Below, in pieces: positions 1-64,000 of a stretch of 64,000 nt of DNA. This DNA comes from Candidatus Bathyarchaeota archaeon (GTDB lineage Archaea; Thermoproteota; Bathyarchaeia; 40CM-2-53-6; DTGE01): positions 1 to 64,000 of the forward strand of contig JAGTRC010000008.1 in NCBI GenBank assembly GCA_018396725.1. The letters are read 5' to 3'. Within the stretch, counting starts at the first letter, position 1, and the number at the start of each line of letters is the position of its first letter. Below the pieces are notes generated by a model. That model had not been told where the DNA came from and did not search any database. It saw nothing but the letters and a program-made list of their open reading frames with translations. A program made the translations under genes and the position numbers.

Positions 1-1
1 G

Positions 2-763
2 AGGGACCTCCTAGCGGTGCCATTCAGCAATCCTCTGACAGGACCGATACGTGTAAAAGGCGCTGAGAGGGGAGATACCTTAATCGTGGATATAAAACGG
101 ATCCGATCCACGATAGGGCAAGGGGCAACATACATAGCTCCCTCTACTCGTTACATATCGAGTATCCCACTCCTTCGATTGCTCGATGTCGAGCTTCCTC
201 ATATGACTAGGATTTGCCCTATAAAGGGCCGCAAAGTATACTTCAGCGATAAGATAATGTTGCCATTTAAGCCGATGATTGGGACGATAGGAGTAGCCCC
301 CGAGTTTGAAGCGGTATCCAGCAGGTTTCCAGGGCCCCACGGAGGTAACATGGATATCCCCGACATAGGTATAGGGAGCAGGCTTCATCTCCCCGTCTAT
401 GTGGAAGGCGCGCTGCTCTATTTAGGGGATGTCCATGCCGCACAAGGAGAAGGCGAGTCTCCCAGCGGTGTCGCCATCGAGATGCCCGCGGAGGTGACGT
501 TAACCGTAGACGTGATTAAAGATAAAGTGGTGACTTGGCCGCGCCTTGAAACCTCTAAGTATATTGGAACCATCGTGGCTACTGGAACCAATAGAACTCT
601 AGAAGATGCGGTAAAGACAGCGTTCATCGAACTAGTCTTCTGGTTGGAAAAGGAATATGGTTTTAATCGCTGGGATGCCTATCAGCTATGCACGCAGGTC
701 TCGAAAGTTCGCCTGGGGAATTTATGGACCGTATCCGTGGAATTCCCAAAGAGATACTTGTAA
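2..763 (+). CDS. Acetamidase/formamidase family amidohydrolase, 5' end outside window
   Basis: This enzyme family (FmdA/AmdA) hydrolyses short amides such as formamide or acetamide to ammonia and the acid. The reading frame is open to the left edge, so the N-terminus is missing; the GTG at 17 is only an internal in-frame codon. Family hallmarks are NPLTGPIRVKGAERGDTL near the start, HGGNMDIPDIGIGSRLHLPV in the middle and GALLYLGDVHAAQGEGE after it, which carry the conserved metal and active-site residues. The actual substrate cannot be read from the sequence. It is followed by a 170-base gap and the promoter of the sugar importer, so it probably belongs to a different transcription unit. Confidence 0.88.
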   Translation, partial: RDLLAVPFSNPLTGPIRVKGAERGDTLIVDIKRIRSTIGQGATYIAPSTRYISSIPLLRLLDVELPHMTRICPIKGRKVYFSDKIMLPFKPMIGTIGVAPEFEAVSSRFPGPHGGNMDIPDIGIGSRLHLPVYVEGALLYLGDVHAAQGEGESPSGVAIEMPAEVTLTVDVIKDKVVTWPRLETSKYIGTIVATGTNRTLEDAVKTAFIELVFWLEKEYGFNRWDAYQLCTQVSKVRLGNLWTVSVEFPKRYL

Positions 764-863
764 AATTGTCTTACATCTCTTATAAACGATATTTTGATGG
801 ATTAAACCTCTGAGGGATATGATCAGCTGTATCCTGCGCCGCCCTAGAGGAGATTTATCTCAC

Positions 864-932
864 AAAAATTTATATGTCTGTAGGACATAAATAAGTTCAC
901 CCCTCTTTCTAATGAGAGGGGAGTGAAAAGCC
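864..932 (+). promoter_or_regulatory. Promoter, candidate operator and leader hairpin of ABC importer 1
   Basis: An A-rich BRE-like run and a TATA-like element (aaaaatttat, 864-873) lie about 60 bases before the binding-protein ATG. A 6-bp inverted repeat, TATGTC (873-878) and GACATA (884-889), overlaps the downstream edge of the TATA element, where an archaeal repressor could block TBP/TFB. A 7-bp hairpin, CCCCTCT (900-906) with AGAGGGG (915-921), sits directly in front of the start region and its 3' arm contains the purine-rich ribosome-binding stretch. The promoter is inferred from motif and spacing; the regulatory role is a guess. Confidence 0.55.
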
Positions 933-2519
933 ATGTCTGAGGGAAAAGCTGATAGGAGGACGTGGCTTAAGACCGTCGCTGCAGCCATCGGCGGAATATT
1001 GGTTGGAGCTGCCGCTGGATACTATGGTAAACCCAAGGAGGTTCTGGAGAGGATCATCACCTCGACTGTGACAAAGACGGAGGTAAGGACGGTTGCGGGG
1101 CCTTCTCCAACGCCCTCTCCTAAACCTGAGGAGGAGATGATGAGATGGTGGAGGGAGGCTAGCAAGCCATATAGTGGGACGACGATCAAGGTTCTGGCTC
1201 AGGCATGGGAGCCGAACTTTTACCTAAGAGATGTGGTTGGGCCGAAGTTTACGGAGTTGACGGGTATAAAAATCGACTGGGAGCTAACTTCCAACGAATT
1301 GGTGATGGAGAAGGAGATCCTCGATATGGAGAGGGGCACGGGGATCTACGATGTAACATACGATGATCAAGACATGGTCGGCACATGGATTAGAAAAGGA
1401 TGGACTTATGATATAACTAAGTTCATGGAGGAGCATCCAGAGCTCGTGGATCCAGCTTTTAATCCTAGCGATATTTTCCCCCTTCCGTACTGTATGGATG
1501 CCAGAGGCCATCTGCTCTCCATCCCCGCAGAATATTATCCCAAGACCTATGTATACCGGTCGGACCTCTTCGAGGACTCGGGAGAGAAAAGTGCATTCAA
1601 GTCTAAATACGGATGGGATCTCAGACCGCCGAAATACTATGATGAAATGATCCAGATAGCCGAGTTCTTCACGAGGCCTCCCGACCTCTACGGGTCAATA
1701 GGGGCATGTGGAGCCAAAGCCCATGAAGCACTCGGATTCGACTTCTTCGAAACCTGGCTACCCTCCTGTGGGGTCACCGGTGAAGGCTTCGAAAAGGGGT
1801 ATCCCAGAGATATATTACCGGGATGGGGCATCAATACAAAGACTTGGAGCGCGTCAACCGCTAACGGTGGAATGCTGGACAGCCCTCAGGCGGTCAGGGC
1901 GATTGAAACCTTCCTGAAGCTCGGCCTCAAATATGCTCCGCCCGGAGTTAAAGGATTCATCTACGTGGAGTCCGCCGAGCAAGTAGCAGCTGGGAAGGTC
2001 GCGCAGGTAATCACCTATACTCAATTCCTCTCGACTTTCGCTAACCCTGAGGTCTCTAAGATATCAGGAAAGTTCAAAGTCTCGCTTCCGCCAGTAGACC
2101 GTGAATATTGGAACCCCAACATGCCAATAGGCTACGCCGATATAAGCGGCTATACGATACCTCACTGCTCTCCGCATCCGGAAGCTGCCTTACTATGGCA
2201 GCAGTTTGCCGTCTCCCCATTAAATGAACTTGAGAGAGCGAAAGCCATCAATACAACTGTTAGAACATCTGTGTTGATGAATCCTGCATTAGACGCAGTT
2301 GATGCCAAGTTCGGAGGAATATTTAGCCTCATCAGAGATCCAACGGCAAGGAAGTACTTCGTAGGTACCCCCACGGAGATAGGGGATTACGCACCCTTGC
2401 TCTACGAATTCTACACTACGTTAGCTAAGGCAGTATCAGGAGAACTAACTCCTCAGCAATGTGCGAAAGAGCTAGCAAAGAGGGTTGACTCCAAACTGGA
2501 GGAACTGGGTTACAGATAA
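933..2519 (+). CDS. Tat-exported extracellular solute-binding protein of ABC importer 1
   Basis: Family 1-type periplasmic binding protein, 528 aa, expected to sit outside the membrane and deliver a small carbohydrate or polyol to the two permeases encoded next. The N-terminus has a twin-arginine signal (RRTWLK at about 8-13) followed by an alanine/glycine-rich hydrophobic stretch, then a Thr/Pro/Ser-rich linker (about 45-65) typical of archaeal membrane-anchored binding proteins. The mature domain begins near TTIKVLAQAWEP. The length (over 500 aa) and the partner genes (two different ATPases, a small membrane protein, an FGGY kinase) resemble the bacterial GlpV glycerol-binding protein, so a glycerol-like polyol is a plausible ligand, but this is inference. 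The gene opens a plus-strand operon. Confidence 0.88.
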   Translation: MSEGKADRRTWLKTVAAAIGGILVGAAAGYYGKPKEVLERIITSTVTKTEVRTVAGPSPTPSPKPEEEMMRWWREASKPYSGTTIKVLAQAWEPNFYLRDVVGPKFTELTGIKIDWELTSNELVMEKEILDMERGTGIYDVTYDDQDMVGTWIRKGWTYDITKFMEEHPELVDPAFNPSDIFPLPYCMDARGHLLSIPAEYYPKTYVYRSDLFEDSGEKSAFKSKYGWDLRPPKYYDEMIQIAEFFTRPPDLYGSIGACGAKAHEALGFDFFETWLPSCGVTGEGFEKGYPRDILPGWGINTKTWSASTANGGMLDSPQAVRAIETFLKLGLKYAPPGVKGFIYVESAEQVAAGKVAQVITYTQFLSTFANPEVSKISGKFKVSLPPVDREYWNPNMPIGYADISGYTIPHCSPHPEAALLWQQFAVSPLNELERAKAINTTVRTSVLMNPALDAVDAKFGGIFSLIRDPTARKYFVGTPTEIGDYAPLLYEFYTTLAKAVSGELTPQQCAKELAKRVDSKLEELGYR

Positions 2520-2588
2520 AACCTCAACAACCCCCTTTTTATTTACCACATCATCATATTCGCTAAACTATGTAATGAGGAGCCAAGT

Positions 2589-3443
2589 ATGAGATCTATA
2601 AATCCATGGCTTATCTTCCTTCCAGCATTCATAATAGTAGGCTTCAATTCTTTCGTACCAATCCTTTACGGGGCTTATCTAACCATGCTGAGATTCTATA
2701 TGACGGGTCAAGAAATGCAATTTTTAGGGTACGGCAACTATATGCAGTTGGTTCTTGATTCCACAGTCTGGGATTCCCTCCTTAAGGGAGCAGCCTTCGT
2801 GGGTACATGCCTCGCGATAGAGCTTCCGACAGGTTTAGCCATTGCCCTCGTAATATATAAGGAGTCTCGCATAAACCGGATCCTAAGGACGATATTCTCA
2901 TCGCCCCTCCTCATACCACCCCTCACGGTGGGGGCTACTTGGCTCCTCCTTACAAGGGCTGATATAGGTCCTCTCCCATTACTTTTGAGGCTATTTGGAG
3001 TAAATTATGACATTGGATCAAACCCTTTCCAGGCATTCTTCACGGTCGTGGCAATGGATGTATGGCATTGGACCTCCTTTGTAATATTAGTCTTCGTAGC
3101 AGCGAGAGCTGCCCTCCCACCTGAACCCTATGAGTCCGCTATGGTGGATGGAGCATCCTCTTGGCACATGTTCAGATACATAACCCTTCCAGGCATGAAG
3201 TATGCGATACTCATCGTATTACTGATAAGGATGATAGATTCTCTGAAAATATTCGATGAGGTATGGGCCCTAATAGGTGAGGGGCCTTACAGGGCTACCA
3301 ACTTCATGAGCATATACATAGTCAAGACCACGCTAAGCCAACTGAACATGGGATACGGGGCCACCCTTTCACTATTCTTCCTCTACCTCATAATAATTTT
3401 GACCTTCATTACATTAAAAGTGATGACGGGCAGGAGAACCTGA
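2589..3443 (+). CDS. ABC importer 1 permease, MalF/UgpA/GlpP type
   Basis: Integral membrane permease of 284 aa with about six predicted transmembrane helices. The cytoplasmic EAA loop that contacts the ATPases is visible as ESAMVDGASSWHMFRYITLP at about 183-202, with the expected Gly after the DGA. It lies 69 bases after the binding-protein gene and 1 base before the second permease, so the three are co-transcribed. An AAGGAGCC-like purine stretch (GAGGAGCC) precedes the ATG. It forms a heterodimeric channel with the next gene product. Base composition of this and the next gene looks A/T-richer than the enzyme genes from 9 kb onward, which could indicate separate ancestry. Confidence 0.92.
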   Translation: MRSINPWLIFLPAFIIVGFNSFVPILYGAYLTMLRFYMTGQEMQFLGYGNYMQLVLDSTVWDSLLKGAAFVGTCLAIELPTGLAIALVIYKESRINRILRTIFSSPLLIPPLTVGATWLLLTRADIGPLPLLLRLFGVNYDIGSNPFQAFFTVVAMDVWHWTSFVILVFVAARAALPPEPYESAMVDGASSWHMFRYITLPGMKYAILIVLLIRMIDSLKIFDEVWALIGEGPYRATNFMSIYIVKTTLSQLNMGYGATLSLFFLYLIIILTFITLKVMTGRRT

Positions 3444-3444
3444 G

Positions 3445-4269
3445 ATGAAGAGGGATAAGATCTACTATGCAATAGGAATACTAATGGTAGCTGTCTTCCT
3501 AGTATTCACAGCCTTTCCTCTGTATTGGTTATTAATCACGTCCTTCAAGGAAAGGCTTGAGGTGATAGGGGGTATCTCCTTCTGGCCCGGAAAGTTTTTC
3601 TGGAGAAACTATTATAGACCGCTCTTCGAGGATGTTTATGCCTCCTACATTAGAAACTCCTTCATAATCTCCTCGGTCGAGATCATAATTTGTCTGCCGC
3701 CAGCCCTCCTTGCAGCCTATGCTTTCTCGAGGCTGAAGTTCAAGGCAGACAATCACTTCCTCTTCTGGTTCCTAACCAATCGCATGGCACCCCCAGTAGC
3801 CTTTCTGATACCCTATTACGCTTTGTACACTTTCTTAAAGCTGTTCGATACGCTCCAAGGCCTAATAATAATCAATAGTATAGGCAATCTCCCATTCGTG
3901 ATCTGGCTCCTCAAGGGATTCATTGATGGAATACCCAAAGACGTCGAAGAGGCTGCCTTCATAGACGGGTACACCTTCTGGCAGATGCTTAGGAGAATAC
4001 TGCTACCCATGCTAAAACCCGCCATAGTGGTCGCTGGGCTCTTCGTATTCATCTTCACCTGGAATGAGATGTTATTCGCTTCGCTTCTTACAACTTCTCC
4101 AGCCGCCATGCCCCTCACAGGCGGCCTGCTTCATTACATGTCTCAACTCTGGATGAATTGGGGTGAAATAGCCGCCCTCACACTAATTACCATGGCTCCC
4201 ATATTAGTGGGTATATTTTACCTCCAAAAGTATATAGCGAGAGCCCTAACATTTGGGGCGGTGAGGTGA
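3445..4269 (+). CDS. ABC importer 1 permease, MalG/UgpE/GlpQ type
   Basis: Second channel subunit, 274 aa, with six predicted membrane helices and an EAA loop reading EEAAFIDGYTFWQMLRRILLP. The N-terminus has the usual short cytoplasmic tail and first helix ending in FPLYWLLITSFK, a typical MalG-family feature just before the periplasmic loop. It starts 1 base after the stop of the first permease, indicating translational coupling. Partner ATPases are encoded convergently at 4459-6634. Confidence 0.92.
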   Translation: MKRDKIYYAIGILMVAVFLVFTAFPLYWLLITSFKERLEVIGGISFWPGKFFWRNYYRPLFEDVYASYIRNSFIISSVEIIICLPPALLAAYAFSRLKFKADNHFLFWFLTNRMAPPVAFLIPYYALYTFLKLFDTLQGLIIINSIGNLPFVIWLLKGFIDGIPKDVEEAAFIDGYTFWQMLRRILLPMLKPAIVVAGLFVFIFTWNEMLFASLLTTSPAAMPLTGGLLHYMSQLWMNWGEIAALTLITMAPILVGIFYLQKYIARALTFGAVR

Positions 4270-4275
4270 CGAGAG

Positions 4276-4452
4276 ATGGGTTTCCTTCCATTCAGTGCTA
4301 CAAATGGGGAGAAACTTTTCGTAGCTATCGCTCTTCTAATAGCGATATGTTTTCTCTGGCTGAGGTTTATTGAACCCCATTATCCCCTCTCAGCCTGGGG
4401 CGCTTTAGTAACAGGAACCATAATAGGCATAATAATTTATAAATACGGGTGA
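4276..4452 (+). CDS. Small two-helix membrane protein at the end of the importer 1 operon
   Basis: A 58-aa ORF beginning 6 bases after the second permease, with purine-rich GAGAG just before its ATG. It holds two hydrophobic segments (about residues 14-30, AIALLIAICFLWLRFI, and 40-56, AWGALVTGTIIGIIIYKYG) separated by a short EPHYP turn. No family is recognised with confidence. Bacterial GlpSTPQV-type glycerol importers also carry a small accessory membrane protein (DUF2160), so this may be a functional counterpart; the resemblance is in size and position, not in sequence I can verify. Its stop lies 6 bases from the end of the convergent ATPase gene. Confidence 0.7.
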   Translation: MGFLPFSATNGEKLFVAIALLIAICFLWLRFIEPHYPLSAWGALVTGTIIGIIIYKYG

Positions 4453-4458
4453 ATCGTC

Positions 4459-5532
4459 CTAGACTATTCGCTCCCCCGTCTTCTTAAAGATTCTTATCTT
4501 GTCCTTCCTAATTTTAATCCAAACAGTGTCTCCCTCAAATATTCCAGTTTCCCTAGTCTTTACTTTTATCGTCAACCCCTTCCCTTTAAGGTGTAGTAGG
4601 GTTAGAGGCCCCAACCCCTCCACCATTTCACACCTCATAGGAACCCAACCCTGCTCCTCAGGCCTGGGTTCTCTGCTAACCTCTATATGCTCAGCTCTTA
4701 CCCCAAAGTAGAATTCATCTCCATATGGCTCCAATATACTCCTCATCTCTGATATATCATAGGATAGCTCGCCCAAAAGGAGTCTCCCATTCGCCATGCT
4801 GCAATCAATTAAGTTCATCGCTGGCATGCCAATAAAGTATGCTATGAACGTATCAGCGGGTTCTTCGTAGATTTGTTCAGGGGAATCAAATTGCACTATC
4901 CTACCATCTTTCATCACGGCTATCCAGTCGGCTAGTGTCAGTGCTTCCGCTTGGTCATGGGTAACGAAAACCATTGTCTGCTTTAGGTCTTTCTGTATCT
5001 CCTTCAGCTTCGACCTAAGTATGAGCCTACTCTCCGGATCTATGTTGGAGAACGGTTCATCTAATATGAACGCGTTGGGTGTCCTAACTAGGGCCCTGCC
5101 TATGGCTACCCTCTGTTTTCCGCCGGAATCAAGTCTGCTGGGGTGCAGATTCAACTGCTCTTCAAGCTCGAGAAGCTTGGCGACTTCGACTACTTTTCTC
5201 TTTATCTCCTGTTTTGGTATCCCTCTAACCTTTAAAGGAAAAGCGAGGTTATCGTAAACGCTCATATCATAAACTACCGGGAATTGGAACACCATGGCGA
5301 CGTTTCTTTCCTGCGGAGTTTTATCCGTGACATCTTGCCCATCGAAATAGACGCGCCCCCCCGTAGGTTTAAGTAGCCCGGCGATTATCTTCATCAGCGT
5401 GGTCTTCCCGCACCCTGAGGGGCCGAGGAGGCTATTAAGCGTCTGATCCTTAAATGTTATAGTAGCCTCTTTAATCGCCTCAACATTTCCAGGGTAGACG
5501 TGCTTTATTTCTTCAAGTCTAATCTCTGCCAT
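4459..5532 (-). CDS. ABC importer 1 ATPase, GlpT-like subunit with degenerate signature motif
   Basis: Nucleotide-binding subunit. I start it at the ATG giving MAEIRLEEIKHVYPG (5530-5532), which overlaps the upstream ATPase gene by 14 bases. Walker A (GPSGCGKT, 37-44), Walker B (FILDEP, 155-160) and the switch histidine (VTHDQ, H192) are intact, as is a regulatory C-terminal OB/TOBE-like region (about 240-357). The ABC signature, normally LSGGQ, is LDSGG at 134-138 and therefore degenerate. The sequence VFQFPVVYDMSVYDNLAFPL is characteristic of GlpT-type ATPases, which also have an eroded signature. It should pair with the neighbouring GlpS-like ATPase, whose defect is the mirror image. Confidence 0.88.
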   Translation of the reverse strand: MAEIRLEEIKHVYPGNVEAIKEATITFKDQTLNSLLGPSGCGKTTLMKIIAGLLKPTGGRVYFDGQDVTDKTPQERNVAMVFQFPVVYDMSVYDNLAFPLKVRGIPKQEIKRKVVEVAKLLELEEQLNLHPSRLDSGGKQRVAIGRALVRTPNAFILDEPFSNIDPESRLILRSKLKEIQKDLKQTMVFVTHDQAEALTLADWIAVMKDGRIVQFDSPEQIYEEPADTFIAYFIGMPAMNLIDCSMANGRLLLGELSYDISEMRSILEPYGDEFYFGVRAEHIEVSREPRPEEQGWVPMRCEMVEGLGPLTLLHLKGKGLTIKVKTRETGIFEGDTVWIKIRKDKIRIFKKTGERIV

Positions 5533-6634
5533 ACTGCCCGCCCCTAACATACTTCGTAATGAACTCCTCCTTACTCTTATTGAAGATATAGATGTCACTT
5601 AAGTGTACTGCTAGCTCGACATGTTCGCCGGGATCTAACCTTTTCACGTATGGATAATAGGTGATGAGCCTTTGTCCCTTCCAGTCCAGGTGTATTATTG
5701 ATTCTGAACCTTCGATCTCCGTAACGATGACGGTTGCACTGAAATAGAGGTCGTCTTCGTTCAAAGACTCGGGGAAGAAGAAGCTGTCCGGCCTTATGCC
5801 CAGCAAATATTCCCTCTCGGTTAGGACGTCTCCGAAATGAGAGACATCTATACGCATCCCAGAAAACTCCAAAAAGCGCCTACTATCGGATTCCTTAAGC
5901 TCCGCCTCTAGTAAGTTCATCGGCGGCCTAGCGAGTATCTTTCCTACCATTGTCGTTCGTGGGCAGCTATACACTTCTTGGATTCCCCCCGTCTGGAGAA
6001 TCCTGCCCCTATGTATTATTATTACGTATTGCGCCATAGCAAATGTATCGAGAGGATCTGAAGCTGCGAATAAAATGGTGCCTCCCTTCTCCTGGAATAT
6101 TCTCCTCAGTTCACTCCTCATCCCCTCTCTTATTTTATAATCCAAGTTCGTTAGAGGCTCGTCGAGCAGGTAAATATCCGCATCCCTTATCAACGCTCTC
6201 GCTATCGCAACCCTTTGTCTCTCCCCTCCGCTTAGCTCGGCGGGCATCCTCCTGAGAAGATCCTTTATCCGTAGAAGCTCTGCCACCTCTATGACTCTCT
6301 TCTCTATGTCTCTGCTATTCAGCTTCCTTATTTTGAGGGGTGAGGCTATGTTCTCGTAGACGTTTAAATGGGGATAGAGGGCGAAGCTCTGATATACCAT
6401 TGCCACGTTCCTTTCCCTAGCTGGAACCTTGGTAACCTCCCTATCATCGAAAAAAACTGAGCCCTTGTCGGGCGTCTCCACTCCCGCGATTATTCTGAGC
6501 AGTGTAGTCTTCCCAGAACCCACGGGGCCAAGAATAGAAGTGAAGGTTTTATCCCTGACCTCGAACGATACATCTTCTAATATCTTTTTGTCATCTATGA
6601 TCTTAGAAACGTTCTCGACTTTTACTGTGGCCAT
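5519..6634 (-). CDS. ABC importer 1 ATPase, GlpS-like subunit lacking the switch histidine
   Basis: Nucleotide-binding subunit of 371 aa. Walker A GPVGSGKT (36-43), Q-loop YQSF (81-84), a canonical signature LSGGE (134-138) and Walker B YLLDEP (155-160) are present. The switch (H-loop) histidine, normally in VTHD, is missing: the segment reads LFAASDPLD, with S192 in the histidine position. A TOBE-like C-terminal half follows (about 250-365). LTNLDYKIREGMRSELRRIF is the GlpS-type D-loop neighbourhood. A TATA-like element (tttattaaa, about 6662-6670, minus strand) lies about 30 bases upstream, so it can be transcribed separately from the FGGY kinase gene. Confidence 0.88.
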   Translation of the reverse strand: MATVKVENVSKIIDDKKILEDVSFEVRDKTFTSILGPVGSGKTTLLRIIAGVETPDKGSVFFDDREVTKVPARERNVAMVYQSFALYPHLNVYENIASPLKIRKLNSRDIEKRVIEVAELLRIKDLLRRMPAELSGGERQRVAIARALIRDADIYLLDEPLTNLDYKIREGMRSELRRIFQEKGGTILFAASDPLDTFAMAQYVIIIHRGRILQTGGIQEVYSCPRTTMVGKILARPPMNLLEAELKESDSRRFLEFSGMRIDVSHFGDVLTEREYLLGIRPDSFFFPESLNEDDLYFSATVIVTEIEGSESIIHLDWKGQRLITYYPYVKRLDPGEHVELAVHLSDIYIFNKSKEEFITKYVRGGQYGRD

Positions 6635-6708
6635 GTCTCTTCGTTATAGAGTTTGATCAACGTTTTAATAAATCTAATCCTGCCGCCTCACGACCCGCTC
6701 TCCCATAT

Positions 6709-6720
6709 TAAAAAATTATT
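6709..6720 (-). terminator. Oligo-T run after the FGGY kinase gene
   Basis: On the minus strand the kinase stop at 6726 is followed within a few bases by aaataattttttaat, a T6 run in AT-rich sequence. Archaeal RNA polymerase terminates at such T-rich stretches. It separates the kinase from the ATPase pair. Confidence 0.45.
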
Positions 6721-6725
6721 TATCT

Positions 6726-8276
6726 TTAAGAGTTAGATGCCCCTAAACTCGAGAATTCTTTATAAAATTCCTCAAGACTCTCTCTAATTTTCTTGTAAAG
6801 CGAGTAGTATCTATTATATATATTGATGTTTTTGATATTGGGTCTAACTATTTGGGCTTCCTTAACCCAGTTGTATATATCCTCATATTTAAGGAGGCCA
6901 GTACCTACCCCCGCTAGAAGCGCGTCCCCAAGCGGTGCACCCGGGGCATCCTTCATATAGGTGAACTCCATCCCGGTCACATCAGCAATTATCTGGCGCC
7001 AGAGGGGAGATTTAGCACACCCATTTACCAGTAAAGCTTTTTTAACGGGTATTCCCGCCTCTTTCGCCGCCTCGATGCTGTCGCGTATAGCATATGCTAT
7101 ACTCTCCAGGAAGGCTCTGAAGATGTGGGCTGAGTGGTGATATAAAGTAAGGCCAAAGAGGCAGCTCCGTAGATGTGGATTCCAGTAAGGTGCTCTTTCA
7201 CCGACCGTCATATGCGGAGTGAATATCAAACCTTCAGCTCCTGGAGGGATCTTCTCCGCCATACTATCCAGTATTACATATGCTGATGTACCTGTTCTCT
7301 CAGCCACGCATTTCTCCTGGGGAGCAAATTCATCTCTGAACCATCTAACAGCTGCACCTGCCGTAATTATTCCAGCGAAGGAATATAACTTATGGTCATC
7401 GTACGCTACGTATGGAAAGTTAACGAGCTTTTTTGAGAGGCGGGGTTCATCTTGGATGAATCCATTGCACATGGAGGTCCCGAGCATAGATGCGAGATCT
7501 CCATCATTCAGGGCTGTAACACTAAGCGCAGATACTGTGGCATCTATTCCCCCGGCGACCACCGGGGTTCCTCTCTTCAGGCCAGTTGCCCTTGAACCCT
7601 CTTCACCTATCTCCCCTACAACATCCTTGGACATATTTATATTTTCAGGGAAGAAGTCCCGGGGTATCCCGAGTTCTTCCATGAGGTCTTCTGCCCAGCC
7701 GCGTTTATAGATGTCATAGATACCTCCTATGACGCCCGCACTCGAATGATCAATACACGACTTTCCAGTCAGTTTATAAATTATATAACCATAGGCGGTC
7801 ATTAACTGATGGATCTTCTCCCATATCCTTAGTTCATGTCTCTTTATCCAGAGAATCTTGGTGATACCAAAGTAAGGATCCACAATATTACCGGTTCTCT
7901 TGAATATATAATCTTCTCCTATCTCTTTCCTGATAAACTCAGTCTCCTCGTTAGCCCTTCTATCCATCCATATTATACCCGGCCTTAACGGCTTAAACTC
8001 CGAATCAACGGGCACCCCCGAACCTGTATAAAGACCACTTACTGAGACCCCACTTACATCTTTCGGGTCCACATTAGCCTTTTCCAAAGCTTTCCGCACG
8101 CTCTCCAAATAGGCTCGCCACCACACGTCCGGCCACTGTTCAGCCCAGCCAGGCCTGGGAATTAATATATCGGTTTCCACGAAAGAATCCGACAAGACCT
8201 TCCCGGCAACATCGATTATACAGCTCTTAGTCCCGAAAGTTCCAATATCTGTACCGAGCAGTAGAGGAGCAACCAT
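6726..8276 (-). CDS. FGGY-family carbohydrate kinase (xylulokinase-like) 1
   Basis: ATP-dependent sugar or polyol kinase, 516 aa, of the FGGY family (xylulose, glycerol, erythritol, ribulose and fuculose kinases). The N-terminal phosphate-binding loop GTDIGTFGTKSCIID is at about 8-22, the catalytic Asp lies in VVAGGIDATVSAL at about 250, and the second-domain signature FLESIAYAIRDSIEAA is clear. The substrate is not predictable; proximity to a GlpSTPQV-like importer favours a polyol or ketose entering through it. A TATA-like element (aaaaatttatta, about 8302-8313 on the minus strand) lies about 30 bases before the ATG. Confidence 0.9.
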   Translation of the reverse strand: MVAPLLLGTDIGTFGTKSCIIDVAGKVLSDSFVETDILIPRPGWAEQWPDVWWRAYLESVRKALEKANVDPKDVSGVSVSGLYTGSGVPVDSEFKPLRPGIIWMDRRANEETEFIRKEIGEDYIFKRTGNIVDPYFGITKILWIKRHELRIWEKIHQLMTAYGYIIYKLTGKSCIDHSSAGVIGGIYDIYKRGWAEDLMEELGIPRDFFPENINMSKDVVGEIGEEGSRATGLKRGTPVVAGGIDATVSALSVTALNDGDLASMLGTSMCNGFIQDEPRLSKKLVNFPYVAYDDHKLYSFAGIITAGAAVRWFRDEFAPQEKCVAERTGTSAYVILDSMAEKIPPGAEGLIFTPHMTVGERAPYWNPHLRSCLFGLTLYHHSAHIFRAFLESIAYAIRDSIEAAKEAGIPVKKALLVNGCAKSPLWRQIIADVTGMEFTYMKDAPGAPLGDALLAGVGTGLLKYEDIYNWVKEAQIVRPNIKNINIYNRYYSLYKKIRESLEEFYKEFSSLGASNS

Positions 8277-8437
8277 AGTTATACTGAATCAACTCTATTA
8301 ATAAATTTTTGTATGCTTACACACTCTTCAGCGGATTCTCCTTGGGCTTAGTTTAAAGATAAATACCTGACAGAAGGGTTTCAGGGCGGACCCCAAGCCT
8401 GTCAAAGACACTCTTGAGGACTTCCAAGTATAGTTCG

Positions 8438-8469
8438 CGCGTTATCACATGGAGCGATAACGCGTTTTT
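8438..8469. repeat. Perfect 9-bp inverted repeat with flanking T5
   Basis: CGCGTTATC (8438-8446) and GATAACGCG (8456-8464) form a perfect 9-bp stem with a 9-base loop, abutting the stop codon of the aldolase gene; five T follow on the plus strand. On the minus strand this hairpin is the first thing after the aldolase stop, so it probably marks the 3' end of the E1/E2/aldolase mRNA, stabilising or terminating it. Confidence 0.6.
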
Positions 8470-9139
8470 AATCCCCTTTTCTCTGGCCTTTGGCCAATCT
8501 GAGGCGGTATTTCTCGCTCTCCAAGCCCATTATCTTCCTGACCTCGGCGTCGGGGAGCCTCTTCGGGCCGCCCAGGAGCTTGGCTACAAGGGTTATCTTG
8601 GCGAAGTCTTCCAGGAGCTCAGCCCTCTGGTAGGCCTGCTCCAGGTTCGAACCCACGGTTATTATCCCATGGTTTTCGAGGAGCAGGGCCTCCACGCCCC
8701 TTATGTTCTCAGCTATCTTCTCGGCCAATTCCCTGGTGGTAGGGGTCTCGTAGCCCACGAACCTTATCTCCCCTATCATGGCGATGACTTCAGGGAAGAC
8801 CGCGTAATCTATTGGTGATCCAGCGCAGGCGAACCCCGTGGATACCGGCGGGTGCGCGTGGACTACGGCGTTCACGTCGCTCCGAACCCTATATATGCTC
8901 AGGTGGAATAAGAGCTCAGAAGTGGGCTTTAAGGCTCCCCCAAGGGTCTTCCCTGAGAAGTCGACTTTAACTATATCTTCAGGCTTCAGGTATCCCTTGC
9001 ACAGCCCGCTCGGGGTTATCAGGACCACGCCCTCATCCCGTATGGCGGCGCTCACGTTCCCGCCCGCGCCCGCCACCAAGCCCCTGAGGTAGAGGCGCTT
9101 AGAGATCTCCACTATTTTATCCCTTAATTCAGCCTCCAC
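8468..9139 (-). CDS. Class II aldolase/adducin family protein (L-fuculose-phosphate aldolase type)
   Basis: Zinc-dependent aldolase-fold protein of 223 aa. The family cleaves ketose-1-phosphates (fuculose, ribulose, rhamnulose) to dihydroxyacetone phosphate and an aldehyde, though members also act as epimerases and decarboxylases. Metal ligands are visible as VVHAHPP (about residues 88-94) and a later histidine in LLLENHGIITVG (about 150-155); the glycine-rich start AGAGGNVSAAI and LITPSGLCKG form the phosphate-binding region. It is the last gene of an operon with E1 and E2 and begins 3 bases after the E2 stop. That coupling suggests its product or substrate is linked to a 2-oxoacid. Confidence 0.88.
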   Translation of the reverse strand: MEAELRDKIVEISKRLYLRGLVAGAGGNVSAAIRDEGVVLITPSGLCKGYLKPEDIVKVDFSGKTLGGALKPTSELLFHLSIYRVRSDVNAVVHAHPPVSTGFACAGSPIDYAVFPEVIAMIGEIRFVGYETPTTRELAEKIAENIRGVEALLLENHGIITVGSNLEQAYQRAELLEDFAKITLVAKLLGGPKRLPDAEVRKIMGLESEKYRLRLAKGQRKGD

Positions 9140-9142
9140 CCC

Positions 9143-10306
9143 TTATTCCACCCTTAGGGGTTCTTTTCCTTCCAGTATCTCCTTAACTCTCTGGAGGAAC
9201 ATGGCCGCCGGGGCTCCATCCACGATCCTGTGGTCGAAGGAGAGGCATAGGTGCATGATGGGCTTCACGGCAATCCCTCCTCCATCCACCACTGGTTTTT
9301 CGGTGATCCGGCCTATTCCGAGTATCGCGCATTCAGGCGGGTTTATCAGGGGTGTGAAGGCATCCACGCCGAACATTCCCAGGTTGGTCACCGTGAATGT
9401 TCCTCCGCTCACATCATCCTTGGATAAGAGGTTCCTCCTAGCCTTATCTGCTAGGGTGGCGACCTCCTCCGCTATCTCGACTATGGACTTATTGTAGGCG
9501 TCCTTCACCACCGGGACCACGAGGCCCTGCTCTGTGGCGACGGCCACCCCTATGTTAATGTCCTCGAAGATCTCGATCCTATCTTCCTTAAGGGTGGAGT
9601 TAATTATGGGGTTATCCTTTAAGGCCTTCGCAACCGCCTTTATGATTATATGGGTTATGGAAACCTTCACCCCCTCCAGGGACTCGTAGTACCTCTGCAG
9701 CGTGTGGAGGCCGCTGGCGTTCACCTCGACTATAAGGGTTATCCTGGGTATCTTGGAACTCAGCGTCATGCGTTCAGCCACCGTCTTCCTAACCCCTGCT
9801 AGGGGTAGAACCTCCTTAACCCTCCTCTCCCCAGCCTTGACGGCGGCCCTTTCCCCCACTAGCCTGAGGACGTCCTCCTTCAGTATCCTACCCCCCGGCC
9901 CCGTACCCTTAACTGTCTCTAGGCTGATCCCATGGATCCGGGCGAGCTTCTTGGCTAGGGGTGAAGCCATTATCCTCGTGGCAGCTTTCGCTTTAGTGGG
10001 CTCCGGCGCAGTCGGAGGCTTCAGGGGTCCAACCTCCTCCCCCACCTCTATCTGAGGGGGCTCCTCTCCTTCCTCGCCTATGAAGGCTATGATCTCCCCC
10101 ACGGGGACGTTGGAGTTCTCACCTCTAAAGATCTTCAGGATCCTCCCGGAGGCGGGTGCCTCTAGATCGTAGGTCAACTTCTCCCCGATTATTTGGGCTA
10201 TGGGCTCCCCCTCCTCTACTGGTTCACCCTCCCCCTTATACCATTTGGCGATTGTGCCCTCCTCCATGGTCTCCGTGAACTTGGGCATGACTATTTTAGA
10301 GCCCAT
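9143..10306 (-). CDS. Dihydrolipoamide acyltransferase (E2) of a 2-oxoacid dehydrogenase complex
   Basis: E2 core enzyme, 387 aa, which carries acyl groups on a swinging lipoyl arm and transfers them to CoA. One N-terminal lipoyl domain (about 1-80) has its lysine in IIGEKLTYDLEAPASG. A Pro/Ala linker follows, then a peripheral-subunit-binding domain (ASPLAKKLARIHGISLETVKGTGPGGRILKEDV without its last residues, about 110-145) and the catalytic CoA-transferase domain with the His-Asp motif DHRIVDG near residue 355. It follows the fused E1 gene by 75 bases. No dihydrolipoamide dehydrogenase (E3) or lipoate ligase gene lies in the window, so those must be encoded elsewhere. Confidence 0.93.
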   Translation of the reverse strand: MGSKIVMPKFTETMEEGTIAKWYKGEGEPVEEGEPIAQIIGEKLTYDLEAPASGRILKIFRGENSNVPVGEIIAFIGEEGEEPPQIEVGEEVGPLKPPTAPEPTKAKAATRIMASPLAKKLARIHGISLETVKGTGPGGRILKEDVLRLVGERAAVKAGERRVKEVLPLAGVRKTVAERMTLSSKIPRITLIVEVNASGLHTLQRYYESLEGVKVSITHIIIKAVAKALKDNPIINSTLKEDRIEIFEDINIGVAVATEQGLVVPVVKDAYNKSIVEIAEEVATLADKARRNLLSKDDVSGGTFTVTNLGMFGVDAFTPLINPPECAILGIGRITEKPVVDGGGIAVKPIMHLCLSFDHRIVDGAPAAMFLQRVKEILEGKEPLRVE

Positions 10307-10381
10307 TTCAACCGTGGGCCTCCCTCACGTCAGCTCGGGTCCGGTGGAACGGGCGGGGGTAAACGTAGTGGGGCCGTCAAG

Positions 10382-12394
10382 CTACGTTATCTCCTTCACG
10401 GCTTTTATTATTTTCTCCTCGTCTGGTATGACGAATCTCTCCAGGGGAGGCGTCGCCGGGATCGGTAGGTCGAGGGCTGAGACCCTCCTTATAGGGGCGT
10501 CCAAGTAGTCCATGGCCTCCTCCGCTATGGTGGCCGCCACCTCGGCTCCCCAGCCGTTGGTTCTATTGTCCTCCTCCACTATGACCAGCCTCCCCGTCTT
10601 CTTTAGGGATTCCAGCAAAGTATCTTTATCGAATGGTATGAGGGTCCTGGGATCTATCACCTCGGCCTCTATGCCTTCTCTCGAGAGCCGCTCTGCGGCC
10701 GCCAGGGACTTATAAACCATGAGGAGCTTACATATTATCGTGACGTCTCCCCCTTCCCTCCGGATCCTGGCTTTGCCGAAGGGTATGAGGTAGTCCCCTT
10801 CGGGGACTGGGCCGGTGACCTGTATGGCCGCCTTCTCCGACCGATACCCCTTGCTCCCATAGAGGAGTTTATGCTCGAAGAATATTACTGGGCCATCCTC
10901 CGACCTTATAGCGGTCTTCAATAGGCCTTTAGCGTCGTATGGTGTGGATGGGGCCGCGACCTTGAGCTCCGGGACGTGGAGGAAGAAGGCCTCGGGGCTC
11001 TGGGCGTGTTGAGCTCCTCTCCCAGTGGCTCCGGTGGGCACCCTTAGGACCATCGGAACCTTGACTTGGCCTCCTGACATGTATCTCAGCTTGGCGGCCT
11101 CGTTGACTATCTGGTCCATGGCGCAGAAGGCGAAGTCCCCATACTGAACCTCGGCTATAGGCTTTAATCCCATGACGGCTGCCCCCACGGCCGCCCCCAC
11201 TATGGCGGACTCCGAGACGGGCGTGTCCCTGACCCTCTCAGGGCCGAACTCATCGGATAATCCAAGTGTTACGCCGAAGGGCCCGCCGAACCCCCCCTTA
11301 ACGCCTATGTCCTCGCCTATCAGGAACACCCTCTCATCCCGCCTCATCTCCTCCCTCAAGGCTTCCCTTATGGCCTCGCCTATCGTAAGCGTCCTCTCCC
11401 TGGATTCCCCGGGCTCCTCCACATTCATGGGCGACGCCGGATAAGTATCCTCCAGGGCTACTTCGGGTCTGGGCCAAGGGCTCGCCTCCGCGAACTCTAC
11501 AGCCCTCCTTATCTCATCCTCAACCTCGCTCTCCATTTGTTCGGCCTCCTCGGGCTTTAACACCCCCCATTCTATGAGCCTAGCCTTGAACCTGGGTATC
11601 GGATCCCTCTTAAGCCACTCCTCCACCTCATCCTTCGGCCTATAGGTGGCGGGGTCCCCCCTGGAGTGCCCTCCATGCCTATAGGTTAGGCATTCTATCA
11701 GGGTTGGGCCCTCTCCGTTCCTGGCCCTTTCAACCGCCTCCCCAGCCGCCTCGTAGACGGCTAGGACGTCGTTGCCGTCCACGGTCACCCCCTTTATCCC
11801 ATAGGCTGATGCCCTATCGCTGACCCTCTCGATCCTTAGGCTCTTGGAGATGTGGGTTGAGGCGGCGTAGAAGTTATTCTCGCAGACCAGTATTAAGGGG
11901 AGGTCCCAGACCGCAGCTAGGTTGACTCCTTCATGCCACATACCCTGGTTTACGGCTCCGTCGCCGAAGAAGCAGGCGGCCACCTGATCCGTGTCCCTCA
12001 TCTTGAAGGATAAGGCGACGCCGGCTCCAACAGGTACGTTGGCTCCCACTATGGCTATAGCCGGGAGCATCCCCTTGGAGAACTCCCCGACGTGCATGGA
12101 TCCTCCCTTCCCCTTGCAGCATCCCCCAACCCTGCCGTAGAGCTCGGCCATGAGCCTCTTCAGATCGCAGCCCTTAGCGATGTAGTGGCCGTGCCCCCTA
12201 TGGGTGCTCAGGATGTAATCGTTATCCCTAAGGTTGCTGCACACCCCCACGGCTACAGCCTCCTCCCCGGCGTAGAGGTGCACGGTGCCAGGTATGGCGC
12301 CCTGAAGGAAAAGCCTGTACACGGCGCTCTCGAAGCGCCTAATCCTGAGCATCCCCCGATACATCTCTATGAGTTTTTCATCTGGAAGCCTCAC
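10382..12394 (-). CDS. 2-oxoacid (pyruvate/acetoin-type) dehydrogenase E1, alpha and beta fused
   Basis: TPP-dependent decarboxylase component, 670 aa. Residues 1-320 match the alpha chain: RRFESAVYRLFLQGAIPG, STHRGHGHYIAKG and the thiamine diphosphate motif GDGAVNQG, ending in CENN. Residues about 335-670 match the beta chain: FLIGEDIGVKGGFGG, DTPVSESAIVGAAVGAA and QYGDFAFCAMDQIVNEAAKLRY. Most archaea and bacteria encode these as two proteins, so the fusion is notable. Together with E2 it would oxidatively decarboxylate a 2-oxoacid or cleave acetoin to an acyl-CoA. The substrate cannot be assigned; operon linkage to a class II aldolase suggests sugar-acid breakdown. Confidence 0.93.
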   Translation of the reverse strand: MRLPDEKLIEMYRGMLRIRRFESAVYRLFLQGAIPGTVHLYAGEEAVAVGVCSNLRDNDYILSTHRGHGHYIAKGCDLKRLMAELYGRVGGCCKGKGGSMHVGEFSKGMLPAIAIVGANVPVGAGVALSFKMRDTDQVAACFFGDGAVNQGMWHEGVNLAAVWDLPLILVCENNFYAASTHISKSLRIERVSDRASAYGIKGVTVDGNDVLAVYEAAGEAVERARNGEGPTLIECLTYRHGGHSRGDPATYRPKDEVEEWLKRDPIPRFKARLIEWGVLKPEEAEQMESEVEDEIRRAVEFAEASPWPRPEVALEDTYPASPMNVEEPGESRERTLTIGEAIREALREEMRRDERVFLIGEDIGVKGGFGGPFGVTLGLSDEFGPERVRDTPVSESAIVGAAVGAAVMGLKPIAEVQYGDFAFCAMDQIVNEAAKLRYMSGGQVKVPMVLRVPTGATGRGAQHAQSPEAFFLHVPELKVAAPSTPYDAKGLLKTAIRSEDGPVIFFEHKLLYGSKGYRSEKAAIQVTGPVPEGDYLIPFGKARIRREGGDVTIICKLLMVYKSLAAAERLSREGIEAEVIDPRTLIPFDKDTLLESLKKTGRLVIVEEDNRTNGWGAEVAATIAEEAMDYLDAPIRRVSALDLPIPATPPLERFVIPDEEKIIKAVKEIT

Positions 12395-12487
12395 TCTTAT
12401 CCACCTTCACCCTAAAGCAAGATCTCCGGATATACATAGATAAATACACTGGTCGGCTGCGCCCGAGATAGGTGCGAATCGATCAAA

Positions 12488-12559
12488 ACCTATTAATATA
12501 GTTCTTCGGCGATAGGAATTAGACCGTGCAACCGATAAGGTTTCGCGTAGTGGTTTAGG
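12488..12559 (+). promoter_or_regulatory. Promoter region of RLP1, divergent from the E1 operon
   Basis: An A-rich BRE-like stretch and TATA element (aaacctattaatata, about 12486-12500) sit about 60 bases before the RLP1 ATG. The 165-base gap also serves the E1 gene on the other strand (a TATA-like tttatcta on the minus strand near 12438-12445), so the two operons are back to back and could be co-regulated. Confidence 0.45.
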
Positions 12560-13828
12560 ATGGAGTTTGAGGATTCCCTCTACGCCAGTTTTGAAGGGTT
12601 AGATCCCGACCGCTTCATCTTCGCCCTATATTACATTGAGACCAATGGGCTCCTCAGCAGGGCCGCCGAGGAGATAGCTGTGAGCCAGTCGACGGGCACA
12701 TGGGTCCCGTTGAAATATGAGACCGAGGAGGTTAAGAGGTATAGGGCTAGGATAGTCCGTTTGGAGAGGCATAGGGGCAGCGACAGGGAGGGCTACGCCG
12801 AGATAGCATATCCTGTGGACAATGTTAACCCCAGGGTGGGCGGCATACCCGAGCTCCTGGTAACCGTGGCGGGGTGCGCCTTCGAGCCCGCTGATTTCAC
12901 CGCTCTAAGGCTCATAGATGTCCGGGTTCCGAGGGGCTTCGCTCAGGAGTTCCCGGGCCCCCGATTTGGGATCGCGGGGTTGAGGGAGCTCATAGGGGGC
13001 GACGCCGGAGATAGGCCTCTGATCGGTACGCCCGTGAAGCCCTGCGTAGGCCTCACGCCCGACGTGGTGGCTGAGATCTGCTATGAGGCGGCCATGGGAG
13101 GCATAGACTTCATAAAGGATGACGAGTTGAACGTGAGCCCCAAGTACTGTCCCATCGAGGAGAGGGTTCCTAAGGTTATGGAGGCCCTGGACAGGGCCAA
13201 GGAGGAGACCGGTAAGAGGGTGCTCTACGCCCCCTGCATAACGACGAGGGTGGATGAGATAGTTGGGCTCGCAGAGAAGGTCGTGGAGTGGGGGGCTAAC
13301 GCGTTGTTCCTCAACGTCGTATCCACGAGCTTCTCAGCCGTCCAGGCAGTGGCGGAGGATCCCTCGGTCAGGGTTCCCATCCACGTCCATAAGGGCATAG
13401 CCGACGCCTGGACGAGGAACCCCAGCTTCGGGATAGACTTCCAAGTCCTATGCAAGCTAGCTAGGCTCTCGGGAGGGGACAGCATGCACGTAGGGGGGGT
13501 AGGCGGAGGCTATATAAGGGTGGAGCCGTACGAGATCCTGAAGAGCTGCAGGGCCCTGAGGGGTCCATACCATGGGTTCAAGCCCACCCTGCCCGGGATA
13601 GGGGGAGGAATACATCCCGGAAACCTCAAGGCCGCCATGGACCTCCTAGGCAACGACATAATATTCCTTGTAGGGGGAGGGATCCACGGCCACCCGGACG
13701 GCCCAAGGGCCGGCGTGAAGGCCCTGAGGCAGGCGATAGACGCGCATCTAGCAGGGACGCCCATAGAGGAGAAGGCGAGGCAGCACCCGGAACTGGCGAG
13801 GGCCATAGAGAGATGGGGACTACGGTGA
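12560..13828 (+). CDS. RuBisCO-like protein (RLP1) with a heavily altered active site
   Basis: RuBisCO large-subunit superfamily, 422 aa, covering both the N-terminal domain and the TIM barrel. Compared with spinach RuBisCO, these residues are kept: K175 (K160 here), carbamylated K201 with D203 and E204 (K186, D188, E189 in IKDDE), H294 (H277), H327 (H310) and the GG pair in GGGIHGHPDG. These are lost: E60 to S42, N123 to C106, K177 to C162, R295 to K278, loop-6 K334 to G317, and S379 to G348. A protein without loop-6 Lys cannot be a normal carboxylase, so it is a form-IV-like enzyme, probably an enolase, isomerase or decarboxylase acting on a phosphorylated keto sugar. It heads an operon with an ADP-dependent kinase and an aldolase-like protein. 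Confidence 0.9.
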   Translation: MEFEDSLYASFEGLDPDRFIFALYYIETNGLLSRAAEEIAVSQSTGTWVPLKYETEEVKRYRARIVRLERHRGSDREGYAEIAYPVDNVNPRVGGIPELLVTVAGCAFEPADFTALRLIDVRVPRGFAQEFPGPRFGIAGLRELIGGDAGDRPLIGTPVKPCVGLTPDVVAEICYEAAMGGIDFIKDDELNVSPKYCPIEERVPKVMEALDRAKEETGKRVLYAPCITTRVDEIVGLAEKVVEWGANALFLNVVSTSFSAVQAVAEDPSVRVPIHVHKGIADAWTRNPSFGIDFQVLCKLARLSGGDSMHVGGVGGGYIRVEPYEILKSCRALRGPYHGFKPTLPGIGGGIHPGNLKAAMDLLGNDIIFLVGGGIHGHPDGPRAGVKALRQAIDAHLAGTPIEEKARQHPELARAIERWGLR

Positions 13829-13873
13829 AGCGCCTAGACCTCCCAGCATCAACGGAGGAGCGGACGGCCATCC

Positions 13874-15337
13874 ATGGATTTAATAAACGTGATGCGTCAA
13901 GGGGGCGGCATAATGGATGAGGATTCATGGAACCTGAGATATTCTGAGGCCCTGAGCGGATTAGCGTCTAGAATCGATGCGGTGGAGGGGATCATAACCG
14001 CATATAACACTAACATTGATGCAATATACCGTGTAAGGCCATCCATCGTCGAGGATGCGGTTAAACCTTACTCCAGGGAGGTTTTGGATAAGATCAGGGA
14101 CCCTCCAAGGAGGATATTAGACGAGAAGGATCTCTTAGCGGGCTTAATCCTCTGCATGAGGGAGGGGCTGGGTGAGGAATGGCTCATATTAGATCCGAAG
14201 GTCTCCGATAGAATCTCGGAATACTTCATTCGGGATGAGCTACGGATGGGCGGGCAGGCCGGGAACATGGCCAACGCCCTGGCGAGCCTAGGCGTACCTT
14301 TAATAATACCCCATGTGGTTCAGCTCCCCGAGATGCAGGCAGACCTATTTATAGATGGGGGGCGCATCCAGGTGCCCCAGGCATCCGATGGAGAGATCGT
14401 GCTCGTCCCTGTAAGGGATGCGGTGAGGCCTGACGATGAAGCTCTAATCCACCACGTCTTCGAATTCTCAAAGGGTGGAGAATTCTTAATGGAGGGTTCA
14501 CCCATCGAGATTCCGAGGGATAACCGCTTCATAGCCACCTACGACGACTATAATACCAGGCTTATAATCGATCCCTCCTTCCGCGATGGGGTTGAGATCG
14601 CGGGGAGAGTTGACGGCGCGATCCTCGCCGGCTACCACTTCTTACGGGAGGATTGCATCGAAAGGATCGAGGCATCATTGGAGCAGATAAGGGAGTGGAG
14701 GAGGCTCAACCCTCGATTATTCATCCATTTAGAGCTGGGATGCACGCCGAACCCCAGGGTTAGGAGTGAAGTAGTAGGAAAGGTATTCCCCCTAGTGGAC
14801 AGTGTAGGATTAAACGAGCATGAACTGGTCGAGGTGATGGGTGTCCTTAAGCCATCCCATAGGATAAACCTCTGGGATTTAAGGTTGGGGGAGACAGCCC
14901 CCACGATATACGAGGCCGCCAGGATCCTATCCTGTTTAACCGCTGTCGGGAGGCTGACCGTTCACACGAAGGATTACTCCCTCAGGATAGTTAGGGGTCG
15001 CCCGGGCATCCAGCCTGAAAGGGAGCTGCACTCGCTCTTATCCGGCTCGGCCGTCGCAGCTAGCTACGCAGCCCACGGCAGGCATATGGGGCTGGATGCG
15101 GCAGCATCAGGGTTGAAGGGCATCCCCATAAGCCCTGTAGGCATAAGGGAATTCAACGATCTAGCGGAGAGCCTCCCCCTTAAAGTCAGGGAGTTCTTCA
15201 GAGCCAACGGCTACGCGAAGGTAGGGGATGTTTGGCTCATATTCTCGGTTAACAGGGACGTCGAAGATCCAGCCACCACCACGGGGTTAGGGGACTCCAT
15301 GACGGCGGCCATGGTCCTGGCTGACGCCTCGGCCTGA
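13874..15337 (+). CDS. ADP-dependent sugar kinase (ADP-phosphofructokinase/glucokinase family)
   Basis: Ribokinase-fold kinase of the archaeal ADP-dependent glucokinase/phosphofructokinase family, 487 aa, close to the family length of about 450-490. Motifs: AYNTNIDAIY near the N-terminus (substrate site), GGQAGNMANALASLGV (about 130-145), the NxxE-like metal/nucleotide motif in GLNEHEL (about 315) and the catalytic Asp in TTGLGDSM near the C-terminus. The start could also be the ATG at 13913 (MDEDSWNLRYSEALSG), which fits the family N-terminus better. It lies 45 bases after RLP1 and 68 before the aldolase-like gene, so it probably phosphorylates an intermediate of the same pathway; glucose or fructose-6-phosphate are family defaults, not proven here. 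Confidence 0.88.
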   Translation: MDLINVMRQGGGIMDEDSWNLRYSEALSGLASRIDAVEGIITAYNTNIDAIYRVRPSIVEDAVKPYSREVLDKIRDPPRRILDEKDLLAGLILCMREGLGEEWLILDPKVSDRISEYFIRDELRMGGQAGNMANALASLGVPLIIPHVVQLPEMQADLFIDGGRIQVPQASDGEIVLVPVRDAVRPDDEALIHHVFEFSKGGEFLMEGSPIEIPRDNRFIATYDDYNTRLIIDPSFRDGVEIAGRVDGAILAGYHFLREDCIERIEASLEQIREWRRLNPRLFIHLELGCTPNPRVRSEVVGKVFPLVDSVGLNEHELVEVMGVLKPSHRINLWDLRLGETAPTIYEAARILSCLTAVGRLTVHTKDYSLRIVRGRPGIQPERELHSLLSGSAVAASYAAHGRHMGLDAAASGLKGIPISPVGIREFNDLAESLPLKVREFFRANGYAKVGDVWLIFSVNRDVEDPATTTGLGDSMTAAMVLADASA

Positions 15338-15405
15338 AAGAACTGGATTTATATCCATAGAGCGGAACCTTCCATTAGAGAAACAGTTGAAGGGTTGATG
15401 GTTTA

Positions 15406-16257
15406 ATGGTAGCCTCTGATTTGACCAGACTTCTGAGGGACGCCCAGGCTGAGGGCTACGCTATCGGATACTTCGAGGTTTGGAGCCTTGAATCCACTAG
15501 GGCTCTAGTAGAGGTTGCGGAGGAGGAACGGGCTCCCTTGATAGTGGGGTTCAACGGCGGATTACTCGGGGAATGCGATGGACTAGAGTATTACGCCGCC
15601 CTGGCTAAGGCTGCCGTGGACAAGGCTAAGGTTCCAGCCGTCTCCCTCCTAAACGAGCCCATGGATCTCAGACAGGTCATGCAGGGGTTGAGGCTCGGGT
15701 TCATGGCGGTCATGGTGGACTTCTCGGGGCATCCATTCCGAGAGAACGTGGATTTAACCAGGAGGGTTGTAGAGGTCTGCCATCCCATGGGCGTGGCGGT
15801 TGAGGCCCAGCTGGATAGGATACCCTCCGCCGAAGATGGCGTGCCTCCAAGGGACTTGGAGAAATGCCTCACGGACCCCGATAGGGCTGCGAGGTTCCTG
15901 AGGGAGACGGGGGTGGACGCCCTCTCCGTCTCCGTGGGGAACGTCCACGGCCTATACAAGGGTAAGGCGAAGCTCGACTTCGAGAGGATCAGGAGGCTGA
16001 AGGGCCTCGGGGTACCCCTAGTGCTGCACGGCGGGACGGGCATATTGGATCACGACGCTGAGGAGGCCGTCAAAGCTGGCATAGCCAAGATAAACCTGGG
16101 ATACGAGCTGAGGCGTTCCTTCCTCAGCGGGGTGAGGGAAGGCCTAGAGGAGATGCCGGACGCGTACCCCGAGAAGATATTTAAACTGGGCGAAAGGGGC
16201 TTCAAAGAGGTGGTGAGGCGGAAGATGAGGATCTACGGCTGCTCTAACAGAGTGTAA
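15406..16257 (+). CDS. Class II fructose/tagatose-bisphosphate aldolase-like protein with changed catalytic residues
   Basis: TIM-barrel protein of 283 aa aligned along its length with class II FBA/KbaY/GatY aldolases. Two zinc-ligand histidines are kept (NVHGLYKG, H181; LVLHGGTG, H208), as are NVDLTRRVVE and the phosphate-binding KINLGYEL. The strand that normally reads HLDH, with the catalytic Asp and a zinc-binding His, reads SLLNEP here, so Asp becomes N83 and His becomes E84. The VEAELG motif is VEAQLD. A glutamate could still bind a metal, but loss of the proton-shuttling Asp predicts altered chemistry. A TATA-like attttatatcc-type element (about 15348-15356) may give it its own promoter. 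It is the third gene of the RLP1 operon. Confidence 0.85.
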   Translation: MVASDLTRLLRDAQAEGYAIGYFEVWSLESTRALVEVAEEERAPLIVGFNGGLLGECDGLEYYAALAKAAVDKAKVPAVSLLNEPMDLRQVMQGLRLGFMAVMVDFSGHPFRENVDLTRRVVEVCHPMGVAVEAQLDRIPSAEDGVPPRDLEKCLTDPDRAARFLRETGVDALSVSVGNVHGLYKGKAKLDFERIRRLKGLGVPLVLHGGTGILDHDAEEAVKAGIAKINLGYELRRSFLSGVREGLEEMPDAYPEKIFKLGERGFKEVVRRKMRIYGCSNRV

Positions 16258-16468
16258 CATCCATCCACCCGAGCCAGGGCAGCCGTAAAACCAGTATTTC
16301 CTACCCCTCTGCTATATTTTAATAATAGATAGGAATCGCTTCGCGGCTTAACTCCATTTTCTATGTACGAATAAGTAAATTTTTGCTGATATGGGTCCCC
16401 AGCTGTATATTCATCTGAACATCTGCGCATGCCCACTGGAATTAAGCCAAAGAGCAGTAGGAATTACT

Positions 16469-16762
16469 TTACCAGTAGACAGTAGGTGTAGGTTTTCCCT
16501 CCAGCACCGCCTCGGTCTCGTCCGGCTCCAAGGTCTTCTTCACCCCGACCTTATAGTGCCAGTCGAAGCAGCACCACCTTACAACCTTAACCTCCTTGCC
16601 GGCCAACCCGGGGGGCAGCCTCTCGTCAGGCGTCCTCTTGGAGAAGCCCTCGATCCTCACGGTGAACACGCATCTATCCCACCTCAGCCCATCCTCGTCG
16701 ATCTTGCTTTCACCGGTCCTCTCCACGTTTAAAACCGTGCCCCTAAGCTTCCTGACACTCAA
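16469..16762 (-). CDS. Hypothetical 97-aa protein
   Basis: Unrecognised. The reading frame is open up to an ATG at 16897, but I prefer the TTG at 16762: GGAGGAGG lies about 12 bases upstream of it and a TATA-like gcttaaatagc (about 16815-16825, minus strand) lies about 55 bases upstream. The product begins MSVRKLRGTVLNVERTG, has alternating hydrophobic residues suggesting a small beta barrel (CVFTVRIEGF, KEVKVVRWCCFDWHYKVGVKK) and ends EGKPTPTVYW. Overlapping open frames on the other strand look non-coding. It could equally be a remnant. Confidence 0.45.
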   Translation of the reverse strand: MSVRKLRGTVLNVERTGESKIDEDGLRWDRCVFTVRIEGFSKRTPDERLPPGLAGKEVKVVRWCCFDWHYKVGVKKTLEPDETEAVLEGKPTPTVYW

Positions 16763-17219
16763 GCCGGAGGGCAGCCTCCTCCAACCCAGACACTTAAGAT
16801 TGGGTGGGAGGCTATTTAAGCCTTTACCTGGAAGCCTAGAGGGAGGGAACGATCCCTCAGTATCTGGGGCCCAAACCAGGCTAGAGCGAGGATACATAAG
16901 CGTGGAGGGGCGCTGGTGAAGCCTTCACCGCCCCCATATTTTCTCCGCAATTTTTAGGTAAACAATAATGTTTTGGACGTTGAGCCGGTTCAGCGGAATA
17001 GGGACATCTCCAGCAGCGAAGGTCGGGAGCCGGCCCGAAAAAATCGATTTGAATGGATGATAGAAGCGAAGACTGGTAATAACCCTCGTAAGCATCCCAT
17101 AAGACGCATATGAAATATATGACAGTATAAGTATATGAATATGGAGGAGAATTGTGGCAGCGGCGCGACCTAGGATTCAGGTTCATGGGTTTCAGGGATA
17201 AACCGAGGGTGGTGGAGTC
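16763..17219. other. Intergenic stretch before FGGY kinase 2
   Basis: About 450 bases without a supported gene. It contains the putative upstream signals of the 97-aa ORF and, near 17131-17145, a TATA-like agtataagtatatg that may drive the plus-strand kinase starting at 17220. I see no tRNA, repeat or clear C/D-box RNA. Confidence 0.4.
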
Positions 17220-18800
17220 TTGGATGAAGCCTTGCTGGGGATAGACATCGGCACAGGGGGATGCAAGGCCACTCTGATAACTCTTGAGGGAGAGATAATA
17301 TTTACAGCATCCAGGGAGTATCCCACACATTATCCCGAGCCGGGGTGGGCTGAGCAGGATCCGGGGGATTGGCTCAAGGCCCTCACCGAGATCTGCAGAG
17401 GGATGAGCGATCGAGTTAAGCGTCGTATAATCGGGATATGCATCGATGGACAACCCCATACCCCTGTATTCCTGGATGAGCGAGGGGAAGTTCTGCATCC
17501 AGCCATACCCTGGACGGACAGGAGGAGCAGCGCCCAGGTGGAGTATCTGAGGCGGCGCCTACCTGAGGTGGATGCGAAACGTACCTTCAACTCCCTTAAC
17601 ACGGCCTTTACGCTCCCCCAGCTCCTATGGGTGAAGGAGTACAAGCCTGAGGTGTGGCGGCGGACCTATAGGCTGCTTATAGCAAAGGATTATGTGAGGC
17701 AGAGGATCATCGGCGAGGGCTGGTTCACCGACCCGAGCGATGCGCTGGGGACGTACCTATTCGACGGGGAAGCCTTCGAGTGGTCCGAGGGGATATGCGC
17801 CGCGGCGGGGATAGAGGTGGAGAAGCTGCCCGAAGTCAAGCCTTCATCCCTCATCGTAGGGGAGGTCACCCGGGAGGCATCTAAAAGGTTCGATCTCCCC
17901 GAGGGCGTCCCCGTGGTGAATGGGGCCCATGACCCATCGGTGGAGAACTTGGCCGCTGGAACCGTGAAGCCCGGGGATGCCTTCGTCAAACTCGCCACAG
18001 CGGGGGTGATCTCCGTGACCACGAGGGAGCCTACGCCGGATCCGAAGGGTAGGACCGTAACCTACTGCCTCCCCACGACCAAGGATGGGAGGGCGGATGG
18101 ATGGTTCACCAAGACCGCCACCTTCTCATGCGGCTCCTCCTATAGATGGTTTAGGGACCTCTTCTGCCAGAGGGAAGTGGAAGAGGCGGAGAGATATGGG
18201 AAAACCGCCTTCCAGCTGATGGATATGCTCGCGGAGGAGGCCCCCCCATGCTCCGAAGGCTTAGTATTCCATCCATACCTGATAGGGGAGGGATCCCCGT
18301 ACTGGGATCCCCAGCTTAAAGGGAGCTTCTTCGGAGCAACCCTAAGCCATCAGCGGAGCCATTTCTGCCGCTCGATCCTCGAGGGCGTAGCGTTCTCTAT
18401 AAGGGATTCCACGTCCATATTCCAGGAATTGAACCTGAAGATCCGCGAAATCCGGCTGATCGGAGGGGGGTCCGCCAGCCGCACTTGGAGAGAGATACTC
18501 TGCAACGTATTAGGCCTAAAGGGCCTGAGAACCCTCGGCGGAGACTCCTCCTTCGGGTCAGCGATACTGGCGGGGGTCGGGTTATCCATATATAGAAGCA
18601 TCGAGGAAGGAGCGGCCCGCTGCGTAAAAATAATCGATGAGACCCATCCGGACCCTGAATTACACGTCCTATACGGCGAATTGTTCAAGATATACAAGGA
18701 ACTCCACGATGCTACGGCATCCATATCCCATAAGCTGGACGAGCTGGCGAGGAGCCTGCCTAGAAGACAGGATAAGAGATGCGTTGAATCAGGGGGATGA
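17220..18800 (+). CDS. FGGY-family carbohydrate kinase (xylulokinase-like) 2
   Basis: Second sugar kinase, 526 aa, starting at TTG (17220) shortly after a GGTGGAG ribosome-binding stretch. The phosphate-binding loop LLGIDIGTGGCKATLI opens the protein; the catalytic Asp is expected in VVNGAHDPSVENL (about 235-247), and the second domain carries ILEGVAFSIRDSTSIF and IRLIGGGSASRTW. It is only distantly similar to kinase 1 and so probably phosphorylates a different sugar. It is convergent with the 2Fe-2S/FAD operon (10-base gap) and lies about 1 kb downstream of the RLP1 operon. Confidence 0.9.
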   Translation: MDEALLGIDIGTGGCKATLITLEGEIIFTASREYPTHYPEPGWAEQDPGDWLKALTEICRGMSDRVKRRIIGICIDGQPHTPVFLDERGEVLHPAIPWTDRRSSAQVEYLRRRLPEVDAKRTFNSLNTAFTLPQLLWVKEYKPEVWRRTYRLLIAKDYVRQRIIGEGWFTDPSDALGTYLFDGEAFEWSEGICAAAGIEVEKLPEVKPSSLIVGEVTREASKRFDLPEGVPVVNGAHDPSVENLAAGTVKPGDAFVKLATAGVISVTTREPTPDPKGRTVTYCLPTTKDGRADGWFTKTATFSCGSSYRWFRDLFCQREVEEAERYGKTAFQLMDMLAEEAPPCSEGLVFHPYLIGEGSPYWDPQLKGSFFGATLSHQRSHFCRSILEGVAFSIRDSTSIFQELNLKIREIRLIGGGSASRTWREILCNVLGLKGLRTLGGDSSFGSAILAGVGLSIYRSIEEGAARCVKIIDETHPDPELHVLYGELFKIYKELHDATASISHKLDELARSLPRRQDKRCVESGG

Positions 18801-18811
18801 TGATATAAGGG

Positions 18812-19204
18812 TTACTGTCCCATAGCCTCGATGAACGCACCCCTCCTTACAATATAGGCTGCGTCTTCGCCTCTTATGGTGGTGCCGAAGTCCACGACCA
18901 AGTCCTTCACTATGGGATGCTTGAAGACGGGCTCTATCGTCACGGTTTCTCCAGGGGTTATCCTGGTTGAACATCCACGGGCCGGCTTCCCATTAACGGT
19001 CACCATGCAGTTGGCGCATATCCCCTTGTAGCATATGTAATCCCTGAAGGATATTGTGGGATCTATCCGTCTCCTTATGAATCGCAGGATCGTTAGAACC
19101 GTCATGGGCTCCTCTGCCGGTATCCTGTACGTCTCGTAGCGTGGAGCCCTATCCACGGTCGGATCAAACCTGAACACCTTGGCCGTTATATCCGCCAATC
19201 CCAT
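18812..19204 (-). CDS. Stand-alone [2Fe-2S] domain protein, SdhB/FrdB N-terminal half only
   Basis: 130-aa ferredoxin-like electron carrier. The [2Fe-2S] cysteines appear as CYKGICANC followed by GKPARGC, the pattern of the N-terminal domain of succinate dehydrogenase/fumarate reductase iron-sulfur subunits. The normal C-terminal half with the 3Fe-4S and 4Fe-4S clusters is absent, and there is no frameshifted remnant downstream. I start it at the ATG at 19202-19204, which overlaps the TGA of the flavoprotein gene (TGATG), meaning tight translational coupling. It should accept electrons from the FAD protein and pass them to a soluble or membrane acceptor not identified here. Confidence 0.88.
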   Translation of the reverse strand: MGLADITAKVFRFDPTVDRAPRYETYRIPAEEPMTVLTILRFIRRRIDPTISFRDYICYKGICANCMVTVNGKPARGCSTRITPGETVTIEPVFKHPIVKDLVVDFGTTIRGEDAAYIVRRGAFIEAMGQ

Positions 19205-20928
19205 CACGCTCCCGGAGGGGGCATCCTAGTATAGATGACCGGCCTCGTAGAATAGAAAGGTTTCCCACCCCTCATGCGTACAACGGTATGTCTCAGCCAC
19301 CTCTTATCATCGGTCTCCGGATGGTCCAGCCTGAAATGATGGCCCCTGGACTCCGTCCTGAAGAGCGCGCATCCCACCGTCAGCTCAGCCGTCTCCACCA
19401 TCATGGATGCCTCCAAAGCGTCAACCCACTCCAGGTTATACTTGGATACGGCGGGGACAGTCATGTTCGGGATGAGCTTAGACTTTATCCTCCTCAACTC
19501 CTTCAAGGCCGTCCTTAAACCCTCAGCGTCCCTGAGGGGCGCCACATGCCTCCCCACAACCTCTCTTATCCGCTCCTTAACTTCTTGGGGCGAGACCGGG
19601 TTGCGCTTACTCCTGAAGAAGATGCAGGCCCTCCTCGCCTCCTCCTCCAAAACCCCCCTCCCAACGCTGGGCTCCGGGGCCTTCTCAGCAGCTAAAGCCG
19701 CGTGCCTCCCGACCTGGGCCCCCATGGTCTGTGTGTCGGCTAAGGCGCTGCCCGCAAGCCTGTTCGCCCCCATGTAGTTCCCGGCGCATTCACCGCATGC
19801 GAAGAGCCCTGCGACCGTCGTCTCCCCCCTCTCATTTATGTATACGCCGCCGCACTGGTAATGGGAGGCGGGGGCCACCTCCAATGGTTCTTCGACCAGG
19901 TCGATGCCCGCAGCGTTCTTTATGAATTCGTAGTGTCTAGGCGTCATCTCCTCGTATATCCGCCTAACCTCCTCCCTCGGCTTCGGAGACTTCGTGACGT
20001 CATACCATAAACCTCCATGCGGCGTGCCTCGCCCCTCCATTATCTCCTTGTACATTATCCTTATCGCTTCATCCCTGATCGGCAGGGGCTTCGGGAACAC
20101 CGGTCTCCCCTCATTATTGTACACGTTAGCGTCCGTGAACGGCTCCGCCAACAGCTCATATAGTACTACTGTCCCCCTTACGCTTGGAGGCCATAGGACG
20201 TCGGTGCCGTAGAACTGATTGAACTCCAGGTCCACTACCTCGGCTCCGGCCTCATAGGCCATGGCCACTGCGTCCCCCGTCATAGTGGGAGGATTATCCG
20301 AGAAATCCCATATGGATGTATAACCCCCCGAGGCTAAAACCACGGATTTAGCTAGAACGGCCTCCAACTCCCCCTCTTTAATATCAAGGCCGAGCACTCC
20401 CACAGCCCTTCCGCCCCTCTTCAACACCCGGAAGCCTAGGAAGTCGTTTCTGATCCATACGTTTCTATGCTTGGATGCCTCCCTGGCGAGTATCGTAGAT
20501 AACGCGTTTCCATCCTCAATTATGAAGCATGACCTGGGATAAGTCTGCCCCGGCATAGGGGTTTGATAGAACCTTCCATCCTCCATCTTCTTGAATCTCA
20601 CCCCATAGCTCTCCAAGTCGAGTATACGGTCACATGCGGTGTTCGCTATAACCTCCACGATGTTCTGATCCCCTAGATATCTACCTCCTACAACCATGTC
20701 GCGGAACATCTGCTCTGGGGAATCCCTGGGATCCACGCCCCTCTCCCCAAAAGGTGCCTGAATACTCCAGAGGGCGCAGGGCGTAGCTCCCGAGCGGCCG
20801 GCCGTCCCCTTGTCTAGCAGGATGACTTCCACGCCCTCCTCAGCCGCCGCTATCGCGGCCCTGCATCCCGCGCCTGCGCCGCCCACCACAACTACATCCG
20901 TCTCAACCTCCCTGATGATGGAGCTCAA
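19204..20928 (-). CDS. FrdA/SdhA-superfamily flavoprotein without the dicarboxylate active site
   Basis: FAD-dependent oxidoreductase of 574 aa. The dinucleotide fold (VVVVGGAGAGCRAAIAAAE, 12-30), the FAD contact GRSGAT (44-49, no histidine for covalent flavin), HYQCGG (356-361), FACGECAGNYMGANRLAGSAL and the C-terminal RTESRGHHFRLDHPETDD are family features. The succinate/fumarate residues are not kept: QFHPTG is NQFYGTD (237-243) and the catalytic RGEGG arginine is replaced within ELLAEPFTDANVYNNEGR. It is therefore unlikely to be a succinate dehydrogenase or fumarate reductase and probably oxidises or reduces another substrate, perhaps a sugar acid or lactone. It forms an operon with a creatininase-family hydrolase upstream and the 2Fe-2S protein downstream. 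Confidence 0.9.
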   Translation of the reverse strand: MSSIIREVETDVVVVGGAGAGCRAAIAAAEEGVEVILLDKGTAGRSGATPCALWSIQAPFGERGVDPRDSPEQMFRDMVVGGRYLGDQNIVEVIANTACDRILDLESYGVRFKKMEDGRFYQTPMPGQTYPRSCFIIEDGNALSTILAREASKHRNVWIRNDFLGFRVLKRGGRAVGVLGLDIKEGELEAVLAKSVVLASGGYTSIWDFSDNPPTMTGDAVAMAYEAGAEVVDLEFNQFYGTDVLWPPSVRGTVVLYELLAEPFTDANVYNNEGRPVFPKPLPIRDEAIRIMYKEIMEGRGTPHGGLWYDVTKSPKPREEVRRIYEEMTPRHYEFIKNAAGIDLVEEPLEVAPASHYQCGGVYINERGETTVAGLFACGECAGNYMGANRLAGSALADTQTMGAQVGRHAALAAEKAPEPSVGRGVLEEEARRACIFFRSKRNPVSPQEVKERIREVVGRHVAPLRDAEGLRTALKELRRIKSKLIPNMTVPAVSKYNLEWVDALEASMMVETAELTVGCALFRTESRGHHFRLDHPETDDKRWLRHTVVRMRGGKPFYSTRPVIYTRMPPPGA

Positions 20929-20962
20929 CCCCTCTCACCGTCCCTTTCTCCCGTCCTCGACG

Positions 20963-21787
20963 CTATTTCACGGGCGGCTTCACACCCGGGGGATACTTGG
21001 TTTTCAACTCCTCTATGAGGCTCACAAGCCAGTTAACGGCGGCTTCCACGATCCTCCTCCCCTTCTCAGCCGAGCCCTTGGTCGCATAACCTACAACTCC
21101 ATGCTTTAGATGCTTATATTCGGGCTGCGTGAAAGTCGCTGCATGCCACGGCATCCTGTCCTTTATAAGGCCTCCAGGCCCCGCAAACCACTTAGAATCT
21201 ATCAGGTATTCATGTACCTCATCCCTGGCTTTACTCATATCCACGAGTTCAGGTACCAGATATAGCCCCAGGGATGTCTCAGCCTCATCCGCGTGCATGA
21301 AGGGCGTCTCCAGAACCTCGTTCAACGTGGTCTTGGCGATCTCCCATAGCGTGGGAGCCACAACGAAATATCCCTCTAGGCCGAGTTGATGGACCACCGG
21401 GGGAATAGCCCACTCCTCGCCGTGGCAATTGAATATTATGAATTTATTATATCCCGCTACAGCCGCGCCCCTCACTATGTCCAAAAGGAGGTTCATGAAA
21501 GTCTCAAACCGTAATGGAATGGTCCCGGCGTAATTCCAGTGATGATATGGATGCGCCCCATACCAGGGGCATGGGAGCAGCATGATACCAGTCCTCTCAG
21601 CCACCATCTCCGAGATCTTAATTGCATGCCATGAGTCCTCGCCGGTAGTGAGGTGTTCGCCGTGCTGCTCTATGGAGGCCACGGGAAGCATGGCTATATC
21701 GCATATCTTAGCATGCTCTACGATCTCAGGCCTAGTAAACTCCTGCCACCACAACCTCTTCTTACCATCCAAAACAAAACCCCCCAA
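20963..21787 (-). CDS. Creatininase-family metal-dependent amidohydrolase
   Basis: 274 aa. The family opens cyclic amides or related bonds (creatinine, 2-amino-5-formylamino-6-ribosylaminopyrimidinone phosphate, mycofactocin precursor). Metal ligands are in LPVASIEQHGEHLTTGED (about 35-52), NCHGEE (about 122) and MHADEAETSLGLYL (about 165). It is the first gene of an operon with the FAD and 2Fe-2S proteins (34-base gap), so it may hydrolyse the substrate or product of that oxidoreductase. A lactone- or amide-opening role in sugar-acid metabolism is a guess; archaeal FAPy deformylase in flavin synthesis is the main alternative. Confidence 0.86.
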   Translation of the reverse strand: MGGFVLDGKKRLWWQEFTRPEIVEHAKICDIAMLPVASIEQHGEHLTTGEDSWHAIKISEMVAERTGIMLLPCPWYGAHPYHHWNYAGTIPLRFETFMNLLLDIVRGAAVAGYNKFIIFNCHGEEWAIPPVVHQLGLEGYFVVAPTLWEIAKTTLNEVLETPFMHADEAETSLGLYLVPELVDMSKARDEVHEYLIDSKWFAGPGGLIKDRMPWHAATFTQPEYKHLKHGVVGYATKGSAEKGRRIVEAAVNWLVSLIEELKTKYPPGVKPPVK

Positions 21788-21875
21788 ACGATGAGTCAGC
21801 CCTTATACTCCACATAATATTCATCCCGGGATAACTATATATTACTTACTAACCCTAAGTAGTGATGTTGGGGAT

Positions 21876-23024
21876 GTGGTTGATTTGACCTTGGAGACCC
21901 CCTTATTCAGGTATCACAGCGTTCACAGCCAGGTAATCGAGTTTGCGGGGTTCAAGATGCCCTTATGGTTTGAGGGTATAGTTCCTGAGGTTTTAGCCGT
22001 CAGGAATGCTTCAGGGCTGTTCGATGTATCCCATATGGGGAGGGCGTTCGTAAGGGGGAGAGATGCCGAGCGCTACTTGGACTATCTAACCCCGAGCGCC
22101 ACATCGAGACTAAACCCTGGGGAAGCCCACTACACGGTGATGTGCAACGAGAGAGGGGGCGTGGTGGATGACATGGTGATCCTCCGGTTGGATGCGGACA
22201 GGTTCCTGGTGGTGTTCAACGCCGCCAACAGGGAGAAGGATTTAAAATGGATGAACAGACATTCAAAAGGCTTCAATGTAGAGATCGAGAACGTCTCGGA
22301 CAGTGTGGCTATGATCGCCGTTCAGGGCCCGAAGGCTAGATCGATACTCCGAGAATTATCCGATGGTGGAGTGGATGATATAGGGAGGTTCAGATGTGGC
22401 CTGCTTAAAATCGCCGGCGAACCCTGCATAGCCTCGGGGACGGGCTATACGGGGGAGGATGGACTTGAAATATTCATTCCTGAATCATCCGTGCAAAAAC
22501 CTGATAAGGCGTTAGGCATATGGGGCTCCATCCTGGCTCATGGGGGGCCTCACGGATTAAAGCCTTGCGGCTTAGGGGCTAGGGATGTACTACGCATAGA
22601 AGCGGGTATGTGCCTCTACAGCCAGGAGCTTACCGAGGAGATAACCCCCTACGAGGCGAGGATAGGATTCGTAGTTAAACTCGATAAGGGCGTAGATTTC
22701 ATAGGCCGTAACGCCCTGGAGAAGCAGAAAAGCGAGGGCGTCGAGAAGGTTAGGATCGGCCTGAAGATGATGGAGAGGGGCGTACCCAGGAGGGGATACC
22801 CTATAAAGAGCGATGGGAAGGTCATCGGAGAAGTCACCAGCGGCACCTTCTCACCCACCCTGGAGGCGGGCATATGCATGGGCTACGTGCCCAATGAGCA
22901 TTCTAAACGGGGCTCCATATTACAGGTGGATATAAGGGGTAGGACCGTTAACGCCGAAGTTGTAGGGTTTCCATTCTACGACACGTCGCGGTACGGGTGG
23001 ATGCGCGTGCAAACCCGGCCTTAG
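21876..23024 (+). CDS. gcvT: Aminomethyltransferase, glycine cleavage T protein
   Basis: 382 aa. Transfers the methylene group from the aminomethyl-lipoyl H protein to tetrahydrofolate (or tetrahydromethanopterin), releasing ammonia. Motifs: GLFDVSHMGRAFVRG, GEAHYTVMCNERGGVVDD, GTGYTGEDGLEIFIPE and GLGARDVLRIEAGMCLYSQEL with the catalytic Asp. Start is the GTG at 21876 after ggggatgtg; a GATGTTGGGGATG stretch precedes it. The H protein gene follows 90 bases downstream; the P protein genes are not in the window. Confidence 0.93.
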   Translation: MVDLTLETPLFRYHSVHSQVIEFAGFKMPLWFEGIVPEVLAVRNASGLFDVSHMGRAFVRGRDAERYLDYLTPSATSRLNPGEAHYTVMCNERGGVVDDMVILRLDADRFLVVFNAANREKDLKWMNRHSKGFNVEIENVSDSVAMIAVQGPKARSILRELSDGGVDDIGRFRCGLLKIAGEPCIASGTGYTGEDGLEIFIPESSVQKPDKALGIWGSILAHGGPHGLKPCGLGARDVLRIEAGMCLYSQELTEEITPYEARIGFVVKLDKGVDFIGRNALEKQKSEGVEKVRIGLKMMERGVPRRGYPIKSDGKVIGEVTSGTFSPTLEAGICMGYVPNEHSKRGSILQVDIRGRTVNAEVVGFPFYDTSRYGWMRVQTRP

Positions 23025-23113
23025 GGTAGGAGGGCTCATTAAACGATAGTATTATAAATTCATCGCCGAGAATAAACTGGATGGCGAATGGGGAGGATTG
23101 GAGGTGCATCCAT

Positions 23114-23524
23114 ATGGATGTGGAGGGATATGAGATCCGTGAAGGACTCTACTATTCTAAGGATCATGAATGGGTGAGAGTTGAGGGGGATGCATGCCGG
23201 GTAGGCATAAGCGACTACGCCCAGAAGACTCTACATGAGGTAGTCTTCGCTGAGCTCCCTGAAAAGGGGCGTAAAATATCCAGGGCTGAGACCCTGGGAA
23301 CGCTCGAATCCGTAAAGGCCGTAGCCGAGGTGTATGCCCCCGTATCGGGGGAGGTCGTGGATGTGAACGAAGCCCTTAGGGAGGCGCCTGAGCTGGTTAA
23401 TAAGAGTCCATACGACGAGGGATGGATCGCCGTCATAAGTCCTTCAAACCTTAAGGAGGAACTCGAAGACTTAATGGACGCTGAGAGATACGGCGAATAC
23501 ATCAAGGAGATACTATCCAAGTAG
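23114..23524 (+). CDS. gcvH: Glycine cleavage system H protein
   Basis: Lipoyl carrier protein, 136 aa from this start. An upstream ATG at 23081 is in frame, but the ATG at 23114 has GGAGGT 8 bases before it and gives MDVEGYEIREGLYYSKDHEWV, matching the family N-terminus. The lipoylated lysine is in ETLGTLESVKAVAEVYAPV, with APVSG after it and NKSPYDEGWIAVI at the C-terminal side, all typical of GcvH. It ends 12 bases inside the convergent NAD-kinase-like gene. Confidence 0.93.
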   Translation: MDVEGYEIREGLYYSKDHEWVRVEGDACRVGISDYAQKTLHEVVFAELPEKGRKISRAETLGTLESVKAVAEVYAPVSGEVVDVNEALREAPELVNKSPYDEGWIAVISPSNLKEELEDLMDAERYGEYIKEILSK

Positions 23525-24676
23525 GTCCCTGGAAAATCCGGGTTCAACCCTAACTATAAGTTCCCTTCGATAATCCACTATGACCCTCATGTATCCGCTA
23601 AGTAAGGAGTCGGCTTCCCGATCCCCCGTATCCACCAGCAGCCTCAGCTTCGGAAGGCCTAAAAGCTTATTGAGCGAAGCCAGGACCACTATGTTATCTC
23701 TGCCCACCCTCCTAATGACATCCGGGCTTATCTGTTGATTCCCCCTCCCGAAAAGGTAGCCTTGCCCCCCTATAGGGGTGACCATTATCCTAGCCCGGCC
23801 ACTTCCGCTACGGCGATGCTCCTCCAGGATGCGTATCAGATCCTTCTCGGAGACGTCTGAGGCGAGGAGCCTCCCCCCCATTACGACGTCGACCCCTAGG
23901 AGGCAGCCGGCTAAGCCCAGCTCTCGGAGCACCGCCTTAGTGGTTGTGCCAGGCCCAATGATGTAGAGCGTATCTCCATCCATCTCCTCGACCACGTACT
24001 TCGCTATAGACCTTTGGGCCTCTCTTTCATCGTCTGTCAGGGGGGAGGGGGCCTTCATGCCCTGGATCAGGTCCAGGTCGTAGGGGACTTTAAGGTAGCC
24101 GTAAAGCCTGACCTTAAGGAGCCCCCTCCGATACTCCTCCTCGTCCACGTCGACCACCTCCCTCTCAACGGTGGGCAGGTCTCCACACAGGAACCTCACC
24201 GCCAGGGAGGCTGCAGCCTCGGGATTAACCGAGAATACAGCCGACTCCATCTTAACCCCTGAGGGTATCCCTAAAACGGGCCTCCTAAGATCTACGGCAT
24301 CCATTATGTCGCGTGCCGTACCATCCCCCCCGGAGAAGACTATTAGATCCGCCCCCAGCTTCTCCATTTCGAGCGCCGCAGCCTTTGTGTCCTCGGCGCT
24401 GGTGTGCTTCCCACCTATCGGGATCACGTACCTAGGGGATATCCCCGCCTTTAAAGCCTCTTCTTCGCCCATATCCCCCCTACAAGTAACCAATGCTATG
24501 GAGGAGTCCATATGCGGCTTCAAAGCCTTTAGGAAGGCTTCCGCCCTCCTAGGGGATGGGGATTCACCCCCCCTCCTCCTAGCCTCCCTAACTATCTCTT
24601 CTCCATCCGATCCCTTTAGGGCGACGGCGCCGCCTATACCTGCGATGGGGTTGACTATTAACCCTAGGATCCTCAT
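23513..24676 (-). CDS. ATP-NAD kinase/AcoX-family protein
   Basis: 387-aa protein of the archaeal ATP-NAD kinase/AcoX group. The kinase motif GGDGTARDIMDAV (about 100) and NPIAGIGG near the start mark the fold; GPGTTTKAVLRELG and TPIGGQGYLFGRGNQQISP are typical of the AcoX-like C-terminal domain. I place the start at the ATG 24674-24676 (MRILGLIVNPIAG), which overlaps the stop of the IleRS gene as ATGA. AcoX sits in bacterial acetoin dehydrogenase clusters, and an acetoin/pyruvate dehydrogenase-type E1/E2 lies 11 kb away, but an ordinary NAD-kinase-like role is as likely. Confidence 0.85.
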   Translation of the reverse strand: MRILGLIVNPIAGIGGAVALKGSDGEEIVREARRRGGESPSPRRAEAFLKALKPHMDSSIALVTCRGDMGEEEALKAGISPRYVIPIGGKHTSAEDTKAAALEMEKLGADLIVFSGGDGTARDIMDAVDLRRPVLGIPSGVKMESAVFSVNPEAAASLAVRFLCGDLPTVEREVVDVDEEEYRRGLLKVRLYGYLKVPYDLDLIQGMKAPSPLTDDEREAQRSIAKYVVEEMDGDTLYIIGPGTTTKAVLRELGLAGCLLGVDVVMGGRLLASDVSEKDLIRILEEHRRSGSGRARIMVTPIGGQGYLFGRGNQQISPDVIRRVGRDNIVVLASLNKLLGLPKLRLLVDTGDREADSLLSGYMRVIVDYRRELIVRVEPGFSRDLLG

Positions 24677-27600
24677 CTCCTTCTGATCCCTATATGGAAA
24701 GCCTTCCCATCTATCGTCCATTCCTTCTCGAAATATCCTTCCCTCCTCCCCTGGGGCTCCTGGGTTAAGGTCACCTCCCGCGCCCTAACCTCCTCGGCTA
24801 TATACGGCGTGTATTCTCTAAGCCATTCGCACTCCTCCTCGCCGGGCACGATTATGTAGAGATCTATGAATGCATCTACCGGTAGATCCATGATCCGCCT
24901 CATCTCCTGGATGCGCCTCACAACATCTCTAGCTAACCCTTCACGTCTAAGATCATCGGTTAATCTGCTGTCCACGTAAACTCTCCCCCCATCGAACTCC
25001 CCCCTGGCGAATCCCTCGGGCATCTCCTCTATCAAGCTGATCATCTCTGGAGTTATACGGATCCGCTCCCCCTCAACCTCTAATTCGTAGAATCCCCCCT
25101 CCCTTATGCTCTTTAGAACCCGTGTTCCGTCGGATCCCCTAATGGCCTCGCCTATCCTAGCGGCTTTATCCTTAAAGAGGGGTCCTAGGGATCTGAAGTT
25201 AGGGATGGCCCTCACCCTTTTTATGGCCTCCTCATCCTTAACGTCGGGGCATCTAAGGGACTTAGCATTTGCAGCTTCAAGTATCACATCTATAAGTTTG
25301 TGTATAGCCCTCCTCGCTTTGGAATCTTCGGTGAAGACTATGAGTTCCCTAACGGGCTGCCTCAACTTTAATTTGAGGCTTTGCCTCGCGCTCATGACAG
25401 CCGATACCACTTTCCTGGCGATGGCCATCTCCTCCTCCAGGTCGTCGTCTATCCATTCGAGATGGGCTTCAGGCCATCCAACCATGTGAATGCTCTCCGG
25501 GGGCTCCCTCACGGCGGGGGATATTATGGACCTATATGCAGCCTCAGTCAGGAAAGGGATGAATGGAGCAGCTATGGAGATCCAGTCCCTTAACGCGTGA
25601 AAGAGCGCTTTATAGGCTGCGAGTTTTTCGGGGCTCTCCTTCTCGAGCCAGAAACGTCTTCTAACCAGGCGGATGTACCAGTGGCTTAGATCCTCCACTA
25701 TGAAGTCCCTTATGAGCCGCGCCGCCTCATGGATCTCGTAGCCCTCCATGGCCTTAGTTACATCGGCCTTAAGCCTCTCTATCCTAGACAGGAGCCACCT
25801 ATCCTCGACGCGCATATGTTCAAGTAAGCCTTCTATGGGCCAATCCTCAGGCTTGAAGCCGTCCAAGTTCATGTATATGCTTGCGAAGGAGAGGACGTTC
25901 CATGCGATTTGGAGATCCCGATATGCATCTTCGACTTTCTCTATTGAGAACCTGAAATCCTCCCATATGGTGCTCTGCAACTCATACAGGCGCAGGGCAT
26001 CTCTCCCATACTTGGATGTGACATCGTGGGGTGATATGAAGTTCCCCAAGGACTTACTCATCTTCTGACCCCTAGGGTCTAGGGTGTGGCCGTGCATAAT
26101 TACAGCTTTGTACGGCGCCCCGTCGAAGCATATTATACTGGTGATGAGTTGGGTGTAGAACCATCCCCTGGTTTGGTCGTGGGCCTCCGTGACAGCATCG
26201 GCGGGCCACCATTCGTTGAATTTCGCATCCTCCTTGGGGTATTCGAGGCTGGCCCATGACGCCACCCCGGAGTCCATCCATACATCAACTATATCCGGAA
26301 CCCTATCCATAATTCCTCCGCACTTGCACCTGAGCCTGATACCGTCCACGCAGTCCCTGTGGAGGTCCGTCACGGGTGGATGGTTCACGGAGCTGGCTTC
26401 AAGCTCTCCGATCGACCCTATAACCCTCGCCGATCCGCACTCGTTACATATCCATATTGGAAGGGGAACCCCCCAGTACCTCTGCCTCGAGATGACCCAA
26501 TCCCTAGCTCCCCTCAGCCAGTCAGCGAACCTCTTGCTCCCAGCCCATTCCGGTACCCATGTAACCTTCATGTTCTCCTCCAATAATCTCTCCTTGAAGG
26601 CCGTTACTTTTATGAACCATTGCTCAGCGGCCCTCATGATTAAGGGTGTTTTACACCTCCAGCAATGAGGATAGGAGTGTACTACTTTAGTGTGGTGTAG
26701 GAGCAGATTTTTGCTTTTGAGGTCCTCTATTATCTCCCGGTCGGCGTCCTTAACGTATCTACCTGAGTATTTACCGGCGGCTTCCGTGAACCGCCCCCTT
26801 TCATCCACCGGCGATACCACAGGCAGGCCGTACTCCAAGCCGACTTCGAAGTCCTCTTCGCCGTGGCCGGGCGCGGAGTGGACGCATCCGGTGCCTTCAC
26901 CCATGGATACGTATTCGCGGCTCAAAACTATTTTATGAGCATTTTTCAGCTCTCTCTGAAGCGGCACTTCATCTATCAAGGGGGGTTCATATTCTAGTCC
27001 TTCAAGCTCCCGTCCTCTGAAGCTCCTCACCACCTTATATGGGATGCCCATCCCCCTGAAAACCGGCTCGCATCTAACCTTGGCCAGAATGTAACGTTCT
27101 CCTTGGGCCTCGGCCTCCACGTACTCCTCATCCGGGTGGACCATCACAGCCACGTTCGAAGGCAGGGTCCATGGGGTAGTCGTCCAAATCAATATATGGG
27201 TTCCCGCCTCGCCCTTCACGGGCATCTTAACGTATATGGAGTGGTCCTCCACATCCCTATACTCATCGGTAACCTCATAGCCCGCTAGGGCTGTCTCGCA
27301 TCGAGGACACCAATGGACAACCCTTAAACCCTTCTCCAAGAGGTTTTTCTCATGCGCCCTTTTAATGGTCCACCAGACGGCTTCCATGTACCCGTCGCGC
27401 AGGGTTAGATATGGATCAGCCCAATCCATCCATACGCCTAAATCCCTGAATATCCTGGTTTGTTCTTCGACATTCTCCATGGCGTAACTTTTACACTTGG
27501 AGATGAACTCCGAGACCCCTATTTTATCCTCTATATCCTTCTTGCTTTTTAGACCGAGGCTCTCCTCCACTTTAACCTCGATGGGTAAACCGTGGCAGTC

Positions 27601-27864
27601 GTATCCCGGCTGGTCCCTTACGTCGAATCCCCGCATCCTCCTATACCTGATTATAACGTCTTTCAGAAATTTATTCCACGCCGTCCCGACGTGGGGGGGA
27701 TTCGTAACATAGGGTGGGCCGTCTAAAAAATAGAATTTCAACCCTCCCCTGCGAAGGTTCTTAACCTTTTCATATATCTCGTTTTTATCCCACCACTCCA
27801 GGATTTCAGCCTCTTTTGAGACCGGATCGTAGAGCCTCTCAGCTTTACCGACTACGCCTTGCAA
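24673..27864 (-). CDS. ileS: Isoleucyl-tRNA synthetase
   Basis: Class I synthetase charging tRNA-Ile, 1063 aa. The HIGH signature is HVGT in NPPHVGTAWNKFL (near residue 57) and KMSKS lies in GQKMSKSLGNFIS (near 600). The editing domain (about 190-400) and zinc-binding clusters (CPRCETALAGYEV; CNECG with CKCGG) are visible, and the C-terminal third is the anticodon-binding region of the archaeal/eukaryotic type. It overlaps the following NAD-kinase-like gene by 4 bases. Confidence 0.96.
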   Translation of the reverse strand: MQGVVGKAERLYDPVSKEAEILEWWDKNEIYEKVKNLRRGGLKFYFLDGPPYVTNPPHVGTAWNKFLKDVIIRYRRMRGFDVRDQPGYDCHGLPIEVKVEESLGLKSKKDIEDKIGVSEFISKCKSYAMENVEEQTRIFRDLGVWMDWADPYLTLRDGYMEAVWWTIKRAHEKNLLEKGLRVVHWCPRCETALAGYEVTDEYRDVEDHSIYVKMPVKGEAGTHILIWTTTPWTLPSNVAVMVHPDEEYVEAEAQGERYILAKVRCEPVFRGMGIPYKVVRSFRGRELEGLEYEPPLIDEVPLQRELKNAHKIVLSREYVSMGEGTGCVHSAPGHGEEDFEVGLEYGLPVVSPVDERGRFTEAAGKYSGRYVKDADREIIEDLKSKNLLLHHTKVVHSYPHCWRCKTPLIMRAAEQWFIKVTAFKERLLEENMKVTWVPEWAGSKRFADWLRGARDWVISRQRYWGVPLPIWICNECGSARVIGSIGELEASSVNHPPVTDLHRDCVDGIRLRCKCGGIMDRVPDIVDVWMDSGVASWASLEYPKEDAKFNEWWPADAVTEAHDQTRGWFYTQLITSIICFDGAPYKAVIMHGHTLDPRGQKMSKSLGNFISPHDVTSKYGRDALRLYELQSTIWEDFRFSIEKVEDAYRDLQIAWNVLSFASIYMNLDGFKPEDWPIEGLLEHMRVEDRWLLSRIERLKADVTKAMEGYEIHEAARLIRDFIVEDLSHWYIRLVRRRFWLEKESPEKLAAYKALFHALRDWISIAAPFIPFLTEAAYRSIISPAVREPPESIHMVGWPEAHLEWIDDDLEEEMAIARKVVSAVMSARQSLKLKLRQPVRELIVFTEDSKARRAIHKLIDVILEAANAKSLRCPDVKDEEAIKRVRAIPNFRSLGPLFKDKAARIGEAIRGSDGTRVLKSIREGGFYELEVEGERIRITPEMISLIEEMPEGFARGEFDGGRVYVDSRLTDDLRREGLARDVVRRIQEMRRIMDLPVDAFIDLYIIVPGEEECEWLREYTPYIAEEVRAREVTLTQEPQGRREGYFEKEWTIDGKAFHIGIRRR

Positions 27865-27983
27865 CGGCCTCCATCCCTTTCCAACCTGAGCGATTGACTG
27901 ATACAGCTTCTACGAGGACTTCTAGATTAAAAACTTTTTAGGGGGGAGAGTCCTCAATCTAAGGCTGGGATTGGTGGCTGTAT

Positions 27984-30728
27984 ATGTCATCTCGGGGATC
28001 CACATGGGCCAGCTTATCAGGGGAGTTAAGCCGCGAAAAGCTCGCAGAGCGCCTAGGAGCATTGAAGGATTGGCTTGCCTCGATGCCGAGGGCTCCAACG
28101 CTCGAATATCTACTCCTAGGATTGATCGTGGCCTTAGCCGCTATGCTCAGGGCTCTCCCCATGAGGTGGGGCATATTCCTCTCGGAATTCGACCCTTACC
28201 AACAGTATAGGATGGCGGAACATATCCTGAACCATGGGTTCTCCTCATGGTTCACATGGCACGATCATATGAGCTGGTATCCATGGGGGAGGGAAACACC
28301 AATTACGAATTATCCGGGGGTAGCCTTTACGGCAGCCATAACTTACAGGGCCCTCAAGGCATTGGGTTTGGAACTAACTTTACTTCAATGGTGCATAATC
28401 TTCCCAATAGTCTTCGGATCGCTAACATGCGTGGCAGCTTACCTTCTGGGGAGGGAGATAGGAGGAGGTGGAGTAGGACTATTTTCGGCTCTCCTACTAG
28501 CTTTCAGCTCATCCCACATAAATAGAACCTCCCTAGGATTCTTCGACGATGAGACCATCGGAATATTCCTGATGCTCCTCTTCTTCACGTTCTTTCTGAA
28601 GGCTTCTTCAAGGGAGGCCACCATAAGAACCGTTGTAAATTATTCGTTGCTTGCAGGTCTATCGCTAGGATACCTGGCTGCTTCCTGGGGGGCCTTCCGA
28701 TATCCATTAGGGCTGGCAGCCCTGTACAGCGCGGTCATGGTGTTCCTCCGGAGAGGTGGAAGGAACCTCCTTTTAACCTATGGTATCGCCTTTGGGACGG
28801 CTCTAATGGCGATGTTCCAGATACCGAGGCTGGGATACGTCTTCCTGAAGGAATTGACTATCCTGGCGATAATAGGGGTGTTCGTACTGTTGGCGGTCTC
28901 CGAGGCCTCCAAAATTATAAAAACTGAGCTGGGTAAGGCCGCTATGGTCTTAACGATAATAGCCGTTTTAGCGGCCGCAGGCTACTTACTACTCCGGATG
29001 GGGATTATATCCTCATTAGAGGGCAAGTTCTCCGCAGTTTTAAATCCAGGTATTAGGGTGGCTATGCCCCTGGTGGAATCGGTGGCGGAGCATAGGCCTG
29101 GAACCTGGGCATCCATCTTCTATGAATTCGGCGCCTTAATATTCCTGGGTACATTCGGGTTCTATTTTACGGCGAGGAGTGGAAGGCCCGGAGACATATT
29201 CCTCATCTTGTTCGGGTTGACATCCGCCTATTTCGCCTCATCCTTCGTTAGATTAACTCTCCTAATGTCGCCTGCGTTCGCGATCCTCTCGGCCATGGCC
29301 ATAAACGAGTTGGCGAAGCCCTCCCTCAGCCTCCTCAAGGAAAAGGTCGCTCTACCTAGGCGGAAAGTCATCGCGAGGGTCGGCAAAGAATACGGTGTGG
29401 CAGGCATCATGATAATACTAATAGCGTTGATGCCCACGTTCTATTATGCCACTAGATCCGCCTACTCCCCCACCACGATAGCGACCTCAAGCATACCAGT
29501 GGCACCATCTGGAGATGAAGTCGTAAAATACCAGGATTGGCTCCACGCCCTCCTCTGGATGCGAAACAATCTTCCCGACGATGCGGTGGTGATGTCCTGG
29601 TGGGATTACGGGTACTGGATCACGGCGATCGCCGACAAGAGGTCCTTAGCCGATAACGGCACGATAAACGCGACGCAGATAGCCGTGATCGCATGTACAT
29701 TTCTGTCCAATGAAACGTGGGCCATACCCATAATGAAGCGATATAACGTAACCCATGTAGCGATCTTCGTAACCTGGACGAGGGATGAGAAGGGGGGAAT
29801 ACGCTACTACGGCTACGGAGAGGACAATAAATGGTATTGGATGGCTAAAATAGGAAACGGTACAAGCATAGGGGATTTAACCTTCCACTTCTATCAGAGA
29901 AGGCTCGAGGATGAAGTAAGGTTTACCCGCATAGTCTCCTCAGGCGGCAAGATGCTCGCAAACGATACAATAGCGGGCAAATCGGGGATAGCCGATACCA
30001 CCATCCTTGGAAAGATGATCATGATGGGGATATCGCCTGGAAGCACTGAAAGCGATTATTTAGAGAACGTCTTTACATCAGCTAACCGGTTCGTCCTAGT
30101 GTACAAGGTATTATACCTGAAAACCGCCAATTTAACGCTTGAATTATCTCCTAAATCCATCACCTATGGAGAATCCATCGCCGCCCTAGGTCAACTAAAG
30201 AGCCCTGAAGGTGAGCCGATCCCGGGAAAGGAGGTAATAGTAGAATCCCTCCGGCAAGGAGCCACCACATGGGAGGAGATCACAAGGGTGAACACGAGCC
30301 GGAATGGTACATATCTGGTCACCTGGAACCCCCAAGCGGGAAACTACAGCATAAGGGCGAGGTGGCCTGGCGAGAAAGGCGCATATACGGAATCCATAAG
30401 CCCACTCCAGCAACTCACCGTGAACAGGTCAAGTGCAGGGATCACCTGCGAACTATCGAATTCAACCATAACCATAGGTGATGAGGTGAGGGTGAGGGTC
30501 GGCTTGTCAATACCTACAAACGAGGGAAATGTAACCCTACAGTATAGGGTAGAGGATGGCGAGTGGACCCCCATCAAAGTAGGACTGCTCGAGAATGGAA
30601 CGTATCTTACCACGTGGAGCCCTGAGGCGACGGGTAGAATCGAGGTTAGGGCGGTTTGGAGCGGCGGCTTCAACTATAACCCCGCCGCGAGCGATCCGGT
30701 GGTTCTTGAAGTAAAACCCAAGGAATGA
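27984..30728 (+). CDS. aglB: Dolichyl-phosphooligosaccharide-protein glycotransferase (STT3/AglB)
   Basis: Membrane oligosaccharyltransferase that moves a lipid-linked glycan onto Asn in N-X-S/T sites of exported proteins, 914 aa. The N-terminal half has about 13 membrane helices, with the metal/acceptor Asp in SEFDPYQQYR (near 69) and a DDETIG motif near 192. The catalytic signature WWDYGYW is at 539-545 and a DK-type motif reads TILGKMIMMG near 675. The last 200 residues look like two immunoglobulin-like beta-sandwich modules (each with a GTYLVTWNP/GTYLTTWSP repeat), an extension absent from the shortest AglB proteins. Several NxS/T sequons are present in the outer part. Confidence 0.95.
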   Translation: MSSRGSTWASLSGELSREKLAERLGALKDWLASMPRAPTLEYLLLGLIVALAAMLRALPMRWGIFLSEFDPYQQYRMAEHILNHGFSSWFTWHDHMSWYPWGRETPITNYPGVAFTAAITYRALKALGLELTLLQWCIIFPIVFGSLTCVAAYLLGREIGGGGVGLFSALLLAFSSSHINRTSLGFFDDETIGIFLMLLFFTFFLKASSREATIRTVVNYSLLAGLSLGYLAASWGAFRYPLGLAALYSAVMVFLRRGGRNLLLTYGIAFGTALMAMFQIPRLGYVFLKELTILAIIGVFVLLAVSEASKIIKTELGKAAMVLTIIAVLAAAGYLLLRMGIISSLEGKFSAVLNPGIRVAMPLVESVAEHRPGTWASIFYEFGALIFLGTFGFYFTARSGRPGDIFLILFGLTSAYFASSFVRLTLLMSPAFAILSAMAINELAKPSLSLLKEKVALPRRKVIARVGKEYGVAGIMIILIALMPTFYYATRSAYSPTTIATSSIPVAPSGDEVVKYQDWLHALLWMRNNLPDDAVVMSWWDYGYWITAIADKRSLADNGTINATQIAVIACTFLSNETWAIPIMKRYNVTHVAIFVTWTRDEKGGIRYYGYGEDNKWYWMAKIGNGTSIGDLTFHFYQRRLEDEVRFTRIVSSGGKMLANDTIAGKSGIADTTILGKMIMMGISPGSTESDYLENVFTSANRFVLVYKVLYLKTANLTLELSPKSITYGESIAALGQLKSPEGEPIPGKEVIVESLRQGATTWEEITRVNTSRNGTYLVTWNPQAGNYSIRARWPGEKGAYTESISPLQQLTVNRSSAGITCELSNSTITIGDEVRVRVGLSIPTNEGNVTLQYRVEDGEWTPIKVGLLENGTYLTTWSPEATGRIEVRAVWSGGFNYNPAASDPVVLEVKPKE

Positions 30729-30801
30729 TAAACAGCTAATGTTTTCTCAGATGGGCAGGGGTTCCAAATTTCATGATCACCTTCAACTAAATGATCTTTT
30801 A

Positions 30802-30981
30802 TTATTGGCTGGGTGGATTGGGACGGTCATCCCCGCCCGGTCTTCTCCTATACTTTACGTAACTGTCCTTTGGTGAGAAGCGTGCGGGATGGGGTATGTA
30901 GGTTTCACCGTTACACCTAAGGCAGTTCTCCTTCAACGTATACTCGCCGCACGTTTTACACCGCCGTATTCTCCATCTCAT
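30802..30981 (-). CDS. H/ACA RNP protein Nop10
   Basis: 59-aa zinc-ribbon protein of the pseudouridylation complex (with Cbf5, L7Ae, Gar1). The sequence begins MRWRIRRCKTCGEYTLKENC, has the second CxxC in CLRCNGE and the conserved HPARFSPKDSY that contacts Cbf5. Its ATG overlaps the TGA of aIF2-alpha (ATGA), the arrangement seen in many archaea. The C-terminal tail is Pro/Asn-rich. Convergent with aglB. Confidence 0.95.
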   Translation of the reverse strand: MRWRIRRCKTCGEYTLKENCLRCNGETYIPHPARFSPKDSYVKYRRRPGGDDRPNPPSQ

Positions 30982-31778
30982 CCTAAACGCCGCCCTTCCC
31001 CATCGTGTTTCTTTATAACGTTTATAGCCTCTTTTACTGCTTCGTTGAGGAGGCTCTCGGCCTCCGGATAACTTCCCGCAACTGCTTCTATCCTATACTT
31101 GGGTGATCCTATGGTATAGGCTCTTATCCTGGCTCTGCGGGGTTTTTTCACCTCCTTAGCCTTCATGAGGCTTTCCTTTATGGCATCTATCCCATCCGGC
31201 GTTATACATGTAAGCTCGATCGTGGCCGTTACCTTAGATTCTTCAAGTTTTATCTTGGCCTTAGCGAGCTCCGCGAGCGCCTGGACCCACTCCTTGGGTA
31301 GCTCCAATCCCCTGAATGCCTTTTCGCCCTCCTCCACGGCCTCTTCCAAAGCCTCGTATACCGAGGCATACTTCGACAATAATTTTTCTTTCAACTCCTC
31401 TAAATTGAAACTTCCCCCCAACTGTTCTGCAGCGGCCTTCAAGATGGAGGAGGCCTTCTTCTCGCGCTTCCATTCAAGCATCTTCTCCACTTTTTCCCTT
31501 CCAGTAACCCTTCTGAGGGAGAGGTCTATCTGTCCACGGCTGGGATCGACCCTTAACACCTTTAGTACTAGCTTCTCCCCCTCCCTAAGGTGATCCTTTA
31601 TGTTCCTAACCCATTTAGTCGATACCTCGGATATGTGGATCAGCCCCTCTTTACCCGGATACTCATCTAGAGAGACGTATGCGCCGTATCCGACTATGCG
31701 CTTCACGGTCCCGATTATTAGGTCTCCAACCTCTGGATACCCGTCTCGCACATCCTCAGGCTCTCGGCTCAATCTCAT
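30978..31778 (-). CDS. Translation initiation factor aIF2 alpha subunit
   Basis: Subunit of the heterotrimeric factor that brings initiator tRNA to the ribosome, 266 aa from the ATG at 31776-31778 (MRLSREPEDVRDGYPEVGDL); longer in-frame starts exist but this one overlaps the S27e stop by 4 bases and fits the family. An S1 RNA-binding domain (about 14-85: GDLIIGTVKRIVGYGAYVSL, GLIHISEVS) is followed by a helical domain and the C-terminal alpha/beta domain that binds the gamma subunit. Confidence 0.95.
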   Translation of the reverse strand: MRLSREPEDVRDGYPEVGDLIIGTVKRIVGYGAYVSLDEYPGKEGLIHISEVSTKWVRNIKDHLREGEKLVLKVLRVDPSRGQIDLSLRRVTGREKVEKMLEWKREKKASSILKAAAEQLGGSFNLEELKEKLLSKYASVYEALEEAVEEGEKAFRGLELPKEWVQALAELAKAKIKLEESKVTATIELTCITPDGIDAIKESLMKAKEVKKPRRARIRAYTIGSPKYRIEAVAGSYPEAESLLNEAVKEAINVIKKHDGEGRRLG

Positions 31779-31969
31779 CTTAACTCCTGCATCGCTTCGC
31801 CCTTTATCCTCGCTTTCCCGCCTGTAGGTTCGGCGAGGGCTTCGTCGCAGACCCTGCACCTTATTAATGTGCTGGCCCTGTTGAAGATTATCTGTTCATT
31901 ACCGCAGCTGCTACATTTAACTCTTAGGAAAAGGCTCCTCGGCCTCGGTATTAAATCGGCCTCCGACAT
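31775..31969 (-). CDS. Ribosomal protein S27e
   Basis: 64-aa small-subunit zinc protein: VKCSSCGNEQIIFNRASTLIRCRVC carries the CxxC...CxxC zinc site (shown here as CSSC and CRVC). It lies 7 bases after L44e and overlaps aIF2-alpha by 4 bases, the conserved archaeal L44e-S27e-aIF2a-Nop10 order. Confidence 0.95.
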   Translation of the reverse strand: MSEADLIPRPRSLFLRVKCSSCGNEQIIFNRASTLIRCRVCDEALAEPTGGKARIKGEAMQELR

Positions 31970-31976
31970 TTCCGTC

Positions 31977-32252
31977 TCACTCGATTTGCAGTTTACTCAG
32001 CCTTTTACCTAGACGGTAGATTATGTATCCGCACTCCTTACATTTCAATTTTAGAAGCTGCTTCTTCGTAGTCTTAGCATGCTTCTTAAGCTCCGGCCAT
32101 TTCTGGCCGCCGTAGCCATGCTTCTCCCTTTCATGCCTTCTAGCCCCCTCGGCTAACGCCCTTTCACGCCCCTTCTTATACAATGAGACCTCATGCTCCA
32201 TGTGCCTTTTGCATCTCGGACAGTACGCGTTGATCTCCTTAGCTATCTTCAT
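31977..32252 (-). CDS. Ribosomal protein L44e
   Basis: 91-aa large-subunit protein. The zinc site is CPRC (near 11) with CKEC (near 74); REKHGYGGQKWPELKKHAK and KLKCKECGYIIYR are the conserved basic segments. First ribosomal gene of the cluster; 54 bases downstream of the GINS gene. Confidence 0.96.
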   Translation of the reverse strand: MKIAKEINAYCPRCKRHMEHEVSLYKKGRERALAEGARRHEREKHGYGGQKWPELKKHAKTTKKQLLKLKCKECGYIIYRLGKRLSKLQIE

Positions 32253-32306
32253 CAGGGTTTCAACCTCTCCGCTTTGTTGAAGCGATATGGAGGACTCCTA
32301 TTTATT

Positions 32307-32882
32307 CTAATCGTTTCCTCCCTCATCCCAGTTAACCCTCACAGCTATACCCCTCTTTATCAATGGATCCGCGTTGCTTGCTGGGAGGGTGGCTAAGTCC
32401 TCGGTTTCGAAGGGGCCGTAGTTCTTGAGGTCGAGCCCCGTGATCTTGGGGAGCGGTTTCAGGAGGCGGAGCAGCAGCTTCCCCTCGCCTTCCTCGCGCC
32501 CCTCCTTTATGCCCTTCTCCGTTTGAGGTTTTAGGCTACCCCCCTCCATTAATGTTTTCTTAAAATTTTCAAGATGTTTCACAGCATCCTTTTCTTCAAC
32601 GGTCAATTTGGATTGATCAGGCATCGCTCCGCCAAGTATTAAAGATTCGAAGATCTTCATGGCCCTCCTCTTCATTAGGTCCAAAAATAACGATTCCGCC
32701 CTCTCGAGCTCCCTCCTCCTGAGCGCACCTTCAATGCCTGAAGCCTCCTCCTGCCCCATGACCTTGAGCCCTTCCAAATATTCCTTGATCTCAGCGTAAA
32801 AATCCTCACATAAAGGCTGAAGCTCCACGCTATTTAATTCTCTATCCCATGCTTCGATGAGCTTCTGGTAAGCTCCTCCCAA
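32307..32882 (-). CDS. GINS complex protein (archaeal Gins51-like)
   Basis: Replication factor that associates with MCM and primase, 191 aa. The alpha-helical domain comes first (about 1-110) and the small beta domain last: YGPFETEDLATLPASNADPLIKRGIAVRV is the diagnostic C-terminal motif. The start is the TTG at 32882, preceded by GGGGGAG about 8 bases upstream. Located directly after priS, consistent with a replisome operon. No second GINS gene is seen in the window. Confidence 0.85.
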   Translation of the reverse strand: MGGAYQKLIEAWDRELNSVELQPLCEDFYAEIKEYLEGLKVMGQEEASGIEGALRRRELERAESLFLDLMKRRAMKIFESLILGGAMPDQSKLTVEEKDAVKHLENFKKTLMEGGSLKPQTEKGIKEGREEGEGKLLLRLLKPLPKITGLDLKNYGPFETEDLATLPASNADPLIKRGIAVRVNWDEGGND

Positions 32883-32907
32883 CCTGTTTCTCCCCCTTTA
32901 TATGACC

Positions 32908-33993
32908 CTAAATTATCGGGTAAGCCCTCCCCTTGCATAATAGTAGGACTGCTGCCTCTATAGGCAACTCAACCTTCACTTTGCTATAGGGGCCGAACTC
33001 CTGGTCCATCAAACGGAATCTGGGGGCCTCCTCCACGTATACCTCGGCTTCACCGCCTTTAATGGCGACAGCATCCTTAAACGGATCGAATAGATCTACC
33101 CTGTTTAAAGGTATTTTGACCACTTTCATACCCGTCTTACTGTTCAGCGTTCCCTCCATCCGGATCAACCTATGTATATCTGTGGTGACGACCGTGTCTA
33201 TTTTGACGGAAACTTCGTTTATGGCCTGTTGGGCTGCTTTGATCCACTGTCTCTTCCCTTTAGGGACCGCATCCTTTGAGCCCAGTTTTCCAAGGATTTT
33301 CCTCATCCAGTTAGGGGCGTCTAAAAAACTATTTTCCCTGCGCAGGTTTAGAAGGCTGAGGTCCACCCCAGTACCAGTGACATAATCCACTATTTCTTTG
33401 CGTTCCTCCCTCCCTAGCGGACTGACCTTATCGCTGATCACGTGGACATGGTATCCCCTGTGGCCGGTGAAGTTGACGTGGAGTTCTTCCTGGGAGAAGC
33501 CGAAATCGTCTGTGAGGAAATCTGTTAGTTTGACGACCTCCCTCTTGGCTGTGTTCAAACATTCCTCGCATATCCAGCTCTCTTCCCGGATTTTGCCTCC
33601 GCATTTGGGGCAGCTCTCCGGTGCATCTCCCACTCCTGCTTTGCCGCAGCCCAAGCACATCCACCTGTCATGCCTCAACTTACAGGGCAAGCTGAGGTGA
33701 TCCGCGTCTATGTCGAAGATTAGATCCGATCCCAGCCATCCCTTTTCATCCATGCCCGCCTCAGGCCTCTCATAATAGGCTGAGGAATGGTACGCGTCGG
33801 CGGGCGTTAAATCGATTATAAATCTTTTTAGCTCCCCCGGATCTTTGAACCCCCTATGCCTCACCATGGTTCTGCCTTTAAATATTATAAAACCAAATTC
33901 CCTTTTACTTATAGATCTAGGAGATATTACGTCATCTATGTTAGTCCTATAATAGTTTGAAAACCACTTCTTTATGAAGTCATCAACTTCCAA
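32908..33993 (-). CDS. priS: DNA primase small (catalytic) subunit
   Basis: Archaeo-eukaryotic primase catalytic subunit, 361 aa, which makes RNA/DNA primers. The catalytic Asp pair is in LIFDIDADHL (D94, D96); a zinc knuckle CLGCGKAG with CPKC and CEEC follows (about 114-146); the SxH-type motif is GHRGYHVHV, and the third carboxylate is in KIDTVVTTDIHRLIRMEGT. It overlaps the end of priL by 11 bases. Confidence 0.95.
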   Translation of the reverse strand: MEVDDFIKKWFSNYYRTNIDDVISPRSISKREFGFIIFKGRTMVRHRGFKDPGELKRFIIDLTPADAYHSSAYYERPEAGMDEKGWLGSDLIFDIDADHLSLPCKLRHDRWMCLGCGKAGVGDAPESCPKCGGKIREESWICEECLNTAKREVVKLTDFLTDDFGFSQEELHVNFTGHRGYHVHVISDKVSPLGREERKEIVDYVTGTGVDLSLLNLRRENSFLDAPNWMRKILGKLGSKDAVPKGKRQWIKAAQQAINEVSVKIDTVVTTDIHRLIRMEGTLNSKTGMKVVKIPLNRVDLFDPFKDAVAIKGGEAEVYVEEAPRFRLMDQEFGPYSKVKVELPIEAAVLLLCKGRAYPII

Positions 33994-35014
33994 ATTTTTT
34001 CACTCGGGCTAAAGCATCCATCTTACGCTTATAGTAGAGTAGAGGATGCCTCATATTACTGCATGTCCCATCGGGATTAGCGCAGAGTCCATGGGTTCTG
34101 AGGGTCGCACACTTCGGCGGCGTATACTTCCTACCCGCCCCTCTGAACCCGCTTATATGCTCCACTTGATAACGCGTCTTTTCCAGATCGAAGTCCGAGG
34201 CCCCACTAAAAAGTTTTAAAACTTCATCGAGCGAAACACCTATGTTCACTAGAAAGGAAGTGAGGGTGAACCTTCCGATATGGGATACATTCCTCCCGGA
34301 TGCCAAGTCTTCGTACAGGGCCTTTATACAAGGGGGGAATGCTGCCAGCGATATCTCTCCACCAGCGACATAGATAGACTCGGATGGCAGAGCCTCACAT
34401 AGCTGCCCTAACTCATCCAACACCGGCTTGATATCATCCCTAAACCGAACTTGAACGCCTCCATTTATCTTCTCCTCGATCCTCCTCCTAACCTCCTCCT
34501 GCAAAAGTCTAGCGCACTCATCTCTAGTTAGGATCACACGCCCGCCCTCAACCCTCCTGTTTGCAAGGCGCCATCTAGACTCTCTTATCCAGATGGAATT
34601 CCTAAGATAATCGGCGAAATGTACTCCAAGGCGGACGGGATCCTCATCCAGCTCCACGAGGTCCCATGAAAATTCCTCAGCTATATCCCTTATAGTGTCC
34701 AGGTCCTCCTCCCTGAGGTACCGGTAAGCACGCTTGGCCTCAGCCAAAGCATACCTCTTTGTCAGGCGATCCTTCCTCAAAGAACCCACTATGAACATCG
34801 CAGCGGGAAACGATAAGAGTTCTATCTCATCCCTCTGACCCCATCCATGAATCTCAGCCCTTCGTATAGCTTGTTCTACCCTTTCTTTCGCCCTATCCAA
34901 TATCGGTGAAAATTGGGGGGTCATCAATTCATCCATTTTGAGGTCTAGATCTTTCACGTATTCCGCAGCCTTTCTCATGAAAGGATACTTCGCCAATTCG
35001 GTTATTGAGGGCAT
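33983..35014 (-). CDS. priL: DNA primase large subunit, Fe-S protein
   Basis: 343-aa regulatory primase subunit. The C-terminal 4Fe-4S domain has its four cysteines in AAFPPC (near 226), PKCATL, HGLC and GTCSN (about 300-325), followed by the conserved MRHPLLYY. The N-terminal half is helical and binds PriS. Starts 4 bases after the PCNA stop. Confidence 0.94.
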   Translation of the reverse strand: MPSITELAKYPFMRKAAEYVKDLDLKMDELMTPQFSPILDRAKERVEQAIRRAEIHGWGQRDEIELLSFPAAMFIVGSLRKDRLTKRYALAEAKRAYRYLREEDLDTIRDIAEEFSWDLVELDEDPVRLGVHFADYLRNSIWIRESRWRLANRRVEGGRVILTRDECARLLQEEVRRRIEEKINGGVQVRFRDDIKPVLDELGQLCEALPSESIYVAGGEISLAAFPPCIKALYEDLASGRNVSHIGRFTLTSFLVNIGVSLDEVLKLFSGASDFDLEKTRYQVEHISGFRGAGRKYTPPKCATLRTHGLCANPDGTCSNMRHPLLYYKRKMDALARVKKFGS

Positions 35015-35018
35015 TCCT

Positions 35019-35774
35019 CTATTCAGCTTCTATCCTTGGAGCTAGATAATAGGATAAGGCCCCCGATTGGGGCAATGGGAACTCGAGCTTCAACGGCATA
35101 TTAGTGGAGAACTCTAGGCTGAGAATCTCCGAAGATGAGGCCCCTGCCCTTACCATATCCGCTAAATACGTGAGGTTGAAAGAGGCTTTGGAAGGCTCAT
35201 CGACCGCGAACTCTATTACTGCGGGGCTGTCATTATCCAGTTCAAATCTAGCCGCATTTAACTCGCCCTCGACTAAAACCGTGAATTTTTCAGGGGTGGC
35301 CTCGAACGCCACGCTATCCCCTATGGCCTGCGCATCCTCTATGATCTCCTTCAACGACGTAGAGGCCATTTTCACCTTCGCTCTGAAGGCGATCTTGGGT
35401 GTGGGGGCCTTCTCCTCCACGGCCTCCAGAGTTGAAATTCTGAACTCCTTCTTAACCTCGTCTTTGACGGTTAACTCGATCTTCCTCGTCTCCACGTTAT
35501 AGGTTATCTCTATCGTCTCGTTCGGCTTAGCCCTCTTCAGCAGCCTAATCAACCCGTCTAGGCTCAACCGTACAGTAGCGTACTGGGAACATTCATATTC
35601 CTGGAAGGCATCCTTCGGCAGGTCTAGATCCACCATCGCTACATGGGAAGGGTCCATGGCCCTTACCTTCAATCCGCCGGGATCTAAATCGAAGTTAGCC
35701 TCCTCCACCAATGTGGATACTGCGGACATGAGGTTCCTGAACAGTTTCGCATCCGAAATTACAGCCTTAAACAA
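35019..35774 (-). CDS. pcn: DNA polymerase sliding clamp PCNA
   Basis: 251 aa, the normal size of a PCNA subunit. Both halves of the clamp fold are visible; AMDPSHVAMVDLDL and the interdomain loop followed by the C-terminal LEFPLPQSGALSYYLAPRIE are typical. Only one PCNA gene lies in the window, so a homotrimer is possible though paralogues may exist elsewhere. An AT-rich promoter-like stretch (tacaaaaattttaatttatt on the minus strand, about 35818-35837) lies upstream. Confidence 0.95.
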   Translation of the reverse strand: MFKAVISDAKLFRNLMSAVSTLVEEANFDLDPGGLKVRAMDPSHVAMVDLDLPKDAFQEYECSQYATVRLSLDGLIRLLKRAKPNETIEITYNVETRKIELTVKDEVKKEFRISTLEAVEEKAPTPKIAFRAKVKMASTSLKEIIEDAQAIGDSVAFEATPEKFTVLVEGELNAARFELDNDSPAVIEFAVDEPSKASFNLTYLADMVRAGASSSEILSLEFSTNMPLKLEFPLPQSGALSYYLAPRIEAE

Positions 35775-35865
35775 TGGTTTTCCCCTTTCTCCCCAATATA
35801 TAGGATGGGGATCGATTATAATAAATTAAAATTTTTGTAGAAATCTTGTCCATAAAGGGGGGAGC

Positions 35866-36189
35866 CTAAGACATTTCACGCCAAGTATAGCCGCATTTAG
35901 TGCACCTAAAGAATTGGGTTGAGGACTCGTCAGCGCCCCTAGTTTGAACTATCCAGTAGAACGCCTCGTTATGTCCACATCTAGGACATTCAACCCTAGC
36001 CTTTGGGAGGGTCCTTATCTCCTGAGCCTTCCTCTCTATGACTATAACCTTCTCCTTTTCTCTTCTAACCCTTGAAAGGGCTTTATCAGCCTCTTTCGTC
36101 TCGAATCCGCATTTCGGACATCTCAGAATTATGGAATTCTCCCTTTTCACCGGGGCCATTATTATTCCGCATTTAGGACAAAATTTCAT
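35866..36189 (-). CDS. Transcription factor S (TFIIS-like cleavage factor)
   Basis: 107-aa factor that rescues arrested RNA polymerase by stimulating transcript cleavage. The N-terminal ribbon FCPKCG with CPKCG and the C-terminal TFIIS ribbon [22 protein letters not shown] (containing the catalytic Asp-Glu pair) and [11 protein letters not shown] are all present. Upstream of the PCNA operon on the same strand. Confidence 0.95.
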
Positions 36190-36319
36190 TTGACGATATC
36201 CCGCTCCAGCTCCCGGCTAGAAAGACGTAACGCCGGAATTTAACCTTTTGCTTCCGTCTTATAAATGCTGAAGAAAGAGGGGTCAGGGTGTATGGATGCG
36301 TAGCGTTGACTGAGAAGTT

Positions 36320-36868
36320 TCATATAATGGGTAATGAAAAGTCTATATCGTTCCCACATTCAGGGCAGAACCATCCTCCCTCAGATCTCCATAGAAGGTT
36401 TGAGGAGCCGCAGATTCCACATATTATATTGGGGATCCCCGCGCCTATACGGTGGATCCGGGGGTTCGGCTTAAGCTTCTCCGGATACTTTACGAGGCTT
36501 GGATGTCTATGATGGAATTCTATAGAGTCCTTTATGAACTCGACCGTTAACGTGTTCGGTTCTCTATATCCCTGAAAGACTGCGCCAGCGTATTCCGGTA
36601 TGACCTTAAGGGAGGAGCCCTCCCCCACATTCAGGAGGTTCCCGAGGTCGGAGCTATATATCGTCGGCTCGTAACTTTCCACGGACACCGCTCTCAAAGC
36701 TGAGTATAGGGCTTCACCCCTAAACTTCTTTTTCCTGAGCTTGAACCGTCTAACCCTAAGCCTTTGAAGGGCCTTCTGACATTGAGGATTCCCGCATACC
36801 TTTCTAGGCCTTCCAAACCTGTAAGGTATCTCTGTTCCACATATCACACATTGTAGTCTCTTATCCAT
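36320..36868 (-). CDS. Uncharacterised protein with two zinc-binding motifs
   Basis: 182 aa from the ATG at 36868 (MDKRLQCVICGTEIPY); the open frame extends further upstream but without family-like sequence. An N-terminal zinc motif (CVICG, then CGNPQCQKAL) is followed by a very basic helix (RLRVRRFKLRKKKFRG), a middle domain of about 90 residues, and a C-terminal zinc ribbon (CGICGSSNLLW, FCPECG). This layout suggests nucleic-acid or ribosome binding. The family is not recognised. It is convergent with nothing and lies just upstream of the replication cluster. Confidence 0.7.
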   Translation of the reverse strand: MDKRLQCVICGTEIPYRFGRPRKVCGNPQCQKALQRLRVRRFKLRKKKFRGEALYSALRAVSVESYEPTIYSSDLGNLLNVGEGSSLKVIPEYAGAVFQGYREPNTLTVEFIKDSIEFHHRHPSLVKYPEKLKPNPRIHRIGAGIPNIICGICGSSNLLWRSEGGWFCPECGNDIDFSLPII

Positions 36869-37093
36869 GAGTGAGGCCTCCTCCCCACGCCTCGAGTTTC
36901 CCACCAAGCTGCGGGGGCATTCAACCCTGATGGATCCATGAAATATAAGCCATGGACAACAATAAAAATGCTTCCAGCCTAGCCCGGCGAATTTAACGAT
37001 CGGAAGAGGACGTATAAAATCCATAGTTGATAGCGATGGTGATCCAACCGTTATGGTGGACTCACGGCTCTCCAAGCTTGTGCGAATGGGGGT

Positions 37094-37519
37094 TTAACCC
37101 CCTCCCTTCCCGAGGAGACCCACCTCCATGGATTTGGCGCTGAGTATGATGTAGCCCAAGGCCGAAGTTGCTGAGGCTATAAGATATAGGCCTGCACCCG
37201 AGCTTAACCCTATGCTGGCGCTTATCCAGAGGGACGCGGCGGTGGTTATCCCCACCACTTTATCCCTCTCCCTTATTATGGCCCCAGCCCCTACGAATCC
37301 TATGCCCGCCACAACGTAGGCGGCAACTCTGGCTGGATCGGAGCCTGGGAACCCCTTCAGGGAGGCGAAGGTGAGGGCGGCTGAGCCTAAGGCTATGAGC
37401 ATATGCGTCCTTAAACCGGCAGGTTTATGCGTCCTCTCCCTCTCATAGCCTATGGGGAAAGCCAAGCCAACCGCTAACAACAACCTAAATAAGCCTTCAA
37501 GCTCCGATTCCAGGATCAT
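37094..37519 (-). CDS. MgtC/SapB family membrane protein
   Basis: 141 aa, four or five predicted membrane helices. The family motif GYERERTHKPAGLRTHMLIALGSAA is near the N-terminus, and GFVGAGAIIRE with GITTAASLW follows. Members of this family are linked to magnesium homeostasis or ATP synthase regulation in bacteria; the archaeal role is unknown. Only the membrane domain is present; no C-terminal ACT-like domain. Confidence 0.88.
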   Translation of the reverse strand: MILESELEGLFRLLLAVGLAFPIGYERERTHKPAGLRTHMLIALGSAALTFASLKGFPGSDPARVAAYVVAGIGFVGAGAIIRERDKVVGITTAASLWISASIGLSSGAGLYLIASATSALGYIILSAKSMEVGLLGKGGG

Positions 37520-37535
37520 AGCGTCCTCCTCATTA

Positions 37536-38306
37536 CTATTTTAGCTTCCATTCGGGATAAAAACTGATCCCTAGGTCGGATCGATGACTCGTTTGGAGGG
37601 GGCATCGAATGATCGATATCTCTGGTAGGCTGCCCCACGCCATCATGTTTGAGCCCTTAATTATTATGGCGCCCCTCAAGCCCTTAATCCTCTTAGCGGC
37701 GTTTATGCCGCTCCTAAGCCATGCTGGATCCGGGCCTTCTACCGCGTTGCATATCGCTGTGGCGGCTGCGTCCGCCAGGGCTGCATCGTCGGCTATAGCC
37801 GTGGCCGCATCGGCCTCCCCGAAGGTTAGCGCGTATCCCACGGAGGCTGAGCTCGTCCCTACCCCGATAGGTGGATCCCCGCCCCTGAGGGTGAGCGCGA
37901 GCTTGCCTGTGAACGGCGAAGGACCAGCATATATTCCTATCCTCGTCTCCCGGTTAACTTTGGCGTAGACCTCGCCTCCGTTCTCCAGGAGTATGTGGCT
38001 TGCCCCCACGCCGTCCAATGCAGCGTCTATCAGGGCTCCAGCCACGGCGGCCGATGGGCCCACACCAGCCCTGTGAGCGGCTTCAGCCATTATGAGGGCT
38101 GCCTCGGGCGCCGAGGGTTTGGGGTCTACTGGAGATAGGGATCTGAAGAATTCTGGGTGTATCCTCAGGTATATGTCGAGGAGCCTCCTAGCCCTATATA
38201 ATCTATTTAAAATTTCTAAGCCCACATCCTTATCGTCCACCTTAAGGTACGCTCGTGTCTCCTTGTATGCCATATAAAGGGCGTATAGCCCCTCACGGCG
38301 TGTCAT
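37536..38306 (-). CDS. UPF0280 (COG2122) protein, ApbE-like, homocysteine pathway partner
   Basis: 256 aa from the ATG at 38304-38306 (MTRREGLYALYMAYKETRAYLKV). LENGGEVYAKVNRETRIGIYAGPSPFTG and VGTSSASVGYALTFGEADAATAIADDA are characteristic of UPF0280, a family related to ApbE flavin transferases. In methanogens, a COG2122 protein (MA1715) was linked genetically with COG1900 and NIL/ferredoxin proteins in making homocysteine from aspartate semialdehyde and sulfide. The other two genes of that set are directly upstream, 2 bases away, so the assignment is well supported by context. Confidence 0.87.
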   Translation of the reverse strand: MTRREGLYALYMAYKETRAYLKVDDKDVGLEILNRLYRARRLLDIYLRIHPEFFRSLSPVDPKPSAPEAALIMAEAAHRAGVGPSAAVAGALIDAALDGVGASHILLENGGEVYAKVNRETRIGIYAGPSPFTGKLALTLRGGDPPIGVGTSSASVGYALTFGEADAATAIADDAALADAAATAICNAVEGPDPAWLRSGINAAKRIKGLRGAIIIKGSNMMAWGSLPEISIIRCPLQTSHRSDLGISFYPEWKLK

Positions 38307-38308
38307 CC

Positions 38309-38692
38309 TTATCTCAGGAGGATTATGGCTCGCATGGGGCAAGCGTCGACGCACCTTCCGCATTGGATGCAGCCATCGGCGTTCACCCTAACGGTCAAGT
38401 CCAGCTCATCCCTGTATAAGGCGTCCACAGGGCATAGGGTGATGCAATGGCCGCAGCTCATGCACCTCTCATTTATCTCTATTAGGGTCCGCCGGTACGC
38501 CTTAACCCTCCTCCTCTCAAAGGCCTCGATGACTTCATCCGCCGCCTCATCGGGTATCTCTATTAGAACCCTGCCTCCATGCTCATCCACTTGAGCCCTA
38601 AGTATGTTCAGGAGGACCTTCTTCTCCAACGCGACGGAGGTTATGGCCGGCTCATTCACTATCTCGGTGTCGAATCTGAGTTCAACCTTCAA
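38309..38692 (-). CDS. NIL domain plus 2x[4Fe-4S] ferredoxin protein for homocysteine synthesis
   Basis: 127 aa. An N-terminal NIL domain (about 1-70, KVELRFDTEIVNEPAITSVALEK without the last residues) is joined to two 4Fe-4S motifs: CMSCGHCITLCPVDAL and CIQCGRCVDACPMRAI. This is the architecture of MA1822, the electron-transfer partner of the DUF39 protein in homocysteine synthesis. It overlaps the DUF39 gene by 4 bases. Confidence 0.92.
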   Translation of the reverse strand: MKVELRFDTEIVNEPAITSVALEKKVLLNILRAQVDEHGGRVLIEIPDEAADEVIEAFERRRVKAYRRTLIEINERCMSCGHCITLCPVDALYRDELDLTVRVNADGCIQCGRCVDACPMRAIILLR

Positions 38693-40206
38693 AATCTCCT
38701 CCTCCCTAAGGCCTTGGCTATCCCTTCAGCGGTTACTATCCCCATAACCCTACCATCTTTATCGACCACCGGCAGAGCCGATATCTTATGCTCCTCCATC
38801 TTCTGGATACATGACCCTAAGAGTTCTTCAGGCCTAACGGTTATAACCTTAGTCGTCATAACCTCTTTTAGGCTTCTAAAGCCTTCGGCGACGGCCCTGG
38901 TTACATCGAAGGATGTGACTATGCCCTTCAGATACCCCCCTTCATCCGTGACTAGTATATGGTTTACTTCCCCTCGGACTATCTTTTCAGCGGCTTCCCT
39001 CAGATCCTCATCCATGGAGCAGGTCACAGCGGATTCCATTACCATACGGGCTTCAGGCTCGCCCGTAACCTTCATGGGCTTGAACTCCACGTCGAGCGGC
39101 AGCCTCTCCACGGGCTCCGAGAGATAGAAGACCCCCGAGAGGATCCACTCCTTCAAGGTTTCGGCGATCTCCCTCGCAACCTTAAGGCTCGACAATGGTT
39201 GAACCGGGATCTCCCTACCATCCACCTCCAACTTCCCAGACTTCAACTCCCCATAGTTCGTGCGCTTCACTACGGGTCTAACCCTCCTCGGGACCCCGTA
39301 GTCCAGCAGATCGGTCCATATATCCTCATCCTTCAAGCCGGTTTTTTCAGCCAATCCAACGTTGAGTATCGGTATGGGAACCCCTATTCCCACGTATAGG
39401 GAGGTGCCGTATCCTGTGAAGGATGCCCCCCTCAGATATCTAGGGTTCATCCTCTTGAGGTCCCCCTTCACCATGAGGGTTCCGAACCTATTCTTAGGGT
39501 CATGCTGCGTCCCCTCCCCTATTATGTAGCCTATACCTCCCCCTAGGAAGATCCTCGTCCCCACCCCGATGGTTTCATAATCCGGATCGTTGGATAGGGG
39601 GCTTAGAAGGCCTGAGCCGCTGAAGGAGGCGTTCCCATAGTCCGGGAGGAGCTTGCCCATATAGGTATATATTACTTCGTCCCCGCTGTTCGTTGCCGCA
39701 TTATATCGTTGATAAGCGTTCCTCGGGTTGCATAATATTGCCTGGTTCAGATCCTCTATGGTTATGTCGGTCTCCACACGCCGTCTAGGGTAGCAGTCGG
39801 TTCCATAAGCTTCAGCCTCCACGTGGATGGTCTTACCTGCGACCAGATCCTCGATGACGTGTCCTCCGCCGTACTCGAAGGGCCTTTCAGGATCCATCTT
39901 GGTGGCCCCTATATAGCAGTCCACGGCGGCGTTTCCATGGTACGCCTCCACCCCGTTCAAAGTCACCCTCTCCATCTTTATAGGCGGGTCGGAATGGCCG
40001 AAGTTTAGGAATGCGCCTGAGCTGCACATGGCTCCGAAGGTCCCGGTCGTAACCACATCCACCTCCTCGGCCGCCCTCTCAGGGCCCTTCTCCTCGACGA
40101 TTATCCCCATCTCCTCGGCGGTTACGGCTACGACGGATCCCTCCTTTATCTTCTCGTTTATCTCCTCTATGGTTCGAATCCTCCTATTCCTAGCCAATGG
40201 CTCCAC
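38689..40206 (-). CDS. Homocysteine biosynthesis protein (DUF39/COG1900) with C-terminal CBS pair
   Basis: 505 aa. The HcyBio (DUF39) domain covers about 1-375; conserved cysteines are in GAMCSSGAFLNFGH and TDCYPRRR, the latter matching the persulfide-carrying Cys proposed for MA1821. Residues about 385-500 form two CBS modules (LREAAEKIVRGEVNHILV and CIQKMEEHKISALPVV) that may sense adenosyl compounds. The reaction is reductive sulfur transfer to aspartate semialdehyde to give homocysteine. Divergent promoter region with the next plus-strand gene (123 bases, AT-rich). Confidence 0.92.
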   Translation of the reverse strand: MEPLARNRRIRTIEEINEKIKEGSVVAVTAEEMGIIVEEKGPERAAEEVDVVTTGTFGAMCSSGAFLNFGHSDPPIKMERVTLNGVEAYHGNAAVDCYIGATKMDPERPFEYGGGHVIEDLVAGKTIHVEAEAYGTDCYPRRRVETDITIEDLNQAILCNPRNAYQRYNAATNSGDEVIYTYMGKLLPDYGNASFSGSGLLSPLSNDPDYETIGVGTRIFLGGGIGYIIGEGTQHDPKNRFGTLMVKGDLKRMNPRYLRGASFTGYGTSLYVGIGVPIPILNVGLAEKTGLKDEDIWTDLLDYGVPRRVRPVVKRTNYGELKSGKLEVDGREIPVQPLSSLKVAREIAETLKEWILSGVFYLSEPVERLPLDVEFKPMKVTGEPEARMVMESAVTCSMDEDLREAAEKIVRGEVNHILVTDEGGYLKGIVTSFDVTRAVAEGFRSLKEVMTTKVITVRPEELLGSCIQKMEEHKISALPVVDKDGRVMGIVTAEGIAKALGRRRF

Positions 40207-40329
40207 CCCTTTCTCGGCGGCGGTAATAGCGTATGATTCTAGTATTAATCTTTTTTTGAGATAAAAATTCTAATAGGAATCGGAGATAGGCTTAAATCCA
40301 ATAGGAGAGAATAGTCCCAGGGGCTTAAA

Positions 40330-41493
40330 ATGTCAACCATCGATTTGACGGGCGAGGCCATAAAAGGGATAGGGGCATCCGGGCAGTCGGAACATGAGAT
40401 ATTGAAGCCCGATTATAAAGGTCTGAACCTCTCGAGCATGGGGTCCACGATCCTGAAGATCCTGGGTATAGAGTCCGACGGATCGAAGCCCCTCCATGAA
40501 ATGGAGCCCTTCAAGGGACATCTGGAAGACCTTTTCAAGCCCCAGCCTGAGAGGCTGATCTTAATACTGGTGGACAGCCTAAATCTAGAGCTCCTATCAA
40601 GCCTCGTAACCGGCTTGGAGCGTGCGAGGAAACCTTACTATGGGCTTTTGAAGGGCTTGGTGACATCGACGTTTCCATCCGTCACCCCGACCGCTCTAAT
40701 GACCCTTTACACGGGCCTACCGCCCCTGGCCCATGGAGTCCTGGGATTCGAATTCTACCTCAAGGAAGCGGACAGGATAATAAACCCGTTCAAGCTCGAC
40801 TCGAATGAAACGTTTCTGAAGGATGTATTCGGATCCGCAGGGAACTTATTCGAGGAGGCGGCTCAAAAGGGATTGGGTGTATGCACGTTCATGCCCCAGC
40901 ATCTGTCATCCAGCCCCGCAACCCATATGATGCTGAAGAACGTGAAGGTTATAGGGTATAGATCGTTGGCCAGCATCAATAGATCCATCTCGGGGGCGAA
41001 GAATACGGAATTATTCTACATCTACTACTCAAGGCTCGATGAGGTCCTACATGAGGAGGGGCCTGCATCCCGTAAAGTAGGGGATGTAATCCGCGAGGTT
41101 CAAACCCTCATTCAGGGTTCGTTGAAGAAAGGCTTCGGGGTAATTCTATTATCGGACCACTCGTTCATAGAGGTTAATAGAAGGGTAGGTGTGAAGGCTG
41201 GGAAGGCTAAGATAGCATCCAATGGCGGCCGGGTTATATACGTCTACGATGGTGACTTATTGGAGAGCTATGATGGGCAGGGGGGTTTCGAATCCTTCTC
41301 TAGGGATCAGCTCCTGAAGGAGGGGTGGCTGGGGGAAGGGGAGTACCCTGGAAGGATCGGGGAAACGATCCTGATAGCTAGGGATGGATGCCTCCTGACC
41401 TGTGAGGGCAAGGATTCAGGGGATAAGGCCACCCATGGGGGGTTCCTGATGGAGGAGATGGTGGCCCCCCTAGCCATATTCTCGCCGCTTTAA
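40330..41493 (+). CDS. Alkaline phosphatase superfamily (type I phosphodiesterase/nucleotide pyrophosphatase)
   Basis: 387 aa. The metal-binding LILVDSLNLELL (near 75-86) and the nucleophile Thr in TSTFPSVTPTALMTLYTGLPP (about 110-130, catalytic Thr in SVTP/TALM) mark the family, with LSDHSF (about 276) as another metal site. The insertion of a normal GHP/HG motif near the C-terminus (KATHGG) completes the site. The substrate is unknown; the first 60 residues look like a non-catalytic extension. Stop is 5 bases from the convergent nuclease-like gene. Confidence 0.82.
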   Translation: MSTIDLTGEAIKGIGASGQSEHEILKPDYKGLNLSSMGSTILKILGIESDGSKPLHEMEPFKGHLEDLFKPQPERLILILVDSLNLELLSSLVTGLERARKPYYGLLKGLVTSTFPSVTPTALMTLYTGLPPLAHGVLGFEFYLKEADRIINPFKLDSNETFLKDVFGSAGNLFEEAAQKGLGVCTFMPQHLSSSPATHMMLKNVKVIGYRSLASINRSISGAKNTELFYIYYSRLDEVLHEEGPASRKVGDVIREVQTLIQGSLKKGFGVILLSDHSFIEVNRRVGVKAGKAKIASNGGRVIYVYDGDLLESYDGQGGFESFSRDQLLKEGWLGEGEYPGRIGETILIARDGCLLTCEGKDSGDKATHGGFLMEEMVAPLAIFSPL

Positions 41494-41498
41494 TCCTT

Positions 41499-42365
41499 TT
41501 AGGTTTTAGAAGATCCCCTGATGATGCTTTCAGCTTCCATCTTGATTATGGAAAGCCTCTCCTCAGGGATCCCCGTGACCCTATGCAGCTCCCCCAGGCT
41601 CCTCTTGGCTATATCGTTTAGAGACACTAGATCCATCCGGGAGAGCCTATCCGCCTCCTCCAAACGGATATTTTTCAGTATGGTAACCGGGTAGAGATCT
41701 CTGCGCTCTATCATCCTTTGTAGGCTCATGTTCGGCGGATAACTCCAGCCGAGGAGTCTCATACCTGTGCATTCCGCGTAGCTGAATGCCTCCGGGGAGA
41801 ATTTAGTGTTGGTTACAAGCCAGGCCCCGTCGAGCCTCTCGGATAAACCCAGTTCGTACCCCTCCCTCAGATCGAGGAACCTGGCATGGGTATACATGGC
41901 CTCCTTCAAGCCGGTATATATCCCGTGACGATTATGATACTTACATTCTATCATGTATCTGGCAGGGGGGTCTCCCCCGAGCATTTCAGCTATCACATCG
42001 ATCTCGTGGCTGACGCACCTCCCCCTGAGGAGGGTTCTAACCCTGGTCTCGTAACCGTGGCGTTCCAGGACTTTAGCGATGTAGGCTTCGAAGGGGAAGC
42101 CTGCGGGTCCAAGCCTCATCAAGGCCTCTTTAAGCCTATACTTTGAGGCCTTGACATGATCTATATTCTCTAATGACTCCTCGACCTTAGCGTATATCTC
42201 CCTGGTGGTTATTCCATCCCTGAGGATCTTGTCGACTTCCCTGAGGATCTCCTCCGCCTCTTCTTTAGAGGCGCCAGCCCTAATGCATGAATTGAAAACT
42301 TTCTCAGGATTATAGGGCTCGAGTTCCCCTGAGGCCTTTCTAACCCATACCCCTGAGGTTTTGAT
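41499..42365 (-). CDS. ATP-cone plus restriction-endonuclease-fold protein, no standard start codon
   Basis: Archaeal two-domain family. The nuclease-fold domain (GPAGFPFEAYIAKVLERHGYE, HEIDVIAE, YMIECKYHN) has the PD-(D/E)xK residues D, E and K. Upstream in the same frame an ATP-cone domain is clearly encoded: GVWVRKASGELEPYNPEKV, AGASKEEAEEILREVDK and DGITTREIYAKVEE. However, between the stop codon at 42372-42374 and the internal TTG at 42120-42122 there is no ATG, GTG or TTG in frame. An ATC at 42363-42365, about 11 bases after the strong ribosome-binding sequence GAGAGGTGA, is the best candidate start and is used here. If only the TTG/ATG near 42120 is used, the ATP-cone is lost. Function is probably nucleotide-sensing DNA processing. 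Confidence 0.72.
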   Translation of the reverse strand: MKTSGVWVRKASGELEPYNPEKVFNSCIRAGASKEEAEEILREVDKILRDGITTREIYAKVEESLENIDHVKASKYRLKEALMRLGPAGFPFEAYIAKVLERHGYETRVRTLLRGRCVSHEIDVIAEMLGGDPPARYMIECKYHNRHGIYTGLKEAMYTHARFLDLREGYELGLSERLDGAWLVTNTKFSPEAFSYAECTGMRLLGWSYPPNMSLQRMIERRDLYPVTILKNIRLEEADRLSRMDLVSLNDIAKRSLGELHRVTGIPEERLSIIKMEAESIIRGSSKT

Positions 42366-42376
42366 GGGCGTCTAAT

Positions 42377-43921
42377 TCACCTCTCGAGTATGAACCTCTC
42401 CATCCCCGGGGTTACAGCCTTAACCTCATCCATGGTCATCTCCATCCGCCTCCCAACCTGCAACGCCCTATTCTCCTCCAGCTCCGAGATGGCTTCGCTG
42501 AGCTTACTCTCCTTCTCAGCAAATATGGTGAATAGGGTCTCCCCTACATCCACGGGGTCCCCGGTCTTCCTGTACAGCCTTATGCCGGCGCCTTTATCTT
42601 TAGGCGCGCCCGCTTTCCTGGCTATCTCCACGAGGGCGTGGTTGTTCATCCATATAACGTATCCCTTGGTCTCCGAGTTCACATCATACCGGTATCCGCC
42701 CAGCGGGATGTCTTCGGGCTTTATATAGGGGTCTCCGCCCTGTAAAGCTATTATCTCCCGCATCTTCTCCTCAGCTTTCCCACTCTTCAATATGGCTAGG
42801 GCCTTCTGTTTCCCGTCGGGGTGGCCGGCCATCTCGAACAGGTTGCCCGCTATGTCCGTGGCCTTATCTATAAGGTCTTCGCTGCTCGAGGCTCCGGAGA
42901 GGTTCTCTAAAGCCTCCCTCGCCTCCAAAGCTGGGCCTATGGAGTATCCTATGGGTTGTCCCCCATGGGTTATCAGGCATCTCACGTTCATGTCCAGCCG
43001 GCTTCCGAGCTCTATGAAATCCCTCGCAAGCTGCTGGGCCTCCTCCAAGGTCTTCACCTTGGCGCCCCACCCGCAGGGTATATCCATTACGAGGAGCTTA
43101 GCTCCGACAGCCTTCTTCTTGCTTAAGATGGATGGAAGGAGGAGAGGGTCAATGGAGAGGGGGAACTCAACCTTTACGAAGATGTCGTCGGCGGGAGATA
43201 GATCCAAAGCCCCACCCCAAACTATGCATCCATTGCTCTTCTCTAAAACCCTCTTAATCTCCTCAACCGTAAGATTCACGGGCATGATGACTTCAGCCCT
43301 ATCCGCCGTCCCAGCCGCGGAGGTTATCGCCCGGCTTGAGCTCTTCGGTATAGTCAAGCCGAGGGAGGCCACTATAGGCACCACTAAGAGGGTGGTTTTA
43401 TCCCCTGGAACCCCCCCTATGGAGTGCTTGTCTACGATTAATCCATCGCCTAATTGAAGAGTCTTACCCGTCTCCACCATGGCTCTAGAGAGGTTTATAG
43501 CCTCCTCCAAGTCTAGACCCCTGAAATGTAGGGCGGTTACGAAGGAGGCTATCTCCACGTCGCTTAGGATCCCGTTCACCGTATCCCTTATGATCTCGTA
43601 TATTTCGCTCCTGCTCAGCGCGCGCCCCCTAAGCTTGCTCCTTATATAGTTCAGGGACTTAGGGGATGGGGCGGCGGATACTTCCACTAAATCCCCGCTT
43701 CTCACTCTAAGCCTGTCTCTCAGCTCATCGTACACCCCGATCTCCCCCTTCTCGATGATCCTCCGCGTTGTGTTAACTATGGCTGTGGCCTTGAGGGATC
43801 CCTTAGATACCGCCACCCTTCCCTGGCTTCTAACACCCAACTCCTCCGAATCCTCAACGTTTAAAACGGCTATCAACGGGCCGCCCGAATCCACGTTCAT
43901 CTCTCTAACCCTTAAATCCAC
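42377..43921 (-). CDS. AMP phosphorylase (archaeal DeoA-like)
   Basis: 514 aa. Converts AMP and phosphate to adenine and ribose-1,5-bisphosphate in the archaeal nucleotide-salvage pathway. An N-terminal extension of about 85 residues precedes the thymidine-phosphorylase-like body, as in characterised archaeal AMP phosphorylases. Phosphate/nucleotide motifs: VDKHSIGGVPGDKTTLLVVP and SSSRAITSAAGTADRAEVIMPV. It starts 19 bases after the R15P isomerase gene, confirming the pathway assignment. Confidence 0.93.
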   Translation of the reverse strand: MDLRVREMNVDSGGPLIAVLNVEDSEELGVRSQGRVAVSKGSLKATAIVNTTRRIIEKGEIGVYDELRDRLRVRSGDLVEVSAAPSPKSLNYIRSKLRGRALSRSEIYEIIRDTVNGILSDVEIASFVTALHFRGLDLEEAINLSRAMVETGKTLQLGDGLIVDKHSIGGVPGDKTTLLVVPIVASLGLTIPKSSSRAITSAAGTADRAEVIMPVNLTVEEIKRVLEKSNGCIVWGGALDLSPADDIFVKVEFPLSIDPLLLPSILSKKKAVGAKLLVMDIPCGWGAKVKTLEEAQQLARDFIELGSRLDMNVRCLITHGGQPIGYSIGPALEAREALENLSGASSSEDLIDKATDIAGNLFEMAGHPDGKQKALAILKSGKAEEKMREIIALQGGDPYIKPEDIPLGGYRYDVNSETKGYVIWMNNHALVEIARKAGAPKDKGAGIRLYRKTGDPVDVGETLFTIFAEKESKLSEAISELEENRALQVGRRMEMTMDEVKAVTPGMERFILER

Positions 43922-43940
43922 GGCTTAACCCTCCATAGGC

Positions 43941-44939
43941 CTACTCGTCTAGAGGCTTCAGGGTCTTATAGGATGCTAATTCCTCCGGGGTTAAGTCTCC
44001 AAATATTTCCTCCATGAGGTGGAAAGCGGCCTGGGGAGGGATCACACCCTCCTCGGTTATGATGGCATCTATATACTCGGGGGGTGTGACGTCGAAGGCC
44101 GGGTTCCTAACCTGGCAGAGGGGGATCATCTCACGTTCTCCAGATGGCAGGACCTCATCCGGCCCCCTCTCCTCGATCCATACAAGCTCCCCGATCATGG
44201 TTTCAGGGCTGAACTTGAAGGTTTCAGCGGCTACTAGGAACTGCGTCCTAGCCTCATGGGCCGCCAAGGCTATCATGGAGGTGCCTATCTTATTAACTAC
44301 GGCCCCATTAGCGGCTACGGCGTCTGCGCCTACGATCACCTTATCGACCTCGTTCATGAAGTACCTGGCGGCGCTGTCGACTATTAGATAGGTCTCTATG
44401 CCCTCCTCTCCAAGCTGCCTAGCGGTTATCCTGCCCTGAAATAATGGTCTCGTCTCGGTTATGAAGACCTTGAAGCTTTTCCCGTCCATACGCGCCTTCT
44501 TCAAGATCCCCACCACGGCGGAGCTGTTACAGTGGGTTAACAGCGAGTCTCCATCCTCTACCCTGCGGCTACCGTACTCCGATATCCTCTCGATGGCCTT
44601 CATGGACCTCTCTATGAAGAGATCCGAGGCCTCCATGAGGCCTCTCCTGAACTCCCCCAGGGTAAGGCTGGATTCCAGCATCCTCCTTGCCCTGTGCATC
44701 ACGAACCTTATCCCATTGGGGAGGGAGACCGCTGTAGGCCTTGAAGCGAGCAGCTTCCTAGAGGCATCCTCCAGCAGCTTAAACAGCCCTTCAGGATCGT
44801 CAGCTTCAGCCTCATCGGCGATCCTCCGCAGGACTTCAACAGCGTACCTAGCTATCGCGGCGGCGCCCCTCACCCTCATCGCCTTTATATCCTCCACGGC
44901 CTCATCCAGGAATCCCAAGCCCTTGGGCAATACGACCAC
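43941..44939 (-). CDS. Ribose-1,5-bisphosphate isomerase
   Basis: 332 aa, of the aIF2B-alpha/beta/delta-like family. Converts ribose-1,5-bisphosphate to ribulose-1,5-bisphosphate, the RuBisCO substrate. RVRGAAAIARYAVEVL near the start and the catalytic TETRPLFQG, VDSAARYFMNEVDKVIVGADAVAANGAVVNKIGT region (catalytic Asp in GADAV) are typical; the C-terminus reads NPAFDVTPPEYIDAIITEEG. Being next to AMP phosphorylase distinguishes it from methylthioribose-1-phosphate isomerase. A TATA-like element on the minus strand (cttttatgtata, about 44972-44983) lies about 35 bases before the ATG. Confidence 0.92.
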   Translation of the reverse strand: MVVLPKGLGFLDEAVEDIKAMRVRGAAAIARYAVEVLRRIADEAEADDPEGLFKLLEDASRKLLASRPTAVSLPNGIRFVMHRARRMLESSLTLGEFRRGLMEASDLFIERSMKAIERISEYGSRRVEDGDSLLTHCNSSAVVGILKKARMDGKSFKVFITETRPLFQGRITARQLGEEGIETYLIVDSAARYFMNEVDKVIVGADAVAANGAVVNKIGTSMIALAAHEARTQFLVAAETFKFSPETMIGELVWIEERGPDEVLPSGEREMIPLCQVRNPAFDVTPPEYIDAIITEEGVIPPQAAFHLMEEIFGDLTPEELASYKTLKPLDE

Positions 44940-45095
44940 CAGGCGGTGATGATGGGTAGTTAATTCGAGGTATACATAAAAGATTCATCATTCGCCACTT
45001 TAAATCTATTGGAGTCCAGGGTGGGTTGTGCGGGATGATCGTCTGGAGAAGGGGTGCTGGGGGTATCTGGAGCGGGATCCGCGGCTACTGAAAAA

Positions 45096-45424
45096 TTTAT
45101 AAATATAAACCTCGCTCGGCGAAGGTATACCAGCTGATGACCTACATCCACCCGGTGACGAGGTGCAGCCCATAATCGTCCGGAGAGAGAGTAGGGAAGC
45201 AGCGGCTCCGCCAGGCCGCCTTATTCTAAAATAGGCATCTAGGAGGCCTACGGGAATGGATAGGGCTGAGAGGGATTCATCAACCGGAGAGTTTTGGATC
45301 ACGGTCTCAAAGCCACCACGGCGGGAATGGAATGTAGGCCGAGGCTTCCAGGCCCCTCTGAAAAGCCCCAGAGGAAACGGTCGGCCGCTAATAAATGGGC
45401 CGGATCCCGAGGATGGCCCTTTTT
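45096..45424 (+). ncRNA. Candidate structured non-coding RNA with its own promoter and T-run
   Basis: The 510-base gap between R15P isomerase and RNase HII has no convincing ORF but has RNA-gene features. A BRE/TATA-like gaaaaatttataaata (about 45090-45105) is followed about 25 bases later by GC-rich sequence ending at TTTTT (45420-45424). Helices I can trace: CATCC (45145-45149) with GGATG (45411-45415) as a closing stem; CCG/CGG plus GACGA/TCGTC (45152-45161 with 45176-45183); GCGGC/GCCGC (45202-45206/45215-45219); GGCCTAC/GTAGGCC (45245-45251/45334-45340); CCTCTG/CAGAGG (45355-45360/45369-45374). The transcript probably starts near 45125. I looked for SRP and RNase P RNA signatures and did not find them, so the class is unknown. 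Confidence 0.45.
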
Positions 45425-45450
45425 AACCTAATCCTCTATGATTATATTTC

Positions 45451-46119
45451 ATGGGGGATTTGAGGTCTATAGCGGGTTTGGACGATGCAGGTAGGGGGCC
45501 CGTCATAGGCCCGATGGTAGTGGCGGGGATCAAGCTCAGAGAGGATAGGATGGGGATCCTAAAGGAGATGGGGGTTAGGGATTCAAAGGAGCTCTCCGCT
45601 AGATCCAGGGAGAGGGTGGCTGAGGATTTAAGGAGGCACGTTGATGAATACTACGTAGTCAAGATGCCACCTGAAGTAATAGATAGGTATGTGGAGATGT
45701 CGGCTAGGCCTGGGGGGCTCAACTTCCTGGAGGCTAAGGCCATGGCAAGGGTGATATCTAGGCTGAAGCCTGATGTAGCCTATGTAGACGCCTCAGATGT
45801 GGATTGTGACAGGTTCTGCGATTGGATCAAGATCAACTTGGAGCCCCTAAAGGTTGAGCTCATCGGTGAACACCATGCGGACAAGAAGTACCCTATAGTA
45901 TCGGGGGCCAGCATACTAGCTAAGGTCGTGAGGGATAGGGAAGTGGATAAGTTGAGGAGGGTCTACGGGGACTTCGGATCCGGCTATGTTACGGACCCGC
46001 GCACGGTAAACTTCCTTAGGAACTATTACTTGAAGCACGGCTCTTTCCCCCCAATCGCTAGGAGATCGTGGAAGACCCTAAAACACATAATGGATGAGGT
46101 GGAGCAGGGCAGCCCCTAG
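45451..46119 (+). CDS. rnhB: Ribonuclease HII
   Basis: 222 aa. Removes RNA from RNA/DNA hybrids. The first motif is GLDDAGRGPVIGPMV, with Asp where most enzymes have Glu (DEAGRGP); further catalytic carboxylates are in AYVDASDVD and HHADKKYPIVSGASILAKVVRDRE. A TTTTTAA element about 30 bases upstream of the ATG could serve as the promoter of a nearly leaderless transcript. Confidence 0.94.
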   Translation: MGDLRSIAGLDDAGRGPVIGPMVVAGIKLREDRMGILKEMGVRDSKELSARSRERVAEDLRRHVDEYYVVKMPPEVIDRYVEMSARPGGLNFLEAKAMARVISRLKPDVAYVDASDVDCDRFCDWIKINLEPLKVELIGEHHADKKYPIVSGASILAKVVRDREVDKLRRVYGDFGSGYVTDPRTVNFLRNYYLKHGSFPPIARRSWKTLKHIMDEVEQGSP

Positions 46120-46169
46120 AAATAAATTAGTTCGTTGGGAACGAGCAGTACTTCGATGGGTGGTGGGGT

Positions 46170-46871
46170 TCACGGATTCCACTCCCCCACCACCATCGCG
46201 TGGTCCTTGTCGTAAGGCTCGAGCTTCAATGTTTGAAGTATTTTGAAGCCGTTCCCCTCGAGGATCCTAGTCTCCTCCTCGAAGACCTGGCTGGGCGGCT
46301 TAGTTACATCTATGCTCCTAGCCTTCAACGCTATCATGGCTAATCCTCCCCTCTTAAGGTAGACCTCAGAGTTTTCCACGAGTATCCGCGCCTGTTCAGG
46401 TTGGGCGATGTCGCAGTATAGGCCGTCCATCTCAGATTTGGGGATAGGATACCTCTCCGGTAGACGGGCATCCGCTAAGATCGGGTAGACGTTCCTCCTA
46501 TACCTGCATAGGTTATCCAGGAGCACCCTCATGGCCCTGGCCGAGAACTCGACGCTGTAAACCTTTCCGGACTCTCCTATGATATCGCTCACATGGCTTA
46601 CGGTGGTTCCGGTGCCTGCCCCCAGGTATAGTATCTTGTATCCCGGCTTAACCGATATCTGTTTCCCACCCTTCACTATGAAGGCTGCCAGCTTGCTCCT
46701 GTATGGGTCCCATAGCCTGTACTCGACGGCGTTTAATGTTATGAGCCTTTCATCATAGACGGTTCTTCCGGGAGTCAGGTTCCTGGTGGAGAGCCTCCTC
46801 TCATCGTCGAACTCCACCCAGTATACTTCGGGGAATCTCTCATGTGGTCTTACCTTTACCTCTCCCTCCAC
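46170..46871 (-). CDS. flpA: Fibrillarin, 2'-O-methyltransferase of C/D RNPs
   Basis: 233 aa, AdoMet-dependent methyltransferase guided by C/D sRNAs. The AdoMet loop is LYLGAGTGTTVSHVSDI and the family motifs VYSVEFSARAMRVLLD, LYCDIAQPEQA and GGLAMIALKARSID are clear. Start is the GTG at 46869-46871, overlapping the Nop5 gene by 32 bases, so the two subunits are translated together. Confidence 0.95.
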   Translation of the reverse strand: MEGEVKVRPHERFPEVYWVEFDDERRLSTRNLTPGRTVYDERLITLNAVEYRLWDPYRSKLAAFIVKGGKQISVKPGYKILYLGAGTGTTVSHVSDIIGESGKVYSVEFSARAMRVLLDNLCRYRRNVYPILADARLPERYPIPKSEMDGLYCDIAQPEQARILVENSEVYLKRGGLAMIALKARSIDVTKPPSQVFEEETRILEGNGFKILQTLKLEPYDKDHAMVVGEWNP

Positions 46872-48036
46872 GCCTCTTCACCTTTCTAGGGGGGGATTTA
46901 TACCGAGATCTGATCTCCGCTATCCTCCTCTCCAAGTCTTCCCTTAACTCGCCCCCTCTAAATTCTCCGTTGTACGCGTCGAGCCTTGCAGCGATGGCTA
47001 TCTTCGCCGCTAAGGCCCTCGCTATCTTGCCCCTCTGCCACCTAGGAGACTGATGTAGAGGGGCGTATTGGAATATTACCCCATGCTTAGGGGGACGCGA
47101 TCCCGTTCTCAAAGCCCTAAACAGGGCCTTCTCCGCACCTAGGACTTGGATGGTGCTGGCCGGCATCTTCGCTAGGTTATCTATTCCACCCGCTAGGGAT
47201 ATTAGCCTGGCCGCTATGGTTGGACCGATCACCGAGGCCAGGTTAGGGGTGGACTCCATCATCGCCCTCTCCAGGGATAGGGCTATCTCTCCGCGGAGGT
47301 CATATAGCTCCAGGGTAGCTCTGCAGAACGATCTGAGCACTTCGAGGTCCTCATCGGATATGTCGCCGCCCATGGAGTTCGCGGCGGCCCCTAATAGCCT
47401 CTCAGCCTCTCCGCCGGTGATCCCTATGCTATTTAAGGCCTCTACGCTCCAGCCGCTCCTCCTCCCCATCTTCAAGACGAGTTTAGCGTAGAGTTCATGG
47501 GAGTCCACCATCTTATCCAACTCTGGGAAATGGAGGCCGTACCATTCCCTTATCCTCCCGGAGAACACGTTTATACTCTTATCGATATCGTCTAAAGCCC
47601 TGATCATCTGAGCGGCGTAGAGATCCCTCCTAGCGGAGACCCCTCTAACCCTGATCTTAGCCATCTCGTATAAGATCTTCCTTTCAAGCTCATCGAGATC
47701 CTCAATGCTACCTATCAGCCCCTCCTTCAACGCATATTCAGCCAGGGAACCCCTAAACCCCCTGATAACATCGGAGGACTTAACCAGCTCAACTTTCAAC
47801 CCCTCCCTCTGGAGTATGTTCATGACGCCGGGATTATCAGTGACTATGAGTTCATAGCTCCTCAACCTCGGGAGGAGCCTCCCTAAAGGCCTAGATAGGA
47901 GCCCCCTATCAACCCCTACCATGGACTCGGCGGCCTCCTCAACATCTTCGAAGCGTTCCCAGTCTAAAACCCCTCCGCCCCCATCAATTATGAATAAGCC
48001 TAATACTGTGTCCGCAACGTATACCTTCATGCCCAC
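46840..48036 (-). CDS. Nop5/Nop56-58 family C/D RNP protein
   Basis: 398 aa. The scaffold that bridges fibrillarin and L7Ae-bound C/D sRNA. The Nop domain is recognisable in NLASVIGPTIAARLISLAGGIDNLAKMPAST and LGAEKALFRALRTGSRPPKHGVIFQYAPLHQSPRWQRGKIARALAAKIAIAARLDAY (shown here as landmarks GPTIAARLISLAGG and HGVIFQYAPLHQSPRWQRGK), with a coiled-coil before it and a basic tail (KSPPRKVKRRGGRGKGK). Confidence 0.95.
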   Translation of the reverse strand: MGMKVYVADTVLGLFIIDGGGGVLDWERFEDVEEAAESMVGVDRGLLSRPLGRLLPRLRSYELIVTDNPGVMNILQREGLKVELVKSSDVIRGFRGSLAEYALKEGLIGSIEDLDELERKILYEMAKIRVRGVSARRDLYAAQMIRALDDIDKSINVFSGRIREWYGLHFPELDKMVDSHELYAKLVLKMGRRSGWSVEALNSIGITGGEAERLLGAAANSMGGDISDEDLEVLRSFCRATLELYDLRGEIALSLERAMMESTPNLASVIGPTIAARLISLAGGIDNLAKMPASTIQVLGAEKALFRALRTGSRPPKHGVIFQYAPLHQSPRWQRGKIARALAAKIAIAARLDAYNGEFRGGELREDLERRIAEIRSRYKSPPRKVKRRGGRGKGKTT

Positions 48037-48174
48037 TATTCCCCATTCAATGTTAGGTTAAGATGCCAACTCGGTTTAAATATATGGGATACCCGGATAT
48101 CTTTATGGTCTTGGGATCCCATCAAGAATAAAGAATAGGGAGTTAAGGGATAAAAGCGTTGGTGGCATCTCAGA

Positions 48175-49125
48175 ATGGACTTATCCGTTGATGTAGGCGG
48201 GTTAACACTTAAGACCCCCTTTCTAGCGGCTTCAGGGATAATAGGGGTTTCAGCTCTCCTGGCTGGGAGGGTGTTCACATCAGGTGCTGGGGCTGTAGTG
48301 TCTAAATCCATCGGGTTGAAAGCTAGGGAGGGATATCCTGGACCTAACGTCGTAAAGGTCTCATGTGGTCTAATTAACGCTATGGGGCTGCCGAATCCGG
48401 GTGTCCACGAGATGGTCAAGGAGTTGAGGGCTATGAAGGCCCTTGGCGTCCCCGTCATAGCTAGCATTTACGGATTCTCAGCGGAGGAGTACGGTGAAGT
48501 TGCAAAGCTTATAGCGGCGGAGGCCGACGTTGAAGGCTTTGAGCTCAACCTCTCCTGCCCCACGGTTCATGGGACAGGCCTGGAGATCGGAGTGGATCCA
48601 TCAAAGGTTAGGGAGATAGTGAAGGTCGCGAAGGAAGCTGCGGGAGATAAGCCTGTGATAGCCAAGTTGACCCCCAACGTCACGGATATAGTCTCATTAG
48701 GCAGGGCTGCTGAGGAGGCGGGCGCAGACGGGGTCACCGCCATCAACACCATCAGGGCCATGGCTATAGACGTATACTTGGAGAGGCCCATTCTAAGTCC
48801 GGAGATAGGCGGGTTATCAGGCCCCGCCATAAAGCCCATCGCCCTGAGAGCCGTCTACGAGCTCTACAGGAATCTACACATACCGGTCGTTGGATGCGGG
48901 GGTATAACCTCTTGGCGGGATGCCGTGGAGTTCTTCCTGGCGGGGGCTTCAGCCGTCCAAATAGGAACAGGCATCCTATACAGGGGCCTCAAGATATTCA
49001 GGGAGATGAGGGAGGGTACATCCAGTTACCTGGAGGAGAGAGGCCTAGCGGACGTGAAATCCCTGATAGGTAGGGCCAACAAGGCATGGGGTTCAAGCGA
49101 TCCTTTCACATCTCACCCTGTATAA
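48175..49125 (+). CDS. pyrD: Dihydroorotate dehydrogenase, class 1B type
   Basis: 316 aa, FMN enzyme of pyrimidine synthesis. Motifs: PFLAASGIIG, the FMN/orotate lysine region in SKSIGLKAREGYPGPNVV, the catalytic Cys in ELNLSCPTVHG, and GCGGITSWRDAVEFFLAGASAVQIGTG at the phosphate site. Class 1B enzymes need a PyrK partner; none is seen here. Convergent with the NucS-like gene (33-base overlap). Confidence 0.93.
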   Translation: MDLSVDVGGLTLKTPFLAASGIIGVSALLAGRVFTSGAGAVVSKSIGLKAREGYPGPNVVKVSCGLINAMGLPNPGVHEMVKELRAMKALGVPVIASIYGFSAEEYGEVAKLIAAEADVEGFELNLSCPTVHGTGLEIGVDPSKVREIVKVAKEAAGDKPVIAKLTPNVTDIVSLGRAAEEAGADGVTAINTIRAMAIDVYLERPILSPEIGGLSGPAIKPIALRAVYELYRNLHIPVVGCGGITSWRDAVEFFLAGASAVQIGTGILYRGLKIFREMREGTSSYLEERGLADVKSLIGRANKAWGSSDPFTSHPV

Positions 49126-49839
49126 TTCGACTCCCGCGCCCATACAAGTATTTAACAGGGGGCCCTCATGGTTCACGCATACCACGGCCTTCCTCATGGA
49201 GTTAGGGGGCTGTCCTGAAACTTTGGAGTATCCGCTGGCGAGCCTGCAAACCTGGCTTACCGCGAAGTCTGAGGCGCTGGTCTCAACCTCCACTATTAGT
49301 AGCTTCCCGTTTCTATCCCTTAGGATGAGGTCGATGTTCCCAGCAGGGGTTTTAACCTCGCATCCCAGATATGTAAGGCCTTCCTCCAGTATGTGTGGGG
49401 CGTCGGCTAGGATCTTCTTCAAGGGATCCTCTATCAGGCCTCTAACGATGAAATATCCTGAGGGCCCCTCCTCCAACAATCTAGCCATGAACCCCTCCAC
49501 GTCCATGTAGAACGTCCCCATGAGATGGGGGTAAACGTCCAAGGGGTATCTGCCGCCATTATAAACCAATGCGATGGGAGTATTGGCAATGTTCAGGTTC
49601 CTCCCATTTGACAATGGCAGCCTGTAGTTCCTTGAGGAGACTATCTTCCCCCTCACCTGTGGAGGTATACTCCTGATAGCGGATTTAAACTCTTCAAGTC
49701 GATCTCCGCTGAGCCTTGAGGCGTCTATGAACCGGACTTTAATCTTCCATCTCTTAGAGATCTCCGCTGAAAACTTCCTTAACGTTTTAAGCCTCGCATG
49801 GTAATCTGCATCTCTAGAGTAGAGTATCTTTACCTCCAT
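49093..49839 (-). CDS. NucS/EndoMS-like nuclease-fold protein with changed catalytic Lys
   Basis: 248 aa from the ATG at 49839, which has GGAGGGG six bases upstream. The C-terminal domain matches the RecB-like domain of NucS (COG1637): GNIDLILRDRNGKLLIVEVE, then SQVCRLASGY. In NucS the catalytic set is D...E-x-K; here the ExK motif reads VEVE, so Lys is replaced by Glu, while Asp and the first Glu are kept. The N-terminal domain (about 1-130) is not clearly the normal NucS DNA-binding domain. It may be a catalytically weakened or differently specific relative. Confidence 0.72.
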   Translation of the reverse strand: MEVKILYSRDADYHARLKTLRKFSAEISKRWKIKVRFIDASRLSGDRLEEFKSAIRSIPPQVRGKIVSSRNYRLPLSNGRNLNIANTPIALVYNGGRYPLDVYPHLMGTFYMDVEGFMARLLEEGPSGYFIVRGLIEDPLKKILADAPHILEEGLTYLGCEVKTPAGNIDLILRDRNGKLLIVEVETSASDFAVSQVCRLASGYSKVSGQPPNSMRKAVVCVNHEGPLLNTCMGAGVELYRVRCERIA

Positions 49840-49976
49840 CGTAATCCCCTCCACCGGCCGTCTAGAGGAAGATCCACGCCTCGAGCATGGATCTGAGAAC
49901 CGGGGATATAAGACTACCCATGATACTCAGATTTAGATGGTCAGGGTTTATGGGGGGCCATTCCCCTCCTCGTGGG

Positions 49977-50345
49977 TTACCGGCTTCTCCTTAAATATTC
50001 CTCTATTGCTTTGTGCAGGGCATCTGCGGCGAGGTTGGAGCACTCCATCTTATTGGGGGGTAGTCCACCTAAACTTTCAGCTACGTCCCTCCTAGTTATC
50101 TTTAAAGCCTCATCTATGGTCCTACCCTTGGCCATCTCGGTTACCATGCTTCCAGTGGCTATGGCCGCTACGCACCCGAAAGCCTTGAACTTCACGTCTA
50201 CAAGCCTGCCATCCTCGACCTTTATGTAGATCTTTACCAGATCGCCGTCTACGGGGTTGCCGAAGCTCCCAACGCCGTCCGCATCCCTGATCTCGCCTAT
50301 GTTTCTCGGGTTCATGAAATGATCCATAACCCTCTCGCTGTACAT
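49977..50345 (-). CDS. iscU: Fe-S cluster scaffold IscU/NifU-like with Asp in place of the first Cys
   Basis: 122 aa. Builds Fe-S clusters with sulfur from IscS. The start MYSERVMDHFMNPRNIGEI is typical. Of the three ligand cysteines, two are kept (FKAFGCVAAIATGS and MECSNLAADAL), but the first, normally in GxPxCGD, is Asp: GNPVDGDLVKIYI. The neighbouring Asp of the CGD motif is intact. Lies 32 bases downstream of the cysteine desulfurase gene, so they form an operon. Confidence 0.93.
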   Translation of the reverse strand: MYSERVMDHFMNPRNIGEIRDADGVGSFGNPVDGDLVKIYIKVEDGRLVDVKFKAFGCVAAIATGSMVTEMAKGRTIDEALKITRRDVAESLGGLPPNKMECSNLAADALHKAIEEYLRRSR

Positions 50346-50377
50346 TTTTGATCACCTTTTTCATTTTAGGGCCTGGT

Positions 50378-51535
50378 TTAATGGGTTATGGGTGAGATCC
50401 TCCTCAACTTCTCCACAGCCTTAGCTACCGCATCGACCGTATAATCTATCTCCGGTTCGCTGTTCCATCTCCCTAGGGTTAACCTTAGGGATCCCTTCGC
50501 CGTGATTGGATCTAGGCCCATCGCTAGGAGGACGTGGGAGGGCTCCTTCTTCTTGGAGGAGCAGGCTGAACCGGTGGATGCGGCTATCCCCTCCTCGTTT
50601 AGGGTTAGTATCAGGGATTCCCCCTCGACGCCTGGGAAGCAGAAATGGGCGTTATTGGGCAGCCTCTTAACGGGATGGCCTGTAAGGCTGGAGCCGGGAA
50701 CCTGTTCAAGGATTCCCTTTATGAGCTGGTCCCTTAGGGATCTCATCTTTCTAACGGTTTCATCCATCTCCCTAACAGCGGTTTCAGCTGCGAAGCTCAG
50801 CCCCACTATCCCTGGAACGTTCTCGGTGCCTGATCTTAAGGCTCCCTCATGGCCTCCCCCATGGAGGATAGGCCTTATCTTCACGCCATCCTTTACGTAG
50901 AGGGCGCCCACCCCTTTCGGGCCGTATATCTTATGGGCTGAGATGGAGAGCAGGGAGACCTTCAGCTTCTCAACGTCTATCGGGAGCTTACCCATCGTCT
51001 GAACGGCATCCGTATGGAGGCATACCCCGTTTCTCTCCGCTATCTCGCCTATCTCCTCTATGGGCTGTATAGTTCCAACCTCGTTGTTCGCATGCATCAC
51101 GCTTATAAGGATGGTGTCCGGCCTAACCTCCTCCTCGAGCCTTCCAACATCTACGATCCCATCCCTACCTACAGGGATATAGCTGACCTTGAAGCCCTCC
51201 TCCTGGAGCGCCTTAAATGATTCTAGAACGGCTGGATGCTCTATGGCCGAGGTTATGAGATGCCTTCCTTTCCCTTTAAGGGCGTAAGCCACGCCTTTTA
51301 TAGCTAGATTATCCGATTCCGTACCCCCCGAGGTGAAGACTATCTCCTTGCGATCCGCATTTAATACGCTGGCGACGGTTTCCCTGGCCTTCTCCAGAGC
51401 CTCCTTGGCTTCCCTCCCAGCCCAGTGTAGGCTTGAAGCGTTGCCGAACTTCGACTCGTAGTAGGGCAGGATGGCTGAGAGCACCCTAGGATCGATGGGG
51501 GTTGTAGCGGCGTGGTCTAAGTATATGGTCTTCAT
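50378..51535 (-). CDS. iscS: Cysteine desulfurase IscS/NifS
   Basis: PLP enzyme that removes sulfur from cysteine, 385 aa from the ATG at 51535 (MKTIYLDHAATTPIDPRV); a slightly longer start at 51559 is possible, and the open frame beyond that has no family similarity. The PLP lysine is in SISAHKIYGPKGVGALYV, HTDAVQTMGKLPIDV binds PLP, and the mobile catalytic Cys is in STGSACSSKKKEPSHVL. Adjacent to iscU. Confidence 0.95.
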   Translation of the reverse strand: MKTIYLDHAATTPIDPRVLSAILPYYESKFGNASSLHWAGREAKEALEKARETVASVLNADRKEIVFTSGGTESDNLAIKGVAYALKGKGRHLITSAIEHPAVLESFKALQEEGFKVSYIPVGRDGIVDVGRLEEEVRPDTILISVMHANNEVGTIQPIEEIGEIAERNGVCLHTDAVQTMGKLPIDVEKLKVSLLSISAHKIYGPKGVGALYVKDGVKIRPILHGGGHEGALRSGTENVPGIVGLSFAAETAVREMDETVRKMRSLRDQLIKGILEQVPGSSLTGHPVKRLPNNAHFCFPGVEGESLILTLNEEGIAASTGSACSSKKKEPSHVLLAMGLDPITAKGSLRLTLGRWNSEPEIDYTVDAVAKAVEKLRRISPITH

Positions 51536-51653
51536 GGATCCCCACTTTCCTTTGCTCATATGTTTAATAACGTCGTTATAAATAAACGTATATGCCGCAT
51601 CCCAAGGCACAGAGTAAAAACTTAAGTTACACCGCGATAAACCTTTCAGAGCC

Positions 51654-51803
51654 ATGACAGCCCTAAAAACAATAAACGCATGGAGGATCCTGGCGGCAGC
51701 CCTTCTATGCTTAGGATTAATAATGTTGCACCTATCCATGAAGAGGGGGGACGTTCAGATGGTTAAGAGCATAGTGGAAAGGTATGTGCCCATATTCCAT
51801 TAG
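51654..51803 (+). CDS. Small single-helix membrane protein upstream of the polyferredoxin
   Basis: 49 aa. One hydrophobic helix (about 11-28, RILAAALLCLGLIMLHLS) with basic flanks, then a short C-terminal tail (DVQMVKSIVERYVPIFH). No family recognised. It ends 53 bases before the NapH-like gene and is probably co-transcribed, suggesting a small subunit or stabiliser of that membrane redox protein. Confidence 0.55.
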   Translation: MTALKTINAWRILAAALLCLGLIMLHLSMKRGDVQMVKSIVERYVPIFH

Positions 51804-51856
51804 GCATCGTAGGGCTGGATCATATAGGGGTTGGATGACCCATAGGTGTATAAGGG

Positions 51857-52732
51857 TTGAGGTATAGGCCTTTCAGGAGGGCTATACAGCTAGCCTCATT
51901 TATGCTATTAAACGTTCTAGTTCTAAATTATACGCCGTTGAGGTGGAGGTTCTCAGGGCTATACCTTCCAATCCCAGTGCTGATAGGGATAAGCTCGGAT
52001 GTAAGCGTCTCCCCCGGATTATTAGATGTTCTACAGGTAACTCTTTCAAATTCGATGATACCTCTCAGCGCGATAGCTGCCACGCTCATAATAGGCTCGA
52101 CCCTCGGGAGGGCCCTCTGTGGATGGGTCTGCCCCATAGGGTTCATCCAGGATCTGGCCTCCGCGCTCACGGGTAAGGCTGGGATGGTTAGCAGGGTAAC
52201 GGACGCCTCAGGGAAGAAGGTGAAATACGCCCTCCTATCGATGGTAATGGGTGTGGCTGGGATAGTCGGCTTGGCGAGAGCTCATGGAGTAGGCGTGTCC
52301 CATATAGAGGCTATGGGCGTCATCTCCAATGGACCGTTCATACCCTTCTCCCCCGACAACATCCTCTTCGGCCAGATACCCCGCATAATCGTCGAGGGGG
52401 GAGCACCCCTCTCCAGGGATTACGTAGCCCTCTTCGCGGTTCAGGGCATAGTCCTCCTCCTCTTATTCTGGGGTGGGGCCTCGGTGACCCGGTTTTGGTG
52501 TAGGTACCTATGCCCCCTTGGAGGGTTGATGGCAGCCTTCGCGAGGATCAGCCTCATAGGATTGAGGAGGCATCCCACAAAATGCCTGAGGTGTCCAAGC
52601 TGTGAAAGGGCTTGCATAATGGAGGTCAAAATACTGGGGAGGCCTTGGCGTAAACTAAACGATCCCGACTGTATAATGTGCATGGAATGCGCGGATGCAT
52701 GCCCCTATGGAGCGATCAAGCCGACCCTATGA
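51857..52732 (+). CDS. NapH/CcoG-like membrane polyferredoxin
   Basis: 291 aa, four or more membrane helices carrying Fe-S motifs. Cysteine pairs at the membrane face: GRALCGWVCPIGFIQDL and RFWCRYLCPLGGLMAA. Two C-terminal 4Fe-4S clusters: CLRCPSCERAC and CIMCMECADACPYGAI. Such proteins move electrons across or along the membrane. The start is the TTG at 51857. Together with the following thioredoxin reductase gene, 22 bases away, it may feed reducing power into thiol chemistry; this link is inferred from gene order. Confidence 0.87.
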   Translation: MRYRPFRRAIQLASFMLLNVLVLNYTPLRWRFSGLYLPIPVLIGISSDVSVSPGLLDVLQVTLSNSMIPLSAIAATLIIGSTLGRALCGWVCPIGFIQDLASALTGKAGMVSRVTDASGKKVKYALLSMVMGVAGIVGLARAHGVGVSHIEAMGVISNGPFIPFSPDNILFGQIPRIIVEGGAPLSRDYVALFAVQGIVLLLLFWGGASVTRFWCRYLCPLGGLMAAFARISLIGLRRHPTKCLRCPSCERACIMEVKILGRPWRKLNDPDCIMCMECADACPYGAIKPTL

Positions 52733-52754
52733 TCCAAGATAGGATAAATATGGG

Positions 52755-53723
52755 TTGAAACGGACAGGCTTAAAGGCTGCGTGGCATCGGATGGAGGAGG
52801 GAGGGAAGCCTTTGGACATCGCCATAATCGGCGGAGGGCCCGCTGGTTTAACGGCCGGCATCTACGTCAGGAGGGCTTTAATGGAGGCCGTGCTCTTCGA
52901 GGGGGGAGTATTGGGAGGTCAAATGGCTTTAAGCGATCTAATCGAGAACTATCCTGGGGTGGATAAGGTTGCGGGATATGAGCTGGCTGAGAGGATGGTT
53001 GAACAAGCCAGGGGCTTCGGCTTAAACATGGTCCTAGAGGAGGTCAGGGATGTGAGGCCTAGCGGCGACGCCTTCACCCTAAGGACGGCGAAGGGGGAGT
53101 ACTCGGCTAAGGCCGTTATAATAGCTACTGGGGCGGAGCCCATAAGGTTAGGCGTGGAAGGGGAGGAACGGCTTATAGGCAGGGGGGTATCCTATTGTGC
53201 GACGTGCGACGGGCCACTCTTTAAGGATAAGGTCGTAGCGGTCGTAGGCGGGGGGGATTCAGCCTTCAAGGAGGCCTTATACCTGGCCAAACTAGCCAAG
53301 CAGGTGTACCTGATCCATAGACGGGAGGGGTTCAGGGCTGAGAAGATACACGTGGAGAGGGCCAGATCCAACCCCAATATAAGGTTCTTCCTGAACTCGG
53401 TGGTGGAGGAGATCCATGGGGAGGATAAGGTGGAGGCGGCAACCGTCCGCAACGTCAGGACCGGCGACAGCCATAAGTTGGAGCTGGACGGGATCTTCAT
53501 ATATGTGGGCAGGAGGCCTAACACGGGTTTCATAGATATAGTGGAGAAGGATGATTCCGGATACATAAGGGTAAACGAGGATATGGAGACCAGTATGAGG
53601 GGAGTATTCGCCGCCGGGGATTGCACCTCGCCCAAGTGGCGTCAGATAGCGACGGCGGTGGGCGATGCCGCCAAGGCTGCGATCTCGGCCATCAAATTTG
53701 TTGAGTCGATCCACGGGCGTTGA
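52755..53723 (+). CDS. trxB: Thioredoxin reductase-like FAD protein
   Basis: 322 aa with this TTG start; shorter starts at 52791 (ATG) and 52812 (TTG, GGAGGGAGGGA six bases upstream, MDIAIIGGGPAG) are plausible and the last fits the family best. FAD motif IAIIGGGPAGLTAGIY, redox-active CATC in YCATCDGPLFKDK, NAD(P)-binding VAVVGGGDSAFKEALYLA with HRREGFRAE (NADPH-type), and C-terminal GVFAAGDCTS. Reduces thioredoxin or a glutaredoxin-like protein; no thioredoxin gene is adjacent. Confidence 0.93.
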   Translation: MKRTGLKAAWHRMEEGGKPLDIAIIGGGPAGLTAGIYVRRALMEAVLFEGGVLGGQMALSDLIENYPGVDKVAGYELAERMVEQARGFGLNMVLEEVRDVRPSGDAFTLRTAKGEYSAKAVIIATGAEPIRLGVEGEERLIGRGVSYCATCDGPLFKDKVVAVVGGGDSAFKEALYLAKLAKQVYLIHRREGFRAEKIHVERARSNPNIRFFLNSVVEEIHGEDKVEAATVRNVRTGDSHKLELDGIFIYVGRRPNTGFIDIVEKDDSGYIRVNEDMETSMRGVFAAGDCTSPKWRQIATAVGDAAKAAISAIKFVESIHGR

Positions 53724-53776
53724 AGGGTGGAAAATCCTTAAATCCAGCCTTCGCAGATTAGATAACGGTGTTATCG

Positions 53777-54100
53777 ATGCCGGTGGGGCCCTCCTGCGAG
53801 AAGATAGCGAGATACTATCTCCCAGCCATAAGGTCGATAATAGCCAAGAGGCTGATGGAGCGATACAACCTATCCCAAATCCAGATAGCCGAAAAACTTG
53901 GAACCACCCAAGCAGCCGTAAGCCAGTACTTATCCTCGAAGAGGGGTGCGAAGACCATGAGGGAGATAGAGGAGAACCCTGTGCTGGAGAAGGCTGTAAA
54001 CGAGGCGGTGGAGAGGATAGCGAGGAGCGGAGACCCAGACACGTTGCCCATACAGCTATGCAACCTCTGCGGTCTAATCCGCGAGGGCAAAGGGAGATGA
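53777..54100 (+). CDS. HTH (Xre-like) transcriptional regulator with Cys pair
   Basis: 107 aa from the ATG at 53777 (a TTG at 53768 is in frame). The helix-turn-helix reads LMERYNLSQIQIAEKLGTTQAAVSQYLSSKRG. Cys residues at the N-terminus (PSCEKIARYYLPA) and C-terminus (QLCNLCGLIRE) resemble an archaeal regulator family (COG2522-like) and could bind a metal, a cluster or sense redox state. Its position after polyferredoxin and thioredoxin reductase genes makes a redox role attractive but unproven. Confidence 0.83.
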   Translation: MPVGPSCEKIARYYLPAIRSIIAKRLMERYNLSQIQIAEKLGTTQAAVSQYLSSKRGAKTMREIEENPVLEKAVNEAVERIARSGDPDTLPIQLCNLCGLIREGKGR

Positions 54101-54203
54101 GAAAGAGAGGAGACTAAAACTAAAATATTCGATCAGGGAAAAGATTAATCCATCGGATCGGGTTAAGCCGGGGTGGCCGAACGGTTCAGGCGGCGGGCTG
54201 CAG

Positions 54204-54222
54204 GGAATTAGAAGACGCGGAG
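54204..54222 (+). other. tRNA intron 1, canonical position 37/38
   Basis: 19-base intron. Central helix CUGC (54198-54201) with GCGG (54217-54220), flanked by 3-base bulges AGG (54202-54204) and AGA (54221-54223), and outer helix GCGGG/CCCGC: a bulge-helix-bulge site for the archaeal splicing endonuclease. Cutting after the second base of each bulge gives these ends. Confidence 0.85.
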
Positions 54223-54233
54223 ACCCGCAGTAT

Positions 54234-54253
54234 ACGTCCTATAATGGGCTGAA
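54234..54253 (+). other. tRNA intron 2, non-canonical position between variable loop and T-stem
   Basis: 20-base intron. Central helix CAGU (54228-54231) with GCUG (54248-54251), bulges AUA (54232-54234) and AAA (54252-54254), outer helix CCCG (54224-54227) with CGGG (54255-54258). Cuts after the second bulge base restore a five-base variable loop directly followed by the T-stem, i.e. position 48/49. Confidence 0.8.
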
Positions 54254-54388
54254 ACGGGTTCGATTCCCGTCCCCGGCTCCACCCTCACCGCAAACCCGCA
54301 TATGCCTATTCGTTGGATCCCCTTTAGGCGGAATTAGGGATCACCGTATCGTAGAGGTGGCCATGCCGCATTTACCCGTTCTGCTCTA

Positions 54389-54403
54389 AAATTTAAATAA
54401 AGT
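54389..54403 (+). promoter_or_regulatory. TATA element before the thermosome-like gene
   Basis: aaaatttaaataaag, about 35-45 bases before the ATG at 54436, in an otherwise GC-rich gap. The position fits a TATA/BRE element with a short leader. Confidence 0.5.
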
Positions 54404-54435
54404 GGTTTACTTCATGGTTAGAGAGAGGAAGCTGG

Positions 54436-56154
54436 ATGAAGCTGGACTCCACGCGTATGCCGTTGGCCCATGAACGTGTACCCCGGCCGGATATATATGT
54501 GGATGGACATCCCGTTCTAATATTCAATAGGGGTACCGTGAGGAGGAGCGGCGAGGAGGCTCTAAGGGATAATATTGAAGCTGCCATGTGGGTTATGGAG
54601 TTTGTGAAGCCCCTTTTCGGGCCCAACCGGTTGAACAAGCTCATCACCGTTAGGGAGGGGCGTTCAACGTTAACCTTCTTATCTTCAGACCTGAGGACCA
54701 TTTTCAGGAAGGTTAAGGTTGAGCATCCCCTGGCGAGGTTCTTAGCCGGCGCGGGAATAGCGGTCTCAAGGGAGAAGGGGGACGGGGCCGTATCGACCAT
54801 ACTCCTCGCCGGGAAGATCCTTGAGAAATGCAAGAGGCTCCTGGATTTAGGGATGCATCCCTCAACGATCCTGGACGGGGTAATATCCGCGTATAAGAAG
54901 GTCCTGGAGCTCTCAGATAAGTTGACGGTGAAGGAGCTGAGCCTGGAGCAGACCATAAGGCTTGGAATTAGGAGCGCGTTGCTGGGTAAGCTTCCGATGG
55001 ATGAAGTCGACCATTTCACGGACTTACTGTACAGGGCAGTTCAGCTCTTGGGGGCCGAGAACCTGAGGAGGGAGGGTTCAAGCCTGGTGGACTTCAAAAA
55101 GGCTCCAGGCGGCTCCTTAAGGGAATCCCACCTAGTCGAAGGCTTAGCGCTCACAATGGAGATACCCCACGTGAACATGCCCCGTATGGTGGAGGGTGCC
55201 CGTATAGCGGCCATCCGGGGAGAACTAAGGATTCCAAATAAGAAGTTGACTAGATACATGGATTACAGCTTCAGCTTCGAAGACCCAGGGGATATGGAGA
55301 AGTTTGAAGGCTTAAAAAAGAGTTTCCTCACCGAGCTCGCCCACAGGGTCACAGATGCTGGCGCAAACGTGATAATGGTTGAAAGGGGGATAGACGATTT
55401 CCTACTGGAATACTTCGCTGAGAGGGGCATCCTGGCTGTGAGAGGGATACCGCCGCCCGAGTTCGACAGGGTAGCGAAGGCCGTGGGGGCGAAAATTACC
55501 ACGCACCTAGACCATACCTCGAGGGAAGATCTGGGATGGGCCGAGAAGATATTCGAGAAGAAGCTGGGGAGGCAGAGACTGTTATACGTCACCGGATGCA
55601 GGAACCCGGGAACCCTAGACATGGTTTTGAGGGGATCCCCGAAGCACCTCTTGGACGATGTGGAGCGAGTAGTTAAGGGAGCCTTAGCGACGGTTAAGGC
55701 TGTAGCCGAGGATCCCAGGATGGTCTGGGGGGGAGGGGCCTTCGAGGAACAGGTCGCCTTATACTTAAGGAGGTACGCGAACCAGTTGCCGGGCAAGATC
55801 CAGATAGTTGTAGGGGCGGTGGCTGAGGCATTTGAGGCGATGCCTGCGATGCTCGGGGAGAACATAGGTTTAAGAGAGGTGGATGTAGCCGCGGAGCTCA
55901 GGTCCATGCATGCGAGGAATAGATCAACCATGGGGGTCGACCAGAATAGAAGAGGCATAGCTGACATGTCGGAAAGCTTCATACTGGATCCGTTGGCGGT
56001 GAAGCTTCAGACCGTAAAGTCGGCCTTCGAAGCAGCCGTCACAATACTCCGTATAGACGAATACATCATCGCAAGGGAGTTACCTGAACCTGAAAGGCAT
56101 TACGTGGAGAGGATTAAAAAGAGTGAGAAGCAGGTGCCGGGAGAAGAGGAGTAG
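54436..56154 (+). CDS. Divergent thermosome (group II chaperonin) family protein, probable weak or inactive ATPase
   Basis: 572 aa, full chaperonin length. Chaperonin landmarks are kept: VLIFNRGTVRRSGEEALRDNI at the start, VEHPLARFLAGA, and GGGAFEEQVALYLRRYA near the C-terminus. Key ATPase motifs differ from active thermosomes: LGPKGMDK is FGPNRLNK, NDGATIL is SDLRTIF (Asp kept), GDGTT is GDGAV, and the catalytic Asp of HDAL is absent (ERVVKGALATV). It is therefore probably not a normal folding ATPase; it could cap or regulate a hetero-oligomeric thermosome or do another job. The C-terminal tail is charged rather than the usual GGM-like tail. Confidence 0.85.
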   Translation: MKLDSTRMPLAHERVPRPDIYVDGHPVLIFNRGTVRRSGEEALRDNIEAAMWVMEFVKPLFGPNRLNKLITVREGRSTLTFLSSDLRTIFRKVKVEHPLARFLAGAGIAVSREKGDGAVSTILLAGKILEKCKRLLDLGMHPSTILDGVISAYKKVLELSDKLTVKELSLEQTIRLGIRSALLGKLPMDEVDHFTDLLYRAVQLLGAENLRREGSSLVDFKKAPGGSLRESHLVEGLALTMEIPHVNMPRMVEGARIAAIRGELRIPNKKLTRYMDYSFSFEDPGDMEKFEGLKKSFLTELAHRVTDAGANVIMVERGIDDFLLEYFAERGILAVRGIPPPEFDRVAKAVGAKITTHLDHTSREDLGWAEKIFEKKLGRQRLLYVTGCRNPGTLDMVLRGSPKHLLDDVERVVKGALATVKAVAEDPRMVWGGGAFEEQVALYLRRYANQLPGKIQIVVGAVAEAFEAMPAMLGENIGLREVDVAAELRSMHARNRSTMGVDQNRRGIADMSESFILDPLAVKLQTVKSAFEAAVTILRIDEYIIARELPEPERHYVERIKKSEKQVPGEEE

Positions 56155-56250
56155 AACCCGCCGGGCCATCCACGGGAGGGGATCCGAATCCACAGGATAA
56201 GGGAAAGCTCCGGCTCGGCATCGATTATAGCCGCCATAGTAATATTAGCT

Positions 56251-56583
56251 GTGGGAATCCCATTCACGTTATGGCTTCAACTCACAGGGGCTTTAACAGC
56301 GTTCTTCCTAGGAGGGTTGACGGGAGGCCTATTTCTAAGATCGGATAAGGGTAAAGGGCGTGGATTCAACGTGGGCGTGGCGGGCTCCACCATGGCGTGC
56401 TTCATCGAGATATTGGCCCTGATGGTGATGTTAACTGATCCTGTAGGGAAGCCTAGGCTGATAATCTACCTAGCCAACCATGCGCTGTGGCTCAACATAA
56501 GTACGCCGGTTAACCTGATGCTGATCGGGATAATCGCATCGGGGATCGGAGGAATGCTGGGCGCCTCAATTAAGTGGAGATGA
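56251..56583 (+). CDS. Small membrane protein of unknown function
   Basis: 110 aa from the GTG at 56251, with three or four hydrophobic segments. The frame is open upstream to the thermosome-like stop (56154) and the translated upstream part (SIIAAIVILAVGIPFTLWL) would complete the first membrane helix, but no ATG, GTG or TTG occurs there; only ATC/ATA codons follow a GGGAGGGG stretch. The annotated start may therefore be slightly short. No family recognised. Confidence 0.6.
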   Translation: MGIPFTLWLQLTGALTAFFLGGLTGGLFLRSDKGKGRGFNVGVAGSTMACFIEILALMVMLTDPVGKPRLIIYLANHALWLNISTPVNLMLIGIIASGIGGMLGASIKWR

Positions 56584-56633
56584 GGATAAAAATGGGATAA
56601 AAGAAAAAAGAGAGGGGTTCCACGGATTGATGT

Positions 56634-58127
56634 TTATACCGGGAGTTGAGCCTTCAGGTCGTCGTACTTCTCCGTATAGTAATCTAGGTCGTCGGGCAGG
56701 TCTGGGGATATGAAGTACCTCGTTATCTTGTGCTTATCCTCGATCGATCCTAGGTCCCTCAGGTTACCCTTCGGATGGGGCGTGCCCTCCCTAGGCTTCT
56801 CGCCGGGCGGGAAGTACTTATCTGGGAGGAACAGCGCGTGGAGAAGCCTCTCAGGGAGGTTCCAGAGCTCAGGGTTGTCCGGGAAGCACCACTCCTTTAT
56901 TATCTCATCTATGGGTAGGTAGGTGGCCTTACCCCTGTTAACCCAGTCGTAGAATTCATTGCCCATGTACTGCCTTACATCCTCGTAGTTGCTCGTCATG
57001 GTTCCGTAGCCGTTCCTGGTGATGAAGGCTGTCCACCAGACGTCTATCCTGAAGTTTATGAACTTCAGGACGTCGTCCAGTATCGGCGTATGCTTCGATA
57101 TTATGTCTCCGTTAAACCAGAAGAACGGCCCGTTCACGAGCCTGGCGTAATACGTGGGCGTACCCGCCCTCCTGGAGTCGAGGCATATGGGCTGCCATGT
57201 GCTCCCAATCCATATCTCCCTGGTTGAGAGGAGGTTCACCGCGTCCCCATACTTGAACCAGAAGGTTCTTATCTGTCCAGTCTTAACTATTGGAAGCAGG
57301 AAGTTATAGACCTTGTCGACCTCATCCCTGGTCAGGTTTGTGAACGCGCTCGTGATGGTCAGCTGACCCGTGGCATCCAGTTCGTTCGCGGTCTCTCCGA
57401 AGACGGTCATCGACTCATCCTGCATCATGGCCCTTCCTTTCCACTCGGGGTTCCAAAGCTCGGAGTACGAGAAGGAGGTCTTCTCCCCACCATGCTCCTC
57501 GTATGGAAGCTTCTCCGGAAGATACGAGATTGAGTCGAAGTTCCAGTTATTGGAGACTATCGCGAGGTTTTTATGGGTTTCATAGTCCTCCTCAGAGAAC
57601 CAGAGGTTGAACTTGAACCTTTCAACCTGGGTTGGGGCTAGGTATTTCTCCGGGTGTATGAATATATCCACTATCTTAGACTCATCCCAGCGTGGAAGCT
57701 TATCCACGGGGATCGGCTGTATTATACCAGCCCTCTTTATAGGCGGAAACCTGGCCGTCCCAGCCACATCCCATCCGTAACCCTCCGTAGCCACTATCCT
57801 CTGGGCCATGATGAACAGGTCTAGGTAGCTGGCCTCCACAGGCTGTTTATGAACCTTCTCCCAGAACTCCGCGCACTCAGGATACATCATCCAGGCTCCG
57901 CCGAGGTACCTCAGCTTATCCGGTTTAGGCTGCGGTGAATAGTAGTACTCCCAGTTGGGGAACTTCTCAAGATACTCCTTAGGCGCTGGGAGCTCAGTGG
58001 GCGTTGGCGTCGCTGGCGTCGGCTTCCTGGTGGCGTAGTATCCTCCGGCGGCTGCGGCCGCCACTATCACGACGCCTGCTCCAGCGTAGGCGATGTACTT
58101 ACGTCTAGAAACTTTCTCCTCTGACAT
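56634..58127 (-). CDS. Tat-exported solute-binding protein of ABC importer 2 (PotD-like)
   Basis: 497 aa from the ATG at 58127, with GGTGA 8 bases upstream (the GTG at 58139 overlaps that site). Twin-arginine signal SRRKYIAYAG, a hydrophobic Ala/Gly stretch, then a Thr/Pro linker (PTPATPTPTELP). The body resembles spermidine/putrescine- or Fe3+-type binding proteins (LWNPEWKGRAMMQDES, typical of PotD-like proteins). Partner ATPase and permeases are encoded divergently. The ligand is not known; the neighbourhood of RLP2 and an M29/NicX-like enzyme suggests an organic acid or phosphorylated compound as much as a polyamine. Confidence 0.85.
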   Translation of the reverse strand: MSEEKVSRRKYIAYAGAGVVIVAAAAAGGYYATRKPTPATPTPTELPAPKEYLEKFPNWEYYYSPQPKPDKLRYLGGAWMMYPECAEFWEKVHKQPVEASYLDLFIMAQRIVATEGYGWDVAGTARFPPIKRAGIIQPIPVDKLPRWDESKIVDIFIHPEKYLAPTQVERFKFNLWFSEEDYETHKNLAIVSNNWNFDSISYLPEKLPYEEHGGEKTSFSYSELWNPEWKGRAMMQDESMTVFGETANELDATGQLTITSAFTNLTRDEVDKVYNFLLPIVKTGQIRTFWFKYGDAVNLLSTREIWIGSTWQPICLDSRRAGTPTYYARLVNGPFFWFNGDIISKHTPILDDVLKFINFRIDVWWTAFITRNGYGTMTSNYEDVRQYMGNEFYDWVNRGKATYLPIDEIIKEWCFPDNPELWNLPERLLHALFLPDKYFPPGEKPREGTPHPKGNLRDLGSIEDKHKITRYFISPDLPDDLDYYTEKYDDLKAQLPV

Positions 58128-58173
58128 ATCCCATTTCACCTATTATTTAGGTGCAGAAACATATTTTACCCGT

Positions 58174-58189
58174 AAACTATATATAGTTT
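58174..58189. promoter_or_regulatory. 16-bp perfect palindrome between the divergent importer 2 genes
   Basis: AAACTATATATAGTTT lies in the 98-base gap between the binding-protein gene (minus) and the ATPase gene (plus), about 50 bases from each start. Its centre is a symmetric TATA sequence, so one element may serve as TATA box for both directions, or as the operator of a dimeric repressor. Confidence 0.6.
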
Positions 58190-58225
58190 TCTATGTACTT
58201 GTAGATCATACGGATAAAGGAAGAG

Positions 58226-59353
58226 GTGGAAGCGTTGGCTAAGGCCTTATTGGTGGAGGACCTGGTTAAATGGTACGGCAAGGAGGTTCTAGCCCTCAAT
58301 AAGGTATCCTTCGATGTGGATCAGGGAGACTTCTTCGTCATTATAGGTCCCAGTGGATGCGGTAAGAGTACTCTACTGAAATGTATAGCTGGGATACTTG
58401 ACTGGGATGACGGAGACATATATATAGGTGGGAGGAGCGTTAAGAACGTCCCGGCTTATAAGAGGGAAATAGCCTTAATGCCTGAGACCTACGCCTTATT
58501 CCCTCATATGCGGGTTTACGATAATGTCGCATTCGGTTTAAGGATGCATGGCAAAGATGAATCTGAGATAAAGAAGGAGGTCGGCGAAGCCTTAAAGCTC
58601 GTGGGCTTGGAGGGCTTCGAGAGGAGGTGGCCCAGCGAGCTGAGCGGGGGGCAGAGGCAGAGGGTCTCCCTCGCGAGGGCCATAGTGGTGAACCCCACGG
58701 TCCTATTACTCGACGAGCCGCTGAGCCACGTGGACTATCGATTGCAGAGGCGGCTCATGGAGGACTTCAAACGGTTACACGATGAACTAGGGAATACATG
58801 GATACTTACAACCCACGTCCAGGAGCAAGGGCTGAGCATGGCTGAGACCATGATGGTCATGAATACGGGGGTCATTGAGCAGATAGGCAAGCCTGAGGAG
58901 ATATATACCAGGCCTAGGACCGTGTTCGCGGCGAGGTTCGTCGGAGATATAAACCTTTTCCATGGGGAGGTTACCGCCCAGGAGAAGGAGAGATGCACCG
59001 TGAAGACCGAAGTGGGAGAACTGGTCGGCACATATCTTGGTGAGAGCGACCTCAGAGGTAGAGAGGTGGCCTACGGGATTAGACCTGAAAACTTGAGGAT
59101 TGAGGAGGAGAGGGGCGCCGCCTACGATAATTCAGTAAGGGGTAAACTAACTGGATACTACTATTTCGGGGAGTCAATGGAGTACTCCTTCAAGGTGAGC
59201 GATGGAACCGAGGTTAAGGTGCGCACCCCGCCCATTAAACTCACCCTGGGGACTGAGTACTTCCTATGCTGGAACGCCGTTGATGGTAGTATATTGGAAA
59301 GGCCATGCATGGTGGAAGGGCTGAACATAGAGGACGTAATCTACGGTAGGTGA
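58226..59353 (+). CDS. ABC importer 2 ATPase (PotA-like)
   Basis: 375 aa. Walker A GPSGCGKST (about 40-48), signature LSGGQRQRVSLARA, Walker B LLLDEP and switch His (LTTHVQ) are intact. The Q-loop glutamine, which couples ATP binding to the permease, is replaced: the motif is ALMPETYALFPHM, with Glu where VFQDYALFPHM has Gln. A C-terminal TOBE-like domain (about 250-370) is present. Start is GTG at 58226 or the better-spaced TTG at 58235 after GAGGTGG. Confidence 0.9.
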   Translation: MEALAKALLVEDLVKWYGKEVLALNKVSFDVDQGDFFVIIGPSGCGKSTLLKCIAGILDWDDGDIYIGGRSVKNVPAYKREIALMPETYALFPHMRVYDNVAFGLRMHGKDESEIKKEVGEALKLVGLEGFERRWPSELSGGQRQRVSLARAIVVNPTVLLLDEPLSHVDYRLQRRLMEDFKRLHDELGNTWILTTHVQEQGLSMAETMMVMNTGVIEQIGKPEEIYTRPRTVFAARFVGDINLFHGEVTAQEKERCTVKTEVGELVGTYLGESDLRGREVAYGIRPENLRIEEERGAAYDNSVRGKLTGYYYFGESMEYSFKVSDGTEVKVRTPPIKLTLGTEYFLCWNAVDGSILERPCMVEGLNIEDVIYGR

Positions 59354-59360
59354 CAATCAC

Positions 59361-60236
59361 TTGCCCAGGAGCCCAGCGGAGTTCATAGCCAGGTATTCCA
59401 AGTACATCTTAGTATTGCCCCCGCTGATCTTCTTCATATTATTCCTCCTAATGCCCACCATAATAATGCTGCTCCTATCATTCAATACAGGCGAAGCGAC
59501 CGTATTCAACCCATCGCAGGCCACCATAAGCAACTTCATAGACGTGTTAAGCCGCCCAATGGTCTACAAGATCATGAGGGATACCTTCGGGATGTCCCTG
59601 CTCTCAGCCCTAGTAACCCTGGGGGTGGCCTACCCCATCTCCTACCTCTTAGCCTTTAAAGTAGAGAACCCCACCGTCCAGAGCCTTGTACTCTTCGGCC
59701 TCCTCGTCCCATATTGGGTCGACTGGAGCATCAGGAGCATCTCATGGCTCTCAATATTGGGAGAAGGGGGATTAGTCAACTATATCCTCATGGGGTTAGG
59801 AGTCATCAAAGCTCCACTGAAGGAGCTGCTCTTCACAAGGCTTACCCTCGTGATAATATGGGTTCAGACGAACCTCCTCTTCATGATATTCCCGATATAC
59901 CTTTCTATGATGAAGATAGATCCTGACCTGTTAAACGTGGCTAAGACTTTGGGGGCATCCCCCTGGAAGGCCTTCTACAACGTAACCTTCAAGCTCTCAC
60001 TGCCGGGGGTTATAATAGGGGTGATATTCGTCTTCGTCTCGACCCTGGGAGACTACGTTACACCCGCCCTTTGGGCTGGAGGGCTGCAGATGCTGGGCCT
60101 CACAGTTCAGAATTACGCCTGGGCTTTCAGATGGCCTTTGGCGGCGACCTATTCAGTGATAATGCTGGCCATCACCGTGGCACTGCTTTATATCCTACTG
60201 AAGATAGCTAATATTAAGCAGGTGTTCTATGAGTGA
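59361..60236 (+). CDS. ABC importer 2 permease (PotB-like)
   Basis: 291 aa, TTG start 7 bases after the ATPase stop. Six predicted membrane helices; EAA-type loop NVAKTLGASPWKAFYNVTFK and LSLPGVIIGVIFVFVSTLGDYVTP, a family hallmark of PotB/CysU-like permeases. Confidence 0.92.
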   Translation: MPRSPAEFIARYSKYILVLPPLIFFILFLLMPTIIMLLLSFNTGEATVFNPSQATISNFIDVLSRPMVYKIMRDTFGMSLLSALVTLGVAYPISYLLAFKVENPTVQSLVLFGLLVPYWVDWSIRSISWLSILGEGGLVNYILMGLGVIKAPLKELLFTRLTLVIIWVQTNLLFMIFPIYLSMMKIDPDLLNVAKTLGASPWKAFYNVTFKLSLPGVIIGVIFVFVSTLGDYVTPALWAGGLQMLGLTVQNYAWAFRWPLAATYSVIMLAITVALLYILLKIANIKQVFYE

Positions 60237-60247
60237 GGTGAACCGCC

Positions 60248-61078
60248 TTGAAGGATAAAGCCAAAGCTATACTTGCAGCTTACACGGCCATAATCATATT
60301 CATATTCTACCTTCCCCTGATCCTGGTAGTGATATTATCGTTTAAGGCGGGTGCGAGGATCTCCTTTCCGATAGAGAAGTTCGACCTCTACTGGTACTTC
60401 GGTGAGCCCGGCAAGGTGGGTACGAGCGGATTTACAAGCGGGATATTCCATGACCCATATATAGCCAGGGTTGCAAGGGACTCCATCCTATTAGGGGTGG
60501 TGAACGGGGCGATAGTGATGCCCCTCGTCCTCTCAGCGGCGCTCGCCTTCAGGCATAGATTCGCCGGCCGCGACCTAATATTCTACCTATTACTTATGGG
60601 CTTCGTGATACCCGCTGTAATATTAGGGTTAGGGGCGAACCTCTTCTACAAGGCTATCGGTATAAAGGAGTACTCCCTCTGGACAGTGCTCCCCCTACAC
60701 ATAGTGTATACCCTGCCCTTCGGGCTCATAATAACTATGGCTAGGTTCGACCCCATGATGGTTGAGTACGAGAACGCGGCGAGGACCCTCGGGGCCAGCG
60801 CCTGGAGCGTATTCAGAAAGATAACCTTCCCACTCATAAGAACCGAGGCGATATCCGTCTTCTTCTTCGCCTACACGCTCTCCTTCAGCGAGCTTTTAAG
60901 GGCAGCCTTCGTGGTAGGCGGGATAGGCACGTTAAGCACTTATATATACAATCAGATGTCCGTTACGGCTCCGACACCTAAATGGTTCGCCATGGGAAGC
61001 GTGACCACAGCCATATCCCTGATAATCCTGCTATCCCTAGCCTACGTAATGAGCAGAGGGCAACGGAGGGCGATCTAG
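60248..61078 (+). CDS. ABC importer 2 permease (PotC-like)
   Basis: 276 aa, TTG start with GAGGTGA upstream, 11 bases after the PotB-like gene. EAA loop ENAARTLGASAWSVFRKITFP; hydrophobic helices throughout; FFAYTLSFSELLRAAFV is typical of PotC. Last gene of the importer 2 operon. Confidence 0.92.
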   Translation: MKDKAKAILAAYTAIIIFIFYLPLILVVILSFKAGARISFPIEKFDLYWYFGEPGKVGTSGFTSGIFHDPYIARVARDSILLGVVNGAIVMPLVLSAALAFRHRFAGRDLIFYLLLMGFVIPAVILGLGANLFYKAIGIKEYSLWTVLPLHIVYTLPFGLIITMARFDPMMVEYENAARTLGASAWSVFRKITFPLIRTEAISVFFFAYTLSFSELLRAAFVVGGIGTLSTYIYNQMSVTAPTPKWFAMGSVTTAISLIILLSLAYVMSRGQRRAI

Positions 61079-61245
61079 AACCCACGCCTAACTCACCGAC
61101 CCTGGCCATCACCTTCGGGTTGGAACCGCTCCATCGAGCCAAGGTAGTATATTGCATAACTAAAGATTGACTTCAGAAGACGGCGATCTACCTTCAATCA
61201 AACCTGCAGATGATAAGACTAGTTGCTTCATGAAATCTTTCATAA

Positions 61246-61281
61246 AAGCTAAAAATAAAAAGAAGCTAAAAATAAAAAGGG
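61246..61281. repeat. Short tandem repeat, aagctaaaaataaaaag x2
   Basis: Two adjacent copies of a 17-base A-rich unit (aagctaaaaataaaaag) in the gap between the convergent importer 2 operon and the M29-like gene. Probably a replication-slippage product. Confidence 0.6.
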
Positions 61282-61316
61282 AGTTTACGTGATATGGTGC
61301 TTTCCTTTATCTCTGC

Positions 61317-62372
61317 CTACTCCTTACCTAGTTTTCTTGCTAGTTCGGCTAGTTCGGGATGGATCACCCGTCCCTCTTCGATTATCTTTTCATCGTCCAG
61401 CCAGACCGTTGAGTTCAAGCATATTCCGTCGAAGTGGGATATCGCCTTTATCCCCTTAGCCTTGAACATGGGGCCTTGATGCCCGAATCCCCACTCAGTG
61501 CTTCCCCAAACTCTTTCATCCTCGGTGCAGAGCCCCGAGAGTTTAGCCCCTGGATTGAACCCATAGCATACATGGGCTGCGCAGTACATGTTCGGGTCTC
61601 CGAGCTTCTTAAGCCACTTCTTCACTATATCCGCTTCCCTTCCTCCTTGGATATCCGCGATCTTCCCCTCCTTAACTATGAGCCTTATGGGCTCCTTGAG
61701 TACGCCTAGATCGGCCTCTCCGCCGCCCGAGAAGGAGCCGTCGAACACTATTGTCCCGTTTATGCTCTCCTCTACTGGGGCCCAGCCCATCTGTCCTAGG
61801 AGGAAGTGGGGCCCGGGCGTGTCCGCGAACAGCTCGCTGGTCACAGGCCTTTTAGGATCGTTCTCGAAGGATACGTCGTTCCCGGCGGGGGTCGTTATCC
61901 TCATCTTCCTTGCTTTCCTAGTCATATCCACTAGAAGGCTTTGGAACTTCGCCTGGGTATCTATATCGATCTTGCCTATGCACCTGACTATCTGATCCAC
62001 GTTTAATCCGCCTATGAAGAGGTAGCGTACCCTGTTAGTGGCCATGGCTTCATCCCAGGGTGTCGAGTAGAGGAGCCACTGGTTATTCAATTCGATCCAG
62101 ACATCCGTGTTAGGTATGGCCGCTTTCAAGGGATCGGGATGGTAGGGATCCCCCACTTTACCATAGCCTGGTGGGGTGGAATGCCACGCCACCATGACCT
62201 TAGCCTCAGCGGCCTCAGCGGCTTTAGCTATCTCCTCGGCTACCCTCCACTCCTGCGGTCCATCGACGGTTATGAGGACGCTCTCCCCCGGCTTAACCTT
62301 ACACAGCTTATTTACAACCTTATAGGCTGTCTTCCCGAGCTCCAGATCCATCAGAGACGGCACGCCAAACAT
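61317..62372 (-). CDS. M29 aminopeptidase/NicX-like metalloenzyme
   Basis: 351 aa. Related to thermophilic aminopeptidases (M29) and to 2,5-dihydroxypyridine 5,6-dioxygenase (NicX). N-terminal CKVKPGESVLITVDGPQEWRVAEEIAKAA; expected metal ligands in AAHVCYGFNPGAKLSG, WGSTEWGFGHQG and SHFDGICLNSTVWLDDE (His/Glu/His-Asp). The NicX-like group usually opens aromatic or heterocyclic rings, whereas true M29 enzymes remove amino acids; the sequence does not decide. Divergently arranged with RLP2. Confidence 0.75.
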   Translation of the reverse strand: MFGVPSLMDLELGKTAYKVVNKLCKVKPGESVLITVDGPQEWRVAEEIAKAAEAAEAKVMVAWHSTPPGYGKVGDPYHPDPLKAAIPNTDVWIELNNQWLLYSTPWDEAMATNRVRYLFIGGLNVDQIVRCIGKIDIDTQAKFQSLLVDMTRKARKMRITTPAGNDVSFENDPKRPVTSELFADTPGPHFLLGQMGWAPVEESINGTIVFDGSFSGGGEADLGVLKEPIRLIVKEGKIADIQGGREADIVKKWLKKLGDPNMYCAAHVCYGFNPGAKLSGLCTEDERVWGSTEWGFGHQGPMFKAKGIKAISHFDGICLNSTVWLDDEKIIEEGRVIHPELAELARKLGKE

Positions 62373-62523
62373 CCTCCATTAAACCGCGATATTAGAATAA
62401 AGGACTTTAATTTATAAAAGTTGGCATACGAAAACTCTAATCATCTAGGCAGAGCTCCTATCGATGTAGGGTCTTTCCCTGGGGTGGAGTCGCCCAGCCC
62501 AGGGTCGGGTAAACAGTAAACTA

Positions 62524-62560
62524 CTTATAATCTTAGAAGTTAAATGAGTAATTGGTGAGG
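62524..62560 (+). promoter_or_regulatory. Promoter and ribosome-binding site of RLP2
   Basis: A TATA-like cttataatc (62524-62532) about 35 bases before the ATG, then GGTGAGG (62554-62560) as ribosome-binding site. The transcript should be nearly leaderless apart from that site. Confidence 0.5.
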
Positions 62561-62564
62561 TCTC

Positions 62565-63941
62565 ATGTCCGCGGAGGAGAGCAAAGCGGTAACGGAAGCC
62601 GTGTGGCAGTTCGGCGAGGAGGCGCGGCTCGTGGGGACTTTCGAATCCCTGGGGATAGACTTCGATAAATACATAGTGGCCTCATTCTACTACGAGGTGA
62701 AGGAGGGGTCTTCCACCCAAGTGGAGGCCGAGCATATAGCGGCCGAGCAGAGCACAGGCACCTGGACCCCCGTCAAATACGAGACCGCCGAGGTTAGGAG
62801 GAGGTACGGCGGCAAAGTATTAAGGGTGTTCCAGCTGCCGGGAAACCCTAACTCCGCGGTAGCCGATATAGCCTTCCCCGCTGAAAACTACGATCCCGTC
62901 GTGGGGGGCTTACCCAACCTCTTATCATGTATAGCAGGCAACATCTACGGCATGGCCGACTTCAAGGCCATCAGGCTTTTAGACTTTCACCTACCAAAGA
63001 ATTGGCTTAGGGAGTTTAAGGGTCCAAAATTTGGCCTGGAAGGGGTGAGAGAGATCGCGGGCACGGCCGGGAGTAGGAGACCGCACCTCGGCACCATAGT
63101 CAAACCCAACTTCGGAATAGACTATAAAACCCACGCCCACATAGTATACGAGGCTGCGGCGGGGGGATGCGACTTCGTAAAGGATGATGAGCTCCTCGTG
63201 AACCCCCCATACAACAGCCTAGAGGATAGGGTCGCAGCCTGCTCCGAGGCCCTAGACAGGGTGAGGGAGGAGGCTGGGAGACAGGCCCTCTATGCAATAA
63301 ACATAACTTCACCAGCCCATAAGATCATAGGCATAGCTGAGAAGGTTCAAGCCAACGCCGCTAAGGGAGTTATACTCATGGTGGACTTCGTGTGGGCCGG
63401 CCTGTCCGCCATCCAGGCTTTAGCTGAGGACCCCTCGATAAAGCTCCCGATCCACTGCCATAGAGCAGGCTACGCCGCCTTCACCAGAAAGCCCGACCAC
63501 GGCATGACGACCCTGGCTCTATCCAAGCTGGTGCGGGTGGCTGGAGGAGATCAACTCCACACCGGGACGGCGGCTGGGAAGATGCACGGCAGAATAGCCG
63601 ATGTCCAGACGATAAACAGGGCCCTGAGGAGCGAGTGGCTCCACCTGAAGCCTACGATGCCAGTAGCATCGGGAGGGATTCACCCTGGAAACCTACACTG
63701 GAACGTGGCCTTCCTAGGCACCGATATCACCATAAACTTGGGCGGGGGAATCCACGGCCACCCAGACGGTACAAAAACGGGAGCCAGAGCAGCTAGGCTA
63801 GCATTGGACGCAATACTACGAGGCATACCCTTAACCGAAGCCGCTGAGAAGCATCCAGAACTCAAACGGGCATTCCAGAAATGGAGCTATATACCAATAC
63901 CAGGGGAACTTGAAAACCTCAGGATATGGTGGCCCTCATAA
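62565..63941 (+). CDS. RuBisCO large-subunit homologue RLP2, nearly complete active site but K177 replaced by Asn
   Basis: 458 aa. Compared with spinach RuBisCO it keeps E60 (E61), N123 (N126), K175 (K180), K201/D203/E204 (K206, D208, E209), H294 and R295 (H299, R300), H327 (H332), loop-6 K334 (K339 in GKMHG), S379 (S369) and GGGIHGHPDG. Replaced are K177 (N182 in VKPNFG), H298 (Y303) and E336 (H341). This is much less eroded than RLP1, and carboxylation or a related C-C reaction on a 2-carboxy-sugar phosphate is conceivable. The neighbours are importer 2 and an M29/NicX-like gene. It could use RuBP from the AMP phosphorylase/R15P isomerase pair, or a different substrate. Confidence 0.9.
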   Translation: MSAEESKAVTEAVWQFGEEARLVGTFESLGIDFDKYIVASFYYEVKEGSSTQVEAEHIAAEQSTGTWTPVKYETAEVRRRYGGKVLRVFQLPGNPNSAVADIAFPAENYDPVVGGLPNLLSCIAGNIYGMADFKAIRLLDFHLPKNWLREFKGPKFGLEGVREIAGTAGSRRPHLGTIVKPNFGIDYKTHAHIVYEAAAGGCDFVKDDELLVNPPYNSLEDRVAACSEALDRVREEAGRQALYAINITSPAHKIIGIAEKVQANAAKGVILMVDFVWAGLSAIQALAEDPSIKLPIHCHRAGYAAFTRKPDHGMTTLALSKLVRVAGGDQLHTGTAAGKMHGRIADVQTINRALRSEWLHLKPTMPVASGGIHPGNLHWNVAFLGTDITINLGGGIHGHPDGTKTGARAARLALDAILRGIPLTEAAEKHPELKRAFQKWSYIPIPGELENLRIWWPS

Positions 63942-64000
63942 ACCCCCAATCCTTCTTGTAAAAGTTATCCCATTACCCGCTGATCGTGGGATCCATCGCT

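Follow-up and report, generated by a model that had tools for sequence, protein, structure and literature searches.

Three intact open reading frames (ORFs) follow one another on the forward strand at 12560–16257 of the window, i.e. the whole 64,000-nucleotide stretch analysed here, which is part of contig 8 of an archaeal genome of 1.75 Mb (98.9% complete). They encode a form IV RuBisCO-like protein (RLP1), an ADP-dependent sugar kinase and a class II aldolase-family protein (FBA-like hereafter), all assigned by Pfam scores well above the cut-offs (RuBisCO_large, 225.9 bits; ADP_PFK_GK, 227.3 bits; F_bP_aldolase, 245.7 bits). As the ORFs were called, 45 bases separate RLP1 from the kinase and 68 bases separate the kinase from FBA-like, bearing out the three-gene layout and the ADP-dependent kinase family of the original prediction. 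The kinase, however, probably starts at an internal ATG at 13913 (MDEDSW), which is preceded by a purine-rich AAGGGGG and aligns with the starts of two relatives, the G223 kinase (MSENLW) and AncMsPFK (MDISEW); the first gap would then be 84 bases. The tight same-strand arrangement, with no intrinsic-terminator-like site found in the trio region, favours reading the three genes as a putative operon. A 165-bp divergent intergenic region is common to RLP1 and the E1 gene, and the AT-rich CTATTAATATAG within it is a putative archaeal promoter element of RLP1.

Table 1. Features of the trio, its surroundings and related genes in the window
Feature	Position	Strand	Basis or remark
ABC sugar-type solute-binding protein	933–2519	+	
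ABC sugar-type permeases	2589–4269	+	
Two ABC ATPases	4459–6634	−	
FGGY carbohydrate kinase	6726–8276	−	
Aldolase_II (fuculose-phosphate aldolase/Ru1P aldolase superfamily)	8468–9139	−	Profile matches
E2 dihydrolipoyl acyltransferase	9143–10306	−	Profile matches
Fused E1 alpha/beta of a 2-oxoacid dehydrogenase complex, divergent neighbour	10382–12394	−	Profile matches
TATA-like AT-rich element CTATTAATATAG	12490–12501	+	By inspection; 70 nt upstream of the RLP1 ATG
RLP1, form IV RuBisCO-like protein	12560–13828	+	422 aa; profile matches, alignment, tree, AlphaFold model
ADP_PFK_GK-family sugar kinase	13874–15337	+	487 aa; start more likely at 13913
Class II FBA/TBP-family protein (FBA-like)	15406–16257	+	283 aa; profile match, alignment
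FGGY carbohydrate kinase	17220–18800	+	Best match the xylulokinase model, 374/380 bits, just below cut-off
AMP phosphorylase	42377–43921		
R15P isomerase	43941–44939		
RLP2, a second, more RuBisCO-like protein	62565–63941		

The region 933–21787 reads as a sugar-use island, comprising an ABC transporter, two FGGY kinases, a class II aldolase and 2-oxoacid dehydrogenase E1/E2 together with fumarate-reductase-like subunits and an IolN/creatininase-like hydrolase; the earlier placement of the trio in a sugar-catabolic island was thereby upheld, with transporter, FGGY kinase and aldolase/dehydrogenase genes on its flanks. The same contig carries archaeal genes for aIF2-alpha, Nop5/56, Gins51, STT3 and a TCP-1/cpn60-family chaperonin, which makes an artefact or bacterial contamination unlikely.

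The three-gene order, which the original prediction had looked to in other archaeal genomes, did not recur: separate searches with RLP1, the kinase and FBA-like gave no second trio in 257 genomes of the class or in a 398-genome sample of the phylum, and none was seen among the matches listed when GTDB contigs were searched with RLP1, where a distant copy may have escaped notice. Within the class, the best relatives of RLP1 are 50% identical to it, keep E60, N123, R295 and K334 and are without such neighbours, and the best matches of the kinase and the aldolase were at 37% and 42%, respectively. On plasmids, each of the three proteins has distant relatives only, and neither the kinase nor FBA-like, the two proteins searched against viral contigs, had relatives there. 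As no other genome searched yielded the three genes together, the pathway considered below has no conservation backing and is what we infer from a single genome.

RLP1 and its place among RuBisCO-like proteins

Alignment of RLP1 in RuBisCO numbering revealed that K175, K201, D203, E204, H294 and H327 are retained (in its own numbering, the base Lys175 is K160 and the carbamate/Mg site is K186, D188 and E189), while six positions are substituted, namely E60S, N123C, K177C, R295K, K334G and S379G (S42, C106, C162, K278, G317 and G348 of RLP1). Compared with RuBisCO forms I–III, the fold and Pfam family and the carbamate/Mg site with K175 are thus present, whereas E60, N123, K177, R295, K334 and S379 are all absent; the reported lack of the loop-6 Lys (spinach K334, here G317) was reproduced and proved to be one of these six changes. 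Next to the 225.9 bits with PF00016, the second RuBisCO Pfam model, PF02788, gave 47.3 bits. The fold is confidently predicted to be intact by an AlphaFold model (pLDDT 91, pTM 0.90), which matched RuBisCO structures with a TM of about 0.89, form III RuBisCO and RLP structures being the nearest.

In RuBisCO, E60 pairs with K334, and K334 handles CO2. Among 150 aligned RuBisCO/RLP homologues, two of them gapped at one of the two sites, an acidic E60 position and K334 were both kept in 145 of the 148 scorable rows and both lost in the other three (RLP1, MtnW and a Faecalicatena RLP), with no row having lost just one. MtnW and the Faecalicatena RLP share one clade, and the three losses may not be fully independent. 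Because E60 and the loop-6 Lys are kept or lost jointly among homologues and RLP1 is without both, CO2 chemistry appears unlikely for RLP1, and the alignment favours, with reasonable likelihood, a CO2-independent enolate chemistry.

In maximum-likelihood trees, from which form II and IV-Photo proteins were left out, RLP1 formed a lone deep form IV branch, separated from the RuBisCOs with support of 98/98; it belongs to form IV in the broad sense by lying outside the form I and III clades and by its six active-site substitutions. The reported form IV functions taken as background are those of the MtnW enolase and the apionate RLPs (cited in PMC6302742). A clade of RLP1 with MtnW was rejected (p_AU 0.0007, with one MtnW sequence in the test) in the kind of phylogenetic comparison that the original prediction had proposed, and the scores against two MtnW models were below the cut-offs (268.9/409 and 231.3/513.6 bits); a methionine-salvage MtnW was ruled out on these grounds. 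No mtn-type neighbour above model cut-off was found beside RLP1. MtnW, the 2,3-diketo-5-methylthiopentyl-1-phosphate enolase, is a CO2-independent and non-carboxylating enzyme that resembles RLP1 in having lost E60, K177 and the loop-6 Lys jointly while keeping K175, K201, D203, E204 and H294, but differs in having Lys at position 123, where RLP1 has Cys. The OiaX-like proteins, likewise form IV RLPs, make up the nearest large clade inseparable from RLP1 (p_AU 0.237), although RLP1 was not their sister in the tree. OiaX acts in D-apionate catabolism on a phosphorylated sugar derivative from a neighbouring sugar kinase, and a kinase also adjoins RLP1; the OiaX partner, however, is of the DUF1537/OiaK family, and the RLP1 partner is not. 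By the tests made, the trio is assigned to neither the OiaX nor the MtnW family.

The kinase and the FBA-like protein

By mapping the residues onto an ancestral ADP-PFK with fructose 6-phosphate (PMC7948494), the kinase was found to retain the equivalents of N32, N34, D36, E90, GGQ, R206, E282, E313, H360 and D471. The PFK residues K179, N181 and R212, which contact the phosphate or mark PFKs (PMC7948494), are replaced by L191, H193 and D224, the ADP-glucokinase pattern, with His at the second specificity site (H193) as in the T. litoralis glucokinase (PMC7948494). Because the catalytic residues are intact and the specificity residues are of the glucokinase type, a point added to the earlier family assignment, the kinase quite likely acts on a free sugar and hence as the first-step enzyme. 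Its best score was against the ADP-glucokinase NCBIfam equivalog, yet remained below the cut-off (283.4/387 bits). Likewise, its catalytic and specificity residues equal those of the ADP-dependent glucokinases of Thermococcus litoralis and Pyrococcus (the E90, L, H, D pattern), whereas its identity to any relative found is at most 37% and its operon partners are different.

FBA-like is a full-length relative of the GatY/KbaY-type class II fructose/tagatose-bisphosphate aldolases and a member of their family (PF01116, 245.7 bits), but is without the catalytic Asp and the full set of three metal His. Its LDHG motif has become LNEP (D82N, H83E), placing N83 at the catalytic Asp and E84 at the first metal His; VEAELG has become VEAQLD, with Q135 for the Glu, and NIDTDLR has become NLGYELR, while the metal ligands H181 and H208 and the LHGGTGI phosphate loop are retained. 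The Asp–His pair and the ELG motif are normal in the three other class II aldolases of the genome, so that only the operon copy is altered. The alignments therefore agreed with the original prediction in that the catalytic Asp and a metal His are replaced in FBA-like, adding Q135, and in that both TIM-barrel enzymes are altered together. As the catalytic Asp is absent, FBA-like may not cleave C–C bonds at all. A structure predicted from the single sequence was too poor for use (pLDDT 57).

A candidate pathway and its alternatives

Our preferred reading, held tentatively and at somewhat less than an even chance, is that the putative operon constitutes a kinase → isomerase/enolase → lyase catabolic module for an imported sugar. 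The ADP-dependent kinase, judged from its residues, would phosphorylate the free, unphosphorylated sugar; RLP1, by means of its retained Mg2+/carbamate site and Lys175, would then convert the sugar phosphate to a metal-bound enediolate and re-protonate this at another position as an isomerase/tautomerase, without addition or loss of CO2, because the CO2-handling E60–K334 pair of RuBisCO is gone. Finally FBA-like, whose His/His/His site has become Glu/His/His and whose catalytic Asp has become Asn, would carry out a modified aldol cleavage of the RLP1 product or, alternatively, a related enediolate step on it; the modified lyase step is the weakest of the three and rather doubtful. Of the kinase–RLP–cleavage scheme originally proposed, the kinase-first order is supported by the free-sugar, glucokinase-type residues of the kinase, while its apionate-type decarboxylation is disfavoured and its gene order was not found in the other genomes searched.

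The three-gene logic of kinase, isomerase and metal-dependent aldolase in one small cluster has been proven for 5-deoxyribose salvage by DrdK-DrdI-DrdA (PMC6079011), whose three enzymes are all of other protein families; the trio would work in a similar way but does not belong to that system. That the trio represents a sugar-degradation pathway not seen before in archaea, with a CO2-independent RLP1 and an FBA-like protein with a rebuilt metal site acting sequentially on the kinase product by reactions undescribed for each family, is possible but rather unlikely.

Alternatively, the kinase may simply be the ADP-dependent glucokinase of this archaeon, with RLP1 and FBA-like as unrelated neighbours, or as proteins that are drifting or have some non-catalytic role. 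Neither a ROK-family sugar kinase nor a second ADP-dependent kinase was found in this genome, leaving this enzyme the only dedicated hexokinase candidate found, and the trio is not conserved in the genomes searched; but all the ORFs of the trio are intact and closely spaced, RLP1 retains all its metal ligands and K175 with the changes clustered at CO2- or substrate-facing positions, and FBA-like retains two metal His and is altered in a manner that is not random, so this explanation is considered improbable. More so is an apionate-like route, in which the kinase would make a 3-oxo-sugar-acid phosphate and RLP1 would decarboxylate or trans-carboxylate it as OiaC/OiaX do. The unrejected OiaX-like clade speaks for such a route, as does another archaeal RLP of the class (L045), which adjoins an OiaK-like kinase; yet the acidic position 60 (Asp) and the loop-6 Lys, kept in both OiaX-annotated sequences examined, are missing from RLP1, its score against the OiaX NCBIfam equivalog is 262.9 bits versus a cut-off of 700, and the kinase pocket resembles a neutral-hexose pocket rather than a sugar-acid one. 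The D-apionate-type decarboxylation of the original prediction is accordingly disfavoured.

Very unlikely, finally, is a link to AMP disposal, whereby the kinase makes AMP and RLP1, alongside the NMP phosphorylase/R15P isomerase pathway, would be a second enzyme acting on RuBP or R15P. AMP phosphorylase, R15P isomerase and RLP2 all lie in the same window, but RLP2 already takes the RuBisCO place, and a relative of it adjoins an R15P isomerase; RLP1 is separated by 28 kb from the genes of the pathway and is without the carboxylation residues, and an FBA-like step is not needed there.

Reactions are known for few RuBisCO-like proteins, and RLP1 bears on the question of what divides CO2 chemistry from pure enolisation in the superfamily. 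RLP1 is an independent lineage that has lost the E60–K334 pair, the sequence of its partner kinase indicates the likely substrate class of that kinase (a free sugar), and the reaction of RLP1 would be experimentally approachable from the kinase product onward. Uncharacterised RLPs elsewhere also adjoin sugar kinases, four of them of the FGGY type and that of L045 OiaK-like, and RLPs with a kinase partner recur both in these archaea and among bacteria.

RLP neighbourhoods in other genomes

The pairing of a RuBisCO-like protein (RLP) gene with a kinase gene is a recurring arrangement, FGGY sugar kinases immediately adjoining uncharacterised RLPs in several archaeal genomes and in one Tissierellia bacterium. 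A Sulfolobales MAG and Faecalicatena both carry UPF0261-like and PF09370 (phosphoenolpyruvate hydrolase-like) genes close to RLP genes; in the compared genome G027, a UPF0261-like gene adjoins an RLP gene. This association is cross-domain, with families in the Sulfolobales MAG and G027 assigned mostly by eye. An archaeal cluster with an OiaK-like kinase (OiaK, the kinase of D-apionate catabolism; 391 bits versus a cut-off of 700) is a possible apionate-type module.

RLP2 and the AMP pathway

RLP2, the second RuBisCO-family protein of the window, is probably the AMP-pathway RuBisCO with an unusual substitution, because the main RuBisCO residues are present bar K177N, G027 carries a 76% orthologue, and a relative with K177D (L186) adjoins a ribose-1,5-bisphosphate (R15P) isomerase gene. 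The window's AMP phosphorylase/R15P isomerase pair belongs to the archaeal pentose bisphosphate pathway.

Surroundings of the RLP1 operon and related clusters

Two more clusters of a class II fructose-bisphosphate aldolase (FBA)-family gene and an apparent FGGY kinase lie on other contigs of the same genome, and the archaeon therefore seems to own several sugar or polyol routes. Opposed in direction to the RLP1 operon, a gene uniting both E1 subunits of 2-oxoacid dehydrogenase in one protein is followed by E2 and then a class II aldolase.

Coordinates of the features (L, compared loci in their own coordinates)
Feature	Location	Strand	Remark
RLP with UPF0261-like and/or PF09370 neighbours	L084:2758-9326; L099:3055-8074; L037:7965-10718		
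RLP + FGGY kinase pairs	L039:7829-10748; L041:9333-12215; L012:1-2781; L142:6412-9302		
OiaK-like kinase + divergent RLP + racemase-like protein	L045:8116-11543		archaeal locus
RLP2	window 62565-63941	+	
AMP phosphorylase + R15P isomerase	window 42377-44939	-	
FBA-family + FGGY-like kinase clusters	L223:5551-8484; L225:5002-8601		
Fused 2-oxoacid dehydrogenase E1 alpha + beta	window 10382-12394	-	670 aa
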